Part shown: positions 1-64,000 of the stretch, piece by piece
How the letters are laid out: each line of letters begins with the position of its first letter
Numbering within the stretch: position 1 is the stretch's first letter
Assembly: GCA_951804985.1 (NCBI GenBank)
Contig: OX638136.1
Location: 744,001 to 808,000 of the forward strand
Direction: 5' to 3'
DNA: 64,000 nucleotides
Origin: Dryomyza anilis
Taxonomy: Eukaryota; Arthropoda; Insecta; Diptera; Dryomyzidae
Translations under genes and position numbers: made by a program
Notes under the pieces: generated by a model
The model's database searches: none
The model's input: only the letters and a program-made list of their open reading frames with translations
What the model was told of the DNA's origin: nothing

Positions 1-356
1 CTATCGCGTGTATTCAAACTATTCATGTACGAAAAAACTTCAAGCAAAAAATTTGTTTGTTGATTTAATTTAAAAAAAAAACCGCAATGGCATAAATGCC
101 ATATTAAAATCTAAAGTTTTAAATATAGCTTGACCATCTGAACTAATAACTTCTTAAACTTCTTTATGTAATGATATAAATTGAGTTTCTACAAAAAAAA
201 AAAATTATTTTAAGTCCTGTGAGAATTTTATATTCCGATTCAACTGAACTACTTCTGCACAGATGATCTACAAAGTCAAGCACATCTTATTATCATGAGA
301 CTTAATTCGTGGAATAGATTAATAACAATATGCTTTCACAATTTGCTTCAGTAAAT

Positions 357-941
357 CTAATCGAATATCGGTGATTGGTATTGTATATATGTAGTATTTT
401 CATTTGAAATTGTATTGATATGAGTCGCATTAGAAGAATCAGTGATTTCTATAAGATCATTATTAATTGGGGTTGCAATTAGTGTATCTTGAAATGTTGG
501 TGTGGTTCCAGTTACTTCTTTATAATGCGTGTTTAAATGGGATCGATATGAATTTATCTGACTGTATATTTTGTTGCAATTAGAATAAACAGATGACATC
601 GAAATAATGTTGGGATGTACATTCCTAATATGTTTAATAAACTCATTAAAGATCTCAAATTCCAGTGAGGATACTACGATATCCCACGGTGTACTTATTT
701 GGAATACCAATTTTTGGATAAACAGCCAAACATCAGCGCAACAAGATGGATATTTTATATTCATTCCCATGAAACAAAGGAAACAGACTTCTAATGCCCT
801 AATTTGATTCTTATATTTAAATCGCCTTCCAGCTATGTCGATGTATGCAATTGATATTACGTTCTTGCTGTCACCAATGAAATAAATTTTAGGCTGGCTC
901 TCACTTTTTAATTTGTTGGCTACTCTAGTTGCGTCGTCCAC
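357..941 (-). pseudogene. Fusion ORF: C-terminal exon plus N-terminal zinc-finger part of a transposase-derived gene family
   Basis: This is a 194-residue open frame. Residues 1 to about 105 correspond to the right-arm block at 11296-11593. From memory they resemble the C-terminal end of a multigene insect family that has an N-terminal C2H2 region and a transposase-like core with a GDNLGLN motif. The remaining ~85 residues match the N-terminal C2H2 block at 11740-12077 (H..H pairs in a HIRNVH/HLNTH context). In the right arm the two blocks are separated by ~180 bp holding the second block's own ATG and first Cys pair. Here that spacer is deleted, so the tail of one gene reads in frame into the next. 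Translation of the fusion is doubtful. The family assignment is by recall only. Confidence 0.5.
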
Positions 942-1134
942 CTCGAGAATATTCTATTAAGAAAAATATTGTTCAAATTAAATATACATAATTTTGTTTT
1001 TTTTTACTTTGCAATAACGAATGAATGCAAGTTGAATTTCATATTTCGACCACCTTTTGCTACTTGGCAGAAATGCTAGTGCAAGTTTTGTATCTGTAAT
1101 AAAATAAATTCTCTACTCAACACAATTTTTCTAT

Positions 1135-1235
1135 GGGTACTAGGTATGTCGATCCCGGGATTGAGCCTAATATCAGTCCCGAAATAATCCCGGGATTCAA
1201 AACTAAAATCCTGGGATTTACGGGATTAGAAAAAA
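1135..1235. repeat. hAT-MITE-like fragment
   Basis: Repeated CCCGGGATT motifs follow a 'tatgtcgatcccggg' end. Related pieces lie at about 7395-7450 (tagggctgtcgatcccgg) and 9515-9595. The end resembles the terminal sequence of common insect hAT-type MITEs. No target duplication was recovered. Confidence 0.4.
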
Positions 1236-2679
1236 GCTATAAATAGACTTAAAAGTATTTATGAAAATAAAATAAACAATCATTCATTTATTCACTGTGT
1301 CAATGAGTAATATTAAACTAAGGCACTAACATATTTTTAAAATATTCTTATTGTCATTTATTTTGATTCACTTATCTATATTATTTCTTTTCTAAATATG
1401 AAATAAACTAAATGTAAATTTTTTATGCATTATTAAAAAACACATAACGTAAATGCCTCTACCTTCGTTAGATGAATCTAATTCCGTCTTATAATTTCCT
1501 TTTAACTAAACTGCCCTACAATAATTTTGGTGTAGTAAAAGTTTCAACAAATATTGGATACATTTATGGCATTGATTCTGAAAATGGTATAAGTTTTCTA
1601 AATTTGTCTCTAGTTTTCAAGATATAGTCCATTTTTGAATAAACCATTATTTTGGTCTTATTGTATTTTTAAAAATTCATCAAAAGAAAATACTGAAAGT
1701 AACTCTTTGCTATTAGACCCATAACATCTTGCGCTACAATATTCAAATTTGCTTTTATGCGTGAAACATTTTATTTGCGAAATATAAGAAAAATAAATTA
1801 AATTTTTAAATCTTTTAACGCCAGGTACGACTCTTGGTTAAATAGTTATAAATACTAAATTAAATAAAAGCAGCATATTTAAATTTAACAAATACAATTT
1901 TTTCTTTATTTAATATAGTATTTTTGATGAAAATTTAGAACTAATAATATCAATTAATTAATTTATGAGATAAAAAGATTCCAATAATTTAAACTCAAAT
2001 ATCTCAAAACTTACTTTTTCACCTAACGCTCTTATTGCGCCCACTCTTCAATTACTTATTTCACTTAAAATATATATATATCTATTTTTATTTACTAATT
2101 TAGTGCATATTTCTATATTTTATTAAAAATAACTATTAGACGAAAGTGACGTAATTTTAAACAAATTTATAAGTTTCAAAGTTAAGTGACATGAAATATA
2201 AATTCAGATAACAATTTTTTTTAATTGTTATTCAATTACAATCCAATGTTGATTTGTTTCGAAATTAATGAAATGTCGCAAACAAAATCAACAATATTTT
2301 CGATACATCAATTATTTAATATAATTAAGAAATGTAACTTATTTCAAAAATTTAAAGTTAAACATTAAAAATATTAACAAATTTTCATTAAAAGTTTAAT
2401 TAAGTGCCTCTTTCTATATTTGAAAACGAAAGACTATTAGACGAAAGGGAAGTATTTTTATATTCATTTCAAAGTTTGAAAATATTCGTTTCGTTGCTCG
2501 TTTTGTAATACAGAAAGTGGATATTAAAATTTCGAAAGTTTTATAAACAGAATAAAAAAGTTTGGCTATTTTTTGAATAACTTTTGGAAACGATTTTTTC
2601 GCGTTTAATCAAATATTGGTATTGTTTTAATATAATAAATATTTATAACAAAAGGGAAAAATTATGAAAAAAAATTTAA

Positions 2680-2862
2680 ATGGCCAAAACAAAAAATTGG
2701 CCCAATTTGTTAAAACTCTGCCACAAATGTATTCAAATATTCCTACAACTGATCAAATATAATAATAATACTATTTTGTTGGACAGCGTAATAATAGAAC
2801 ATAACTTAAAATATCTATCGAATCCATTTAACAATAGAAAATGTCACCCTAAGATCGAATAA
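2680..2862 (+). other. Small ORF conserved in both inverted-repeat arms (mate 9698-9889, minus)
   Basis: This 60-residue frame is rich in Leu, Ile, Lys and Asn and has a CHKC pair. It is almost identical for its first ~45 residues in the two arms, but that similarity follows from the duplication itself. I recognise no domain. It may be a piece of an exon of the neighbouring transposase-derived family or chance coding in AT-rich DNA. Confidence 0.2.
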
Positions 2863-3041
2863 AGGTTAACACTTTTTTCCACAGCTGTGTTCAGCTTAGT
2901 ACAAGTAATTTTATATTTAAAGACGTTTGAAAACATTAAAGTGAAAACCCTAAGATGATTTGATTATAAAATATGTCTATACGTCAATGTTTGTAGATGC
3001 GGGGTATAAAATTTTCAAACTGTTAAATAAATCACATTGTA

Positions 3042-3263
3042 TTAGTTAAACATAACAAATTTGGAAAAACATACTAGTTCGTAATTCCTTTCATGAATCA
3101 ACACTGCATATTTTTCAAAATATTCGATTGTTTTAGATCTTGATTTTTTTATTTCATCTGTCTTTAATTGTGAATGTATCTCCAATGCTGTTCCGCATTG
3201 CAATATATCTATATCTTTTTGAAATATGTCATATTCTACATCTATATCTTTTATATTGTTCAC
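3042..3263 (-). pseudogene. Repeated exon-like fragment (NNIKDIDVEYDI... type)
   Basis: A 73-residue open frame, recurring on the plus strand at 7000-7190 (with an internal deletion), at 8620-8739 and again at 9456-9510. The last two are the halves of one copy split by the DINE-1-like insert at 8740-9455. All copies keep the same reading frame, with acidic N-terminal and aromatic C-terminal character. This suggests a former exon of the tandem gene family rather than non-coding repeat, although no known domain is visible. Confidence 0.35.
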
Positions 3264-3288
3264 ATCATTTGTATTTGAATTGACTAAA

Positions 3289-3480
3289 CACGCCTAGCCT
3301 GAAACACATTCAACCCAAAAGTCGTGGGAGAACTTAAGTGTTTTAAGAATATGATTCGGACATACCACACCTCCCCCCCCCCCGACTATTTTAAGACTAA
3401 AATAAAAAAAATCGTTTGCAGTTTTTGTTTAAATAACGCGGTTTCATTTTTTTTTTGTAAAAATAAAAATTTCAGATAAT
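3289..3480 (+). mobile_element. Truncated copy of the CACGCCTAGCCTG TIR element
   Basis: One terminal repeat of the TIR family described at 6432-6981 and 7868-8594, preceded by TAAA (complement of the TTTA flank). The interior is lost after about 3480. A further short end of the same family lies at 3648-3705. A run of about 11 cytosines interrupts the copy near 3370. Confidence 0.5.
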
Positions 3481-4159
3481 TTGTCCACCGTTATCGGTGA
3501 TAGAATGGGTCAGAATGGGTGAGTTCTGCCGGAAAAGTCTGGTAAGTATAAATCACAAACACTAATCATAATTCTGATTAACCAAAATGATGATTATTCG
3601 CAGATCGCTACTTTTAACTATTACTTATCATTTTCTTTAATGTTTTACACGCCTTGCATGAAACACATTCAGAACTTAAGTGTTTTAAGAATATGTTTCG
3701 GACTAGGAATTTCTATTTTTTTTGTATTTATATTTTTCATATCAATAAAACAGTCAACTCTGCCTTTCAATTACATGCAGGGTACTCATGGAACAAATTT
3801 TAAACTAAAATATATATATTCCTTGAAGTGTCTAGTTTTCAAAACAATTTTTCTTTTTTCAAAATCTTTTTTTAGTTCAAAAGTTACACACAAAAGACAT
3901 CGAATATTTTCCATACACCCAGTACAATCGACTGTGTCGTGCGTTCCGATTGCGTTCGCGAATTTATAAATAAAAAATAGCGTGTTGCATCAGTGTGTTA
4001 AGTTAACTTTGCCCATGTCAGCGTAAATGTTACTCCAGCTCCTGCGCATCGGTCGCTGACAGTTTCATCAAAACTTGAAGACTTACACCAGCACACTATG
4101 GAACAGTGACAGAATTATCTTCACAACATAATTGACGATAAAGCACGAATCCACTAATC

Positions 4160-4240
4160 CGAACTCTCTCTTGTAATTTGAGTTGCTGGTGTTATATTTG
4201 TATTCAAATGGAGGGACCTACAGTTTAATGCCGAGAGCTT
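4160..4240 (-). repeat. Degenerate SINE tail fragment
   Basis: Shares the 'gtgttatatttgtattcaaa' and 'gggacctacagttta' blocks with the full SINE copies at 14210-14500 and 49604-49884, in the orientation of the latter. Only the 3' half is recognisable. Confidence 0.45.
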
Positions 4241-4690
4241 TTTCAAGGTGCAATGTTTTCATAAAATTAAATTATTAAATTTTTACAAATTTATTTTTCA
4301 ATTTTTATAACAGTTCGGTATAAATTTTGTAATTGATTGTAAATTAACTAAGCTAAACTAAATAACTAAATTTATTTTAAAGTGAGATTTAAAACGTGCG
4401 ACGTAAGATAATATTATCTGTTTGATCCGCGTTTTTGATTTAAATATTACTAAAAAGTTTACATTCAAAGCGTTATATATAAAATATGTATATTTTTAAT
4501 TTATTTTTTAAAATTTTAATTTTCGTATTTTATTTCAAAATAATTTTAATTCAAAAAGCTATAATTTTGTTGTCTAATGAATATGAGCAAAATGAGGAAA
4601 TATTTTCACCAAAAATTTGTAGACAATTCATCAGATTTCCAATTGATGTTAAATTCAAACACATTAAAATTAGATTATAATAGTTTTTAT

Positions 4691-4816
4691 AGCAGATGAT
4701 ATAGACGAGGTCGAAGAAGTCTGGGATTCGGTTATTGTACAGGAAACATTTTATGATGAAGGCGCAACCGGAATTTTAAAAACTTATTTTATAGATCCGA
4801 CGAACATTCCGGCAGC
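4691..4816 (+). pseudogene. Possible internal exon of unknown gene
   Basis: An open frame starts after a plausible acceptor (tttttatag) and ends at a strong donor match (GTAAGT). It encodes about 42 acidic residues beginning ADDIDEVEEVWDS. The coding-like character stands out from the AT-rich surroundings. It lies between the arms of the inverted repeat near other fragments of the transposase-derived family and may be another exon of that family. I cannot name the product. Confidence 0.3.
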
Positions 4817-4829
4817 TATGTAAGTAACA

Positions 4830-6250
4830 CAATTATTCGTAGGAGGGTCCGCAAATAATTTCTACATATATTCTATACATATTCTACACATATATACTGC
4901 ATGTTTTTTCATATTACGTAAAGTTTATACAAATTTCAATCCCTTCGGCAACTGATTAGTTTTGTTTTTTGCATATTAATTTGGATTTTATTATTATTTC
5001 ATTGCACAAATTCACTATTGATCTTTTCCCATAGACTGCGGTGTTTTTGGAGATATTGAGAAAAATGTCAAAATGTTGTGATTCATTTATTTGAATTTTT
5101 GATTTAAAATTTTCGTAAACAAATGCTGAATCTTTAAAAACAAGTAAATGGGGCCTGAATTAAGAAAGATGGATATCCCATACATCAATTCCATATAATT
5201 GACTGGTGCTGAGTTTGGCTCAGATTTTTTTTCTATTACGTATCGTTTTTGAGCAAATTGCAAAAGTATTATTAAACTCAAATTAGTCTTGACAATTGAA
5301 ATAATTGAAAATTGGGTTTACAGTTTTTTGGAAAACTCATTAAGGGACTTTTTTTTAATTCTAAAATATGTCTGAAAAGAGCCTGAAATATCAATTGCAA
5401 TTTTCTTAAAAACATTACTTAATAGAAAAAAAACTGAGTATGCAGTCAAAATCAGCATTGTATAAAATTGATGGAGAGGATGTCCATGGCAAATATTTTT
5501 TCTTATTGAGTAGTGTTATTGTCGTCAGAGTGTGGGCGTGATTAGACAATAGTCCGTAGTATCTTAATTTTAAAATGTTATAAATTCTAATTATACTAAA
5601 CATAACCATCAATGTTGACAAAAAGTTGACAAAAAACCTTTAAAATTAATTTTATGGTTTTATAGAGTAGTCGAAGCAGTGGAAGTTTATATATAACACC
5701 GTGCGACATTAATTCACACACTGAAATCGAGATGTTCGTAAAACTAGGGATCATTCTGAGAATTTGTGCGTAAACAGTTTTTAGATCAATTCGTTTGCAG
5801 TTTTTATTTGCATTTGAAATGCAAATAATAGTTTCACGCGCATGTCGAATTTTTCCAGTATGCAAACCTTTTTAGTTTTTTGTAGCACGGTGTAATACAT
5901 TGTTTTGAATGAATAGTACATTTATTTTACATATTTTTAATATTGTCCATTTTACTGAATTAAGATATAGGAAATAAAAAATATTGATGAAATTAAGTTA
6001 TTAAGTTCAAAACAAGTTGTAGGATGTTTGGTAAACAGAGATCGAATTAGACTTGCCAAAGCGCTAATACGATATGTTTTAAAGAACAATTATAGAATGC
6101 GAGTTAAAAAATTGTAAAGATAAAATTATTTTATTATTAAGTTAAAATCTGGAGTTTACCCTTTAATCAGCAAGAGAATTTAGTACGTTTTCATTATGAG
6201 AATTTTATTTTTAGGGTAATTTTGATACGAGAAACATGAATCCAAAGTCC
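4830..6250. other. AT-rich spacer, no supported gene
   Basis: Scattered short frames (longest 89 codons on the minus strand at 5596-5865) have no recognisable motif, splice support or repeated copy. I see nothing functional here. Confidence 0.5.
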
Positions 6251-6431
6251 ATTTGTCGTTGTTTTTTTTTTTTTTGTTTAGCCGCCAGATGCAAGAACGT
6301 CTACAGAATGTTTCCACTAAACATTGCAAAGTATTGATTTATAGATTAATCAGAATTCTGATTAACCAAAATTATGATTATTCGCAGATCGCTACTTTTA
6401 ACTATTACTTATCATTTTCTTTAATGTTTTA

Positions 6432-6981
6432 CACGCCTAGCCTGAAACACTTTCAACCCAAAAGTAGTGGGAGACCTTAAATGTTTTATGAATATGTTTT
6501 TGACATGCCCCCGAGTAATTTAAGACTAAAATAAAAAAAACGTAGGCAAAAATCGTAATACTCAAAATGTGACTCAAATTTGCAAATTGATTAGTTAAAA
6601 TTCAATTATTTATGGTTTACTAAAAGTTGAATGTTTTTTTGACTAAATTTTTATGAAAATTTGACTTTGATTTGTAATATCTTCTCAACTATAAAAGATT
6701 ACGGTTTTTGGTTTGTTTGATACATACTTTTATGCACGTTAAATCGTTTATTGGTATTTAAGGATATAATACTCAAAAAAAGACTATTTTTTTTTTAATA
6801 ACTGTGTTTTCGTACTTTCTACCACTTATTAAAGTTAACGGTGGACAAATTATGTGAAATTTTTATGGGTTATTTTATTGGCTGAAGTTAACAGTTTGAG
6901 CAAAAAAAAAAGAAAAAAAATATCCGAAACACTAATGTTCTCCCACGACTTTTGGGTTGAATGTGTTTTAGGCTAGGTGTG
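6432..6981. mobile_element. TIR element, 550 bp, flanked by TTTA
   Basis: The ends are inverted repeats of at least 19 bp (CACGCCTAGCCTGAAACAC type, few mismatches), extending more weakly through 'aacccaaaagtNgtgggag'. Both sides are flanked by TTTA (6428-6431 and 6982-6985), consistent with a 3-4 bp target duplication. The interior holds no transposase frame. The interior is inverted relative to that of the 7868-8594 copy, so together they form a second, inner palindrome. Confidence 0.6.
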
Positions 6982-7244
6982 TTTATTCAATTCAAATGCA
7001 AATGATGTGAACAATATAGAAGATATAGATGTAGAATATGACATATCTCAAAAAGATATAGATATATTGCAATGCGGAAATTAAAAAATCAAGATTCTAA
7101 AAAAATCGAATATTTTGAAAAATATGCAGTGTTGATTCATGAAAGGAATTACGAACTAGTATGTTTTTCCAAATTTGTTATGTTTAACTAATACTATGAG
7201 ATTTATTTAACAGTTTGAAATTGATTTTAAAATTTTATACCCCG

Positions 7245-7362
7245 CACCTACAAACATTAAAGTATGGACATGTTTTATAATAAAATTATCGAAAAAGCCT
7301 GCAATATAAAAGATCCGGCTGTTCAAGAATTTTTACGATATATAAAAAGTTCAGAAAAGGAA
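7245..7362 (+). pseudogene. Possible exon of unknown gene
   Basis: An open frame from the ATG at 7266 reads MDMFYNKIIEKACNIKDPAV and continues to a GTAAGT donor at 7363. The charged, helical-looking 32-34 residues are coding-like. No domain was recognised. It lies between two TIR elements inside the palindrome centre. Confidence 0.3.
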
Positions 7363-7867
7363 GGTAAGTGGTATAATTTTACATAATTTTATATGGTACC
7401 CATTAGGGCTGTCGATCCCGGAACGTTTTCGTAATCCCGTGATTTCGGTATTTCAAAATTACATTCCCGAACACAGCTGTGTAAAAAAGTGTTAACCTTT
7501 ATTCCAATTCATTTTTATTTTTGTTTTAAGTTTAAAAAGAAACGACTTTATACAACTATCGCAGTCAATAGTTGAAGTTTTGAGGAAATTAAAGAAACGC
7601 ATTACGTTTCTTTTCAACGAGGGCATATCGCAAAAGGAAAACTATATGACGCATATAACATTTAAAGAGCACTCTTGAGTTCTGCCGGTTTGATTAAAAT
7701 GAGAGTTAAGGAATAGTCTGGTAAGTATAAATCACAAGCTCTTCCAACCATTTTCTATTAATCTAAGTATTAATTTATAGATTAATCAGAATTCTGATTA
7801 ACCAAAATTATGGTTATTCGCAGATCGCTACTTTTGACTATTACTTATCATGTTCTTTAATGTTTTA

Positions 7868-8594
7868 CACGCCTAGCCCGAAACACTTTCAACCCAAAAG
7901 TAGTGGGAGAAATTAAATGTTTTAAGAATATGTTTTGGACATCCCCCGAGTATTTTAAGACTAAAATAAAAAAAAAGCGTAGGCAGGTTTTTTAAAATAT
8001 CGCGGTTTCAATTAAGTGCATTTTTTTGAAAATAACTTTTTTTCTTTTTTTTTTGCTCAAACTATTAACTTTAGCCACTAAAATAACCCATAAAAATTTC
8101 ATATAATTTGTGCTCCGTTATGGGCCATAATTAGTGGTAACAAGTGCGAAAACAAAGTTATTTTTTTTCAAAAATAGTCCTTTTTGGTTCATACACGGAT
8201 TAACGTGCATAAAAGTATGTATCAAAGAAACCAAAAACCAATCCGCTATCTTTAATAGTTGAGAAGATATTACTAATCAAAGTCAAATTTTCTAGGAAAT
8301 TTGTTCAAAAAACGTTCAACTTTTAGTAAACCATAAATAATTGAATTTTAACTAATCAATTTGCAAGTATGAGCTGCATTTTTTAACAGTAGACTATTTA
8401 GCTACATTATAAAATAAAAAAACGAGCTCTTGTAGTGGACATTTCAAAAGATATTGTGACTGTACCTTGTAATTATTACATATTTTGTAATAAAAAATTA
8501 AAAATATACACTATATTTCCCGTCCGAAACATATTCTTAAAACACTTAAGCTCTTCCCCGACTTTTGGGTTGAATGTGTTTCAGGCTAGGCGTG
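7868..8594. mobile_element. TIR element, 727 bp, flanked by TTTA
   Basis: Same family as 6432-6981, with near-perfect terminal inverted repeats (CACGCCTAGCC...GGCTAGGCGTG) and TTTA on both sides (7864-7867, 8595-8598). The middle 8035-8375 is the reverse complement of 6565-6935. No coding capacity. Non-autonomous, superfamily unclear. Confidence 0.65.
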
Positions 8595-8739
8595 TTTAGT
8601 CAATTCAAATACAAATGATGTGAACAATATAAAAGATATAGATGTAGAATATGACATATTTCAAAAAGATATAGATATATTGCAATGCGGAACAGCATTG
8701 GAGATACATTCACAATTTAAGACAGATGAAATTAAAAAA

Positions 8740-9455
8740 CCAGTTGGGAAGGTTAGATCACATGGGAAATTTTAAAGTAGGTGTAATTAAGATAGTTAGA
8801 ATTATCAAAATTATAGTCGGTCTAAGCCGACTATAAATACCCTACACATATTCAAAGTGATATATAGGTCACCAGGGTATACGAATCCTGAAAATAACTA
8901 CAAACATTCAATCGCTGAAGAATTTCCATTCATTTGATACCCATATTTACAAATGGGTAGGTGTACCGAATTTCGATTTTTTTTTGTGAACCACAAGTCT
9001 TTTCACCGGAAAACATTATTATCATGTATTTGAGCATGATATCAATATATATTTGACCAAAAAAGTTTACCTAAGCACGTATACATAAAAATTGATCTTT
9101 ACATGTACATTTTATATGAGGTATTTGAACATAAGTGGTCGGATCATAGGTCACAATGGACCGATCTCGCCAATTTTTTCGCACATACAGCGTAGGTATA
9201 TTAGTAATCTAAGTTATAAGTTTCATTTATCTAGCTCTTCAATTTTAAAAGTAGTAGGGATTTCAACAGACAGACAGACAGACAGACGGACAGACAGACG
9301 GACAGACAGACGGACAGACGGACATCGCTAAATCGACTCAGGAGGTCCTGCTGATCAAGAATATATATACTTTTCCATACCGGAGATGCTTCCTTCTGGG
9401 TGTTACAAACGGCGTACCAAACTGAATATACCCTTTCACTTTAGTGTAGGGTATA
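8740..9455. mobile_element. DINE-1/Helentron-like non-autonomous repeat
   Basis: One end carries the 20-bp palindrome tagtcggtctaagccgacta, near the 5' block ccagttggga. The other end is AGGGTATA, complement of TATACCCT. Internally there is the INE-1 signature region (tcgatttagcgatgtcc in complement) beside a (CAGA/CGGA)n tract at 9269-9324. It splits the exon-like fragment 8620-9510 at an A/T site without an obvious target duplication, as expected for Helitron-type insertion. Confidence 0.75.
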
Positions 9456-9899
9456 ATCAAGATTCTAAAACAATCGAATATTTTGAAAAATATGCTGTGT
9501 TGATTCATTTTATATGGTACCCATTAGTGTTGTCGATCCCGGAACGTAATCCTGGGATTTCAAAATTACATTCCCGGGATTTCCACAAATTAAATCAGTA
9601 TTCTTTAAAGCATTTAAAATACTAACTTTAAGGTTTTCAAACGTCTTTAAATATTAAATTACTTGTACTAAGCTGAACACAGCTGTGGAAAAAAGTGTTA
9701 ACCTTTATTCGGTCTTAGGGTGAAATTTTCTATTGTTAAATGGATTCGATCGAGTAGATATTTTAAGTTATGTTCTATTATTACGATGTCCAACAAAATA
9801 GTATTATTATATTTGATCAGTTGCAGGAATATTTGAATACATTTGTGGCAGAGTTTTAACAAATTGGGCCAATTTTTTGTTTTGGCCATTTAATTTTTT

Positions 9900-11290
9900 T
9901 TTTATAATTTTTCCCTTTTGTTAAAAATATTTATTATATTAAAACAATACCAATATTTGATTAAACGCGAAAAAATCGTTTCCAAAAGTTATTCAAAAAA
10001 TAACAAAACTTTTTTATTCTGTTTATAAAACTTTCGAAATTTTAATATCCACTTTCTGTATTACAAAACGAGCAACGAAACGAATATTTTCAAACTTTGA
10101 AATCAATATAAAAGTACGTCCCTTTCGTCTAATAGTCTTTCGTTTTCAAATACAGAAAGAGGCACTTACTTAAACTTTTAATGAAAATTTGTTAATATTT
10201 TTAATGTTTAACTTATAAATTTGTTTAAAATTACGTCACTTTCGTCTAATAGTTAATTTTAATAAAATATAGAAATAGGCAATAAATTTGTAAATAAAAA
10301 TACACTTATATATTTTAAGTGAAATAAGTAATTGAAGAGTGGGCGCAATGAGAGCGTTAGGTGAAAAAATAAGTTTTGAGATATTTGAGTTTAAATTATT
10401 GGAATGTTTGTATCTCATAAATTAATTAATTGATATTATTAGTTCAAAATTTTCATCAAAAATACTATATTAAATAAAGAAAAAAAAGTACTTGTTAAAT
10501 TTAAATATGCTGCTTTTATTTAATTTAGTATTTATAACTTTTTAACCAAGAGTCGTACCTGGGGTTAAAAGGCGATACATGACGCTACATAACAATGCAT
10601 AGAAATTCTTTTTTCGAATAGTCTTTTATTTTTTTTTTTAATTTCTTTATCTTATATTTCGCAAATAAAATGTTTCACGCATAAAAGCAAATTTGTATAT
10701 TAAAGCGCAAGATGTTATGGGTCGAATAGCAAAGAGTTACTTTCAGTATTTTCTTTTGATGAATATTTAAAAAAACAATAAGACCAAAATAATGGTTTAT
10801 TCAAAATGGACTATATCTTGAAAACTAGAGCCAAATTTAGAAAACTTATACCATTTTCAGAATCAATGCCATAAATGTATCCAATATTTGTTGAAACTTT
10901 TACTACACCAAAATTATTGTAGGGCAGTTTAGTTAAAAAGAAATTATAAGACGGAATTAGATTCAACTAACGAAGGTAGAGGCATTTACGTTATGTTTTT
11001 TTAATAATGCATACAAAATTTACATTTAGTTTATTTCATATTTGGAAAAGAAATAATATAGATAAGTGAATCAAAATAAATGACAATAAGAATATTTTAA
11101 AAATATGATAGTGCCTTAGTTTAATATTACAATTGTGTTAAGTAGAGAATTTATTTTATTACAGATACAAAACTTGTACTAGCATTTCTGCCAAGTAGCA
11201 AAAGGTGGTCGAAATATGAAATTCAACTTGCATTCATTCGTTATTGCAAAGTAAAAAAAAACAAAATGATGTATATTTAATTTGAACAAT
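9900..11290. other. Non-coding part of right arm
   Basis: AT-rich sequence mirrored at about 950-2660 in the left arm. Only short frames occur. Its interest lies in the duplication, not in any visible gene. Confidence 0.5.
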
Positions 11291-11295
11291 ATTTT

Positions 11296-11593
11296 TCTTA
11301 ATAGAATATTCTCGAGGTGGACGACGCAACTAGAGTAGCCAACAAATTAAAAAGTGAGAGCCAGCCTAAAATTTATTTCATTGGTGACAGCAAGAACGTA
11401 ATATCAATTCCATACATCGACATAACTGGAAGGCGATTTAAATATAAGAATCAAATTAGGGCATTAGAAGTCTGTTTCCATTGTTTCATGGGAATGAATA
11501 TAAAATATACATCTTGTTGCGCTGATGTTTGGCTGTTTATCTAAAAATTGGTATTCCAAATAAGTACACCGTGGGATATCGTAGTACCTCACT
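11296..11593 (+). pseudogene. C-terminal exon of transposase-derived family, copy 2
   Basis: Follows an acceptor-like cttaatag and reads VDDATRVANKLK and onward for about 95 codons, with one in-frame TAA at 11542-11544 where the left-arm copy has a Gln codon. The aromatic and hydrophobic pattern ending near STPWDIVV resembles, from memory, the tail of GDNLGLN-type family proteins. About 150 bp downstream the next copy starts with its zinc-finger exon, so the genes were arranged head to tail. Confidence 0.45.
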
Positions 11594-11739
11594 TATCCAC
11601 GATCTCTCAAACATGTAGAATTATGCTAAGTATTTTTTAAGTACGATAAAATCGTTTTGTTTTTATTGATTTCGGGTTATTTTGAAAAACCTATTACACA
11701 TTATTTCTTTTATTGTTGTCGTTTACAATAAAAATAGCA

Positions 11740-12077
11740 ATGAATTCAATAAAATGTTTTCATTGCTCGCTGGAATTTGAGATCTTTAATGAGTTTATTA
11801 AACATATTAGGAATGTACATCCCAACATTATTTCGATGTCATCTGTTTATTCTAATTGCAATAAAATATACAGTCAGATAAATTCATATCGATCCCATTT
11901 AAACACGCATTATAAAGAACCACAGGAACCACACCTACATTTCAAGATACACTAATTGCAACCCCAATTAATAATGATCTTATAGAAATCACTGATTCTT
12001 CTAATGCGACTCATATCAATACAATTTCAAATGAAAATACTACATATATACAATACCAATCACCGATATTCGATTAG
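11740..12077 (+). pseudogene. N-terminal C2H2 zinc-finger exon of the next family member
   Basis: The ATG at 11740 opens MNSIKCFHCSLEF, a C-x2-C pair followed by HIRNVH, i.e. a C2H2 finger. A second C...H-x3/4-H set follows (NCNKIY...HLNTHY). A small deletion after the HY-K-E stretch shifts the frame compared with the left-arm copy, so the coding continues in another frame to about 12077. The left-arm copy is open in that later part but has lost this ATG. Each arm preserves a different portion. Role in the family: probably DNA or RNA binding. Confidence 0.5.
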
Positions 12078-12489
12078 ATTTACTGAAGCAAATTGTGAAA
12101 GCATATTGTTATTAATCTATTCCACGAATTAAGTCTCATGATAATAAGATGTGCTTGACTTTGTAGATCATCTGTGCAGAAGTAGTTCAGTTGAATCGGA
12201 ATATAAAATTCTCACAGGACTTAAAAAATTTTTTTTTTTTTGTAGAAACTCAATTTATATCATTACATAAAGAAGTTTAAGAAGTTATTAGTTCAGATGG
12301 TCAAGCTATATTTAAAACTTTAGATTTTAATATGGCATTTATGCCATTGCGGTTTTTTTTTTAAATTAAATCAACAAACAAATTTTTTGCTTGAAGTTTT
12401 TTCGTACATGAATAGTTTGAATACGCGCGATAGAGAGGTTTCATATATAGTTTTATACAGAGCACATTGTGAAATGAAAAAATAGAGCA

Positions 12490-13090
12490 ATTTACGGAAC
12501 CTAATGCACTTCTTTTTCCTATTTTTGTTTATTTTGAAGAATTTGAGCCAAATAACGTACTTGGATCACACGCTGGTTCACCGAAAATAGGGGGACTATT
12601 TGCAATCTAAACTTTCCCACATATTTGTAGCCATGTTGTGCTTTTCAGAGGAAAGACAAAAATTTGGAAACCTAATAACTTTTTCAGACTTTATTACAGA
12701 ACTTAATTATTTACAAACTACAGGAATTCAATTAAAACAACACCTTTTGCATAATCAAAGAATTATAAATTGTGTAAAAATTATAACGTCATTAATTATA
12801 GGTGACAATCTTGGACTTAATATGATTCTGGGGTTTACAGGAAATTGATGCCCTATGTTCCGCTAGGGATCAAAGGAACTGAAGAAAAAGAAGACAGAAA
12901 ATGTTAGCAGTAATTATTTTTGTGGTATTTGTAAAGTTCACCGTGATGTAACAAGAGTCAATCCATATGAGTCTGAAGAAATGTTTCGAACTATTGAAAA
13001 TTATAATAATGATTTAATTAATGATTTTAAGATTACCGGAATAAAGGAAAATTCCATATCTCTAGTAGAAATTTGGGTAAGGCCATGCTC
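12490..13090 (+). pseudogene. Transposase-like core of GDNLGLN family, decayed
   Basis: Reads FEEFEPNNVLGSHAG, then KIGGLF, then 12600-12840 with the motif IIGDNLGLNMILGF, then (12905-13080, after ~60 bp of disrupted sequence) NYFCGICKVHRD and FKITGIKENS. By recall these are, in order, the conserved blocks of a transposase-derived family abundant in insects, comparable to the tnp2-like CMC group. A stop lies before FPHIF and another after the GF-T-G-N block. The copy is truncated by the dispersed repeat beginning near 13078. Family naming is not verified. Confidence 0.5.
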
Positions 13091-13260
13091 ATGAACTGAT
13101 CATGCCATTATTTGAGATGATTATGGTTATGACGAGGTCCAACGAGGAATCAAATCGGGTCACAACGTCCTTGTAACGCAGTGCCCTGATCATGCACTGA
13201 TCGGGTAATTCCCCATTTCATTATTGTTCGACCATTGCCTTGTCAGAGCCCGAGCATAAA
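13078..13260. repeat. Dispersed repeat, copy 1 (inverted mate 27615-27783)
   Basis: Contains ggccatgctcatgaa, cgtccttgtaacgcagtgcc and gatcgggtaattccccattt blocks that recur in opposite orientation at 27615-27783. No coding capacity. Probably a MITE-type element or a duplicated regulatory segment. Confidence 0.5.
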
Positions 13261-13329
13261 AGTATTTTCTTTATTAAAACCCAACAAATACTTAAATTTG
13301 TGAAATTTACGAACACAAAACTGACGCAA

Positions 13330-13645
13330 AATGACATAGTGAATACTTGGGTCACATCTCGCCACGCTGATAGAGAACATTAACTCGATGGCGGCGGCTT
13401 TGCTCGCATACTTACTTGATTAACGCGTTGGTGCAACGTAGTTGTAGGTGCCTGTCACAGCAGAATCTGCAACTATCTGTAAAACTATCCCACAACACTG
13501 CTAAAACGTGAGAACCGTTAGCAGCCATCTGTATTGTTGTCGGCAACTTTTTCAAATAATTCTCCAACTGAATAATGGCTTTAATGTCCAACATTTTTGT
13601 CGATTCAAACCTCCCAAAAACGATTTGGTGGGACCCTTCCATCGG
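13330..13645 (-). pseudogene. Duplicated exon fragment of an unrecognised gene, copy 1
   Basis: An open minus-strand frame (stop near 13412) containing MLDIKAIIQLENYLKK and HVLAVLWDSFTDS. It matches 16505-16760 closely and 21475-21800 partly, with the same reading frame kept. That argues for ancestry from a coding exon. Its 5' side is fused to a Gypsy integrase zinc-binding remnant (13650-13790). Host gene not identified. Confidence 0.4.
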
Positions 13646-13649
13646 TATT

Positions 13650-14205
13650 GTTGCCGAATTCTTATAAATGTTTTTACCCCACCTAGGTGACCACCTGACG
13701 GTGAATCGTGAAAATCTTTAATTACCGTCTCTATGTCCCGAGGTACAGTGTGAATTATTATATGGTCATTTTCCTTTGTTATCAAATCGTTCTGATTGTT
13801 TCTTATCGTCTTCCTTGTCTTTTTTCACGGTTTTCGAACTTGTTTGTACTACAAACACTTTTTCAGTATTATTCTGTATGCGGCTAAGCGCATCCGCGTA
13901 TAAATTACTTTTTCTCGGTTTGTAATGAATTTCGAAATTATATTCCGATACCTTTTAGGGGCTGATGATCTGTATAAATTTAAAATGGACTTCCCAAAAG
14001 ATATGCCCTAACGCTGGTGTGGTGACATAAATGCTTCTTTAAGTTTTAAAAACGAATTCTGACAATTGTCAGTCCATATGAACTTAGCGTCCTTTTTAAG
14101 CAAACAGTTTATTGGTTATGACAATTTCGCCATACCTCCTATAAATTTTCTGTAATAATTAATTAAGCCTAAAAATGCTTATACTTCCTTCCTATTTTTC
14201 AGAAC
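13650..14205 (-). pseudogene. Errantivirus-like pol remnant (RT tail, RNase H, integrase N-terminus)
   Basis: On the minus strand, in order: FLGLINYYRKFI, the RT connection; KFIWTDNCQNSFLKLKEA; an RNase H remnant ending YADALSRIQN; and an integrase zinc-finger piece with VIKDFHDSPSGGHLGG. Several frameshifts and deletions break it. It is related to, but distinct from, the errantivirus at 28900-44268, which has TWTDDCQNSFTKLKE at the same place. Confidence 0.7.
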
Positions 14206-14209
14206 TAAA

Positions 14210-14500
14210 ATATTTTTTACACACTTTGGACTGCGAGCCGAAAGGTCCCCGGTTCAAGTCTGGACTGGGGCTAACAACATCTTTTCATAGAAATATTTCT
14301 ATACCGCGCTACCTCTCGTCAGTAAATGGCAAACCTACGAGAGTAAACATTGCCTATGAAAAGCTCTCACCCGCCGTTCGGATTCGGCAATAAACTGTAG
14401 GTCCCACCACTTTGAGTACAAATATAACACGCACAGCTCAAAATGGTGAGAGAGCTCGGCCGAAGTTCTATATAGGACTGTAGCGCCAAACTATTATTAT
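14210..14500 (+). repeat. tRNA-derived SINE
   Basis: About 290 bp. The 5' part carries a good box B (ggttcaagtc near 14252) and a weak box A region. The body includes ggcaataaactgtaggtccc and the tail ccaaactattattatta. A second near-full copy lies at 49604-49884 on the minus strand and fragments at 48481-48605 and 4160-4240, which supports a mobile family. Confidence 0.7.
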
Positions 14501-14702
14501 TATATATATATATTTTATTCATTTTATTTATTTTACTAATATGTTTCCTCTTTTTTTTAATTCAATTATTAAAACTTTTTTTTTATTTCAACTTCGCTAA
14601 ATATTTTAATGTATATATCATTTTTTTCTTTATTTTAAAAACTTTTCTTTTTTTTATATGGGTTAAAAAATTAATATTTATTACCTGTGTTTTTTTCATT
14701 TT

Positions 14703-15031
14703 TATACCCTACACTAAGAGTGAAAGGGTATATTCAGTTTGGTACGCCGTTTGTAACACCCAGAAGGAAGCATCTCCGGTATGGAAAAGTATATATATTC
14801 TTGATCAGCATGACTTCCTGAGTCGATTTAGCGATGTCCGTCTGTCTGTATGTTGAAATCCCTACTACTTTTAAAATTGAAGAGCTTAATAGAGCTTAAG
14901 AGAATAATGTTTTCCTGCGAAACGAGTTGTGGTTCCCAAAAAAAAATTCGACCGACTATAATTTTGATAATCCTAACTATCATAATTACACCTACTTTAA
15001 AATTTCCCATGTGATCTAACCTTCCCAACGG
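14703..15031. mobile_element. DINE-1-like repeat, internally deleted
   Basis: Begins TATACCCTACACTAAGAG, contains the gtcgatttagcgatgtccgt segment and ends with the cccatgtgatctaacc/cccaac block. The middle and the full terminal hairpin are shortened compared with 8740-9455. Confidence 0.7.
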
Positions 15032-15350
15032 GTTTTGTTTACTTTTGTACACATTTTGGCAATAATTTGACATTCATTGTTTGACAATTAAAACTTAATG
15101 TATGTTAGAAATATAGCGGCATAAACTGCTAAGACTAAAATTTTACGTTAGGAAGAGTTGTTCTCAGTTTAACTCGAACGGCATAAACGAAGCCAATGAT
15201 TCATTTTTTGATTTACATCACAAAAATTGAGTATTGAGATAAATGCTTTTAAAGATATAAATTACCGCAATAAATCAGAATATTTTTGTATAGTATAGAC
15301 AACACTTTCCGCAACAAACTGCAAAAAAAAATAGTTGGGACAAAACACAT
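15031..15350. other. Spacer, nothing recognised
   Basis: AT-rich sequence between the DINE-1-like repeat and the tandem array. No coding or repeat signal seen. Confidence 0.4.
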
Positions 15351-16210
15351 CTTTTTTCTTTATCGTTCAGTGAAAAATCACTAAATCCCATATAAATATT
15401 AACAGGTCTCCAGTTTGTCCAAATAATTGTATCGGAATTCATTTTAAATTAGAGATGAAAGAACTGCATAATATCTATCATATAATTTACAAATCGTTGA
15501 TATACGACAGTTTTTGTGGACTCAACACGTTTTTATTCAGATTTCGACGATTTCCGTTCAGTGAAAAATCACTAAGTCCGATATAAACAGTAACACTGCA
15601 TCAGTTTAATAAAATAATTGTATTGGATTTCAGTTTGCATTGGAGATGGAAGAACTGCATAATATCTATCATTTAATCCAAAAATCGTTAAAATCCGATC
15701 ATTTTGTAGTTTTGTTCAGATTTCGACGGTTGCCGTTCAGTGAAAAATCACTAAGTCCCATATAAACAGTAACAGTGCACCAGTTTATTAAAATAATTGT
15801 ATTGGATTTCAGTTTGCATTGGAGATGGAAGAACTGCATAATATCTATCATTTAATCCAAAAATCGTTTAAATCCGACCATTTTTGTAGACTCTGCACTG
15901 TTTTATTCAGATTTCGACGATTCAGTGAAAAATCACTAAGTCCCATATAAACAGTAATAGTGCTTCAGTTTATCCAAATAATTGTATCTGATTTCAGTTT
16001 AAATCAGAGATGATAGAACCGCATAATATCTATCATTTAATACAAAAATCGATGAAATCCGACCATTTATGTTTACTCGGCACAGTTTAAATCATTTAAA
16101 TCATTCACAGTTTAAATCATTCAATGAATAGTCACTAAGCCCCATATGAACAGTAACAGTACTCCTGTTTATCCAAATAATTGAATTGGAGATAAAAGAA
16201 ATGCATAATA
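15350..16210 (+). repeat. Satellite-like tandem array, ~180-200-bp unit, about 4.5 copies
   Basis: The block 'tgaaaaatcactaa' recurs at 15371, 15562, 15741 and 15925 and in altered form at 16125, giving spacings of 191, 179, 184 and 200 bp. Other shared blocks are ccaaataattgta, gaactgcataatatctatca and cagatttcgacg. Units diverge by substitutions and small indels. Confidence 0.8.
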
Positions 16211-16354
16211 TCTATCTACTACGAGGACTTTTTCAACGTAAAGATGAGTTCGTTTTTATTATAGTGGCATACTTTTCTCGATATTCGAAAAATGGACATA
16301 ACGACTTTTCACTGAACGACGACGATATATCAATTTATGAAAAATATTATTTAT

Positions 16355-16960
16355 TTACATTATTTTTACGCCGCTGAAACTGTCCAAATATTAAATTGTT
16401 CATTAATCAAAGTTAAACGAAATCGATATTCAAACATTTTAGAATTTTTTTAAACTTTGTAATGTTTCATGTTTGAAAAATTACATATTGTAAAGAAAAC
16501 ATAATAATTAGGTCACAATCTCACCACGCTGACGGCGCCTTTGCTCGCATACTAACTTGACCATTAACACGTAACGTAGTTGCAGGTGCATGTGACAACT
16601 GAATCTGAAACTATCTATAAGACTATCCCACAACATTGCTAAAACGTGAGAACTGTTAACAGCCACCTGTATTGTTGTCGGCCACTTTTGCAAATAATTC
16701 TCCAACTAAATAATGGCTTTAATGTCCAACATTTTGGTCGATTCATCGAGCAAAAGCAGAAGGGAGAAGAGTGCTCGCGCCGACGCTTACCTTCCGAAAA
16801 CGATTTGGTGGGACGTAGCTTCTTGTTCGGATTAAAACCGTGACCCTTCAATATACCAATGGCGCACGTCACCACCTTGTCGGCCTCAATGTTTAGCAGC
16901 TGTGCGTATACATCGGTCAGCTCAGCACTGAGTGCGTGCGCTAAAAGTCGCACTCAAGCA
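16355..16960 (-). pseudogene. Duplicated gene fragment, copy 2, with a possible spliced exon
   Basis: On the minus strand the frame from about 16953 reads AELTDVYAQLLNIEADKVV through KGHGFNPNKKLRPTKSF and reaches a donor match (GTAAGC) near 16795. Downstream at 16508-16760 is the second exon-like block with ENYLQKWPTTIQVAVNSSHV. The layout suggests two exons of one host-type gene. The segment 16355-16970 is related to 21315-21870, so this is a segmental duplication. Product not recognised; both copies look decayed. Confidence 0.4.
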
Positions 16961-16969
16961 TAGCATACT

Positions 16970-17290
16970 GTCCACAGGTGTGGTGTCATCGCCAACTACC
17001 TCCTGTTCAACATGCAACACCGAGATTTTGAGAAAGTACTTTATATACTACTATTAAAGACATTGTTCGTAGTTTTTAATAACCATTGTAATTTAACATT
17101 ACACAGTGCAACAAAAATACCATCTTCCAATTTTATAACGATTTTAGGGTAACATGGCGTCGCTGATCTCGAATCTGTAGTCCGTTTTGCTCTATCAGCT
17201 TTGGGTTCTCCACAATTTGGGGTCAAATATGGACAATTAAGTTGTTTAATGACAGTACACAAAATATTTTAATTTCAAAAGATACAGGTT
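16970..17290. other. Spacer, no supported feature
   Basis: Contains only short frames without recognisable motif. Confidence 0.4.
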
Positions 17291-17297
17291 TGTTTTT

Positions 17298-18060
17298 TTC
17301 AGCAATGTTGTTTATCATGAACAGGTGCATTTTTTTTACTCTGACACCATCGTCCCAACGCTTTTCTATAACCCTCGTTTTTTCGAATTTTAACCCTACT
17401 CATTTCAAATTTTGACATACCGCGTGAACGCTTGAGAAAACTATTATACTATCTTCGGTAAATATATTTGTGAATGTGATGGGGTCCTCAAATAAGATCC
17501 ACCCATTAAACAGAATAATAATAATTTTTGTATTTTGTTTATTACGTTGCATGAACATTTGATAAATTTTCGAAATCTGAAGACTGAGATATATATTCTT
17601 ATGAATTTTGTTATTCTACATAAAATAGCGTGTTAAATTTTTTTAGACGTGCTGTTTCAAGAATATTGTCAGTTAATATGCAGTCAAATTTACATAATTA
17701 GTATGTTTAAAAATTGTACATATTTATTTAATTATTTAAAGATACATCTTTCATGTCTTCAGCAATATTGTTTATCACGAATATGCAGTATTTTTTTTAT
17801 TGTTTACTTTGACACCATCTTCCTAACTCTATTCTATAAACTTCATTTTTTCGAATTCTTTGGTAATAATGTTCTCCATAAAAATTCAGATTGGGTCCTC
17901 AAACGACAATATCGACTCAGGCTGAATGCTATTAAACAGAATGAAAAAAAAAAACTAAAATTTTCTATTTTGTTCATTAGGTTGTCAGAATAATATTCGT
18001 CAGAATAAATAAAAGTTGTATATTCTTATGAATTTCAAAATTATAAAAATAATGGCGTTT
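17298..18060 (+). repeat. Diverged direct repeat pair
   Basis: 17298-17640 and 17758-18060 share, in the same order: ttcagcaatnttgtttatca, tttgacaccatc, gggtcctcaaa, taaacagaat, and atattcttatgaattt. Spacing is about 460 bp. Origin unknown. Confidence 0.6.
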
Positions 18061-18807
18061 GCCGTTTTTTTTTCCTAAATGTTCAGATTCAAGGATGTAC
18101 GACAAAAGAAAATGCTGTATTTTAAAGCATACTTTTGTTTGGTACGGTTAAGCTTATAGATTTTGTATCCAATATATGCATTAAAGCACACACGAATTAA
18201 TAGTATAATGCTGGTTTGAAACTGATGTAATTTTCTAAGTTAAAACTTACAGTACAAAAATAGTGTTCGTTTAGAAGCAGAAATATATATCCAAAAGTAA
18301 TATTTTTTTAACGCCAAATTTGATTCTTTATTACTTACATCACAAAAACTATGATAAGTACAATCAAAAGAGGTCGGAAAACAAAATAATTAATTGTTAA
18401 CGTAGTGCACGGCGTTTAAAAATCTTAAGGATTTTTTATTGTTTTTAAAAATAATAAAAAACCTAATTTTTATACAAAGTGCAGCCAACATATTTGATTA
18501 TGTGGAAACTCTGCAGCCTATATGTAGCAAATTGCTGCATGCAACAACAAAATCTTTGAGTTTGGCAAAATCTTGAGTTGATGTAGTTTTTGCATTTGGT
18601 TCTTTCTTCAATGCACATAATTCTTATTGTGCTTATTGGAGAAGGAAAACTTAAGCGACTTGATATGTAGATTCTGCAGAGAAAAATCGCTGATGAAGGG
18701 GCTTGGCTGCCTCTGAAACAGTTTTACGATCTGCCACTCAATGCATTTTCCCAATTGTTTATTGTTTTATTTGTTGGTACAAAACACCCAATTTGTACCG
18801 ACTGTCA
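18061..18807. other. AT-rich spacer, no gene seen
   Basis: No open frame with recognisable motif and no repeat copy elsewhere in the window. Confidence 0.4.
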
Positions 18808-19019
18808 AAAAATATCAGGGGTTGGGAACGGAACGAACGAAAAGCAAAAGTTCCGAGCGCAAACGTTTCAATCGGAACTTTTGCTCAAAAGTTCCGGCTC
18901 AAAAGTTCCGCTCGGAACTTTTGCATACAAAAAACGTTTGAATCGTTCCGACAAAGAACGTTCCGATGAAAAGAACGATTGATTCGTTCCCTTTAAAAGT
19001 TCCAATGGGTATGGAATCA

Positions 19020-19995
19020 CATCTATGTACGTCATTGGAACCTTTTTGGGTGAATCGCTTCCTGTGGGACTAGATACGCATCCAGGTGCGTCATTGGAAG
19101 TTTTTCGGGTGAATCTCTTCCTGTGGGCCTAGCTACGCAACCAGGTGCGTCATTGGAAGTTTTTCGGGTGAATCTCTTCCTGTGGGCCTAGCTACGCAAC
19201 CAGGTGCGTCATTGGAAGTTTTTCGGGTGAATCTCTTCCTGTGGGCCTAGCTACGCAACCAGGTGCGTCATTGGAAGTTTTTCGGGTGAATCTCTTCCTG
19301 TGGGCCTAGATACGCAACCAGGTGCGTCATTGGAAGTTTTTCGGGTGAATCTCTTCCTGTGGGCCTAGTTACGCAACCAGGTGCGTCATTGGAAGTTTTT
19401 CGGGTGAATCTCTTCCTGTGGGCCTAGCTACGCAACCAGGTGCGTCATTGGAAGTTTTTCAGGTGCATCTCTTCCTGTGGGCCTAGCTACGCAACCAGGT
19501 GCGTCATTGGAAGTTTTTCGGGTGAATCTCTTCCTGTGGGCCTAGCTACGCAACCAGGTGCGTCATTGGATGTTTTTCGGGTGAATCTCTTCCTGTGGGC
19601 CTAGATACGCAACCAGGTGCGTCATTGGATGTTTTTCGGGTGAATCTCTTCCTGTGGGCCTAGCTACGCAACCAGGTGCGTCATTGGAAGTTTTTCGGGT
19701 GAATCTCTTCCTGTGGGCCTAGATACGGATCCTGGTGCGTCATTGGAACTTTTTTGGGTGAATCGCTTCCTGTGGGCCTAGATACGCATCCAGGTGCGTC
19801 ATTGGAACATTTTAGGGTGAATCGCTTCCTGTGGGCCTAGATACGGATCCTGGTGCGTCATTGGAACATTTTAGGGTGAATCGCTTCCTGTGGGCCTAGA
19901 TACGGATCCTGGTGCGTCATTGGAACTTTTTTGGGTGAATCTCTTCCTGTGGGCCTAGATACGCATCCAGGTGCGCCATTGGAACTTTTTTTTAG
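19020..19995 (+). repeat. 59-bp tandem array, left arm (~16 units)
   Basis: Unit type: gtgcgtcattgg, a poly-T stretch, gggtgaatc, then cttcctgtgggcctag, then a tacgca block. About eleven central units share a private variant (gaagtttttcggg, ctcttcc, gcaacc) that is absent from the right arm. Confidence 0.9.
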
Positions 19996-20044
19996 GTTAA
20001 TCTGTTCTGTTGGCCCAGATACCTATCCTGGTGTTCAATGGTCA

Positions 20045-20900
20045 AAATTAGTTCCAATGACGCACCAGGATGCGTATCTAGCCCCACAGGAACAGATTCA
20101 CCCAAAAAGTTCCAATGACGCATTTGGATCCGTATCTAAGCCCACAGGAAGCGATTCACCCTAAAAAGTTCCAATGACGCACCAGGATGCGTATCTAGTC
20201 CCACAGGAAGCGATTCACCCGAAAAAGTTCCAATGACGCACCTGGATGCGTATCTAGGCCCACAGGAAGCGATTCACCCAAAAAAGTTCCAGTGACGCAC
20301 CAGGATCCGTATCTAGGCCCACAGGAAGAGATTCACCCAAAAAAGTTCCAATGACGCACCAGGATCCGTATCTTGTCCCACAGGAAGCGATTCACCCGAA
20401 AAAGTTCCAATGACGCACCTGGATGCGTATCTAGGCCCACAGGAAGCGATTCACCCAAAAAAGTTCCAGTGACGCACCAGGATCCGTATCTAGGCCCACA
20501 GGAAGAGATTCACCCAAAAAAGTTCCAATGACGCACCAGGATCCGTATCTAGTCCCACAGGAAGCGATTCACCCGAAAAAGTTCCAATGACGCACCTGGA
20601 TGCGTATCTAGGCCCACAGGAAGCGATTCACCCAAAAAAGTACCAGTGACGCACCAGGATCCGTATCTAGGCCCACAGGAAGAGATTCACCCAAAAAAGT
20701 TTCAATGACGCACCAGGATCCGTATCTAAGCCCACAGGAAGCGATTCACACTAAAAAGTTCCAATGACGCACCAGGATCCGTATCTAGGCCCACAGGAAG
20801 CGATTCACCCGAAAAAGTTCCAATGACGCACCAGGATGCGAATCTAGGCCCACAGGAACAGATTCACTCAAAAAAGTTCCAATGACGCACCAGTATGCGT
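20045..20900 (-). repeat. 59-bp tandem array, right arm (~15 units)
   Basis: Same 59-bp unit in reverse orientation (ccaatgacgcaccagg, atccgtatctaggcccacagg, aagcgattcaccc). A higher-order alternation of ggatcc-bearing and ggatgcg-bearing units is visible between about 20220 and 20720. Confidence 0.9.
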
Positions 20901-21314
20901 GCCTATGGCGATAGGAACGATTCAAACGTTTTTTGTATGCAAAAGTTCCGATCGGAACTTTTGAGCCGGAACTTTTGAGCAAAAGTTCCGACTGAAACGT
21001 TTGCGCTCGGAACTTTTGCTTTTCGTTCGTTCCGGAACGGAACAATATCGGAACGATTGCCAAACGTTCTTTTTATAGTTCCGGTTTCTACCCCTGAAAA
21101 ATATCTTAAAATAATCAAAAGAGGTTACAAAACAAAAACAATTATATATTACATATTTAAATATATAAATGGTATATAAGAATATATCAATAAAAACAAA
21201 ACAATGATCCATTTTATGATTGACATATAAACATAACATAATATCAAAAATAAATTTATCAGTCTAAGTTTGGTTATCACTGTCATTTTGTGTCATATTT
21301 ACATAATTGTTCTA

Positions 21315-21870
21315 TTGACGTTATTATTACGCCGAAGAAACTATCCAAAATTAAAATGTTCATTAACCATGTCAAACGAAATCAAATTTAAAACATTTTA
21401 GCATTTTTAAAAATTTGCCATTGACTAAAAACAACAAATTTTTAAAATTTTCTAACTGACATAGTGAAAAACAAGCTATGCCAGTTGCGTCACAATCTCG
21501 CCAAGCTGACAAAGAGCTGAAACTGGATGGCACCTTAAACTTTGACTGCATCGACGACGCACGATTCGCATTGTAGCGGAAGCGATCGATGATCCATGTA
21601 CGTGCAAGGGATTCTCCATTTGCACCTTGTTTTCGCGACGCTGTGCCTTGTGCATCTCGTTCTACATTTTTTCAAATTGCTCATAGTTGCCTCTGGAAGT
21701 AAAACATATATTAAAAAAAAATCATCCCATAGCTATATCCACCTCACAGCTTTAAAGTCCAACATGATTGTCGATTCATCGAGTAACAGCAGAAGGTAAA
21801 GGAGCGCGCACGCCAACACCAAATATAAACATCGCTCAGCTCAGCACTGAGTGCACGCCGTATATTTCTA
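21315..21870 (-). pseudogene. Duplicated gene fragment, copy 3
   Basis: 21315-21420 matches 16355-16470 and 21475-21870 matches parts of 16505-16960, including cgattcatcgag, agcagaagg and cagctcagcactgagtgca. It is more decayed than copy 2, with no long frame. Confidence 0.45.
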
Positions 21871-22034
21871 CTTGATACACTCAACAAAATAAAAATTCAT
21901 ATTTTCAACTGTTATTTTTTAGATCCTTATTATATAATTTTTGATTTATTAATTTTTTAGATCCTATGTTCCGCGAGAAAATTACATTTTTGTTGATTGA
22001 TGATGGGTTACTGCCAACATTCTGTAGAATAGCA

Positions 22035-22262
22035 ATTATGAGTATTGTCCTCCTTAATATTCACCAAATCTAAACTGGCATTTTTAATCGCCGCATACAT
22101 ATTGGGAACATTTTCGGAATGGTTCACCCGAACGTTTTTATTGCGGCCTCATACATGACTTGCTCCAACACATAGTGTGGAATAAGACCATTAGCTTTCA
22201 CAACATCATCACCATATTTGACACACAGCACATTGCGCAAATGCTCATTCAATTCACGATAC
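22035..22262 (-). pseudogene. Exon-like fragment of unrecognised gene
   Basis: The minus strand reads NEHLRNVLCVKYGDDVVKAN and then GLIPHYVLEQVMYEAAIK before a frameshift. A second in-phase-like piece (NMYAAIKNASLDLVNIKED) follows in another frame. The amino-acid pattern is convincingly coding, like a helical-repeat region, but I cannot assign it. It may belong to the same host gene as the fragments at 16.5 and 21.5 kb. Confidence 0.4.
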
Positions 22263-22391
22263 AATGGCATCATTTACTGTATTAAAGAACCAGTTGCAAT
22301 ATAAATCTAGTATCCTCATGGTGATCGTACCACACATCGGATGCTTTCATGGTCGATGTTTTCATTTACCTATAGTAATCCACACACAAAA

Positions 22392-22580
22392 AAAAGTTCA
22401 TACCATTTGTGAATTTGTTCATAATTTTATGAATTTTTCATTATTACTCTACCAATGACCAAATTTATATAATTTATGAATCGTTCATAAAACCGTAATG
22501 AAAAAGTTCATAATATTGATCAACACTTTCATAATATTTATGAAAAAATTCATGGTATTTATGAACTTTAAACTATTTAA
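22392..22580. repeat. MITE-like palindromic segment
   Basis: The ends aaagttcataccatttgtg and catggtatttatgaacttt are imperfect inverted repeats. Internally the motif ttcataa/ttatgaa recurs about eight times. No target duplication established. Confidence 0.35.
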
Positions 22581-22584
22581 AAAT

Positions 22585-24160
22585 AAAAAAAATATATATT
22601 TTGTTTATTTTCTTGTACTATTTTTTTTTATTATTTTATTACTTTTTTATTTCATTTTATTCTTTTAATTTATTTATTTTTTTACTAATTACATTTTAAT
22701 TTATATCTACTCTTACTGTTGCTGCCTAGTGCTGCTGTTTGTTGTTGCTTGGTGTTAAGTACCAGCAGTGCACGTTTCTTTGGAGTTGTAAACAACAAAT
22801 GAAACGATTCGGTCTATTTCTATGAAATGACATACAAATAATAAAAACTAAGAACTGTATATGCTATCATCGACTATCGACGCGTCGCGACGAGTTGTCA
22901 AAATAATCACTGCGCGTCATGCGGCATGACGCGTCAGTTAAATAAAAATATATATTTATAGAATTGTCAAAAGTTGCATGTCATACATACGATCACACAT
23001 ACTCAAGTACATACCTAACTAATTTGTGTTGTATTTTCTATGCTCCTTTTTTCGGACTGGTTTTTTATTTTTCATTATCGCCTTGATGCTCGGCTGAATT
23101 GCACGTGACGTAGAGACTGTGCTGCTTTGCACAGTTTGGTGTGTTTAATTCTATACCTAAATACACTAAAAGTAAAAATTAAATTTTTATTATAACAAAT
23201 CGTACGTAACTTGTGAACAAATTCAAAGGCAAGAAAAAACTAAATTTTAAACATAATTTTTGTGAAAAAATTTAATGCAAAAATTTTAAGCTTTTAAAAA
23301 ATGTGAAAAAGTTAAAGTGAATTGAGGGTGCCATAGTCCAAAGCCATAAAAACAATAAGTCTTATGCCTATTTTTCAAAACACTTAAAAAGTATTTAAAC
23401 TTCAAGAATTTATATTTTTTTCCAAAACAATGCAAAGCTCAAATAGATTCTAAAGCATTCTGTTTCCAATCAGAGTACAAGTTATAAATAATTCAACACA
23501 ACCATTTTTAAACTAAAAAAGTTCTTAAAAAATAATTATATAAATCAAGTGATAATGACGAGACAATTCAAAATCTCAAGGACATAATTAAATGAACATA
23601 TACTTTCATAATAAATCGTCAGAGATAAAAAAAATCCGTTTGCTACACTTACCATATGTCAAGAGAACACAAATAATATCTTGAAGGATAACATTTATCT
23701 TTTTAACACAAACTCAAACGATACATAGCGAACACTAATAGAAAGAACAGAATCCAACAATAACGAATTACGATGCATATACACACACTTTCACAACGAC
23801 AACTCTTCGTTGCTATCCTGTATCATCGCATGGCAACAAACAGACAGTCGCATGGCACCATCTAGTACAACTATCTAGTTGACGAGTTTTCTTTGTGATA
23901 CAAAAAAAGTCCCGCCAAAAATTCTATAAAAAGCTTGGATTCTGCTTTATTCGCATTTTTTTTGTTATTGCACTTTCAAACGAATCAGCGAATTTGTGAA
24001 AAAAAACCAATAAGCAATATCAGCTAAATGAGGAACACTGTGAAAATGTTCTTATATTATTTTGTTTTTGTTTTTATAAGTTAAATGAAATAATGCACAT
24101 AGAACTTAAATTAAAAAAAAATTCATGATCTTACAATTAACAAAAAAACTATGTATAAAA
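22585..24160. other. AT-rich region without a supported gene
   Basis: Includes a T-rich tract (22585-22690) and a GC-richer patch of CGACGCG/GACGCG motifs near 22870-22940. No open frame of note. Confidence 0.4.
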
Positions 24161-24520
24161 GCTGTTTTCAGCGGAGACGAACCCAAACGCAGGCGACAAA
24201 TATGCTGGATACCTGGTCCTATCAGGAAAACAGCGGAAGTGCTTGCCTGCCTACGTGCTCAGAACCAGGGCATCGATATTAACGGAGGAAAAATCTATAG
24301 CCATTAACCAGAGAGAGGTTCGGAAGACAAGGAGGGCTCAACCCTGGTTGTTGGCTTAGACCAGAAGTCGTTAGATGTCATGCTATCTAAGTACGACAGT
24401 CATCTAAACTTATTCTTTGGACGGATCAAATCAAATCATGTGCCAAATGAATAGGCACATGATGAGAAACGAGTTAATTATCCTGCGGCTACTACCGCTT
24501 TACTATGTAAGCGGCTATCC

Positions 24521-25000
24521 ATGTTGCATACATTACCTCACATCACAACCAGTCAAGAACCATGGGTGTATAACACACGCATCTTTGGTCTTAGTGAACT
24601 ACGTGGTGAAACCATACTTTATGATGAGCAAGCCACAAGGCCTAGATCCTGTCTTATAATATCGAAACATTTTGCTGTCACCAAGTTAACCCAATTCTGT
24701 GGGAAAGACCTGGTGGCAGCCAAAGTGAGCTATGAAAGCTATAGTGGATGGAAAGATTTGATTGTCGCCTCAGGCTACTTCCCATATGACTCACTACTGC
24801 CTCCTCCGCCAAAGGCAATTGTTGAGCTCATAGAGTACTGTGATCTTAATGAGACTGGCTGGTGGGGCAGCAGTAAATGCAACGCACGAGGTACCATACT
24901 CCTTGACTTCATCTTGACCTCCAATTTGAACATTCACAACACTGGTAATAAGCCCATGTTTGTGACTGCTAGAAGACAGGAAGTGATTGACCTTACTTGA
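24521..25000 (+). pseudogene. Apurinic-type endonuclease fragment of the non-LTR element
   Basis: A 159-residue open frame with VYNTRIFGLSELRGET near residue 16 and, after a gap, WWGSSKCNARGTILLDFILT and TARRQEVIDLT. This is the usual block order of the C-terminal endonuclease half in I/LOA/R1-type elements. The 5' part with the catalytic Glu is missing, and the Asp-Ala-Asn-His block before WGSS has been replaced, so the enzyme would be inactive. Confidence 0.7.
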
Positions 25001-25520
25001 TTACCTTCCATTCCTTGGTGGAACGCTTGTCTTGAAACCTTGCGCAAGGATTCCAGAAAGCTTCTAAATAGACCAATTTAGACTCTGACTGGTTTCTTTA
25101 TCGATCTAAGCAGAAAGAATATAAGAAACTAATTCGTAAATCGAAAAGTGTTTCTTTAAAGACTTCTGCAGTAGCATCGAATACTGCAGTGAGACTAGTT
25201 TCTTAAAAGAGACCGAACTGCCCGACTTGACTCACTGTGGAGACCTGATGGCTCGTATACTGAGTCTAAGCCAGAGACACTCAGTGTCCTAGTTGAAATT
25301 GACTTTCCGGGAAATCAAATCCACATAGGGCTACTTTATAATCCCAGCACTGGGGACTGCCATAACAACTCTAATATGACAAAATATGACGGCAGGTTGC
25401 CAGATTGGTTGTGTACGATGAAGCTATCCGATGGACTCTTTAGATGGCTTCAAGTCACCTGGGCCGGATGGCATCTACCCAGTCATGCTACAGGAAGGTA
25501 TAACCTAATTTCTACCGTGC

Positions 25521-26121
25521 ATGAAGGAGATCTTTAGAACAAGTATCGCATGGTCATTCATTCCGACATTGGTCAAATGGCTAAGGTCAATGCTAATGTT
25601 TAGGACCATCACCTCTGAGGCGGAGTGCGGTCAGTATATTATGGCGGCGTTCTCTCCCCTCTACTCTGGTGTATGTTGGATGACTCTCTTCTCAATGATC
25701 ATGATGGACCCGGTGTGTATTCCCTTTACCCTCAATGAGGTCTGTTAAAACACAAAACTCAGTGAACCAAATTTACAGCTGGTGTACTGAAAACGGTCTT
25801 CCCGTCAACCCTTACAAAACAGGGATTGTTCTCTTCACTAGGAAAAGAATAATGACAGGATTATCTCTACCAATACTTAAGGGTGCCACTATTCCTCTGT
25901 CTAACGAAGTAAAATATCTGAGCTTAACTCTAGATAGTAAACTACTTTCGATAAAACATGTTGAAAATAAAATTTCGCGAGCATTGAATGACTTCTGGCA
26001 ACGCAGAGGAATTTTTGGGAAGACATGGGGACTATCGCCGAGCAAAACCTTTTGGATTTACACTGAAATTATAAGACCGATGATAACATATCTATCGGTA
26101 GTCTGGTGTAAAAATCTGTAG
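25521..26121 (+). pseudogene. Reverse transcriptase C-terminal part of the non-LTR element
   Basis: Two frames. 25735-26121 reads IYSWCTENGLPVNPYKTGIV, the EVKYLSLTLDSKL thumb motif, and RPMITYLSVVWCKN, the RT-to-RNase H linker typical of I/LOA elements. The FADD-type catalytic block should precede this part but is not present, so a deletion removed the palm. Confidence 0.65.
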
Positions 26122-26399
26122 CGAAAATGCGTGACAACTAGTCTTGCCAAGATTCAGAGAATCATGTGTCTGGCTGTTACGGGTGCCTTTCCCACTGCAC
26201 CTTGTCCATCACTGAAGAGGCTGCAGGAGACTAAAACGAGCTTGCTTATGGTTTAATGTTCCCTGGAATATCTCTGACATTGCACTTAACACTCCATTAG
26301 ACGCTCAATACTCCATTAAACACTCCATTAGACAGTCTACTGGAGATGCCCTCCGATGCAATGATAACAGAAATATTACTAAGACGAAATTTTGAGGTT

Positions 26400-27070
26400 T
26401 GTCAACCTGACATTTAAGACTGGCTAATACCTGACTGTGATCCAGGTAGAGGGCCACACCGCATTTTCACCGACGGCTCCAGAACCGATCAAGGCGATAG
26501 TCAAGCTGCTCTTATGGCTTTTAACAACCTGGTCAACATATCCAAAATTGTACGTCAATGCAGATCACGTCTCAATTGTGTTGGTAAATACAATACACTG
26601 AAACTGATTTGGGTGCCGGGGCATAAAGGAGTTACGGGCAATGAATCATCTGACGAACTAGCACGTGCTGGATCTGAGGATAATCTATTTGGACCAGAAC
26701 CTGTGCTTGAACTACCTGTATCTACGGGAAAATTCGTCAGCAGCTCTTGGGTCGCCTCTGCACTCAAGAGCAGATGGATGAATGAGACGAAATGCAGATT
26801 CTCCAAACTCATGACACCGACGATAACCAAAAGATCGGCCTCTTTTCTACTTTCATTAAGTAGAAAAGAGTGCAGAAAACTGACGGGACTTCTAACGAGA
26901 CACAACGCATATGAAAAACACATGATTTGGCCTGGCCGAAAGTGCCTTATGTTCTGACTGCTACGAAGAAACTGGCACCACAGAGCACTATCTTTGTGAC
27001 TATCCAGCATTTTCTAGAATTAGAAGGCAGATCTTTGGCACAGACGTGATGTGAGAGGATCAGCTCCACT
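26400..27070 (+). pseudogene. RNase H domain and terminal zinc motif of the non-LTR element
   Basis: The stretch from about 26465 encodes IFTDGSRTDQG, the first RNase H Asp. A frame at 26514-26957 continues with LIWVPGHKGVTGNESSDELA, the WVPGHxGxxGNE..D block carrying the other catalytic residues. The segment between them is shortened. After a frameshift near 26950 a CxxC...H...C motif closes the protein. This domain marks the element as LOA/I group. Confidence 0.75.
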
Positions 27071-27225
27071 CTTTATTACACAATAGCCTTCTTAGATTCA
27101 ATAATGAATCTAAGAAGTGTCATTAAATACCCGGGAACTGGGTCACTGCACAATGGATATAACCCTCTCTGAGTGCTGTGGCTCTATTTTTATGTACAAA
27201 AGAAAAACAATAATAATACTAATGT

Positions 27226-28596
27226 GAATAGCACAGTTCATAGGCACAATCGATGTACGAACTAGAGTAGCGAAGAAAAGAAAAACAACTTTGTTTTGCA
27301 TATTTTATCTTTTTGAAACGACTTTTGAAGCACTTTTGAAGCTATTTATCGATGGAAAAGTCCTTCACATACCTTATTTTTAAGATACTTATATTCTATA
27401 GCACTGAAAAACAAAAAAAATAATAAAAACACACATCTTCTTTATTGTTCACGTTCTTAAATATTTTGCACGCTTACTGTTGTTCAATGTTTAGTAATAT
27501 CATGAATTCTTTTGATTTTCATTATTATCTCAAAACCATAATAAATACATTAAAAATGAAATGAAAAAAAGCAAAAACAAGATGCAGGAACAAGACATTT
27601 TTGTTCATCATTAGACAAGGTAAATAATGAATGGGGAATTACCCGATCAGTATATGATTATGGCCCGAGTGAGAACATGATAAGGGCACTGCGTTACAAG
27701 GACATCGTGCGCCCGATTAGTTTCCACGTCATAGCCCGACCATCACAAATAATGACATGATCACTTCATGAGCATGGCCCTACAAAATTTTTATTAGGGA
27801 TATGTTTATTGGTTTTCTCATTTAACGTCTACGCGGACTTCAGTTTTTATTTTTGGCGCTTGGATGTAGCTCGGCTTTTAATTTCCGTAACGCGCACGAT
27901 GACCGAGAATAGGAAAAAGCATAACTAGTTGCGACAGGATGTGTTGTAAAAATGCCCGAGTGCAGTGAATGCGTAAACAAATGTACTTCTCATTGGAAGA
28001 AGGGCGCGTGCGTGCAAATCCCCGATCTCTGATTATATAGTGTTCGAACTCGTTAAGTACACATCTTTGTTTCTTTGCCCACTTCTGCACAAATGAAAAC
28101 AAACATGTTAGGCAAAACCAAAAGAGTTACACTCTTGAAAAAAATAAATTTTGAAAATAACTATGACGACACCCGCACCGAATCGTTTATTGGTTTTCTT
28201 TTGATCATGCCCTTTTTTTAAATGGTAGGGCATCATTCATATTTTCTTTATTCAAACAAACCTATTCAAAACAAATAAGTTGCGAATAAAAATTAATTCT
28301 AAATAAAGAATTTGGAAATAATTCCTATACAAGCCAAATTTATTAGCTCAACAACATTTTTGAATAAAAAAACAACAAGAAGAAAATAACGACAAAACAA
28401 ATGGAGCCTTTTATTCTGAAGAGACGAATTATTCATAACAAATTTAGAAGAAGAACAACATAATTTACTCGTTAGTTTTTATCATTTCCTGAAATAAAAA
28501 TTGCCCTCCAGGTATTGAAATCGAAATATGATTGCGATTGAACCGTTTCAAATGGTAATTTAAAAGTAGTATTATTATAATTTTTTTTAAATATAT
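27226..28596. other. AT-rich spacer with one dispersed repeat
   Basis: 27615-27783 is the inverted mate of the repeat at 13078-13260. The rest shows only short frames. Confidence 0.45.
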
Positions 28597-28899
28597 TGTT
28601 ACGAAAATAGTTATTTGCTCCACTGTGTAAGCAATCAACAATAATAAACGCGAGACAATTGAGCGCACTAAGCAATGTGAAAGAAAGAGACGGAATATCA
28701 TTCAGCGCACTATGCGAGAAAGAGATGGAAGATCAGCACATTGAAATATATGAGTGCGAATGAGATGCCAATAGCATGCGTCATTCACGAAACGAGCAGA
28801 AGGTCCTTGAAACATGTCGTACTGATGCATGCAGTATATAAGGGCGCCGCATCTGAGGCACAGCACTTCAGTTGTGATTTGATAGTGAACTAGTCCGTC
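28597..28899 (+). mobile_element. Partial mdg3-like LTR (plus orientation)
   Basis: Starts TGTTACGAAAATAG after an ATATAT flank and matches, in the opposite orientation, the LTRs at 49889-50230, 55026-55567 and 58051-58591, including the TATA region agtatataagggcgccgc. It stops exactly where the errantivirus LTR begins, after gaactagt. The remaining ~240 bp are not found on the far side of the errantivirus. Confidence 0.75.
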
Positions 28900-29507
28900 T
28901 GTTGTGTATCATAATCGTAGAGTTCACAGCTTACATATGATCCACTGTTGTGTATCATAACCGTGGAACTTACAGCATGCTTATGATCCACAATATAACA
29001 TAACCAGTATATTTTTCTTTATGGCATACTTTTAGGGTTAAGCATTATGCATGTTAAACACAAACAGCATTTAATTGTCTTGGCGCACACCGCTTAACAT
29101 AGCACAGGTATACACGCCCACGTTAAATAGGTCACTCAGATCACACATATAAATGCTGACTTAGTTATTTTAGAATGATGAAAGTACTCAATTTATTGTG
29201 AAATTATAAATACGCTGACTAAGTTATTTTAGCATGATGAAATTACTCAATTTATTGTGAAATTATAAGAATACGAGGTGTTATGTAGAAGTTAAGTATA
29301 GACTAAGAATCAATTGTTTTCGATAAGCTGAAGTGTCTACAAATAAATGTTAAGTATAAGTGTAACCAACTTTTAAAGCAAAATAAAGTGTCTTAAAGTA
29401 CAAAAGACCCGGTTGTTTTAAATAATATAAAGAAAGTAAAAAGGACTCAGTAAGTATAAATAGGATCAAGTTAAAGTCCTAGTAGAAGGACCTTATAACA
29501 TACAACA
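28900..29507 (+). repeat. 5' LTR of the errantivirus
   Basis: 608 bp. Internal tandem duplications: a ~46-bp unit at the very start (28900-28992, tgttgtgtatcataa...) and a ~60-bp unit (about 29150-29268, gctgactNagttatttta...). A segment ggcatacttttaggg near 29022 resembles an insulator-protein (Su(Hw)) type site and occurs in both LTRs. Confidence 0.85.
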
Positions 29508-29510
29508 TTT

Positions 29511-29522
29511 TGGCGCAGCCGG
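29511..29522 (+). promoter_or_regulatory. Primer binding site
   Basis: TGGCGCAGCCGG lies three bases after the 5' LTR. TGGCGCAG is complementary to the 3' end of a tRNA-Ser-type primer as used by 17.6/297-like elements. The match beyond eight bases is not perfect with the form I remember. Confidence 0.6.
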
Positions 29523-30124
29523 TTTCTCAAACAACGCTCTCAGGGACCGAGAGAAGAAGGACGATAGAAGGAAGAAAAGAACTAAAAATCACAAAATAAA
29601 TGGTGATTATTTAATTTTTTTTTTGAAAATACGTGAGTAACAGCAGAAAATTTAAACAATTATTAGAGTGTTTAATAAAGTAATAAATACAAATATACAC
29701 ATGGAAATTAAATAAATAAAGATTAAATAACAAACGAAATAAAAAGAAAATTGGAAATTTAAACTCAGATAAGTAAATGAAATTTGTTCTAAAATTAATA
29801 TGAAACGGAATTTTTGATCTTTTTTTAAATTTAAAAAATTTTAGAACATTTAAAATATCATTTTCATTTTAAAATTTAATAACAATATAAAATAAAAATT
29901 TAAAATAAAATAACATTTTAAAGATTTTGAAAATTTGAAATATTTTTTTTTATTTTTATAACATGGCCAATTTAATTAAAAAATTTACATTATTATAAAA
30001 TATCTGGTTTTAGTCAACAAATTTAAAAAATGTATAATATTTTTTTTTTTTTACATTGTGGAGCCACTTGAACTGTGGAGTGTTCTAGGAAATAAATTGG
30101 GATTTTTTTGTCGTTAATAAATAT
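29523..30124 (+). other. Errantivirus leader
   Basis: AT-rich untranslated leader between primer site and gag. No frame or repeat recognised. Confidence 0.5.
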
Positions 30125-31806
30125 ATGGCGGAATTGGAACAATTACAGTTGGCATACGGAAACATGCTAGGGCAATTGGACAGGTTTACGGATAAATTGT
30201 GGGCTCAAATTAGCCTCGAAGTAAATAATAAATTAATAAAAAATAAAGTTAATAACACAAAGGTTTTTTCTAAAGTAGAACGAGTAGATGTCGTGTTCGA
30301 AGAATTAATATATTTCTTGGAACACAAAAGTGAGAATAAAATAAAAGGGATAGAAGGCTGGAAAGGCGAATTTACAGCATTAACAAAAAAAATAAACGAT
30401 AAATTAGCAGAAAAACAGGAGGCGGAAAACGAAAAATTAAGAGCATGGTTGAAAGATAAAGATATTTCTCATGAATCAGGAGCTAGGGCACTATGTCAAC
30501 AACCAAGGCTAGAATTCGAATCAGTCGAAGAGGCAAATAACAAAGTAAGGATTCGAAAATCAGATTTTTAGAGGCGGAAGTAAACTTAGCACACGAAACA
30601 TCGTTATACCATAAAGAAGCTTTAAGAATAGAAGAAAATTTAGAAAGCATAACAAAAGATATAACAATAATTGAAATGCCGACAGACGATATTTCGAAAT
30701 GCGTACGAAATCTGGTCCTGGTGTTCAAGCGCGAAGATTCACCGTTCCTAAAAACGGAGCTTCTTAGATTTATAGACGGTTGTAAGGCAGCGAACCTTAA
30801 AATTACTGAAGAAAATCAGGAGGAATTCATGATTTGTATTCAACTGCGTCTTGATGGAGATGCATATGAATTAGTGAGGACCAAGAATATAAATGATTTA
30901 GATGAGTTGTTTGAATTACTTAAAAGCACATATTTAAATGTGGCTACATTAGATTCAGTTCAATACAACATAAGACAAGCATATCAAGGTGGAGGGGAAA
31001 GTTTAAGAGCGTTTGCAAGGCGTTTAGAAGTATTGCAGTCGAACGCAAACGACATAGCCGATACAATGTACAAAAAGAAAAACCTTCCAACAGACATTTT
31101 TAACACGGAACTATTAAATTCTGTGCTAACAGTATTTAAAGTGGGAGTGAGTGACCCGACGGCAGATAATTTAAATGATTTATTAGAAGAAGCGTTAAGG
31201 GCAGAGGCCACAATACTAATGGGGCCGAGATTACCGGAGGAACTGTATAGTTTTGAAAAAAGACCGAATGGAACCTCAGTTAGTAAAAATAATCAAGAAA
31301 CTGATATTAGAAATTCACGACAAGATAGGGGTAAAAGTCAACAAAATAGAAATAATGGGAATACTGGGGGTGCCATGAAAAAGGGGCCAGTCTGTTCATT
31401 TTGCACAAGACCAGGACACACAAGGGATGAATCGAGTTGGAGATGTGGATCAAATAGACTGGAAGAACGCCAGGAGAACCAACAACAATCATTTCAGAAT
31501 CAGAAGTACCAAGGGGGTTATAGAGGATTTCAGAATAACGGCTATCAACACCAGCAGCAGCAAAATCAGAATCCGCAGGACAGCAATACTCGTAATAATA
31601 GAAATAATAATATTAATAATGGTAATGAGAATAATAGAAATAATAATCCGTTTAGAAATAACGACAGTAATAACAATAACGAACCTAATAGAACATACAG
31701 AAATAATATGGCATGTTATGGGTGTGGTCAAGTCGGCCATATGATAGGGGATTGCCACGCCAAGAAAAATGTTGTGCCAAACAGTAGTAATGCTCACAAA
31801 AGGTGA
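30125..31806 (+). pseudogene. gag: gag (two frames joined by a frameshift)
   Basis: 30125-30571 encodes an N-terminal, Lys/Glu-rich 148-residue part. After a frameshift near 30545 the main frame continues (ATG at 30676) for 376 residues. The middle (residues ~1-180 of that frame) resembles an errantivirus capsid with QYNIRQAYQGGGESLRAFAR. Then comes a long Asn/Gln/Arg-rich stretch (about 200-345) with two zinc-knuckle-like motifs: CSFCTRPGHTRDESSWRC, and CYGCGQVGHMIGDC near the C-terminus. It packages the RNA and forms particles. Pol lies one base back in frame, overlapping at the stop, as expected for -1 frameshifting. Confidence 0.8.
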
Positions 31807-32597
31807 AACAACCACGGGCCCAGTCAAGGCCAATAAGCTGGGGTCCCGTTAACATTAGTAAAGTTAGGTCAAAGGTAGAAATAGTGGATCATACACCAAA
31901 GGAGCCTGTGATCAAATTTGCTACCGCAGCTTCAAATAACAACCAACAAATCATGGGGGAAAATATCGTTCATCAAACGTCGAGAATGACCGTTGATACA
32001 TATGTTGAGCCACCGTGTTTGGTCTGTAAGGAGAAGTTGAAAGAGGAAAAAATGGGTGAAAATATTGTTCATCAAACGTCGGGAGTGACCGTTGATACAT
32101 ATGTTGAGTCACCGTGTTTGGTTTGTAATGCAGTAGTAGGAATATTAGTTTATATCATACACTTTATAGGTATTGTGTCGATTACACTGGGGAACAAAAT
32201 AATAAAATTAGCAGAATATGAAAAGTATAAGGGAACGTTTGGAGAGGAAGCAGTAGGGTATAAAGTAAAAAACATATTATCAAGAATATCAAAAAGTATT
32301 GAGAATTTCGTAATAGAATATGATAAGAAGATTAGATGTCATATGAGTGAGTTTAGTAAAAGAAAGAATCGTATAATATGCAGTAGGCAGGTTGACTGTT
32401 TCAAACTACCTAATGTAAGTGATGTTTTCATCGAAGTACCTTGTGATGATGCTAAAAATGGAAAACTGATATTACTGGTAGATTCGGGAGCAGATGCTAG
32501 TATAGTAAAGAAGGGGTCGATGATACGACTTCCGGGTTTTTATAAAAATACTCAGAAGGACTTTAGTGGTGCTTTTGGGGGATGCGTACAGACTTTA
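31803..32597 (+). pseudogene. pol: pol, protease part (split by RTE)
   Basis: The frame opens beside the gag stop. It has an insert-like region with two near-identical ~30-residue blocks (VHQTSR/GVTVDTYVEPPCLVC, the codons repeating about 110 bp apart). A hydrophobic stretch (VVGILVYIIHFIGIVSITL) follows, which is unusual for a protease precursor. Then comes the retropepsin active-site block LILLVDSGADASIV. The frame is cut at about 32597 by the RTE. The protease end resumes after 35836 with IPADGIIGRDNIW. The catalytic Asp (DSG) is intact. Confidence 0.75.
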
Positions 32598-32606
32598 CTT
32601 ACTTAC

Positions 32607-34552
32607 TTAAATGGCCCTTACAACCGTGGGTCGGTTTTGGCCGCTGAGATGAAGCCGCGGCAGTCGGATCTGCTTTGCGCGCGCTGACGTTAGAAATACC
32701 AAGCGTTGCCAGGTTGTCCTCAACTTGGTCTTTCCAACGCAGATTAGGACGCCCTCTTCTACGCTGTCCACCTTCGAGTTTCGATTCAAGCACTTGGCTG
32801 GAGTGTTTTCATCCATTCGTTCGACATGACCTAGCCAGCGAAGTCGCTGGATCTTGATGCGCTTGACTATGTCAATGTCGTCGAATAACTCATACAGCTC
32901 GTGGTTCATCCTGATTCGATACTCGTTAGTAAAGCAGATAGGGTCAAAGATTTTACGGAGAATCTTTCTCTCGAACGCTCCCAGTACTCTCTCATCGGTG
33001 GAGGCCAGCGTCCTTGTTTCTGCACCATAAAGTAGGACGGCCATGATGAGTGACTTGTAGAGCGTTATTTTTGTCCGGCGAGAGAGGGCTCTGCTTCTCA
33101 ATTGCCTACTGAGCCCAAAGTAGCACCTGTTGGCAAGAGTTATTCTCCGTTTGATCTCCAGGCTGACGTCGTTGTTGCTGTTTACGCTGGATCCCAGATA
33201 GACGAAGTCGAACTTGTGGGTGTCAAAATCAGCTTTTTGTCCAAGACGCACGGACTCTTTTTTGCTTGTTGACACAAGGAACTTCGTCTTGTCCTCGTTC
33301 ACCGCTAGACCCATTCGACGCGACTCTTTCTCCAATCTGGAGAATGCTGCGCTGACTGCTCGTGTGCTCCTGCCAATGATATCAATATCGTCGGCATATG
33401 CGAGCAGCATAACACTTTTGTTGAGGATAGTGCCGCTTTGACGGAGTTCGGCAGCTCGAACTATTTTCTCCATCAATAAGTTAAAAAAGTCGCACGAGGG
33501 AGTCACCCTGTCTGAAACCTCGTTCGGTATGAAATGGCTCGGAGAGGTCTTTTCCTATTCTCACTGAGCAACGTGTGTTGCTCAGGGTCATCCTGCAAAG
33601 CCTTATAAGTTTCGCAGGTATACCGATCTCAGACATTTCGGCGTATAATCGTTCCCTTATAGGAGTGTCGAAGGCGGCTTTATAGTCGACTAATAGGTGG
33701 TAGGTGTCGATCTGTTTATCTAGAGTCTTTTCCTGGATTAGGCGCAATGTGAAAATCTGGTCTATGGTGGATTTTCCAGGTCTGAAACCGCACTGATAAG
33801 GTCCAATCAGTCTGTTGACGATGGGCTTCAGTCTTTCACATAATACGCTCGATAGAACCTTGTATGCGATATTGAGATAGTGGGATCCCCTTTCTTAAGG
33901 ATTGGACAGAGTACACTGAGGTTCCAGTCACTTGGCATGCTTTCATCCGACCATATTCTGCTTACGAGCTCGTGCTCTCTATTAGCTCTTCGCCTCCGGT
34001 CTTAAACAATTCAGCAGGCAGGTCATCAGGACCTGCGGCTTTGTTGTTTTTCAGCCGAGCAATGGCTGTTCTGACCTCGTCATGGTCGGGTGGCGGAATC
34101 TCAACGTCGTCATCAAGTACTGGGGTTGCCGGGTTTGCTTCTCTATCGGTGGAATTGAGGTCATCATCACCGGTCAGCAGTTTAGAGAAGTGATCCCTCC
34201 ATATTTTCAGTGTGCTCTGGATATCTGTCACTAGATTTCCGTTCTCATCTTTACAGGAAGAGGCTCCGGATTTCGAACCTCCGGCTAGGCGTCTTATTTT
34301 CTCGAAGAATTTTCGAGCCTCATTCCTGTCCCCATGCATCTCAATCTCCTCACACTCACGTCTTTCTGCCTCGCTTTTTTTTCGCCTGAAAAGACGTCTC
34401 TCTTCCCTGCTCTTCTCTTTGTATCGCTCCTTCGCAGCTCGCGTAGCTACTGACTGCAGGGTGGATTTGTACGCAGCGTCTTTCTCTGCAGTGGCCGCGC
34501 GACACTCTTGGTCATACCACTGATTCCTCAGGGGGCGTTGGAATCCAAGCAC
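32607..34552 (-). pseudogene. RTE reverse transcriptase
   Basis: Three frames. 33962-34552 has the linker and LKNNKAAGPDDLPAELFKTG (RT block 1). 33481-33747 has LLVDYKAAFDT (catalytic Asp block A) and RGFRQGDSL. 32607-33506 has VMLLAYADDIDIIGR (YADD, block C), the thumb LVSTSKKES, VLLYGAETRTLAS, and QRLRWLGHVERMDENTPAK. Frameshifts between them disable it. The catalytic residues themselves are intact. Confidence 0.85.
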
Positions 34553-34625
34553 CTCTTCGGCAGCCGTAGAGCAGGAGATATGATTCCACTGCGCGCTTAT
34601 ATCATCGAGAGGAGGAGTGCTTTGT

Positions 34626-35586
34626 CTAAGTGAGAGTCGAGTGGAAAAGGCTTGCGTTGTCTGTTGTGCTTGCAGCTTTCCGACGTCTAGCTTTCTCTGC
34701 GTTTGGTTCCGTACGTTCTTCGCAGCGCTTAAGCGTGGCTGCTACAAGGTAATGATCCGAGTCCATATTGGCACCTCGGATAGTGCGTACGTCCATCACG
34801 CTTGAAGCGTGCCTTCCGTCAATCACAACGTGATCAATTTGATTTCGAGTTTTTTGATCGGGCGACAACCATGTGGCCTTGTGGATATCGAAATGTTCGA
34901 ATCTAGTGCTACTAACTACCATGTTTCGTGCTGCGGCGAAGTCGATAAGCCTCGTTCCGTTATCGGAAGTGTTGGCATGGAGGCTAAATTTTCCGATTGT
35001 GGGACAATAGATGGCTTCTCTGCCCACCTTGGCGTTAAAATCGCCTAGCACGATTTTGATATCGTGGCGGGGGGCAGCGCTCCTATGCGTTGTCTAGGCG
35101 CTCGTAGAAGCGCTCTTTTGTCTCGTCGTCTTTCTCGTTCGCCGGAACGTGTGCACAAATTAGGCTGATATGGAAATATTTAGCCTTGATGCGGATTTTT
35201 GCCAGCCTTACGTCCACGGGCGTGAACCTAGAGACAAGGTGGCGGAGTCTCTTGCCGACCACAAATCCACATCCAAATTCGTGTCTCTCCGCATGGCAGC
35301 TGTAGTAGATATCACAGGACGCTTGTTTCGAACAGCCCTGTCCCGTCCATCGCATCTCCTGGATAGCGGTGATGTCAGCCTTATATTTTTCGAGGACATC
35401 TGCCAGCTGGATAGAGGCACCTTCCCTATAAAGGGTCCGGACATTCCAGGTGCATATCCGTAAATCATGGTCCTTAAAACGTTTGCGTGGGTCGTCATCT
35501 TTGTAATTGGTCGTTATCCGAGGCTTCTTTTTTGTTTTCATTGGGCGCATAGGTTTTTTCCGTGGTGGGACCCAAACCCAACGCAC
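34626..35586 (-). pseudogene. RTE apurinic-like endonuclease
   Basis: Two frames split by a shift in a G-run near 35070. The first (from 35586) has LRICTWNVRTLYREG, KADITAIQEMRWTG (catalytic Glu in the QE-x-RW block) and SLICAHVPAN. The second has MLGDFNAKVGRE, NQIDHVVIDGRH (IDH block) and MDSDHYLV (the SDH end of the nuclease). All six usual blocks are visible in order, so this was a complete domain. It nicks the target DNA for reverse transcription. Confidence 0.85.
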
Positions 35587-35794
35587 GAACCCTCACTCTG
35601 AAGGAGATGCTCGCCACTCACTTTAGCCGACTTCTACACCGGGTGGTGTAGAGCGCTGTTTCTAGGGACTTCCACGAGGAGGACTTCCACCTAAGTGGAG
35701 GTGTCACCATTTGACAATTTGCCAATTCTGGTGACCAGTGAGTTGACTTGAGACGACACCGAGAGGATTGCGCTGGCTTCGCCATGTTGAAGCA

Positions 35795-35835
35795 CTCAGA
35801 CACGTTGCCTTCTGATAATCGGCAACGTGTATGAG
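35795..35835 (-). promoter_or_regulatory. Hairpin at the exact 5' end of the RTE
   Basis: Positions 35795-35809 pair with 35821-35835 (14 of 15 pairs; core acacgttgcc / ggcaacgtgt) around an 11-base loop. The far end of the stem coincides with the insertion boundary. It may be a 5' RNA structure of the element or an end-product of integration. Confidence 0.6.
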
Positions 35836-37048
35836 TGCGTAAGGACTTTAGGGACAATAAATATTCAGCACAACAGTATAGAGTGGTTCTGTTTAAAGAT
35901 GCATGTAGTGGCACTTGAACAAGGAATACCCGCTGATGGAATAATAGGACGAGATAATATATGGAATATGTCCATAATAGATAAAGATAAAAACAATACT
36001 ATACTACTACCCATGAGGACGCGGGCAGACTTGGAAAATATGTTTCTAAATCAGGAATTAAAAGTAGAACCTAGAACCGCAAAGATAGTATCATTACGTT
36101 TAAATCAAAAATTCCAATCGTCTTAATACATAAACAAGAAATTTATCACACACACATAGAGGTGAAATCAACAGACAGGTTAATAAAATGTTGGATGACG
36201 GCATTATATCGCCAAGCATATCACCCTGGAATTCACCGATGTTGCTAGTTCCTAAGAAGAGCGGCAAGGACGGTAACAAAAAGTGGAGGCTAGTTATAGA
36301 TTTCCGTAAATTGAACGATGTGACAATAAAACAAGTATTTCCGATTCCTCGAATAGACGAAATATTAGACCAATTAGGTCACAGTCGCTATTTTTCAACT
36401 TTAGACTTGGCAAGTGGTTATCATCAGATACTAGTTGAAGAAGGGGATAAGGAAAAAACAGCTTTTAGTACAGGTCTTGGTCATTTCGAGTTTAACAGAA
36501 TGCCTTTTGGTTTAACAGAGGCTCCAGCCACTTTCCAAAGAATAATGAATCACATATCAACAGGTTTACAGGGTACCGATTGCTTTGTTTATCTTGATGA
36601 TATAGTGGTGTACGGAAAGAATTTAGCTGAACATGAGCTTAGGTTGAGTAGAGTATTGCAGAAATTAAGGGAACACAATCTAAAATTAAATACAGAAAAA
36701 TGTCAGTTTTTGCGTCGCGAAGTTGTCTATTTAGGACATAAATGTTCCGAACTAGGTGCTCTGCCAGACAGAAAATTATCATTACCAATTAGTAAGTTAC
36801 TTAGAAAGGATGTTAAATTCACTTGGACCGACGATTGTCAAAATTCATTTACTAAACTAAAAGAATCAATAATTTCACCACCCATTCTCGCATATCCAGA
36901 TTTTACAAACCCTTTTTTACTTACAACAGAAGCAAGTAACGAAGCAATAGGTGCGGTACTGTCACAAGGCAAAGTAGGGAGCGACCGACCAACAGCATTT
37001 GCTAGTAGGGCATTAAATGGAGCAAAAAAAAAATTACTCCACCATTGA
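35836..37048 (+). pseudogene. pol: pol, protease end and reverse transcriptase of the errantivirus
   Basis: 35827-36126 carries the protease C-terminus (ADGIIGRDNIW) and stops. The frame 36188-37048 (286 aa) is RT: DDGIISPSISPWNSP near the start, LVIDFRKLNDVT (~35-46), FSTLDLASGYHQ (~69-80, catalytic Asp), MPFGLTEAPATFQ (~105-117) and the YLDD box (~135-138). After LGHKCSEL about 40 residues usually present in the connection (FLG-YYRKFI region) are missing in frame. A poly-A run near 37025 then shifts the frame into RNase H. The polymerase core is intact but translation is broken. Confidence 0.85.
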
Positions 37049-37577
37049 AAAGGAATTGTTAGCTTTAGTTTGGGCAACGAAAAATTTTAGAGCTTATCTT
37101 CTAGGCCGACATTTTCAAATTTATACAGATCATCAACCATTACGTAGCACAGCAAATCTCAAAGATCAGACATCAAGGTTAGCCCGTTTTAGGCATAAAT
37201 TATCAGAATATGATTACGAAATATCTTACAAACCAGGTAAACAGAATTTAAACGCAGATGCTTTAAGTAGAATTCCACATCCAGAACCAGATGTTACTGC
37301 GGTCCAAACACGGTCTAAGACTACACAGAATAAACTAGATAATCAAATTTCAAAAATCAAAAAACAAGTTAGCACGCCAGTACTGGATGAAATAACAACA
37401 GACACCAAGAACGAATTAAACTCAAGTCTACTATTAACTGACCCAGAGGAAATTAAAACTGTTATAAAAGACTTTTATGACTCAGCATTAGGGGGTCACC
37501 AGGGCGCCGTGAAAACATATTTTAGAATCGGAAAACAATTTAAGTGGAAAGGTATGCAGAAACAAATAAAAGATTAA
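37017..37577 (+). pseudogene. pol: pol, RNase H and integrase N-terminus
   Basis: Open for 186 residues. [20 protein letters not shown] (Glu block), the IYTDHQPL Asp block and [10 protein letters not shown] are RNase H landmarks. Residues ~140-180 begin the integrase zinc-binding region ([20 protein letters not shown], the H..H pair). Its Cys pair (CQKCQ) lies just after the TAA that ends this frame at 37577. Confidence 0.8.
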
Positions 37578-38470
37578 GTTAAGAATTGTCAAAAATGCCA
37601 AGTAAATAAAAGTTCTAGGCTTACTAAAATGCCAATGGTTTTAACTGATACGTCTGTACGACCATTCGATAAAGTATACATGGATCTTGTAGGTATTTTA
37701 CCGGAAACTATATCTGGAAATAAATTTATATAAACTTTTCAAGATGATTTTTCAAAATATATGTGCTGCGTAGCTATCCCAGACGCAGAAGGAAGCACTG
37801 TAGCAAAAGCATTTTGCGAAGAAATTATTACAAGACATAACATACCAAAAGTATTGATAACCGACAATGGTTCGAATTTTGTTTCAAAATTATTTTCGGA
37901 CACGCGTAAATTGTTAGGAATTAAAAAGTTACATATTACGCCATATCATCCCCAGGCCAACTAATCTTTGGAAAGAAGCCATCGACTATTAGCAGAGTAT
38001 TTACGAAGTTTTGCGAAAGAGGATGGATCAAACTAGGACCAGTGGTTAAATACAGCAATGCATGTACACAATAATACAATGCATATGTCTACCGGGCAAA
38101 CGCCTTTCCGTACTTTATACGGTTACGATTTTGAAATGCCAACCAATCTTAAACGCAAATGCTCACCAGTATATAATACCGATGATAGCAACAAGCTATT
38201 AAAATACCAAATTCAACGCACACACGAAATCTTGCGACAAAATCAAGCCAGAGCCAAAGAAAAATCTAAGCAAAGCTATGATAGCTAAGTACACTCAATA
38301 ATATTCAAAGTAGGCGATAAAATTTTACTAAAAAATCAAAATAGGAAAAATAAATTTTCAGCAGTTTGGGTAGGACCTCGTAGGGTCCTACCCAAACGAC
38401 TGAGATTTGTATCAAGGGTAAAGCGAATAAATTTCATAATAATTTGTTAAAAGCATACAACAGTATAGTT
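37578..38470 (+). pseudogene. pol: pol, integrase core and C-terminus
   Basis: Same element, several stops. Visible pieces are MDLVGILPET (first catalytic Asp), LITDNGSNFVSKLF (second Asp), HPQAN before a stop and then SLERSHR (the Glu), TPFRTLYGYDFEMP, and a C-terminal VGDKILLKNQNRKNKFSAVWVGP (GPY/F-like). The last block is truncated by a 14-bp inverted duplication at 38364-38397. It inserts cDNA into the genome; inactive here. Confidence 0.8.
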
Positions 38471-38587
38471 ATGTAGAATTAAATAAACGCTGACTGCAAC
38501 AAGGACCAATAATTTTGAACATCATTGAAATGAGGTCAAATAGTTAGCGAAGGACAGAATAGCTAAGTATTACATGTTGAGAATGAC

Positions 38588-38945
38588 TAGCAGTGTTTTA
38601 TGTACTGACAAATAAAAATATAATTTTTTTTGAAATCTGAAAGAAAGAACACCTAATTTTGATAAAATAATAAGACAAAAGCAATATATTTTAAAATATA
38701 TAGTTGTATTTTATTCATTTATAAAAATTATTACAAGTTATTGTTCTTATTTTTATTTTAATGGCCATGTGTTGACTAGCAGTGTTTTATGTACGGACAA
38801 ATAAAAATATAATTTTTTTTGAAATCTGAAGGAAAGAACACCTAATTTTGATGAAATAATAAGACAAAAGCAATATATTTTAAAATATATAAATGTATTT
38901 TATTCATTTATAAAAATTATTACAAGTTATTGTTTTTTTTTTTAT
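38588..38945. repeat. Tandem duplication, ~180-bp unit, two copies
   Basis: gactagcagtgttttatgta begins each copy (38588 and 38773). The copies are about 95% alike by eye and lie directly 3' of the antisense gene. They contain its TTTATT (complement AATAAA) signals at about 38708-38713 and 38899-38904. Confidence 0.8.
38899..38904 (-). terminator. Poly(A) signal for the antisense gene
   Basis: AATAAA on the minus strand about 40 bases after the TAA at 38942. A second copy is at about 38708-38713 in the duplicated unit. Confidence 0.5.
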
Positions 38946-39954
38946 TTTTTTTGGGAACTGAGTAAGCCCACCAGTTCATCGACCAAAGGGTCGATGAATG
39001 GTGGCGAGTAACCAAATATTTCACAGTATTTTTGTATCGTGGCCATCTGAGCGCGAGCCCAGACAGCCACTTCCGGAGAGTAGGGCTGGTTGAGTCAACG
39101 AATTGTCTCATCCAAGCCATCTACTAGATGCGCCGCATCCCAGCATTCGGTGATAAAGGCATCTCGATACTTCGTTAGCGCTTGGGCTAGCGCACCTCCA
39201 CTCTTCGAGAGTTTACGGTAACCCCACGAAGAGGCGCTACAACTTCCTTCTTCCAGGGAATCTTCACTATAACAATTGTCAACCCCATAGGCACCGTAGT
39301 AGGGGGCCCGTTCTTCGTTGATACTGCTGTCCAGGGAACCTTCACTAAAACCGCTACCAACTCCAGAGTCACCGTAATAGGGGGAGTAAGCCATTCCACT
39401 GGCCGAAAAGTCTTCACCATAGCAGCTAGAGTTATAACTACTGCTCCACGAATAACTGAGGTATGGACTATGGCCCCCTCTGATCCTCAGAGTCGCCATC
39501 CGGTCCGGATCGCAAAGATAGAAGGTGCTCACTGTTCTGGTCAATGCCTTTAATACATAAAAAAAAAAATTATTATATAAAAAATAAAATTATTAGAGAC
39601 AAGAAAAATTTAGAACATTTAAAATAATATTTTCATTTTAATATGAAAAGTTATAATATATGTTCATTAATAAAACTGTACATTACCTGTGAGGTCGATC
39701 GACTCTTCGACGGTTGGGATCAAGACGACATCTTCCCCATCCAAATCCGTGACCATTCGCTGCCCCTCTGCAGGGTAGGGTGCATCAACAGATAAGACCC
39801 CTAGGATCTCATCCATTAACGCACCCTCTACTGACTCCTGGGCTTCCTCCAGTAGAAATTGCATCTCCTCTTCAAATGCCTGCAGGAAGGCCGAATTCGG
39901 CAAATCCTGAAGGAATTCTGCGGAGGAGATGGAATTCAAAGCAAACGAAGACAT
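38942..39954 (-). CDS. Antisense spliced accessory gene within the errantivirus, unknown product
   Basis: Two exons on the minus strand. Exon 1 (39954-39687) starts MSSFALNSISSAEFLQDLP and is acidic and Leu-rich (89 codons). A 155-bp intron (39686-39532) has donor CAG|GTAATG and acceptor GAACAG|T, and joining keeps the frame. Exon 2 (39531-39095) is Tyr/Ser/Gly-rich with a degenerate internal repeat (PYYGDSGVGSGFSEGSLDSS / PYYGAYGVDNCYSEDSLEEG). It ends in a helical-looking segment (ALAQALTKYRDAFITECWD) and a TGA at 39095-39097. Reading continues open for 50 residues to TAA 38942-38944, so the TGA is either a Trp-codon loss or a leaky UGA-C stop. Length 234 aa, or 285 with read-through. It is GC-richer than its surroundings, suggesting capture. 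I recognise no homologue. Confidence 0.6.
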
Positions 39955-40003
39955 TTTTTTTTACTTTCTGAATTACTTTGGTTATATTTGTTTTAGAAAA
40001 ACT

Positions 40004-40041
40004 TGACTGTTGACTTTTGCTAAGTTTTGCGATCTTATATA
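40004..40041 (-). promoter_or_regulatory. Core promoter of the antisense gene
   Basis: TATATAAG (complement at 40034-40041) lies about 30-33 bases upstream of an initiator-like sequence, GTCAACAGTC (A at 40011 or 40008). About 55 bases of A-rich leader separate this from the ATG at 39954. The spacing is canonical for insect TATA promoters. Confidence 0.55.
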
Positions 40042-40139
40042 CTAATAAATTGCAACATAATCAATAAAAGGATTCCACAAGAATCAAGAACAAATTTATG
40101 AAAGATTGCTAAGTAATCAGTTTAGTTCAAAGTATGAGT

Positions 40140-40312
40140 TTCTGATCGGGGGCGCTACTCATTTTTACAGAGGAGAGGCAACGTAAAAAAAAAATAAAGA
40201 ACGAGTACGTCGTAACATACAAAAACAATGTCGTGTAAAAATCGCAAATTAATCAATTTAATTTAAAGGTAAAGGTTTCTCGTCGGGGGCGCTACTCATT
40301 TTTACAGAGGAG
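40140..40312. repeat. Two direct repeats upstream of the antisense promoter
   Basis: The block cgggggcgctactcattttt acagaggagag occurs at about 40146-40177 and 40275-40306, spaced 129 bp, GC-rich in an AT-rich context. Position suggests regulatory sites for the antisense promoter or a remnant of captured DNA. Confidence 0.5.
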
Positions 40313-40319
40313 AGGGAAA

Positions 40320-41230
40320 ATAAAATAAAGACTAGGAGTTGTTAATACAGCAACCAACCTCCAGCGGGTGGAGCTAAAAAAAACACTAGGTCACAATGGT
40401 GAACAATGACCATAAAGACTGTTCCCAGGTTTAAAATAAATGTAGGATAAACTAATCCGTAAATGACCCGATAGCTATGTAACTAGCATTGAATTATGGA
40501 CTAAAATTAATAAGATAACAAAATCAAAATTATTTGTGAAGTATAAAATTGCGATAGGTCAGTACCTATATCAATGGCATTCTAAACAAACAAGTTAATT
40601 GCACATAGAGCACAATGCTCCCAGCTCATATTAAAATTTGAGGCTTGAATATATTCATATGCCAACCGATTAAATGCACTTCAGCACTTTACAGGCAGAA
40701 GCCACTAACGTACTGGAACTGCAACGAAATACGGTAGTGCAGCGACAAAACTGCCTAATATTTTTTATCATTAACACAATTTTCATTCATGAAACTAAAT
40801 ATATTAATGTAGATATGCATTAATATAACAAACTAACAAACGTTTTAAATTCATCATTACACGGTAATGAAAATAAATAAGTACAATTGGGATGTACAAA
40901 ATTAAATATTTAACAACTTAATATAGCAAATACATTTATGTAATGCTACGAAGTAGCGCGCGCTTATTTCTTACTACTTAAAAAAAAATATTAGTTAATG
41001 CATGAGTAAATATCTAAGTATTGTTGAATATGACTAGCATTTAACCATGTACTACTGGGACTCTAAATAAAACAATTTGTATTGCAAAAATGCAGAAACA
41101 TATCCAAACATATATCATATAGTACATGCTGACACATAAGTAAATTAACTATTACAACTAATTAAGGTATAATTATGGCCATAGCCTTAACAGATGTATT
41201 AAGGTAAAATAAGAAATATTTATAAGAAAA
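40320..41230. other. Non-coding segment between antisense promoter and env
   Basis: AT-rich, no long frame. It may hold the env splice acceptor, but I cannot choose one. Confidence 0.4.
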
Positions 41231-41239
41231 CTATATGAT

Positions 41240-43414
41240 ATGATCAAGGATTCCATTAAATATGTAAAAAAAAAATTGAATTTATTCTCATATATTGGTT
41301 TCGCAATAAAGTGCGAAACCAATATAATGATTACAATTATCACACTGGTCCTGATGCTGGCAGCCAATGAAGCAATCAACATCACACAGACATCAATTAA
41401 TGATACAAGATTATTTTTTGAGAAGACATCTGATGCTTTGTTCTACAATGATGAATGGACGATAGTAGCCAAGTTTAAACCGCTACAACTGAACGATTTC
41501 CTGGAGCTGACAACCAAATACATAATCACGGCAAACACAATGTGCGATCAAATGAGCACCAATGTAAACGGACCCAGCATAAAAAGATCATGTATAGCAG
41601 CAACACCGGAGACCACGGCAATAATAGCCACACTACAGAAAATGAAGAAATAATTAAGCGCACAATAAAGAATAACCGACAAAAGAGATCACTCAATTTC
41701 ATTGGCAAGAACTTAACTGTGCTTTTGGATTGATGGACAATAAAGAAAGAGAGACTATCTATAAACATCTCAATGATATTGAAGATAATGAACATACCAC
41801 ATACGAAATTATGAAAAGACAAATTACGGTGATTTCATCAAATTATAACAAGATAGCAGAACCCTTACTGAATTCCATGAAGGAAGTCGAAAATCTGCAA
41901 AATGTGTTAAACATAACAATAAGAACACAAAAATACATAAATGAAAAAATAAACCAACAAGTTAGTCATTTACTATTCATGATGGATACCTTCGAAATTC
42001 AATCTACAATTAATGCAAACCTAATCGAAATTCAAGGACAACAGCTGATGGAAATGGCAATCATTGATGATCTATACAAGGGACGATTACACCCTACCAT
42101 TATAGACCAGAGCGAGGTAGATGAAATCCTGACTAGCCTCACGTTAAGAGGAAAGGCGAAGTGGTTCATACAAAAATCATTCGAAATGAACCGTGCATCA
42201 ACAGTACGAGTTTTCCCAGACACAGACGGCCTAATAATAGTCATCAAGACACCACTACCTGATGATTTGTTGTTCACATTATATAGAATTTACCCAATAC
42301 CCACAAATATTAATGAAGAATGGGATGCATTGGTTAAAACAACGTATGACTACATATCAGAAGCAGAAGACCGGAGCAAATACATAGGTCTATCGAATGA
42401 AGATCACAGCAAATGCATTTTGGTTAGCCAACATACGGACAAAGAAATTACACTATGCAAACGTCCAGGAACCATGCTAACAACTAGCAACACACTATCT
42501 GAAGTCGCGCTGATTCAACACAGAACAGATATTAAAGATACCTGTGAACATGTTGCAATCAAAATGAGTTCTGGCCTAGTAGTTAAACTATGCACACCAA
42601 ACACATGGTTGTATAAATTCAATACACCAGCCTTTTTCGAAGCAGTTTGTGGGTCAAATATAGCCACATTGACACAATCCGGCCTGGGTTGGATGTCCAT
42701 AAATGAAGCTTGCAACTTACACAACAAAGAAATGATACTGCCATACGAGTTTACACATCAAAGCATTAGGAATATAACATACAAGAAGGAAGAACATACG
42801 GTTATGATAGAAAATTTACAAGGCAATTGGTCATCATTATCATATTCAAATATATCACAAACATCGTTACCGATCTTGGTATCAGATCACAGCAAAATAA
42901 GATCAGCATTAAGAGATGGGCATCGTGATTTCGACGAAATATTACTACAATTAACTGATACCAGGAACGCAAAGAATTACTTAATCGTCAAAATGAAATA
43001 ACGAAAACCGGTATGTCTTACGGCATATTAATGCTGATATTAATAATAATAATAGCAGCATATGTATTATACATACATTACTACTCGACAATTAAAAAAA
43101 AAGCAACAATAAAAGCCGATGAATTTAATACAAATAAATCACCAATAACAACAATAGATGTAGAAGCGGCTAAGGAAAACCTTGAAATGGTGTCAAATAC
43201 ATTTCCCAGCAAGAAATCGGCACTCGAAAAAATCGGGTCATTGCGGAAATCAACAACGCAGAAACCAAACACCACAACACCCATAGCAAGTCAACGAACG
43301 AAGTCACATGAAATAGAAGCCAATACGTCAGAAACAACAACAACGCATCGAACTACCGCAGAACATCAGCAGTCAGCAACGAAAACATCGGGACCAGGTT
43401 TTTATTATATATAA
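41240..43414 (+). pseudogene. env: env of the errantivirus (broken in four frames)
   Basis: The N-terminal frame 41240-41653 has a hydrophobic signal-like stretch (IMITIITLVLMLAANEA). A furin-type site RQKRSLNFIG occurs in a second frame at about 41680-41700. The transmembrane-subunit ectodomain is the 423-residue frame 41730-43001, with several Cys residues and CNLHNKEMILP. A fourth frame, 43013-43414, supplies the membrane anchor (YGILMLILIIIIAAYVLYI) and a charged cytoplasmic tail. Order and cleavage site match insect errantivirus envelope glycoproteins. Frameshifts between the pieces mean that no full protein can be made. Confidence 0.8.
41291..41326 (+). promoter_or_regulatory. 15-bp perfect hairpin with AATAAA at its loop
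   Basis: 41291-41305 is exactly complementary to 41312-41326 (core ttggtttcgca / tgcgaaaccaa). The loop and last stem base read AATAAAG. It lies just before the env signal peptide. Confidence 0.6.
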
Positions 43415-43644
43415 CTGGAAATTACAACCCTTAATTTACTAATATCCATTTAATATTATATAAGTAAAGATCATAACTTCATAACTGATAGAACTTAACG
43501 TAATTTATACCACATAAAACAATGTAAAAAGGAAAAAACTATTATTCTTTCTAATAATAATTTTCTCTTCAAAAATAATTAAAATAATACAAAAGAAAAA
43601 AAAATTATTATTCTTTTTAATAATAATATTTTTTTTCTTTCAAT

Positions 43645-43655
43645 AAGGGGGGAGG
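43645..43655 (+). promoter_or_regulatory. Polypurine tract
   Basis: aaggggggagg lies two bases before the 3' LTR start (43658). It primes plus-strand DNA synthesis in Gypsy-type elements. Confidence 0.8.
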
Positions 43656-43657
43656 TA

Positions 43658-44268
43658 TGTTGTGTATCATAATCGTAGAGTTCACAGCTTACATATAATC
43701 CACTGTTGTATATCATAATCGTGGAACTTACAGCGTGCTTATGATCCACAACATAACATAACCAGTATATTTTTCTATATGGCATACTTTTAGGGTTAAG
43801 CATAATGCATGTTAAACACAAACAGCATTTAATAGTCTTGGCGCACACCGCTTAACATAGCACAGGTATACACGCCCACGTTAAATAGGTCACTCAGATC
43901 ACACAAATAAATGCTGACTTAGTTATTTTAGAATGATGAAAGTACTCAATTTATTGTGAAATTATAAATACGCTGACTAAGTTATTTTAGCATGATGAAA
44001 TTACTCAATTTATTGTGAAATTATAAGAATACGAGGTGTTATGTAGAAGTTAAGTATAAACTAAGAATCAATTGTTTTCGATAAGCTAAAGTGTCTACAA
44101 ATAAATGTTAAGTATAAGTGTAACCAACTTTTAAAGCGAAATAAAGTGTCTTAAAGTAAAAAAGACCCGGTTGTTTTAAATAATATAAAGAAAGTAAAAA
44201 GGACTCAGTAAGTATAAAAAGGATCAAGGAATTTAAAGTCCTAATAGAAGGACGTTTAACATACAACA
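43658..44268 (+). repeat. 3' LTR of the errantivirus
   Basis: 611 bp, same internal duplications as the 5' LTR, about 20 differences from it. Ends catacaaca; the following sequence cggtcacac begins an unrelated GC-rich segment. Confidence 0.85.
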
Positions 44269-44843
44269 CGGTCACACAGCGACCACCAGAGCAACGTAGT
44301 CGATCACCAGGCGACGGCGAGATTGAATAATCCATTTCGTACAACAGTGACACGGCCCACAGGAAATTTTTCCGCGATGGAAACTCCAGTGGAAATCAGG
44401 GCGAGGACGAAAATAGAGTGCAGGTGCATCAAGTAAATTGTACGACGTCAAGGGAAGCTTGCGGGCAAGTAAAGGACGTCAGATGGATAAATGGAAACGC
44501 GCGCGACGACCGCTCGCGACAGAAACACGTGGAACGCGGTAATAACAATCGTAAAAATCTACGCTCCGAGGAGCCTAAAATGCACACTAAAACGCCATCA
44601 TGTCGCGCGGAAAATATTAGTAATTATCGTGTAAATATACGCTCCGAGGAGCCTAAAATTATAAAGTCACTAAAAACCCCTGAGCAAAGAAGCGGTGGGA
44701 AAATAACAAAGACGCAGGCGGCGAGAAATGCGAAAGCAATCAGTCGTAAAATAAAAGGACGTGACACTCACAGCGCAAAAGCACAAATCAACCCCCAGTG
44801 CGTGCACGCAAACACGCTGCTACAAAGGTGCGCAGATTCTTGA
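44269..44843 (+). other. GC-rich segment with basic ORF (44418-44843)
   Basis: The 141-residue Arg/Lys-rich frame contains two copies of LRSEEPK / IRSEEPK (about 25 codons apart). No domain recognised. It directly precedes the Ulp1-like frame and may belong to the same element. Base composition differs sharply from the adjacent errantivirus. Confidence 0.35.
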
Positions 44844-46357
44844 CGGAGGTCTCAGGGAAAGGTGGCGCGACCGGGCATGAGTTCACCGAGGAGAACATGC
44901 CGTGCTACGAGGTGAGAGTACCACAATAGCCGAATTTGACGGACTGCGGCGTATATCTGTTACACAATGTGGAGTCATTACGACGAGACCCCTTGATCGA
45001 CTTGGTTTCGCCTATAAACAGGGCGAAGTGGTTTTCGGGGAAAGAAGGCGCTACCAAACGAGAGGACGTGGCTAAGCAAATTCGTCAGTTGGCCCGGGAA
45101 GCGGGAACGGCGGTAGGCATCACATGGCCGAATCTTTCAAGACGTCCGGCACAAAGGGCAGTGAAGGCCCCAACGCAGCAGATGGTTGCAACCACGACAG
45201 CAGCAGAGGCAGTAATGACGCGACAGAGGTTAGCGCCTGCGACATCGACAGAGGCGACTGGCGTCGCACAGCAAGTGGCTACACAGACGCAGCAGCAAAG
45301 CCAGGATGAAGTGACAATGAAAACGAGCCAAGAGGCCGTAGGCTGGGAAACCGGCGCTCCAAAATGGGAGGATGTCTGGCGGAGTGCGCAGCGGACGGCT
45401 GTAGGCACCCAGACTGAGGAGGTTTTGGACGCCGCAAAGCAAAGCGCAACAGCGACGCGGCGAAGAGATGACGACACAGACGCACTAAGAGGTGGCTGGC
45501 GTGTGCCATCAGTGCCCAAACACGCAGAGTGCACAGCGAACGGCTGTAGCAGCTGCAGACGAAGCGACCACGAGCGTCTCACAACGGACGGCTGTGCATG
45601 CGAAGAATCAAAGAGGCGCGGGCATAGCAATAATGTCGCGGCCAGAGGTGGCTAGCGCGAATATCAGCGCCCCACAGAGTGGTCAGCCAGGGGCGATACG
45701 AAGGGCCCCACGCATAACGACGGCAGGAGCAGCGCGACATATGACGCTTCCCGAGATCCAGCTACTGAAGCAGTGGCCGTGGTAAACGAAGCAGTGGCAG
45801 CAGAAACAGTGGCGCGGTAGGCGGCCGAACCAACGCCACCACATTCGACAGCGAGCACTGCAACCCTAACCACACCGTGGCGCACAGCAGCCGCACGAAA
45901 GGAGTACGAGCCTGTTAGGCGTAGCAGCAGTACTAGCACCAGCGGCAGTAGCGGAAGTAGTAGCGGAAGTAGCAGCGGAAGTAACAGCGGCAGTAGCAGC
46001 GGCAGTAGCAGCGGCAGTAACAGAGGTAGCGGTAATGGAGGTAGCAACAATACCTACCACAGCAAGGGCAGCCACAAGATCCAGGTGAGCGCCCACCATA
46101 TCAGTATGGGCAGCCCAAATGCTCCAACGGAGGGGGCAAACGAGGAAAACCCCCCAGAGAGCGCACCATCATCGGAGAGACTCGACGAGTTTCCCCCAGA
46201 GGTGATGGCAGCGGTGCACCGACTAAGGCGAAACAGGCCAGCCTACAAGCGGGTGTCCCGTAATCATTTTCTCGGCGCCTATCGGTGGCGGATCCGCATC
46301 AACCACTCGGACGTCGACTTCCACTCTCATCCACCTCGAAGTAGGGAGGGGGTGTGA
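44840..46357 (+). pseudogene. Ulp1 (C48)-like peptidase C-terminus plus low-complexity tail
   Basis: One frame, interrupted only by three TAG codons (44928-44930, 45653-45655, about 45817). It reads TKVRRFLTEVSG, then ENMPCYEVRVPQ, a TAG, and PNLTDCGVYLLHNVESLRRD. The DCGVY block is the catalytic-Cys signature of SUMO-protease-type peptidases. The first TAG sits at the position of the oxyanion-hole Gln six residues before the Cys. The His/Asp part is not seen upstream. Downstream is a Gln/Thr/Ala-rich region, a (SG)n run at about 45930-46045 and a basic C-terminus (EVMAAVHRLRRNRPAY... to HPPRSREGV). Probably a piece of a mobile element; which one is unclear. Confidence 0.55.
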
Positions 46358-46600
46358 CGGTACCATTTGGGGGGAAAATGGTAACCACACATTTACACTG
46401 CTTTACGGCGTGGAACAAGAATCGGCGTGGGAATCAACGCCGTCGACATAAGCGAGGCACAGGCACATGGCACGAAAGCCACCAATACCCATCAGTGAGC
46501 AAAGCTTTCGCTGGTGAAGCAAAGAAAACTACGCGGACTACTGGAGCCCGCTGAGGATATCCCAACTCTGAACCACGAGAACCGGTCACGTTACAGTATA
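46358..46600 (+). other. Tail of the GC-rich segment
   Basis: Contains a purine-rich tggggggaaaatgg run just after the stop and then drops to AT-rich DNA at about 46600. Could be the 3' end of the element carrying the Ulp1-like frame. Confidence 0.3.
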
Positions 46601-46934
46601 AAATTGCCAATATATAAAAAACCCGAGTCGGTTATATTGGAAAAAAATCCAAATTTTGAAATATAAAATTAAAAAATCCAATTCGGACAAATTAATTGGA
46701 TGCATTCGGAATTTTTCAAAAAGCAGTTTGAAAAAGTTTAATAATCTATATTTATTCTTAGGCAGCCATACAATTACAAAATAAATATTTACCGATTCAA
46801 ACATATTGGAAAAATATAGCTAAAAATTTTTAAAAATTACCAAATGAAAATATTTGGAAGCAAAATTTACAAAAGCAGTTAATAACTTCTGAAAACTGCC
46901 ATGAAATTGCAAATTTTTATTATTTTTTAATATA

Positions 46935-47170
46935 TATTAAGATGGCTTCGCTATCTAGGTCATGTCGAAAGAATGGATGAAAACGTTTCAGTCAAGAAGT
47001 AGCTTGAAACGAGACTTAAAGGTGAACAGCGTAAGATAGGGCATACAAATCTGCTTTGGAAAACAAGTTAAGGACGACATAGCAATGCTTGCTATTTTAA
47101 CTGGCATCGCATATCAGATACAACTTTTTATCAGCGGCCAATTCCGACACAGCGTTGAAAGTGCCCTCTT
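46935..47170 (+). pseudogene. RTE 3'-end relic
   Basis: Plus-strand translation gives RYLGHVERMDENVSVKK, then a stop, and a decayed tail parallel to the C-terminus of the RTE at 32607-33506 (RWLGHVERMDENTPAK). Only the last ~75 codons survive. Confidence 0.7.
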
Positions 47171-48480
47171 AATTAGTAATATTTTTATATTGAAGCATAC
47201 CTATGGGTGAGCCCAGAGCAAAAACTTCTTTGGCTGAAATGTGAACTGTGCGCAGATATAAACGGCTGACCTGTGCCTGCTGTACCCATTGTGTAGCTTA
47301 TTTGAGTAGCGGCCACTTCATCGTATCTAGTACCTGACGCAACATTCAGGGCCGGTCCTAAGAAGAATTTTAGGGCGAATGTGACACATAAAATTTCCGT
47401 ATAGAATTATTTTTTTTTCTGATTAAATTTTTATTAAACATTGGAAAAGAGTCGTATACCAGCTAAATACACTGCATAAATATACAGTCGCTTAAAAGAT
47501 TTGTTAACAAATAATAATTTACATTAAACAAAAACAATACATTTTTGAAAAAGTCATATTTTAAATATTGAATTATTTTTATTATGACTTAAAGTAATTA
47601 GGGTATCCTCAATCCGTACTCAACGTGTCGTTTTAAACACGCAGAGAAAAAAATTGTTTTAAGCAAACATAATATATATGTTATCGTAAATTTAATGTCT
47701 TTAACAGGATTTTACCTTTAATTCCAAATTTTATAAATTATTTTTGTATTCATACCAAGACTTATGGTACGGATTTATTTTTTTTTTTTTTAAACTTAAA
47801 ATTACTTACATACATTAAAAGCTTATTTTTGTATATAATAGGCAACCAATTTTTTTAGTATTTTATATTGCACTGATAGTAGCGCCGCGCCGTAGTGATT
47901 TTTTTTTTTCAAAAAAATCACGCCCTTTTTCTATTATTTGTAATCTAAAGTTTTTTAATTTTTAGTGTATTTTTATGTTGTAATAGGGTTATAGCAATAA
48001 TGCAAGCGCTGCATGGACATTTTTTGGAACTAATTTATTGGACATTATTTGTTTTAATAGTCAATTTTCTGAACAGTATTGATTCATAAATATTTTTGTT
48101 TTTTCTTCCGAAAATTTCCACTTGTTTTTTTATTGACCCTCAAAATTTCCAAACAAAAAACCCTACGGCAGATTCACAAAATCCTGTACATTCCATACAG
48201 AAATGTATAGGATTTTGTGAATCTGTTGCTGTTATATACATAAAGTGTAATATATGTTTGCTGCTAAACATAAATTGTTACTGTCTATATATGAATCAAG
48301 ATTGTAATCATATTCAACCGATATTCAACCGAATGTTTGTTTATATCAAAGTGGGTGTGGAAAAAAATCGTCATATCTTGGGAAAAGTAGGACTAACAGT
48401 TTCAAACAGATCATATAAAAATATCCTGTATCCTTTAAAACTTTTTTTTAAACTTAATTTTTTTGGAATAGAATAATAGT
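47171..48480. other. AT-rich region; no supported gene
   Basis: One 126-codon frame at 48096-48476 lacks any motif and overlaps a strong hairpin. 48130-48178 is repeated at 48611-48656 on either side of a SINE fragment. Confidence 0.4.
48169..48225. other. Long near-perfect hairpin, 24-bp stem
   Basis: 48169-48192 pairs with 48202-48225 with one mismatch (core gattcacaaaatcct / aggattttgtgaatc) around a 9-base loop. Size is like a small-RNA precursor, but one-off inverted duplication is also possible. Confidence 0.55.
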
Positions 48481-48605
48481 TTGTCACTACAGTTCTATAA
48501 GAACTTAGGCTGAGCTCTCTCACCATTTTGAGTTGCGCGTGTTATATTTGTACTCAAAGTTGTGGGAGCTACAGTTTATTGCACAATCCGAACGGAATCT
48601 GAACA
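48481..48605 (-). repeat. Partial SINE copy
   Basis: Matches the 3' half of 49604-49884 (acagttctataagaactta, gtgttatatttgtactcaaa, ctacagtttattg). The tRNA-like 5' part is missing. Confidence 0.6.
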
Positions 48606-48659
48606 GTATTGACCATCAAAATTTCGAAACGAAAAACCCTTATGAAAGATTCACAATAT

Positions 48660-49603
48660 ATATTAAAAAATAATAAAAAAACTAAAAAAATAAAATTGAA
48701 AAAAATAGAAATAACATCCAAATAATTATGAAATGATACCTAACATAATACATATCCTATCAAACTTTTAATAACAATTATTTAATTAAAATCTTATTTT
48801 TAAGAGATTGAGGGGGTGTGTGTTAGTTCGACTAAATTGCTGATTAAACTAAATTTCGCCGGCAATGTGGTGTTTAGAACATTTTCTTAGGGAACTTTTT
48901 CTATTTCTAGGTAAATTTCTTCAATATTCCTAATATTTCTACTATTTTTTTAATATTTTCTACTCAGATTATATTTATTTGACAATTTTATGGCAGTTTT
49001 CAGAAGTCATTAACTGAAGGCTGCAAAAAAAGGGCTCTTCCAAACATAATTTTGCATGCATTAACATGTATTTTTAGAATTTTATGTAAACGTAATATAT
49101 AATTGACTGATAAATCATTTGTAAACAGGGTTGTATTGAGACTTGAACAGTGTTGGAATGAGCTCCGATTTGCATTATAATATTATGGAAACATTTTTAG
49201 TTTGCCCCTTAAAATGGAGTATGTTCTAATGACGAACATAATAATTACTACATCCAAATAAAATAAATCTTTGAACCGAAACATAAATATGTTGAAATTA
49301 AACAAGATTTTGAACGACCTGAATATAAATATGTTTCCAGTTTATCAGTTGCTTCAGTAAGAAAAGTAGTATTTTTGCATAGGAACATATTTAAATATTT
49401 TTGGATAAAAATCCTGATAATAAAATAAAAAGTTTTTTTATTTATATTTATTAAAAATCTTTAAACAATCTGTTCAAACGATGGCAAAAGATGGCGTAGG
49501 AATCGGAGCCGTTATTAAAAATGTGTGGAAACGACACTGATATTCCAAAGTGTGTATGTCTCTGGTTTAAAAATCACGAAATTTTTATTTTCTTATGCGG
49601 GAA
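48660..49603. other. AT-rich spacer, nothing recognised
   Basis: Only short frames, no repeat copy elsewhere in this window. Confidence 0.4.
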
Positions 49604-49884
49604 GTAATAATAATAATAGTTTGGCAATACAGTTCTATAAGAACTTAGGCCGAGCTCTCTGTGCGTGTTATATTTGTACTCAAAGTGGTGGGACCTACAG
49701 TTTATTGCCGAATCCGAACGGCGGGTTACAGCTTTTCATAGGCAATGCTTTTAATCTCGGAGGTTTGCCATTTACTGCCGAGAGGTAGCGCGGTATAAAA
49801 ATATGTTTCTATGAAAAGATGTTGTTAGCCCCAGTCCAGGCTTAAACCGAGGACCTTTCGCCTTGAAGTCCAACGCACTAACCG
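49604..49884 (-). repeat. tRNA-derived SINE, full copy
   Basis: Read on the minus strand it opens with ggttagtgcgttggactt (box A region) and has a box-B-like ggtttaagcct, then the body and an (ATT)n tail at 49604-49618. It abuts the truncated LTR at 49889, which has lost the ~200 bp expected on this side. Confidence 0.7.
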
Positions 49885-49888
49885 ATTT

Positions 49889-50230
49889 TTACAATTTAGC
49901 TTTACAATGTTCACTCACGAGACGCATTAGTTCACTATCAAATCACAACTGAAGTACAGTGCCTCAGATGCGCGGCCTTATATACTGCAGGCTTCGACTT
50001 GTTTCGAGAACCTTCTACTCGTTTCGTGAATGACGCATGATTTTAGCATCTTATTCGCACTCATGTGTTTTAATGTGCTGATCATCCATCTCTTTCTCGC
50101 ACATTGCATAGTTCGCTGAATGATCTTCCGTCTCTTTCTAACACATTGCTTAGTGCGCTGCATTGTCTTTCGTCTCATTTATTATTGTTGATTGCTTGCA
50201 CAGTGGAGCAAATTACCTCTTTTCGTAACA
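49889..50230 (-). repeat. mdg3-like LTR 1 (3' LTR of element A, truncated)
   Basis: 342 of ~541 bp. The sense-start TGTTACGAAA is at 50230. Sequence matches LTR 2 and LTR 3; the sense 3' part is replaced by the SINE. Confidence 0.8.
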
Positions 50231-50245
50231 CTGCCCTCCACCTAA

Positions 50246-50266
50246 ATCTGTTCGTCCCGAACAGAT
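50246..50266. promoter_or_regulatory. Palindrome beside the polypurine tract, element A (mate 55583-55603)
   Basis: atctgttcg, three bases, cgaacagat: a perfect 9-bp stem, retained unchanged in both elements just before the purine-rich run that precedes the 3' LTR. Confidence 0.7.
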
Positions 50267-50267
50267 G

Positions 50268-52024
50268 TTAATCCTCTCTCTCTCTATACGGCGCTAACCT
50301 TTCTAAACGTACTACTTTCATTTTTCGTCTAACGCCCGCAGTATTCTGAATCCGATACACGACATCATTAATTCTTTTAATTATCTTATATGGTCCTTCC
50401 CTGTGTGTTTGTAGCTTAGGGGATAAGCCTTTCTTCCTTTGTGGGTTATATAGCAACACAAGTTCTCCTTCCGTAAATCCCTCTGAATTTGTGCGCAAGT
50501 CGTATCTGGCCTTCATCTTATCACTCGCAAATTGTGTACGCTGTCTTACAAATTGATACACTTCGTTCATTTCTTCACTTTTTCTGGAAACATAATTGTG
50601 TATATGAATTCCAGGTGAAGGACTCGCACCAAACTTTAAATCCGCAGGTATCTTAAGTCTGTTCCAAAAACAATTTTATATGGTGAAGCTGCTGTGGTAT
50701 CATGAACCACCGTTCGATAAACCATGAGGAATACTGGTAGGTGTGTATCCCAATCTTTTTGATTTTTATCAACCACTTTTCTGAGAAACTCTTCCAAAGT
50801 CCAATTGAATCTCTCCACCATGCCGTCTGATTGCGGGTACAAAGGCGTCGTTCGTGTTTTATGTATGTTGAGGACTTTGGATATTTCTTTAAAACAGCAG
50901 ACTCAAAATTTCTTCCTTGATCTGAATGCAATTCTAACGGTACTCCAAAACGACTTACCCAGTTGTTAACTTATGCCTCCGCAACTGTTGTGGCTTCTCA
51001 ATTCGGCATGGGATACAATTCGGGCCACTTGCTGAAGTAGTCGATGACGACAAGGACATACTTATTACACGCATCACTGATTGGTAACGGGCCGGCGACA
51101 TCCATTGCAATACGCTCGAATGGTGCTCCCACGTTGTACTAATGCATCCAGCCGCGACTTCTGACTGTTGGTCCTTTTGCAGATACACATTGCGGACAAC
51201 TGCGAATCCAATCGGCGACTGACTATTGGCATCCAATCCAATAAAAACGTTTCTTTACCTTCTCGACCGTTTTGTTAATGCCTAAATGACCACCACTAGA
51301 TCCACCATGGTATTCCGCTAATATTTCTTTTATTTTTGACTTGGGTACAACAATCAAACTTCGAGCGGTTGTGCCACCTTCATTTTCCCATACACGATAT
51401 AAGCAACCATCTTGTAGCTTTAAGTTCTGCCACTGTGCCCAGTAAGCTTTAGTTATTGGACTGTCGGCAGATCTATCTTCCCACGTGTTTTTCTCTGCTG
51501 TTCCTTGAACATCATGATTTTGGTGAGGTCGGGATCACTCTTTTGATCAATTTGAATTTGTTCCGGACTCCACTTTTCATCGGGCAAAACATTTAGCAAA
51601 CGAGTGTCAATTATGTTTTATTTTCCTTCCGCTCTTGAACAATATCTGCATTCTAGTTTACATGGGCGTCGTGACAGAGCATCTACATTTCCATGATGAC
51701 CTCCTTTACGATGTTCTATGGTGAAATCGTAGCTCTGTAATCGTTCTATCCAACGCGCAATTTGACCTTCTGGGTCTTTGAACTGAAGTAACCATCTCAG
51801 TGCAGCGTGATCGGTTCTCAACATTTTTTCACACTTTCGATTACAGAAAGAAGCTCCCTCCTGGTGACACAGTAATTTCGCTCGGGTTTGGACAAGGTTT
51901 TACTGTAGTATGCGATCACTTTTTCTTGTCCATTGATCACTTGAGAGAGAACTCCGCGAGTGGATTCAGTATCCACTCGCATCCGTATCAAGTATAAATT
52001 TCTCACCTGGAATTGAATACGCAA
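50268..52024 (-). pseudogene. pol: RNase H and integrase of element A
   Basis: RNase H continues from the RT frame end (VIAYYSKTLSKPERNYCVT; RTDHAALRWLLQFKDPEGQ; GNVDALSRRPC) with two frame breaks. The integrase is in pieces: HSDQGRNFES (second Asp), YPQSDGMVERFNWTLEEFL (catalytic Glu region), VFLMVYRTVVHDTT, and a C-terminal GELVLLYNPQRKKGLSPKLQ...REGPYKIIKRINDVVYRIQ with the GPY/F signature. At least five stops or frameshifts. Confidence 0.8.
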
Positions 52025-53135
52025 GAATTGGTGCCGAGCACAGCAGACCTTTTAATTTCAAAAACGCCCTTTCTTTATCATTGCCCCATTGAAATGCGCG
52101 GTTCTTTCTTGTCAACTTGTGAAGACTGCTAGCTACATTGGCAAAACCTGGAACAAATCGCCTGTAATATATACATAGCCCCAAGAAACTTCGTAGGTCA
52201 TGTAGGTTTTGCGGTCTGGGCCACTCCTTGACTGCAACTATTTTATCCTCATCGGTATGCACTCCTTCCGTTGTAACTCGATGACCCAGATACTTGACTT
52301 CTTTCTTGAAAAGTGAGCATTTCTTTGGGCTTAGTTGTAGACCCGCACTTTTCACTCGAAGGAATACTTCCTCTAGATTTCTTAGATGTTCGTTGAAATC
52401 CTTTCCCATAACAATTATGTCATCAAGGTATACTAGGCATGTTTTCCAGAGTAAACCTTTTAATACGTGCTCCATTAACCGCTCAAATGTTGCTGGGGCA
52501 TTGCATAGTCCAAACGACATTACAAAAAATTGCCATAGTCCATCTTCAGTACTAAAGGCAGTCTTCTCTCGATCTTTCTTATCGATTTCGACTTGCCAGT
52601 AACCGCTTTGCAAGTCCAACGTTGAAAACCACTTAGCATTAGATAGTGTATCCAAGGTGTCATCGATTCCAGGCAGCGGATAACTATCTTTCTTGGTGAC
52701 ATCATTAAGTTTTCGGTAATCAACGCAGAACCGAGTACTACCGTCCTTCTTTTTCACCAATACTACTGGTGAACTCCATGGACTCTCAGATGGTTCCACC
52801 ACCCCATTTGTGTGCTTTTCTTCAACCAAATGTAATACTTCGTCTCTTTTCGCAAGTGGTACCCTTCTTGGTGCTTGACGAATTGGGTTAGAATCAGCAG
52901 TGTCTATTCGATGTTTTACAATGGAAGTTCTGTCATCCTTTTGGCCCATTTCAGCAAATATACACCGATATTTGTCAATTAGCTGTTTCACTTGACTCTT
53001 GGCAGCCAAATCCTTCATCCACTCATTTATAAACTTGTGATTAGATTGTTTGTTTAGTTGCCGTGTGACATAGTCCTTTGATGTATTTGACTCGCAATTT
53101 ATAATTGCTGACGCCTCCTGACACTGGCCTACCAC
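51966..53135 (-). pseudogene. pol: Reverse transcriptase of element A
   Basis: 389 residues open. It contains PSESPWSSPVVLVKKKDG (~114-131), FCVDYRKLNDVT (~136-147), FSTLDLQSGYWQ (~170-181, catalytic Asp), MSFGLCNAPATFERLM (~206-221), YLDD (~236-239), KYLGHRVTTEGV and the full connection SFLGLCIYYRRFVPGF, then the start of RNase H (FILDTDASGY). Sequence relatedness is to mdg3/Blastopia and not to the errantivirus. Best-preserved gene in the array. Confidence 0.85.
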
Positions 53136-53695
53136 TGTTCCCTTTTTGATTTATTTTGACGAGTTTTCAAATTGAGAACTCTTATAGGTACAATTCTGTC
53201 TTTCTCCGCCTCAACAAGTGTTCTTCCTACCACTATGTTACTTTTATACAGCTCTTCGTTTGCTTCAATAACCCACAACTTGCTTATCCCACAATCTCCA
53301 TTTAATTTCGCCCAAACAATTGCTTCTGAATTAGGTGGTATTTTTCTATTTTTATAAGCAATAACTTGTTTCATTTTCGGGCTCTGGTCACAATCAATAT
53401 TTAGTTGGATCTCCGTGTTGGCATAATTCAAAATTTTTCTTGTTAAATCAAGTGTGAAACCGTTCTTTATCATGAAGTCCATGCCAAGTATTATTTCGTC
53501 AACTATTTCTGCCACAATAAAATCATGCTTAACTGTCGTAGTACCAATCGTTATTTTCTTGGTAATCTTTCCTCTGATAGGGGCCTCTTCACCTGTAGCT
53601 GTTAGTAATCTTATTCCCACAAGCAGCTCTACTTTATACTTAACAAGATTTCTTCTTATTATTGAGTGTGAAGCTCCCGTATTCAATGTTACCAT
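53129..53695 (-). pseudogene. pol: Protease region of element A, active-site Asp changed to Asn
   Basis: The 188-residue frame opens MVTLNTGASHSIIRRNLVKY. Retropepsins have D-T/S-G at this point, but here the codon is AAT (Asn), which would abolish catalysis. The flap-to-C-terminal part (DEIILGMDFM, like ILGxDF) follows at ~70-78. The frame ends near the RT frame start. Confidence 0.7.
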
Positions 53696-54995
53696 ATATG
53701 CTTACAGTTTCCGTAAATGTCACTTTCAGCATTGTCACTGTGGCACGTCTTGTTTCCGGATCACGTATGCCGTCAACGAAGGCTTCGATCTTGCACTTTT
53801 CTATGAAATCACTCGTTGAATCTGCATACGACAAATGCGCTGCATACGCCTGCAATGTTTCACCATTTCTTTGCATTCGGCACTTTAGTTCCATTCTGTA
53901 GATTTGCTTCATGTGATCACTGCCATATTTTCTCTGCAGTGCAGACATAACCGCTAAATAACTGCTTCGATCGCTTTCTGGAACAGTCTGCAATACTTCG
54001 GCTGCACTTCCTTTAAGCGCCACGATAAGTGCGGCTACGCTGTCCTCATTATTCCATCGATTACTTACAGTCGTGGTCTCAAATTGCAGCTTGAAAATGT
54101 TGAACGCTGTGGTTCCATCGTAAATCGGCGATTTTAGCCTCGTACCAGTAACAACATGCTGTGTAGGTCCACTTATCTGTAGTTAACTGACATCTTCTTG
54201 TATTTTCTGTAGCTTTTTGTCGAAACCATTTTCCAACTTTTCAAATTTGTCATCAATGTCCACTACAATGTCATTTAGATGTGCCTCAAGTTCGTTTACT
54301 TTGCCATGGAGTGTATTAGAAACTTCCAGAAGCTGCTTAGAATGTTCCTGCATCTGTTGCTCAATTTTTACTTGATGTTGGTTTGAATTGGACTTTTCAA
54401 ATTTGTCATCAACGTCCACTACAATGTCATTTACATGTGTCTCAAGTTCGTTTAATTTGCCATGGAGTGTATTAGAAACTTCCAGAAGCTGCTTAGAATG
54501 TTCCTGCATCTGTTGCTCAATTTTTACTTGATGTTGGTTTGAATTCTCTAGAAGTTTCTGTTCCATTCTTGTCGAATTTTCGTGGAGCTGTTTTGAATTT
54601 TCTGGAAGTTTCTGTTCCATTTTGATGGAATTTTCTTGTAGTTCTGTTTTAAGTTGATCTGAATTTTCTTGAAATTGTTTTGAATTTTCTAGACATTTTT
54701 AATCTAGTTCTGTTTTAAGTTGATTGGAATTTTCTTGAAGCTGTTGTTGTATTGCTCCGAGCAACTGGCTCATATCAAAACTTTGGGACTGTACTTTTTG
54801 CTCCGTGTCCACACTTTCTGATGACGCTATTGCAGCTTCCACTTCAAACTCGTGCTCTGCGAGGTCAACGCCTTGGTTCTCTAATTCTTCCATTAGGTGC
54901 TATTGTAGCTCTACTTTCGTACCTACAGTTGGAAGATTATGAATCGCCAGCTCCTTCTTTAGCTGGTCGACTTTAAGTTGTTCGAATTTAACCAT
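53640..54995 (-). pseudogene. gag: gag of element A
   Basis: Starts MVKFEQLKVDQLKKELAI at 54995, a SAP-type DNA-binding fold (residues ~1-40). A TAG interrupts codon ~35. Next is a coiled coil made of QENSxQL-type seven-residue repeats, with a ~190-bp tandem duplication (QHQVKIEQQMQEHSKQLLEV twice; 54230-54530). After stops, a capsid-like frame (53640-54180) reads FKLQFETTTVSNRWN, ALIVALKGSAAEVLQ and MQRNGETLQAYA. Compared with element B it lacks six residues (DVERLA) and the whole zinc-knuckle region, running instead straight into protease. Confidence 0.75.
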
Positions 54996-55025
54996 TTTGT
55001 ATCACAATCCCACTTCTGACACCAA

Positions 55026-55567
55026 TGTTACGAAAATAGTCTACGGAAAACTGTTCTACGAGTTCGTATCGCTGGATTATGTACAAAATAAAAACACACT
55101 TAAATTTGGTTTTAACTAGTATTATTTCAACTAGTATTAATTAACTTTATTTAATTAAATAACAACTTAAAGAATAATCACTTATACCAACTGTTGAATT
55201 TCTACAATTTAGCTTTACAATGTTCACTCACGAGACGCACTAGTTCACTATCAAATCACAACTGAAGTACAGTACCTCAGATGCGCGGCCTTATATACTG
55301 CAGGCATCAGTTCGACACGTTTCGACAAGCTTCGACTTGTTTCGAGAACCTTCTACTCGTTTCGTGAATGACGCATGCTATTGGCATCTCATTCGCACTC
55401 ATGTGTTTTAATGTGCTGATCTCCATCTCTTTCTCGCACATTGCTCAGTACTCTGAATGATCTTCCGTCTCTTTCTAACACATTGCTTAGTGCGCTGAAT
55501 TGTCTTGCGTCTCATTTATTATTGTTGAATGCTTGTACAGTGTGGCAAATTACCTCTTTTCGTAACA
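55026..55567 (-). repeat. mdg3-like LTR 2 (shared by elements A and B)
   Basis: 542 bp with perfect 11-bp ends TGTTACGAAAA / TTTTCGTAACA. It serves as the 5' LTR of A and the 3' LTR of B. A TATA sequence (agtatataaggccgc on the sense strand near 55295) lies inside. Confidence 0.9.
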
Positions 55568-55770
55568 CTGCCCTCCATCTAAATCTGTTCGTCCCGAACA
55601 GATGTTAATCCCCTACGCACCAGCCTTTCTAAATGTACTACTTTCATTTTCGTCTGACGACTGTAGTATTCTGAATCCGATACACAATGTCATTTATCCT
55701 TTTAATTATCCTGTACGGTCCTTCCCGGTGTGTTTGTAGTTTTGGATATGTCAATTTCACTCGTGGCGGG

Positions 55771-57111
55771 CTACAAAGCATGACCAGATCTCCTTTTAAA
55801 CCCCTCAGAGTTTGCTCTCAAGTCGTATCTGGACTTTATCTTACTACTTGGAATTTGTATCCTCTGCCTTAAGGACTGATGCAACTCGTCTCGTTCTTCA
55901 CTTTCTCTCTTATGCAAAACATTTTTTGGAATCGGCTTTTGCCCATCCATTACAATAAGTTCGCAATGTGCTCCTACGTTGTATTGATTCGTCTTACCGC
56001 AACTTCTGACGGGTTTTCTTTTTGCGGATACACATTGCTTACATCTCTGAATCCAATATGCGACTGACTTCTGATATCCGACCCAATAGAAACGTTTTCT
56101 GACTTCTTCAACCGTTTTATTAATGCTCAAGTGACATCCATTGGAACCACAATGGCATTTCAGTTCTATCTCTTTAAAATTTGATTTGGGAACAACAATT
56201 AAATTTCGTGCAGATCTGCCATTTTCAGTTTCCCAAACACGGTACAAACAACCATTTTGTAGCTTCAGGCTTTGCCACTGCGCCCAATAAGCCCTGCTTA
56301 TTGGACTGTTAGATGATAACTCTTTCCATAATGGCTTTCTTTGTTGTTCCTTGAACGTCCTAATTTTTTCGATGTCGGGGTCCTTCTTTTGATCATTTCG
56401 TATTTGCTCTAGAGCCCATTGATCGTCTGCCATGACATTTAATGAACGAATCTGAATTATGTTCGTCTTTTCTTCTTTCGTCGAGCATTTTTTGGATTCC
56501 ATTTTACACACTTGTGCCGACACAGTGCCCGAATTTCCAAGATGGCAACTAGTGTTATTCGGACTATCCTCAGATCTCTTTTCTGGTCTGTATCTCTTTG
56601 ATGGTTGCACAATTACACATTTTCGTTTTTCACGACAGTCGCGTGCCATATGCCCATATGTTCCGCAATTGTAGTATTTACCTTTCAATTGTGTGTTTCC
56701 GTTGGCTACATAATGTTCGGATTTAACACAGGCTTTGGACGCTCTACTTACTCCTTGACATACATTTTTTCTCTCCTCATCTTGTACACGTGTCTCCGTC
56801 GCTGGTCGGCACAATGTAGACGCTATCTCCTGCGTAAGCGCTGTGGTGACCGTTTCCATAAATATCACCTTTGGGTTGGTCACAGTGGCACGTCTTGTTT
56901 CCGGATCACGTATACCGTCAACGAAGGCTTCGATCTTGCACTTTTCTATGAAATCACTCGTTGAATCTGCATACGACAAATGCGCAAGCCTCTCGACGTC
57001 CGCTGCATACGCCTGCAATGTTTCACCATTTCTTTGCATTCGGCACTTTAATTCCATTCTGTAGATTTGCTTCATGTGATCACTGCCATATTTTCTCTGC
57101 AGTGCAGCCAT
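55771..57111 (-). pseudogene. Fused gag C-terminus and integrase of element B
   Basis: 446 residues in one open frame. Residues 1-130 are capsid (MQRNGETLQAYAADVERLAH). Around 150-165 is a zinc knuckle whose first Cys is Tyr (KYYNCGTYGHMARDC). After an internal deletion the frame enters integrase sequence (DIEKIRTFKEQQRKPLWKE; CLYRVWETENGRSARNLIVV; the zinc-binding CHCGSNGCHLSINKT...RCKQCVSAKR). A second deletion leads to the C-terminal SKIKSRYDLRANSEGF. That the frame stayed open through two deletions is notable. Confidence 0.75.
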
Positions 57112-57133
57112 AACCGCTAAATAACTGTTTCGA

Positions 57134-58020
57134 TCACTTCATCAATACTTCGGCTGCACCTCCTTTTAGTGCCACGATAAGTGCGGCTATGCTGTCCTCA
57201 TTATTCCATCGATTACTTACAGCCGTGGTCTCAAATTGCAGCTTGAAAATGTTGAACGCTGTGGTTCCATCGTAAATCGGCGATTTTAGCCTTGTACCAC
57301 TAACAACATGCTGTGTAGGTCCATTTATCTGCAACACGTGCAAATCTTTTTTTATTTCCTGGATTTCTTTGTCTATACATTTTCCAATCTTTGAATTTTA
57401 TCATCAACATCATTTATATGCGCTTCAAGTTTATTTACTTTGCCATGTAGTGTATTAGAAACTTCCAGAAGCTGCTTAGAATGTTCTTGAAGCTGTTCAG
57501 AATTTTTCTGAAGTTTCTGTTCTATTTTGTTAGCATTTTCTACAAGGTCGTGCTTCATGTCCAATTTGAGCTGATTTGAATTTTCTTGAAGTTTCTGTTC
57601 CATTCTTGTCGAATTTTCTTGGAGCTGTTTTGAATTTTCTACAAGTTTCTGTTCCATTTTGTTGGAATTTTCTACAAGTTTCTGTTCCATTTGATTGGAA
57701 TTTTCTTGAAGCTGTTTTGAATTTTCTAGAAACTGTCTGGAATTTTCTTGAGCCATTATCTGAAATTGTTGTTGAATAGCTCCTATCAACTGGCTCATAT
57801 CAAAAACTTGGGTCTGTACTTTCTCTTCTGTGTCCAGATTTTTCGATGACGGTGCTGCAACTTCCACTTCAAAATTGTGCATCGTAAGATCAATGCCCTG
57901 CGCCTCCAATTCGTCCATTATGCGCTTTTGCAGCTCTACTTTCGTACCAGCAGTTGGAAGATTACGAATCGACAGCTCCTTCTTTAGCTGGTCGACTTTA
58001 AGTTGTTCAAATTTAACCAT
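57134..58020 (-). pseudogene. gag: gag N-terminal half of element B
   Basis: 57373-58020 (215 aa) is open: SAP fold LKVDQLKKELSIRNLPTAGT at ~8-27, an acidic linker, then a coiled coil of about a dozen seven-residue repeats (ENSKQLQ, ENSNQME, ENSTRME...) and VSNTLHGKVNKLEAHINDV. 57134-57343 continues with the capsid start after a stop. The heptad register suggests multimerisation. Confidence 0.75.
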
Positions 58021-58050
58021 TTTGTATCACAATCCCACTTCTGACACCAA

Positions 58051-58591
58051 TGTTACGAAAATTCAGTCTACGGAAAACTATTCTACGAGTTCGTATCGCT
58101 GGATTGTGTACAAAATAAAAACCCACTTATATTTGGTTTTAACTAGTATTAGTTCAACTAGCATTAATTAACTTTATTAATTTAAATAACAACTTTAAGA
58201 ATAATCACTTATATCAACTAATTAATTACTACAATTTATCTTTACAATGTTCACTCACGAGACGCACTAGTTCACTATTAAATCACAACTGAAGTCAAGT
58301 ACCTCAGATGCGCGGCCTTATATACTCGACAAGTTCGACACGTTTCGACAAGCTTCGACTTGTTTCGAGAACCTTCTACTCGTTTCGTGAATGACGCATG
58401 CTATTGTCATCTCATTCGCACTCATGTGTTTTAATGTGAAAATCTTCCATTTCTTTCTCGCACATTGCTCAGTACGCTGAATGATCTTCCGTCTCTTTCT
58501 AACGCATTGCTTAGTGCGCTGAATTGTCATGCGTCTCATTTATTATTGTAGAATGCTTGCACAGTGGGGCAAATTACCTCTTTTCGTAACA
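58051..58591 (-). repeat. mdg3-like LTR 3 (5' LTR of element B)
   Basis: 541 bp with the same 11-bp ends, followed immediately by an ATATAT tract. Confidence 0.9.
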
Positions 58592-58742
58592 ATATATATA
58601 TATATACCGCTACTACTACATTTGGGGAGTTAATGCCTCCAACCACTATAACTACAATTGGGGAGTTAATGCCTCCAACCGCTACTACTACGAGTTTGAT
58701 GTGTACGAGGTCGTCGCCAGCATCGAACTGCTGCCGTATGCA

Positions 58743-58827
<85 letters not shown>

Positions 58828-59024
58828 AGTTTCTCGGGCTGAGGTATTGTCGCCGGTTTTGTACAGGGTTCGTTTACAGAAAAATAGATAAATGAAAAGA
58901 TTAATTTGTGGAGTTAATGCCTCCAACCACTACTTCCTACTATTTGGGGAGTTAATGCCTCCAACCACTATAACTACAATTGGGGAGTTAGTGCTTCCAA
59001 CCGCTACTACTATATGTATATGTA

Positions 59025-59093
<69 letters not shown>

Positions 59094-59110
59094 ATATATA
59101 TATGTATGCA
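58592..59110. repeat. (AT)n tracts and 36-bp minisatellite, block 1
   Basis: (AT)n at 58741-58822 and 59022-59100. The 36-bp unit ggggagttaatgcctccaac plus a ctact(a)-rich half occurs at 58620-58690 and 58910-59010. The same arrangement recurs at 62125-62470 and 63645-63926. Confidence 0.85.
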
Positions 59111-59262
59111 TGAATAATCATAATACTGCGTAACTGTTGGACGTCGATAAAATGTGCTGTTATTGAATATGTTGTTGTTATAATCCTGGTTGTTTGTGTT
59201 TAAGTTGTTATACTTCTTGTTGTATACGTTATTGTTGTATTTATTAATGTTATATCTATAGT
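59110..59262 (-). pseudogene. Asn-rich exon fragment, downstream part (copy at 62470-62622)
   Basis: The minus strand reads NYRYNINKYNNNVYNNKYNN-type sequence. It continues, across the DINE-1-like insert, the Asn-rich exon whose upstream part is at 60945-61236. Product unknown. Confidence 0.45.
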
Positions 59263-60069
59263 TATACCCTACACTAAGAGTGAAAGGGTATATTCTGTTT
59301 GGTACGCCTTTTGTAACACCCAGAAGGAAGCATCTCCGGTATGGAAAAGTATCAGCATGACCTCCTGTGTCGATTTAGCGATGTCCGTCTGTCTGTCTGT
59401 TGAAATCCCTACTACTTAAACAATTGAAGAGTTAGATAAATGAAACTCATAATTTAGATTACTTATATACCTACGTTGTATGTGCAAAATGGGCAGATCG
59501 GTCTATTGTGATCTGACCATTTATATTCAAATACCTCATGTTAAACTTATATCTACAGATCAATTTTACTGTATACGTGCTTAGATAAACTTTTTTGGTC
59601 AATTATATATTGAAGTCTTGCTCAAAATACATGAAAATAATGTTTTCCGCCGATACGACTTGTGGTTCCCAAAAAAAAAAAAATATTGAAATTCAGTACA
59701 CCTACTCATTTGTAAATATGGGTATCAAATAATTGGAAATTATATATTGAAGTCTTGCTCAAAATACATGAAAATAATATTTTCCGCCGATACGACTTGT
59801 GGTTCCCAAAAAAAAAATATCGAAATTCTGCACACCTACTCATTTGTAAATATGGGTATCAAATAAATGTAAATTCTTCAGCGATTGAAACTTTGTAATT
59901 ATTTTCAGAATTCGTATACCTTAGTTACCAATATACCACTTTTAATGGTAACAACACATATGTGTAGGGTATTTATAGTCGGCTTAGACCGACTATAATT
60001 TTGATAATTCTAACTATCATAATAACACCAAATTTAAAATTTCCCATGTAATCTAACATTCCCAACTGG
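59263..60069. mobile_element. DINE-1-like repeat, long copy
   Basis: TATACCCTACACTAAGAG end at 59263, core tcgatttagcgatgtccgtc, an internal ~140-bp tandem duplication (59606-59870, ttgaagtcttgctcaaaata), and a terminal palindrome tagtcggcttagaccgacta at about 59977-59996. It splits the Asn-rich exon. Confidence 0.8.
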
Positions 60070-61143
60070 TTTTTATAATGTTGTTGGCTGTTGTATCTGT
60101 TGTTGTTGTTATAGTTATTGTTAAATTTATTTTTCCTGTTTTTATTTATCGGTGTGGTAGCCTCTTCGCCATCTGACATTTCCCCTTGTTACACCACATT
60201 TGGTCCACCACCACTTGGCATTTCCACCATTTGCATCGCCGGTGTTAATGGTGCCTGAGGCATCTGCATATAAGCATCTGCACTTAAACAATTGAAGAGT
60301 TAGATAAATGAAACTCATAATTTAGATTACTTATATACCTACGTTGTATGTGCAAAATGGGCAGATCGGTCTATTGTGATCTGACCATTTATATTCAAAT
60401 ACCTCATGTTAAACTTATATCTACAGATCAATTTTACTGTATACGTGCTTAGATAAACTTTTTTGGTCAATTATATATTGAAGTCTTGCTCAAAATACAT
60501 GAAAATAATGTTTTCCGCCGATACGACTTGTGGTTCCCAAAAAAAAAAAAATATTGAAATTCAGTACACCTACTCATTTGTAAATATGGGTATCAAATAA
60601 TTGGAAATTATATATTGAAGTCTTGCTCAAAATACATGAAAATAATATTTTCCGCCGATACGACTTGTGGTTCCCAAAAAAAAAATATCGAAATTCTGCA
60701 CACCTACTCATTTGTAAATATGGGTATCAAATAAATGTAAATTCTTCAGCGATTGAAACTTTGTAATTATTTTCAGAATTCGTATACCCTAGTTACCAAT
60801 ATACCACTTTTAATGGTAACAACACATATGTGTAGGGTATTTATAGTCGGCTTAGACCGACTATAATTTTGATAATTCTAACTATCATAATAACACCAAA
60901 TTTAAAATTTCCCATGTAATCTAACATTCCTAACTGGTTTTTATAATGTTGTTGGCTGTTGTATCTGTTGTTGTTGTTATAGTTATTGTTAAATTTATTT
61001 TTCCTGTTTTTATTTATCGGTGTGGTAGCCTCTTCGCCATCTGACATTTCCCCTTGTTCCACCACATTTGGTCCACCACCACTTGGCATTTCCACCATTT
61101 GCATCGCCGGTGTTAATGGTGCCTGAGGCATCTGCATATAAGC
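59415..61143. repeat. 868-bp tandem duplication
   Basis: 59415-60282 and 60283-61143 are nearly identical (cttaaacaattgaagagtta starts each). Each copy contains most of the DINE-1-like repeat and about 200 bp of the Asn-rich exon. The few differences suggest a recent event. Confidence 0.9.
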
Positions 61144-61236
61144 CGGCATCCAAAATGTCATTGCAGGATGCTGGCGGATCAGTGGATAAGGAATGGAATT
61201 GTAATGTGGTTGGAAATACTGCGGCGGCTGCGCAAA
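60945..61236 (-). pseudogene. Asn-rich protein exon, upstream part
   Basis: Minus strand: FAQPPQYFQPHYNSIPYPL, MPQAPLTPAMQMVEMP, GEMSDGEEATTPINKNRK, then NKFNNNYNNNNRYNSQQHY, where the DINE-1-like repeat begins. Upstream, LPERPIILQNEEI precedes a TAG in the same frame. Pro/Met/Gln-rich followed by Asn-rich character suggests a cytoplasmic RNA-binding or granule-type host protein, but I cannot name it. A partial second copy is at 60077-60275. Confidence 0.45.
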
Positions 61237-61876
61237 CTAAATTTCTTCATTTTGTAAGATAATAGGTCGTTCCGGTAGATTTTGATGCTTTGATGCTCAG
61301 CATCATTTATCAAAATGCAATCAAGACAATCTAAAAAAAAATATATAATATTATACATTTATTTATAGAATTATGCAAATTAAAAACTTACCCATTTTCA
61401 AAGCTCTGCTCTTTTCATGTGAATGAGTGGAAATGGCTGAAATGTCCTATTAAAATTTCACGCCGTTGAAAATATAACAGGGATGTTTAAAACAAAAGTA
61501 CTCTTTTTGGAAACTACAACAATTACCGAACAATACAGAAGTAGAATCATGTAAGTCGATATTAAACGAAAACGATAAAATTTAAAAAATACAGTATATA
61601 AATCGTCGTTGTACAACTAAAAGTCACCAAATACATTTTTATGAAAATCTTCAATTTCGAGTATGTTCTTTATTATAAAAAGTATTTGATACTTCCCAGC
61701 CAACGCAAGAACTCCTAAAAGATTGTTTTCACAATCTTTTGCCTGAGCCTGAGCGCTCATACTTCATTCAGAAAAGAATCTTGAAATATACATTTTCTGA
61801 TAAAACGGCGTCATTCAGATCTGATTATATGTAAAAGGTTCTTTAATGAGTCTTGTATCGGAGCCTAAAAACAATA
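61237..61876 (-). other. Upstream gene remnant and AT-rich DNA
   Basis: The minus strand shows a possible intron (donor GGGTAAGT near 61390, acceptor about 61334) upstream of the Asn-rich exon, hinting that introns were retained and the fragment is a genomic duplicate and not a retrocopy. The rest is featureless. Confidence 0.3.
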
Positions 61877-62116
61877 TACAACTGCAACTTCCACTTCAAA
61901 ATTGTGCATCGTAAGATCAATGCCCTGCGCCTCCAATTCGTCCATTAGGCGCTTTTGCAGCTCTACTTTCGTACCAGCAGTTGGAAGATTACGAATCGAC
62001 AGCTCCTTCTTTAGCTGGTCGACTTTCAGTTGTTCAAATTTAACCATTTTGTATCACAATCCCACTTCTGACACCAATGTTACGAAAATTCAGTCTACGG
62101 AAAACTGTTCTACGAG
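61877..62116 (-). pseudogene. gag: mdg3-like gag start, primer site and LTR edge (element C remnant)
   Basis: 61877-62047 encodes the SAP region (MVKFEQLKVDQLKKELSIRN), the tRNA-Leu primer site follows at about 62061-62076, and 62078-62116 is the first 39 bp of an LTR. It breaks off into the minisatellite at 62117. Confidence 0.8.
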
Positions 62117-62383
62117 ATGAAATGAAAAGATTAATTTGGGGAGTTAATGCCTCCAACCACTACTTCCTACTATTTGGGGAGTTAATGCCTCCAACCACTT
62201 TAACTACAATTGGGGAGTTAGTGCCTCCAATCGCTACTACTACATTTGGGGAGTTAATGCCTCCAACCACTTTAACTACAAATGGGGATTTAATGCCTCC
62301 AACCGCTACTGCTACAATTGGGGTGTTAATGCCTCCAACCGCTACTACTACGAGTTCGTCGTCGCCATCGAACTGCTGGCGTA

Positions 62384-62470
<87 letters not shown>
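62117..62470. repeat. 36-bp minisatellite (about 6 units) and (AT)n, block 2
   Basis: Six units of ggggagttaatgcctccaac type at 62136-62345, then tcgaactgctggcgtatg and (AT)n at 62392-62470. Confidence 0.85.
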
Positions 62471-62474
<4 letters not shown>

Positions 62475-62622
62475 ATCATAATATTGCGTAACTGTTGGAC
62501 GTCGTTATTGAATATGTTGTTGTTCTATCTGTTGTTGTTATAATCCTGGTTGTTTTTGTTTAAGTTGTTATACTTGTTGTTGTATACGTTATTGTTGTAT
62601 TTATTGATGTTATATCTATAGT

Positions 62623-63019
62623 TATACCCTACACTAAGAGTGAAAGGGTATATTCTGTTTGGTACGCCGTTTGTAACATCTAGAAGGAAGCATCACCGGT
62701 ATGGAAAAGTATCAGCATGACCTCCTGAGTCGATTTAGCGATGTCCGTCTGTCTGTCCGTCTGTCTGTCAGTTGAAATCCCTTCTACTTAAACAATTAAA
62801 GAGCTAGATAAATGAAACTCATAATTTAGATTACTTATATATCTACGTTGTATGTGCGGGCAGATCGGTCTATTGTCATCTGTGATCTGACCATTTATAT
62901 TCAAATACCTCATATTAAACTTATATCTACAGATCAATTTTACTGTATACGTGCTTAGATAAACTTTTTTGGTCAATTATATATTGAAGTCTTGCTCAAA
63001 ATACATGAAAATAATGTTT
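62623..63019. mobile_element. DINE-1-like repeat, truncated by an LTR
   Basis: Starts TATACCCTACACTAAGAG and runs to ataatgtttt, where it changes directly into LTR sequence at 63020. Confidence 0.75.

Positions 63020-64000
<981 letters not shown>

Follow-up and report, generated by a model that had tools for sequence, protein, structure and literature searches.

A two-exon gene with a TATA box, an initiator-like site, an intron and an AATAAA signal lies between the pol and env genes of a provirus of the fly Dryomyza anilis, on the minus strand. The provirus lies in a 64,000-nucleotide stretch of contig OX638136.1 (positions 744,001 to 808,000 of the forward strand), hereafter the window, and all coordinates below are counted from the first letter of this stretch. 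That this is a real, selected gene is considered nearly certain. Its sequence makes splicing of the transcript very probable, and consensus matches together with conservation make it likely that the gene has a promoter of its own; the explanation that joins gene, splicing and promoter is held with high confidence as a whole. An antisense accessory gene of the element had been predicted earlier from the letters of the window, and purifying selection on its frame, a promoter spacing kept in two lineages and the absence of an open sense frame bear this out. We know of no antisense gene in errantiviruses. None was found in the literature searched, including the available parts of PMC12992720, PMC5408684, PMC13172572 and PMC11952523, a coverage that is partial and leaves room for an earlier description.

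The Host Provirus

The provirus is an LTR-flanked Ty3/gypsy element comprising a gag-like open reading frame, pol and a Baculo_F-type env. The 5' LTR (28897..29507, plus strand) and the 3' LTR (43655..44268, plus strand) are the same in 593 of 615 aligned columns, the remainder including 17 mismatches and 5 gap columns (96% identity, JC distance 0.028). Reading of the sequence places TGGCGCAGCCGGT, PBS-like by sequence alone, just 3' of the 5' LTR and the PPT-like purine tract AAGGGGGGAGG immediately ahead of the 3' LTR. The first part of pol (36134..37574, plus strand) encodes reverse transcriptase and RNase H followed by the start of the integrase, as recognized by Pfam (RVT_1, E 2.4e-37; RT_RNaseH, E 4.4e-20; Integrase_H2C2, E 1.9e-10), and the integrase continues at 37575..38447 (plus strand; rve, E 2.3e-10 on 37734-37961), so that the order reverse transcriptase, RNase H, integrase is present. 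Five in-frame stops interrupt the integrase of the window copy, and Pfam gave no protease match in 31791-32684. The env gene occupies three open stretches at 41213..43411 (plus strand), with a Baculo_F match (E 3.5e-21) on 41676-42998, and its frame is broken in this copy. A LINE is found in antisense orientation inside pol, with matches at 32610-33554 and 35086-35592. Judged by its LTRs, PBS- and PPT-like sites, pol order and F-type env, the element is provisionally classed as an errantivirus-type member of Ty3/gypsy. The distance from the end of pol (about 38450) to the start of env (41213) is 2.8 kb, and this gap houses the minus-strand gene.

Structure of the Antisense Gene

The 656.6-Mb genome of the host was searched with the 1.1-kb segment containing the gene, which gave 236 first-look candidates; the 40 candidates that were scored yielded at least 109 matching pieces, spread over five contigs. 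For env and integrase the first look returned 822 and 2137 candidates, figures that are rough and partly scored. The alignment used here contains 40 copies (the window and 39 others fetched), and counts given over 37 copies omit L012, L027 and L040, in which the donor pattern is missing or the copy is incomplete.

The TATA box TATATAAG (40034..40041, minus strand) is found in 33 of the 40 aligned copies and the initiator-like site GTCAACAG (40007..40014, minus strand) in 28 of them. In the window 30 nt separate the predicted start, an A at 40011, from the initial T of the TATA box, and the same spacing occurs in 24 of the 27 lineage-A copies that have both sites (a second lineage, B, is described below). 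Translation would begin at the ATG at 39954 in exon 1 (39687..39954, minus strand), whose 268 nt correspond to 89 codons plus one base and encode the acidic N-terminal part of the protein; 28 of the 37 donor-bearing copies have an exon 1 of this length. The intron, GTAATG...TTAAAG, occupies 39548..39686 (minus strand) and has 139 nt in the window copy. Its donor, ACAG/GTAATG, is conserved in 38 of 39 measurable rows and its acceptor AG, in the place of 39548, in all 39, although the lineage-A acceptor (TATTAAAG/GC) is without the customary pyrimidine-CAG form. Intron length ranges from 111 to 156 nt among 31 single-donor copies; six copies have acquired a second donor through duplication, and their intron measures 362-379 nt.

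Exon 2 (38940..39547, minus strand) comprises a repeat region and a C-terminal part that in other copies ends ...VDELVGLLSSQKK followed by the stop, and it is open for at least 180 codons in 20 of 37 copies. Two units of a tandem repeat rich in serine, tyrosine and glycine, 78 nt or 26 codons long, are located at 39252..39384 (minus strand) in the window; among 10 whole copies the number of units varies from 2 to 6. Measured from a 39532-type acceptor, exon 2 is exactly 436, 514, 592 or 748 nt long in 20 of 40 copies, a series of 436+78n that results from the varying number of 26-codon repeats. An AATAAA follows at 38899..38904 (minus strand). The 3' flank of the gene forms a 189-bp tandem duplication (38584..38948), and its second unit can be read to contain AATAAA as well (38715-38710, minus strand). 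The TATA box, the spaced initiator-like site, the ATG, the 268-nt exon, the GT donor and the AATAAA had all been named in the original prediction and were confirmed in the sequence.

Upstream of the gene are two diverged repeats (40101..40329), each of them with GGGGGCGCTAC (at 40148 and 40285). This motif occurs at least once in 35 of 40 copies and at least twice in 25, and the window holds two where 0.13 are expected. The repeats carrying it are CTCF- or insulator-like in appearance; nothing is concluded from this here, as the core GCGCCCCC is found upstream in only one of six lineage-B loci.

The composition of the region follows the gene model. Two blocks with a GC content of 0.51 flank an AT-rich intron (0.16 over the 155 nt of 39532-39686), and the surroundings are AT-rich. 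A two-state segmentation by GC content, blind to the gene, placed its borders at 38952/38953, 39548/39549, 39685/39686 and 39932/39933. A scan for gene models (TATA, ATG, at least 60 codons, a GTRA donor, a pyrimidine-tract AG acceptor and at least 100 more codons) was positive in one of 3000 local block shuffles and in none of 25 shuffles of the whole window; applied to the real one, it returned the antisense gene and one model inside the env open reading frame. The gene structure is beyond chance.

Acceptor Site and Lesions of the Window Copy

The original prediction had proposed a 155-bp GT-AG intron with its acceptor at 39532. The donor at 39686 was upheld, but not the size or the acceptor, which is at 39548. 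The acceptor region contains three AGs, of which the third (39532) alone keeps the frame in the window. Fourteen copies have exon 1 whole and exon 2 open for at least 180 codons, and the number of open codons in the ten of these with a single donor is 201-306 from the first AG (39548) and 46-166 from AG 39532; acceptor 39532 was rejected, since the first AG yields the longer frames in whole copies. AG 39532 produces the longer frame in 10 of 32 rows without donor duplication, the window included, and all ten have non-standard exon lengths. Exon 2 of the window measures 437 nt from 39532, 1 nt over the standard, and this length lesion is why acceptor 39532 is in frame there.

Exon 2 of the window copy also contains a nonsense codon, which precedes the C-terminal part. 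The second exon foreseen by the original prediction is present, but its proposed stop is not the end of the gene, as the frame of other copies runs on to ...VDELVGLLSSQKK, an end that is found in the window within another open stretch. Readthrough was also weighed for the first exon-2 stop of the window, and discarded because other copies are open at this place and the stop is a lesion. The window copy is not intact, with two or more lesions in its exon 2. The divergence of the LTRs leads one to expect about 0.57 nonsense changes in the gene since insertion, so a single nonsense codon is nothing unusual provided that the provirus inserted with an intact gene.

Copies in the Genome and a Second Lineage

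The frame is whole as far as a C-terminal DELVGLL motif in 10 of the 40 copies. The genome was also searched with the exon-1 protein (150 of 157 candidates scored), and among the matches listed 62 of the 71 near full-length ones (at least 87 of 89 residues, 83-100% identity) have no in-frame stop by hand count, the window included. Identity reaches 99.3-99.5% in the closest pairs of whole copies, and it follows that proviruses bearing the antisense gene have moved, or were duplicated, fairly recently.

The second lineage (B) has 54-69% amino-acid identity in exon 1 and comprises at least 22 rows, some of them short; six of its loci were fetched (L100-L105). All six share the donor, with GGTAATTGG at the end of exon 1, and five have a TATA-initiator pair at 28-29 nt under a relaxed pattern. 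The C-terminal part of exon 2 is present in L102 and L105 and partly in L103; L100 and L104 hold short pieces of it and L101 none.

Selection on the Antisense Frame

As proposed in the original prediction, aligned copies were tested for selection on the antisense frame, and a signal was obtained both within the family and between the lineages. Within the family, pN/pS is 0.39 for exon 1 (CI 0.22-0.77, n = 26 copies with the ATG and 268 nt), the other five frames having values of 0.51-1.96, and 0.66 for exon 2 (CI 0.52-0.83, n = 20 of 37 copies, over 120 ungapped of 365 alignment codons), the other five frames having 0.77-1.17. The changes of exon 1 that are shared among copies divide into 18 nonsynonymous and 8 synonymous, against 32 and 19, plus 4 nonsense, for those seen in single copies; amino-acid changes are no scarcer among the shared changes than among the singletons, and the within-family signal by itself is therefore modest to weak. 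The pair of 26-codon repeats of the window, with 9 nonsynonymous and 2 synonymous differences, gives no purifying signal.

Between lineages A and B, dN/dS is 0.14-0.35 in exon 1 (all six B loci) and 0.13-0.22 in the C-terminal part (the three of six B loci with enough alignment). The set used for this comparison consists of 12 of the 14 copies that have a whole exon 1 and at least 180 open codons in exon 2, L029 and L030 having been omitted for broken C-termini and L024 and L028 kept even though the DELVGLL motif is not in frame in them. By these comparisons the antisense frame is evidently under purifying selection in two lineages.

The pattern of change also bears on whether the protein or the RNA is the functional product. 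Differences between A and B at the first, second and third codon positions amount to 0.27/0.20/0.47 in exon 1 and 0.23/0.14/0.49 in the C-terminal part, and of the six frames the antisense one is lowest in pN/pS (0.40 and 0.32, respectively). An antisense RNA that regulates sense transcripts, for example by pairing, would have a precedent in Drosophila micropia and TART, for which the available text of PMC7264820 describes antisense non-coding transcripts. Selection shaped by codons (most change at third positions, the lowest pN/pS of the six in the true frame) and an exon-1 length that is maintained next to an intron of variable length argue against it, and such a product is most unlikely.

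The second-lowest value (0.51 and 0.40) belongs to the sense frame whose third positions are also those of the antisense frame, and this could suggest that the selected sequence serves the sense strand, as an open reading frame or an RNA element, and that the antisense frame is a by-product; the resemblance of 39 nt of the intron to the 5' leader in sense orientation points the same way. A shadow signal is, however, expected in that sense frame because of the shared third positions, and it is interrupted in both exons of all 14 copies, by one stop per copy in exon 1 and by 9-23 in exon 2. As stops close each of the three sense frames in both exons of all 14 copies, a coding role of the sense strand was rejected, and the reading of the antisense frame as a by-product is scarcely credible. 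The original prediction had left room for an obvious sense-strand function of the same sequence; no coding function of this kind is evident. Purifying selection on an antisense protein-coding frame is the reading followed below.

Presence, Absence and Possible Exchange of the Cassette

The antisense cassette extends over 38585..40543, and cassette-less proviruses have about 250 nt of other sequence instead. Four of these (L048-L051) match the window at about 38264-38584, and the match resumes from 40544 in L048, L050 and L051 and from 40652 in L049; weak similarity of cassette-less copies extends inward to about 40480. Copies without the segment had been regarded in the original prediction as evidence against an accessory gene, and they are frequent: among the best 24 integrase matches 14 are without the cassette and 10, the window included, carry it, so that the cassette is not essential for spread. 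Yet the two kinds of provirus separate on a tree and the gene is found at dozens of loci, which indicates an optional module and no chance open reading frame.

In this integrase tree of 40 rows (26 with the cassette, 14 without) the two states are separated by one change, with support 67/95. A single change was obtained in 70% of bootstrap trees, in a bootstrap that had not settled; the shuffled mean is 11.7, and none of 500 shuffles was as low. L062 is left out of the tree because of its coverage. L066 (a match to both states) and L069 (a match to neither) count as cassette carriers in it, since they flank known cassette copies. A separate integrase set was chosen as 20 of 40 listed rows, with known cassette carriers left out.

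The cassettes of four lineage-B loci (L101, L102, L103 and L105) run into the end of pol; those of L100 and L104 do not within the 2 kb fetched. Since lineage-B cassettes also adjoin pol, presence of the cassette is probably ancestral and the cassette-less form derived, on a tree that is unrooted. The pol end of L102 is 98% identical to the window over 109 nt and its cassette 74-78%, and a near-identical pol end next to a diverged cassette suggests that cassettes were exchanged between proviruses.

The exons are GC-rich within an AT-rich element and many proviruses are without the segment, as would be expected of a nested foreign transposon or a host gene fragment inserted by chance. No convincing terminal inverted repeats were found on the cassette segment, and a nested DNA transposon with such repeats is not supported. 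A chance insertion of either kind is very unlikely, considering as well that the absent state is a swap for other sequence and no clean insertion, and that a diverged lineage has the cassette at the same pol-adjacent site in four of six loci, with coding constraint. As a recombination site, a short direct repeat shared by the two cassette edges is suggestive only: 5 of 300 shuffles scored as high, and a motif cut from it was found as many times in 41 of 100 shuffles.

Features of the Predicted Protein

The predicted protein has about 290-395 residues and consists of an acidic N-terminal part, the 26-residue repeats and a conserved C-terminal part of 85-86 residues. The net charge of exon 1 is -18 to -20 (two copies measured), and residues including LPNSAFL are invariant in it across nine sequences from both lineages. 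A single-sequence model of exon 1 is helical at residues 22-54, with a pLDDT of about 85 over 21-40, within a model of mean pLDDT 65.9 and pTM 0.30. Serine, tyrosine and glycine make up 47-49% of the repeat part (two copies), and these repeats look disordered; the model of the window exon-2 piece (mean pLDDT 34.9) is uninformative.

No credible match was obtained in protein databases, two of the runs being blind to full-length relatives, nor in viral contigs searched with exon 2, the reverse transcriptase and the C-terminal part, nor in genome contigs, phage records and Rfam. The best hits among PDB sequences (E 0.018) and viral folds (E 0.26) are not credible. No Pfam family was above the cut-off, the best being exon 2 of L013 with E 0.0093 and 15.7 bits vs 25, and Pfam found no bZIP, TRP28, other known aORF domain or nucleic-acid-binding domain. 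The window exon-2 query, used in several of the protein, contig and PDB searches and in the model, starts with a short out-of-frame stretch. The homology search with the exon proteins suggested by the original prediction produced no family, and no homologue outside the host genome appeared in the searches run. The idea of a capture from the host likewise gained no ground, as these searches gave no source gene or homologue; no free-standing host gene or transposon with both exons was seen in the genome searches made with the 1.1-kb segment and the exon-1 protein.

Proposed Function

The following working of the gene is proposed. Transcription by Pol II would begin close to 40011 and proceed in antisense, and the transcript would have its intron removed and end before pol at the AATAAA sites doubled by the 189-bp repeat. 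The intron would be copied intact through reverse transcription in each cycle, because the sense genomic RNA is without these splice sites, and an intron on the antisense strand alone would explain why intron loss is seen in none of the 37 donor-bearing copies. Having its own predicted promoter, the gene could be expressed while the LTR is silent. The acidic helix-plus-repeat protein would then act through partners, for example as a transcription cofactor; its acidity and the lack of a recognized nucleic-acid-binding domain fit a regulator of this type. A regulatory rather than a structural role is plausible, held with somewhat less than even confidence. Our best guess is that, like HBZ and perhaps Grande gene23, such a cofactor would tune either the LTR or host silencing.

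A different possibility is that the protein is a silencing suppressor directed against the piRNA/siRNA pathway of the host and made while the LTR is shut. According to the available text of PMC13172572, ovarian somatic piRNAs target Gypsy errantiviruses in several insects, and LTR-independent expression and 2-6 varying repeat units would suit an arms race with such a pathway. However, the protein is acidic and has no nucleic-acid-binding domain, the protein search gave no homology to known suppressors, and cassette-less proviruses are likewise abundant; a suppressor of this kind is unlikely. A broader view is offered tentatively and is itself rather doubtful: insect endogenous retroviruses may carry an undescribed family of spliced antisense accessory genes, with their own Pol II promoter and swapped as a module, whose acidic repeat-bearing product would maintain viral activity against host silencing, a counterpart of HBZ that evolved independently.

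The intron can serve as a natural marker, since splicing can remove it from antisense transcripts only. The coexistence of cassette and cassette-less proviruses in one genome provides a natural comparison for the role of the cassette, and this comparison bears on how errantivirus-like elements live with piRNA silencing.

Comparison With Known Systems

The element shares with errantiviruses the Ty3/gypsy pol order and a Baculo_F-type env. Among insect Ty3/gypsy retrotransposons, the accessory open reading frames sORF1 and sORF2 of the MDG1 group are described in the available text of PMC11952523, where the sORF2-like candidates are all forward, which is taken to mean no alternative promoter, and encode transmembrane proteins of 63-107 residues. 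The gene described here is likewise an accessory gene of an insect Ty3/gypsy element; unlike sORF2 it is antisense, with its own predicted promoter, an intron and an acidic protein of about 290-395 residues.

The aORF-3R genes of plant Ty3/gypsy elements (maize Grande gene23 and the Retand TRP28 ORFs) are antisense genes in an enlarged region after pol, often with tandem repeats, and in Grande the promoter is located upstream of the gene and the product is nuclear, according to the available text of PMC7264820 and PMC11963269; for Retand the latter source reports no env-like sense open reading frame downstream of pol. As in Grande and Retand, the Dryomyza gene is an antisense coding gene downstream of pol that is conserved across copies. 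It differs in that env follows the cassette and neither TRP28 nor another aORF Pfam domain is present, and also in its intron, a feature that the available text of PMC7264820 and PMC11963269 does not mention for the plant genes.

HBZ of HTLV-1 and the APH proteins of HTLV-2, -3 and -4 are products of antisense, spliced, regulatory genes of deltaretroviruses, and HBZ has a TATA-less promoter in the 3' LTR and a bZIP domain (PMC10186651, available text). The present gene is also an antisense retroviral gene, with predicted splicing and a putative regulatory role. In contrast with HBZ, it has an internal predicted promoter with a TATA box and two exons that are both located between pol and env, and Pfam gave no bZIP match; the TATA box, the ATG and both exons are at least 3.6 kb upstream of the 3' LTR, in which an additional start may also lie. 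Antisense accessory genes are already known in deltaretroviruses and in plant Ty3/gypsy elements. An intron-bearing one that is under purifying selection in an animal Ty3/gypsy retrovirus would mean that the antisense-gene solution arose in another branch of LTR elements.

Diverged and Rearranged Copies of the Antisense Gene

The proviral promoter flank of the antisense gene is common to the window and to the five fetched loci of the diverged lineage B other than L100 (G000:C1:128576161-128578161), a lineage-B copy of the gene that lacks this flank, either because it is truncated or because it sits in another setting. At least nine lineage-B exon-1 loci occur, among the matches listed, within about 100 kb of one contig of the same genome (G000:C7:6538570-6640780), and they may be either related insertions that lie close together or an array that arose by duplication. 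Among the other genomic copies of the cassette, the subfamily comprising L041-L044, L046 and L047 carries a second donor site, which derives from duplication of the exon-1 end and the intron.

Sequence Features of the Provirus and the Window

In the window copy the integrase (37575-38447), some 290 codons long, is interrupted by five in-frame stops versus one in the antisense gene, as raw counts. A LINE with endonuclease and RT matches is inserted in antisense orientation within pol (32610-35592), and a second Ty3/gypsy-type element lies on the minus strand at 50271-54698, with RVT_1 (E 3.7e-38) and protease matches.

The 5′ leader (29834-29872) and the antisense intron (39604-39641) of the same element share a stretch of about 39 nt, 92% alike and in the same orientation; none of 150 shuffled introns reached the score of this match.

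Upstream of the predicted antisense promoter, GGGGGCGCTAC is present once in each of the two upstream repeats (40148-40158 and 40285-40295), that is, two occurrences versus 0.13 expected, and we take this motif to resemble the core of the insulator protein CTCF.
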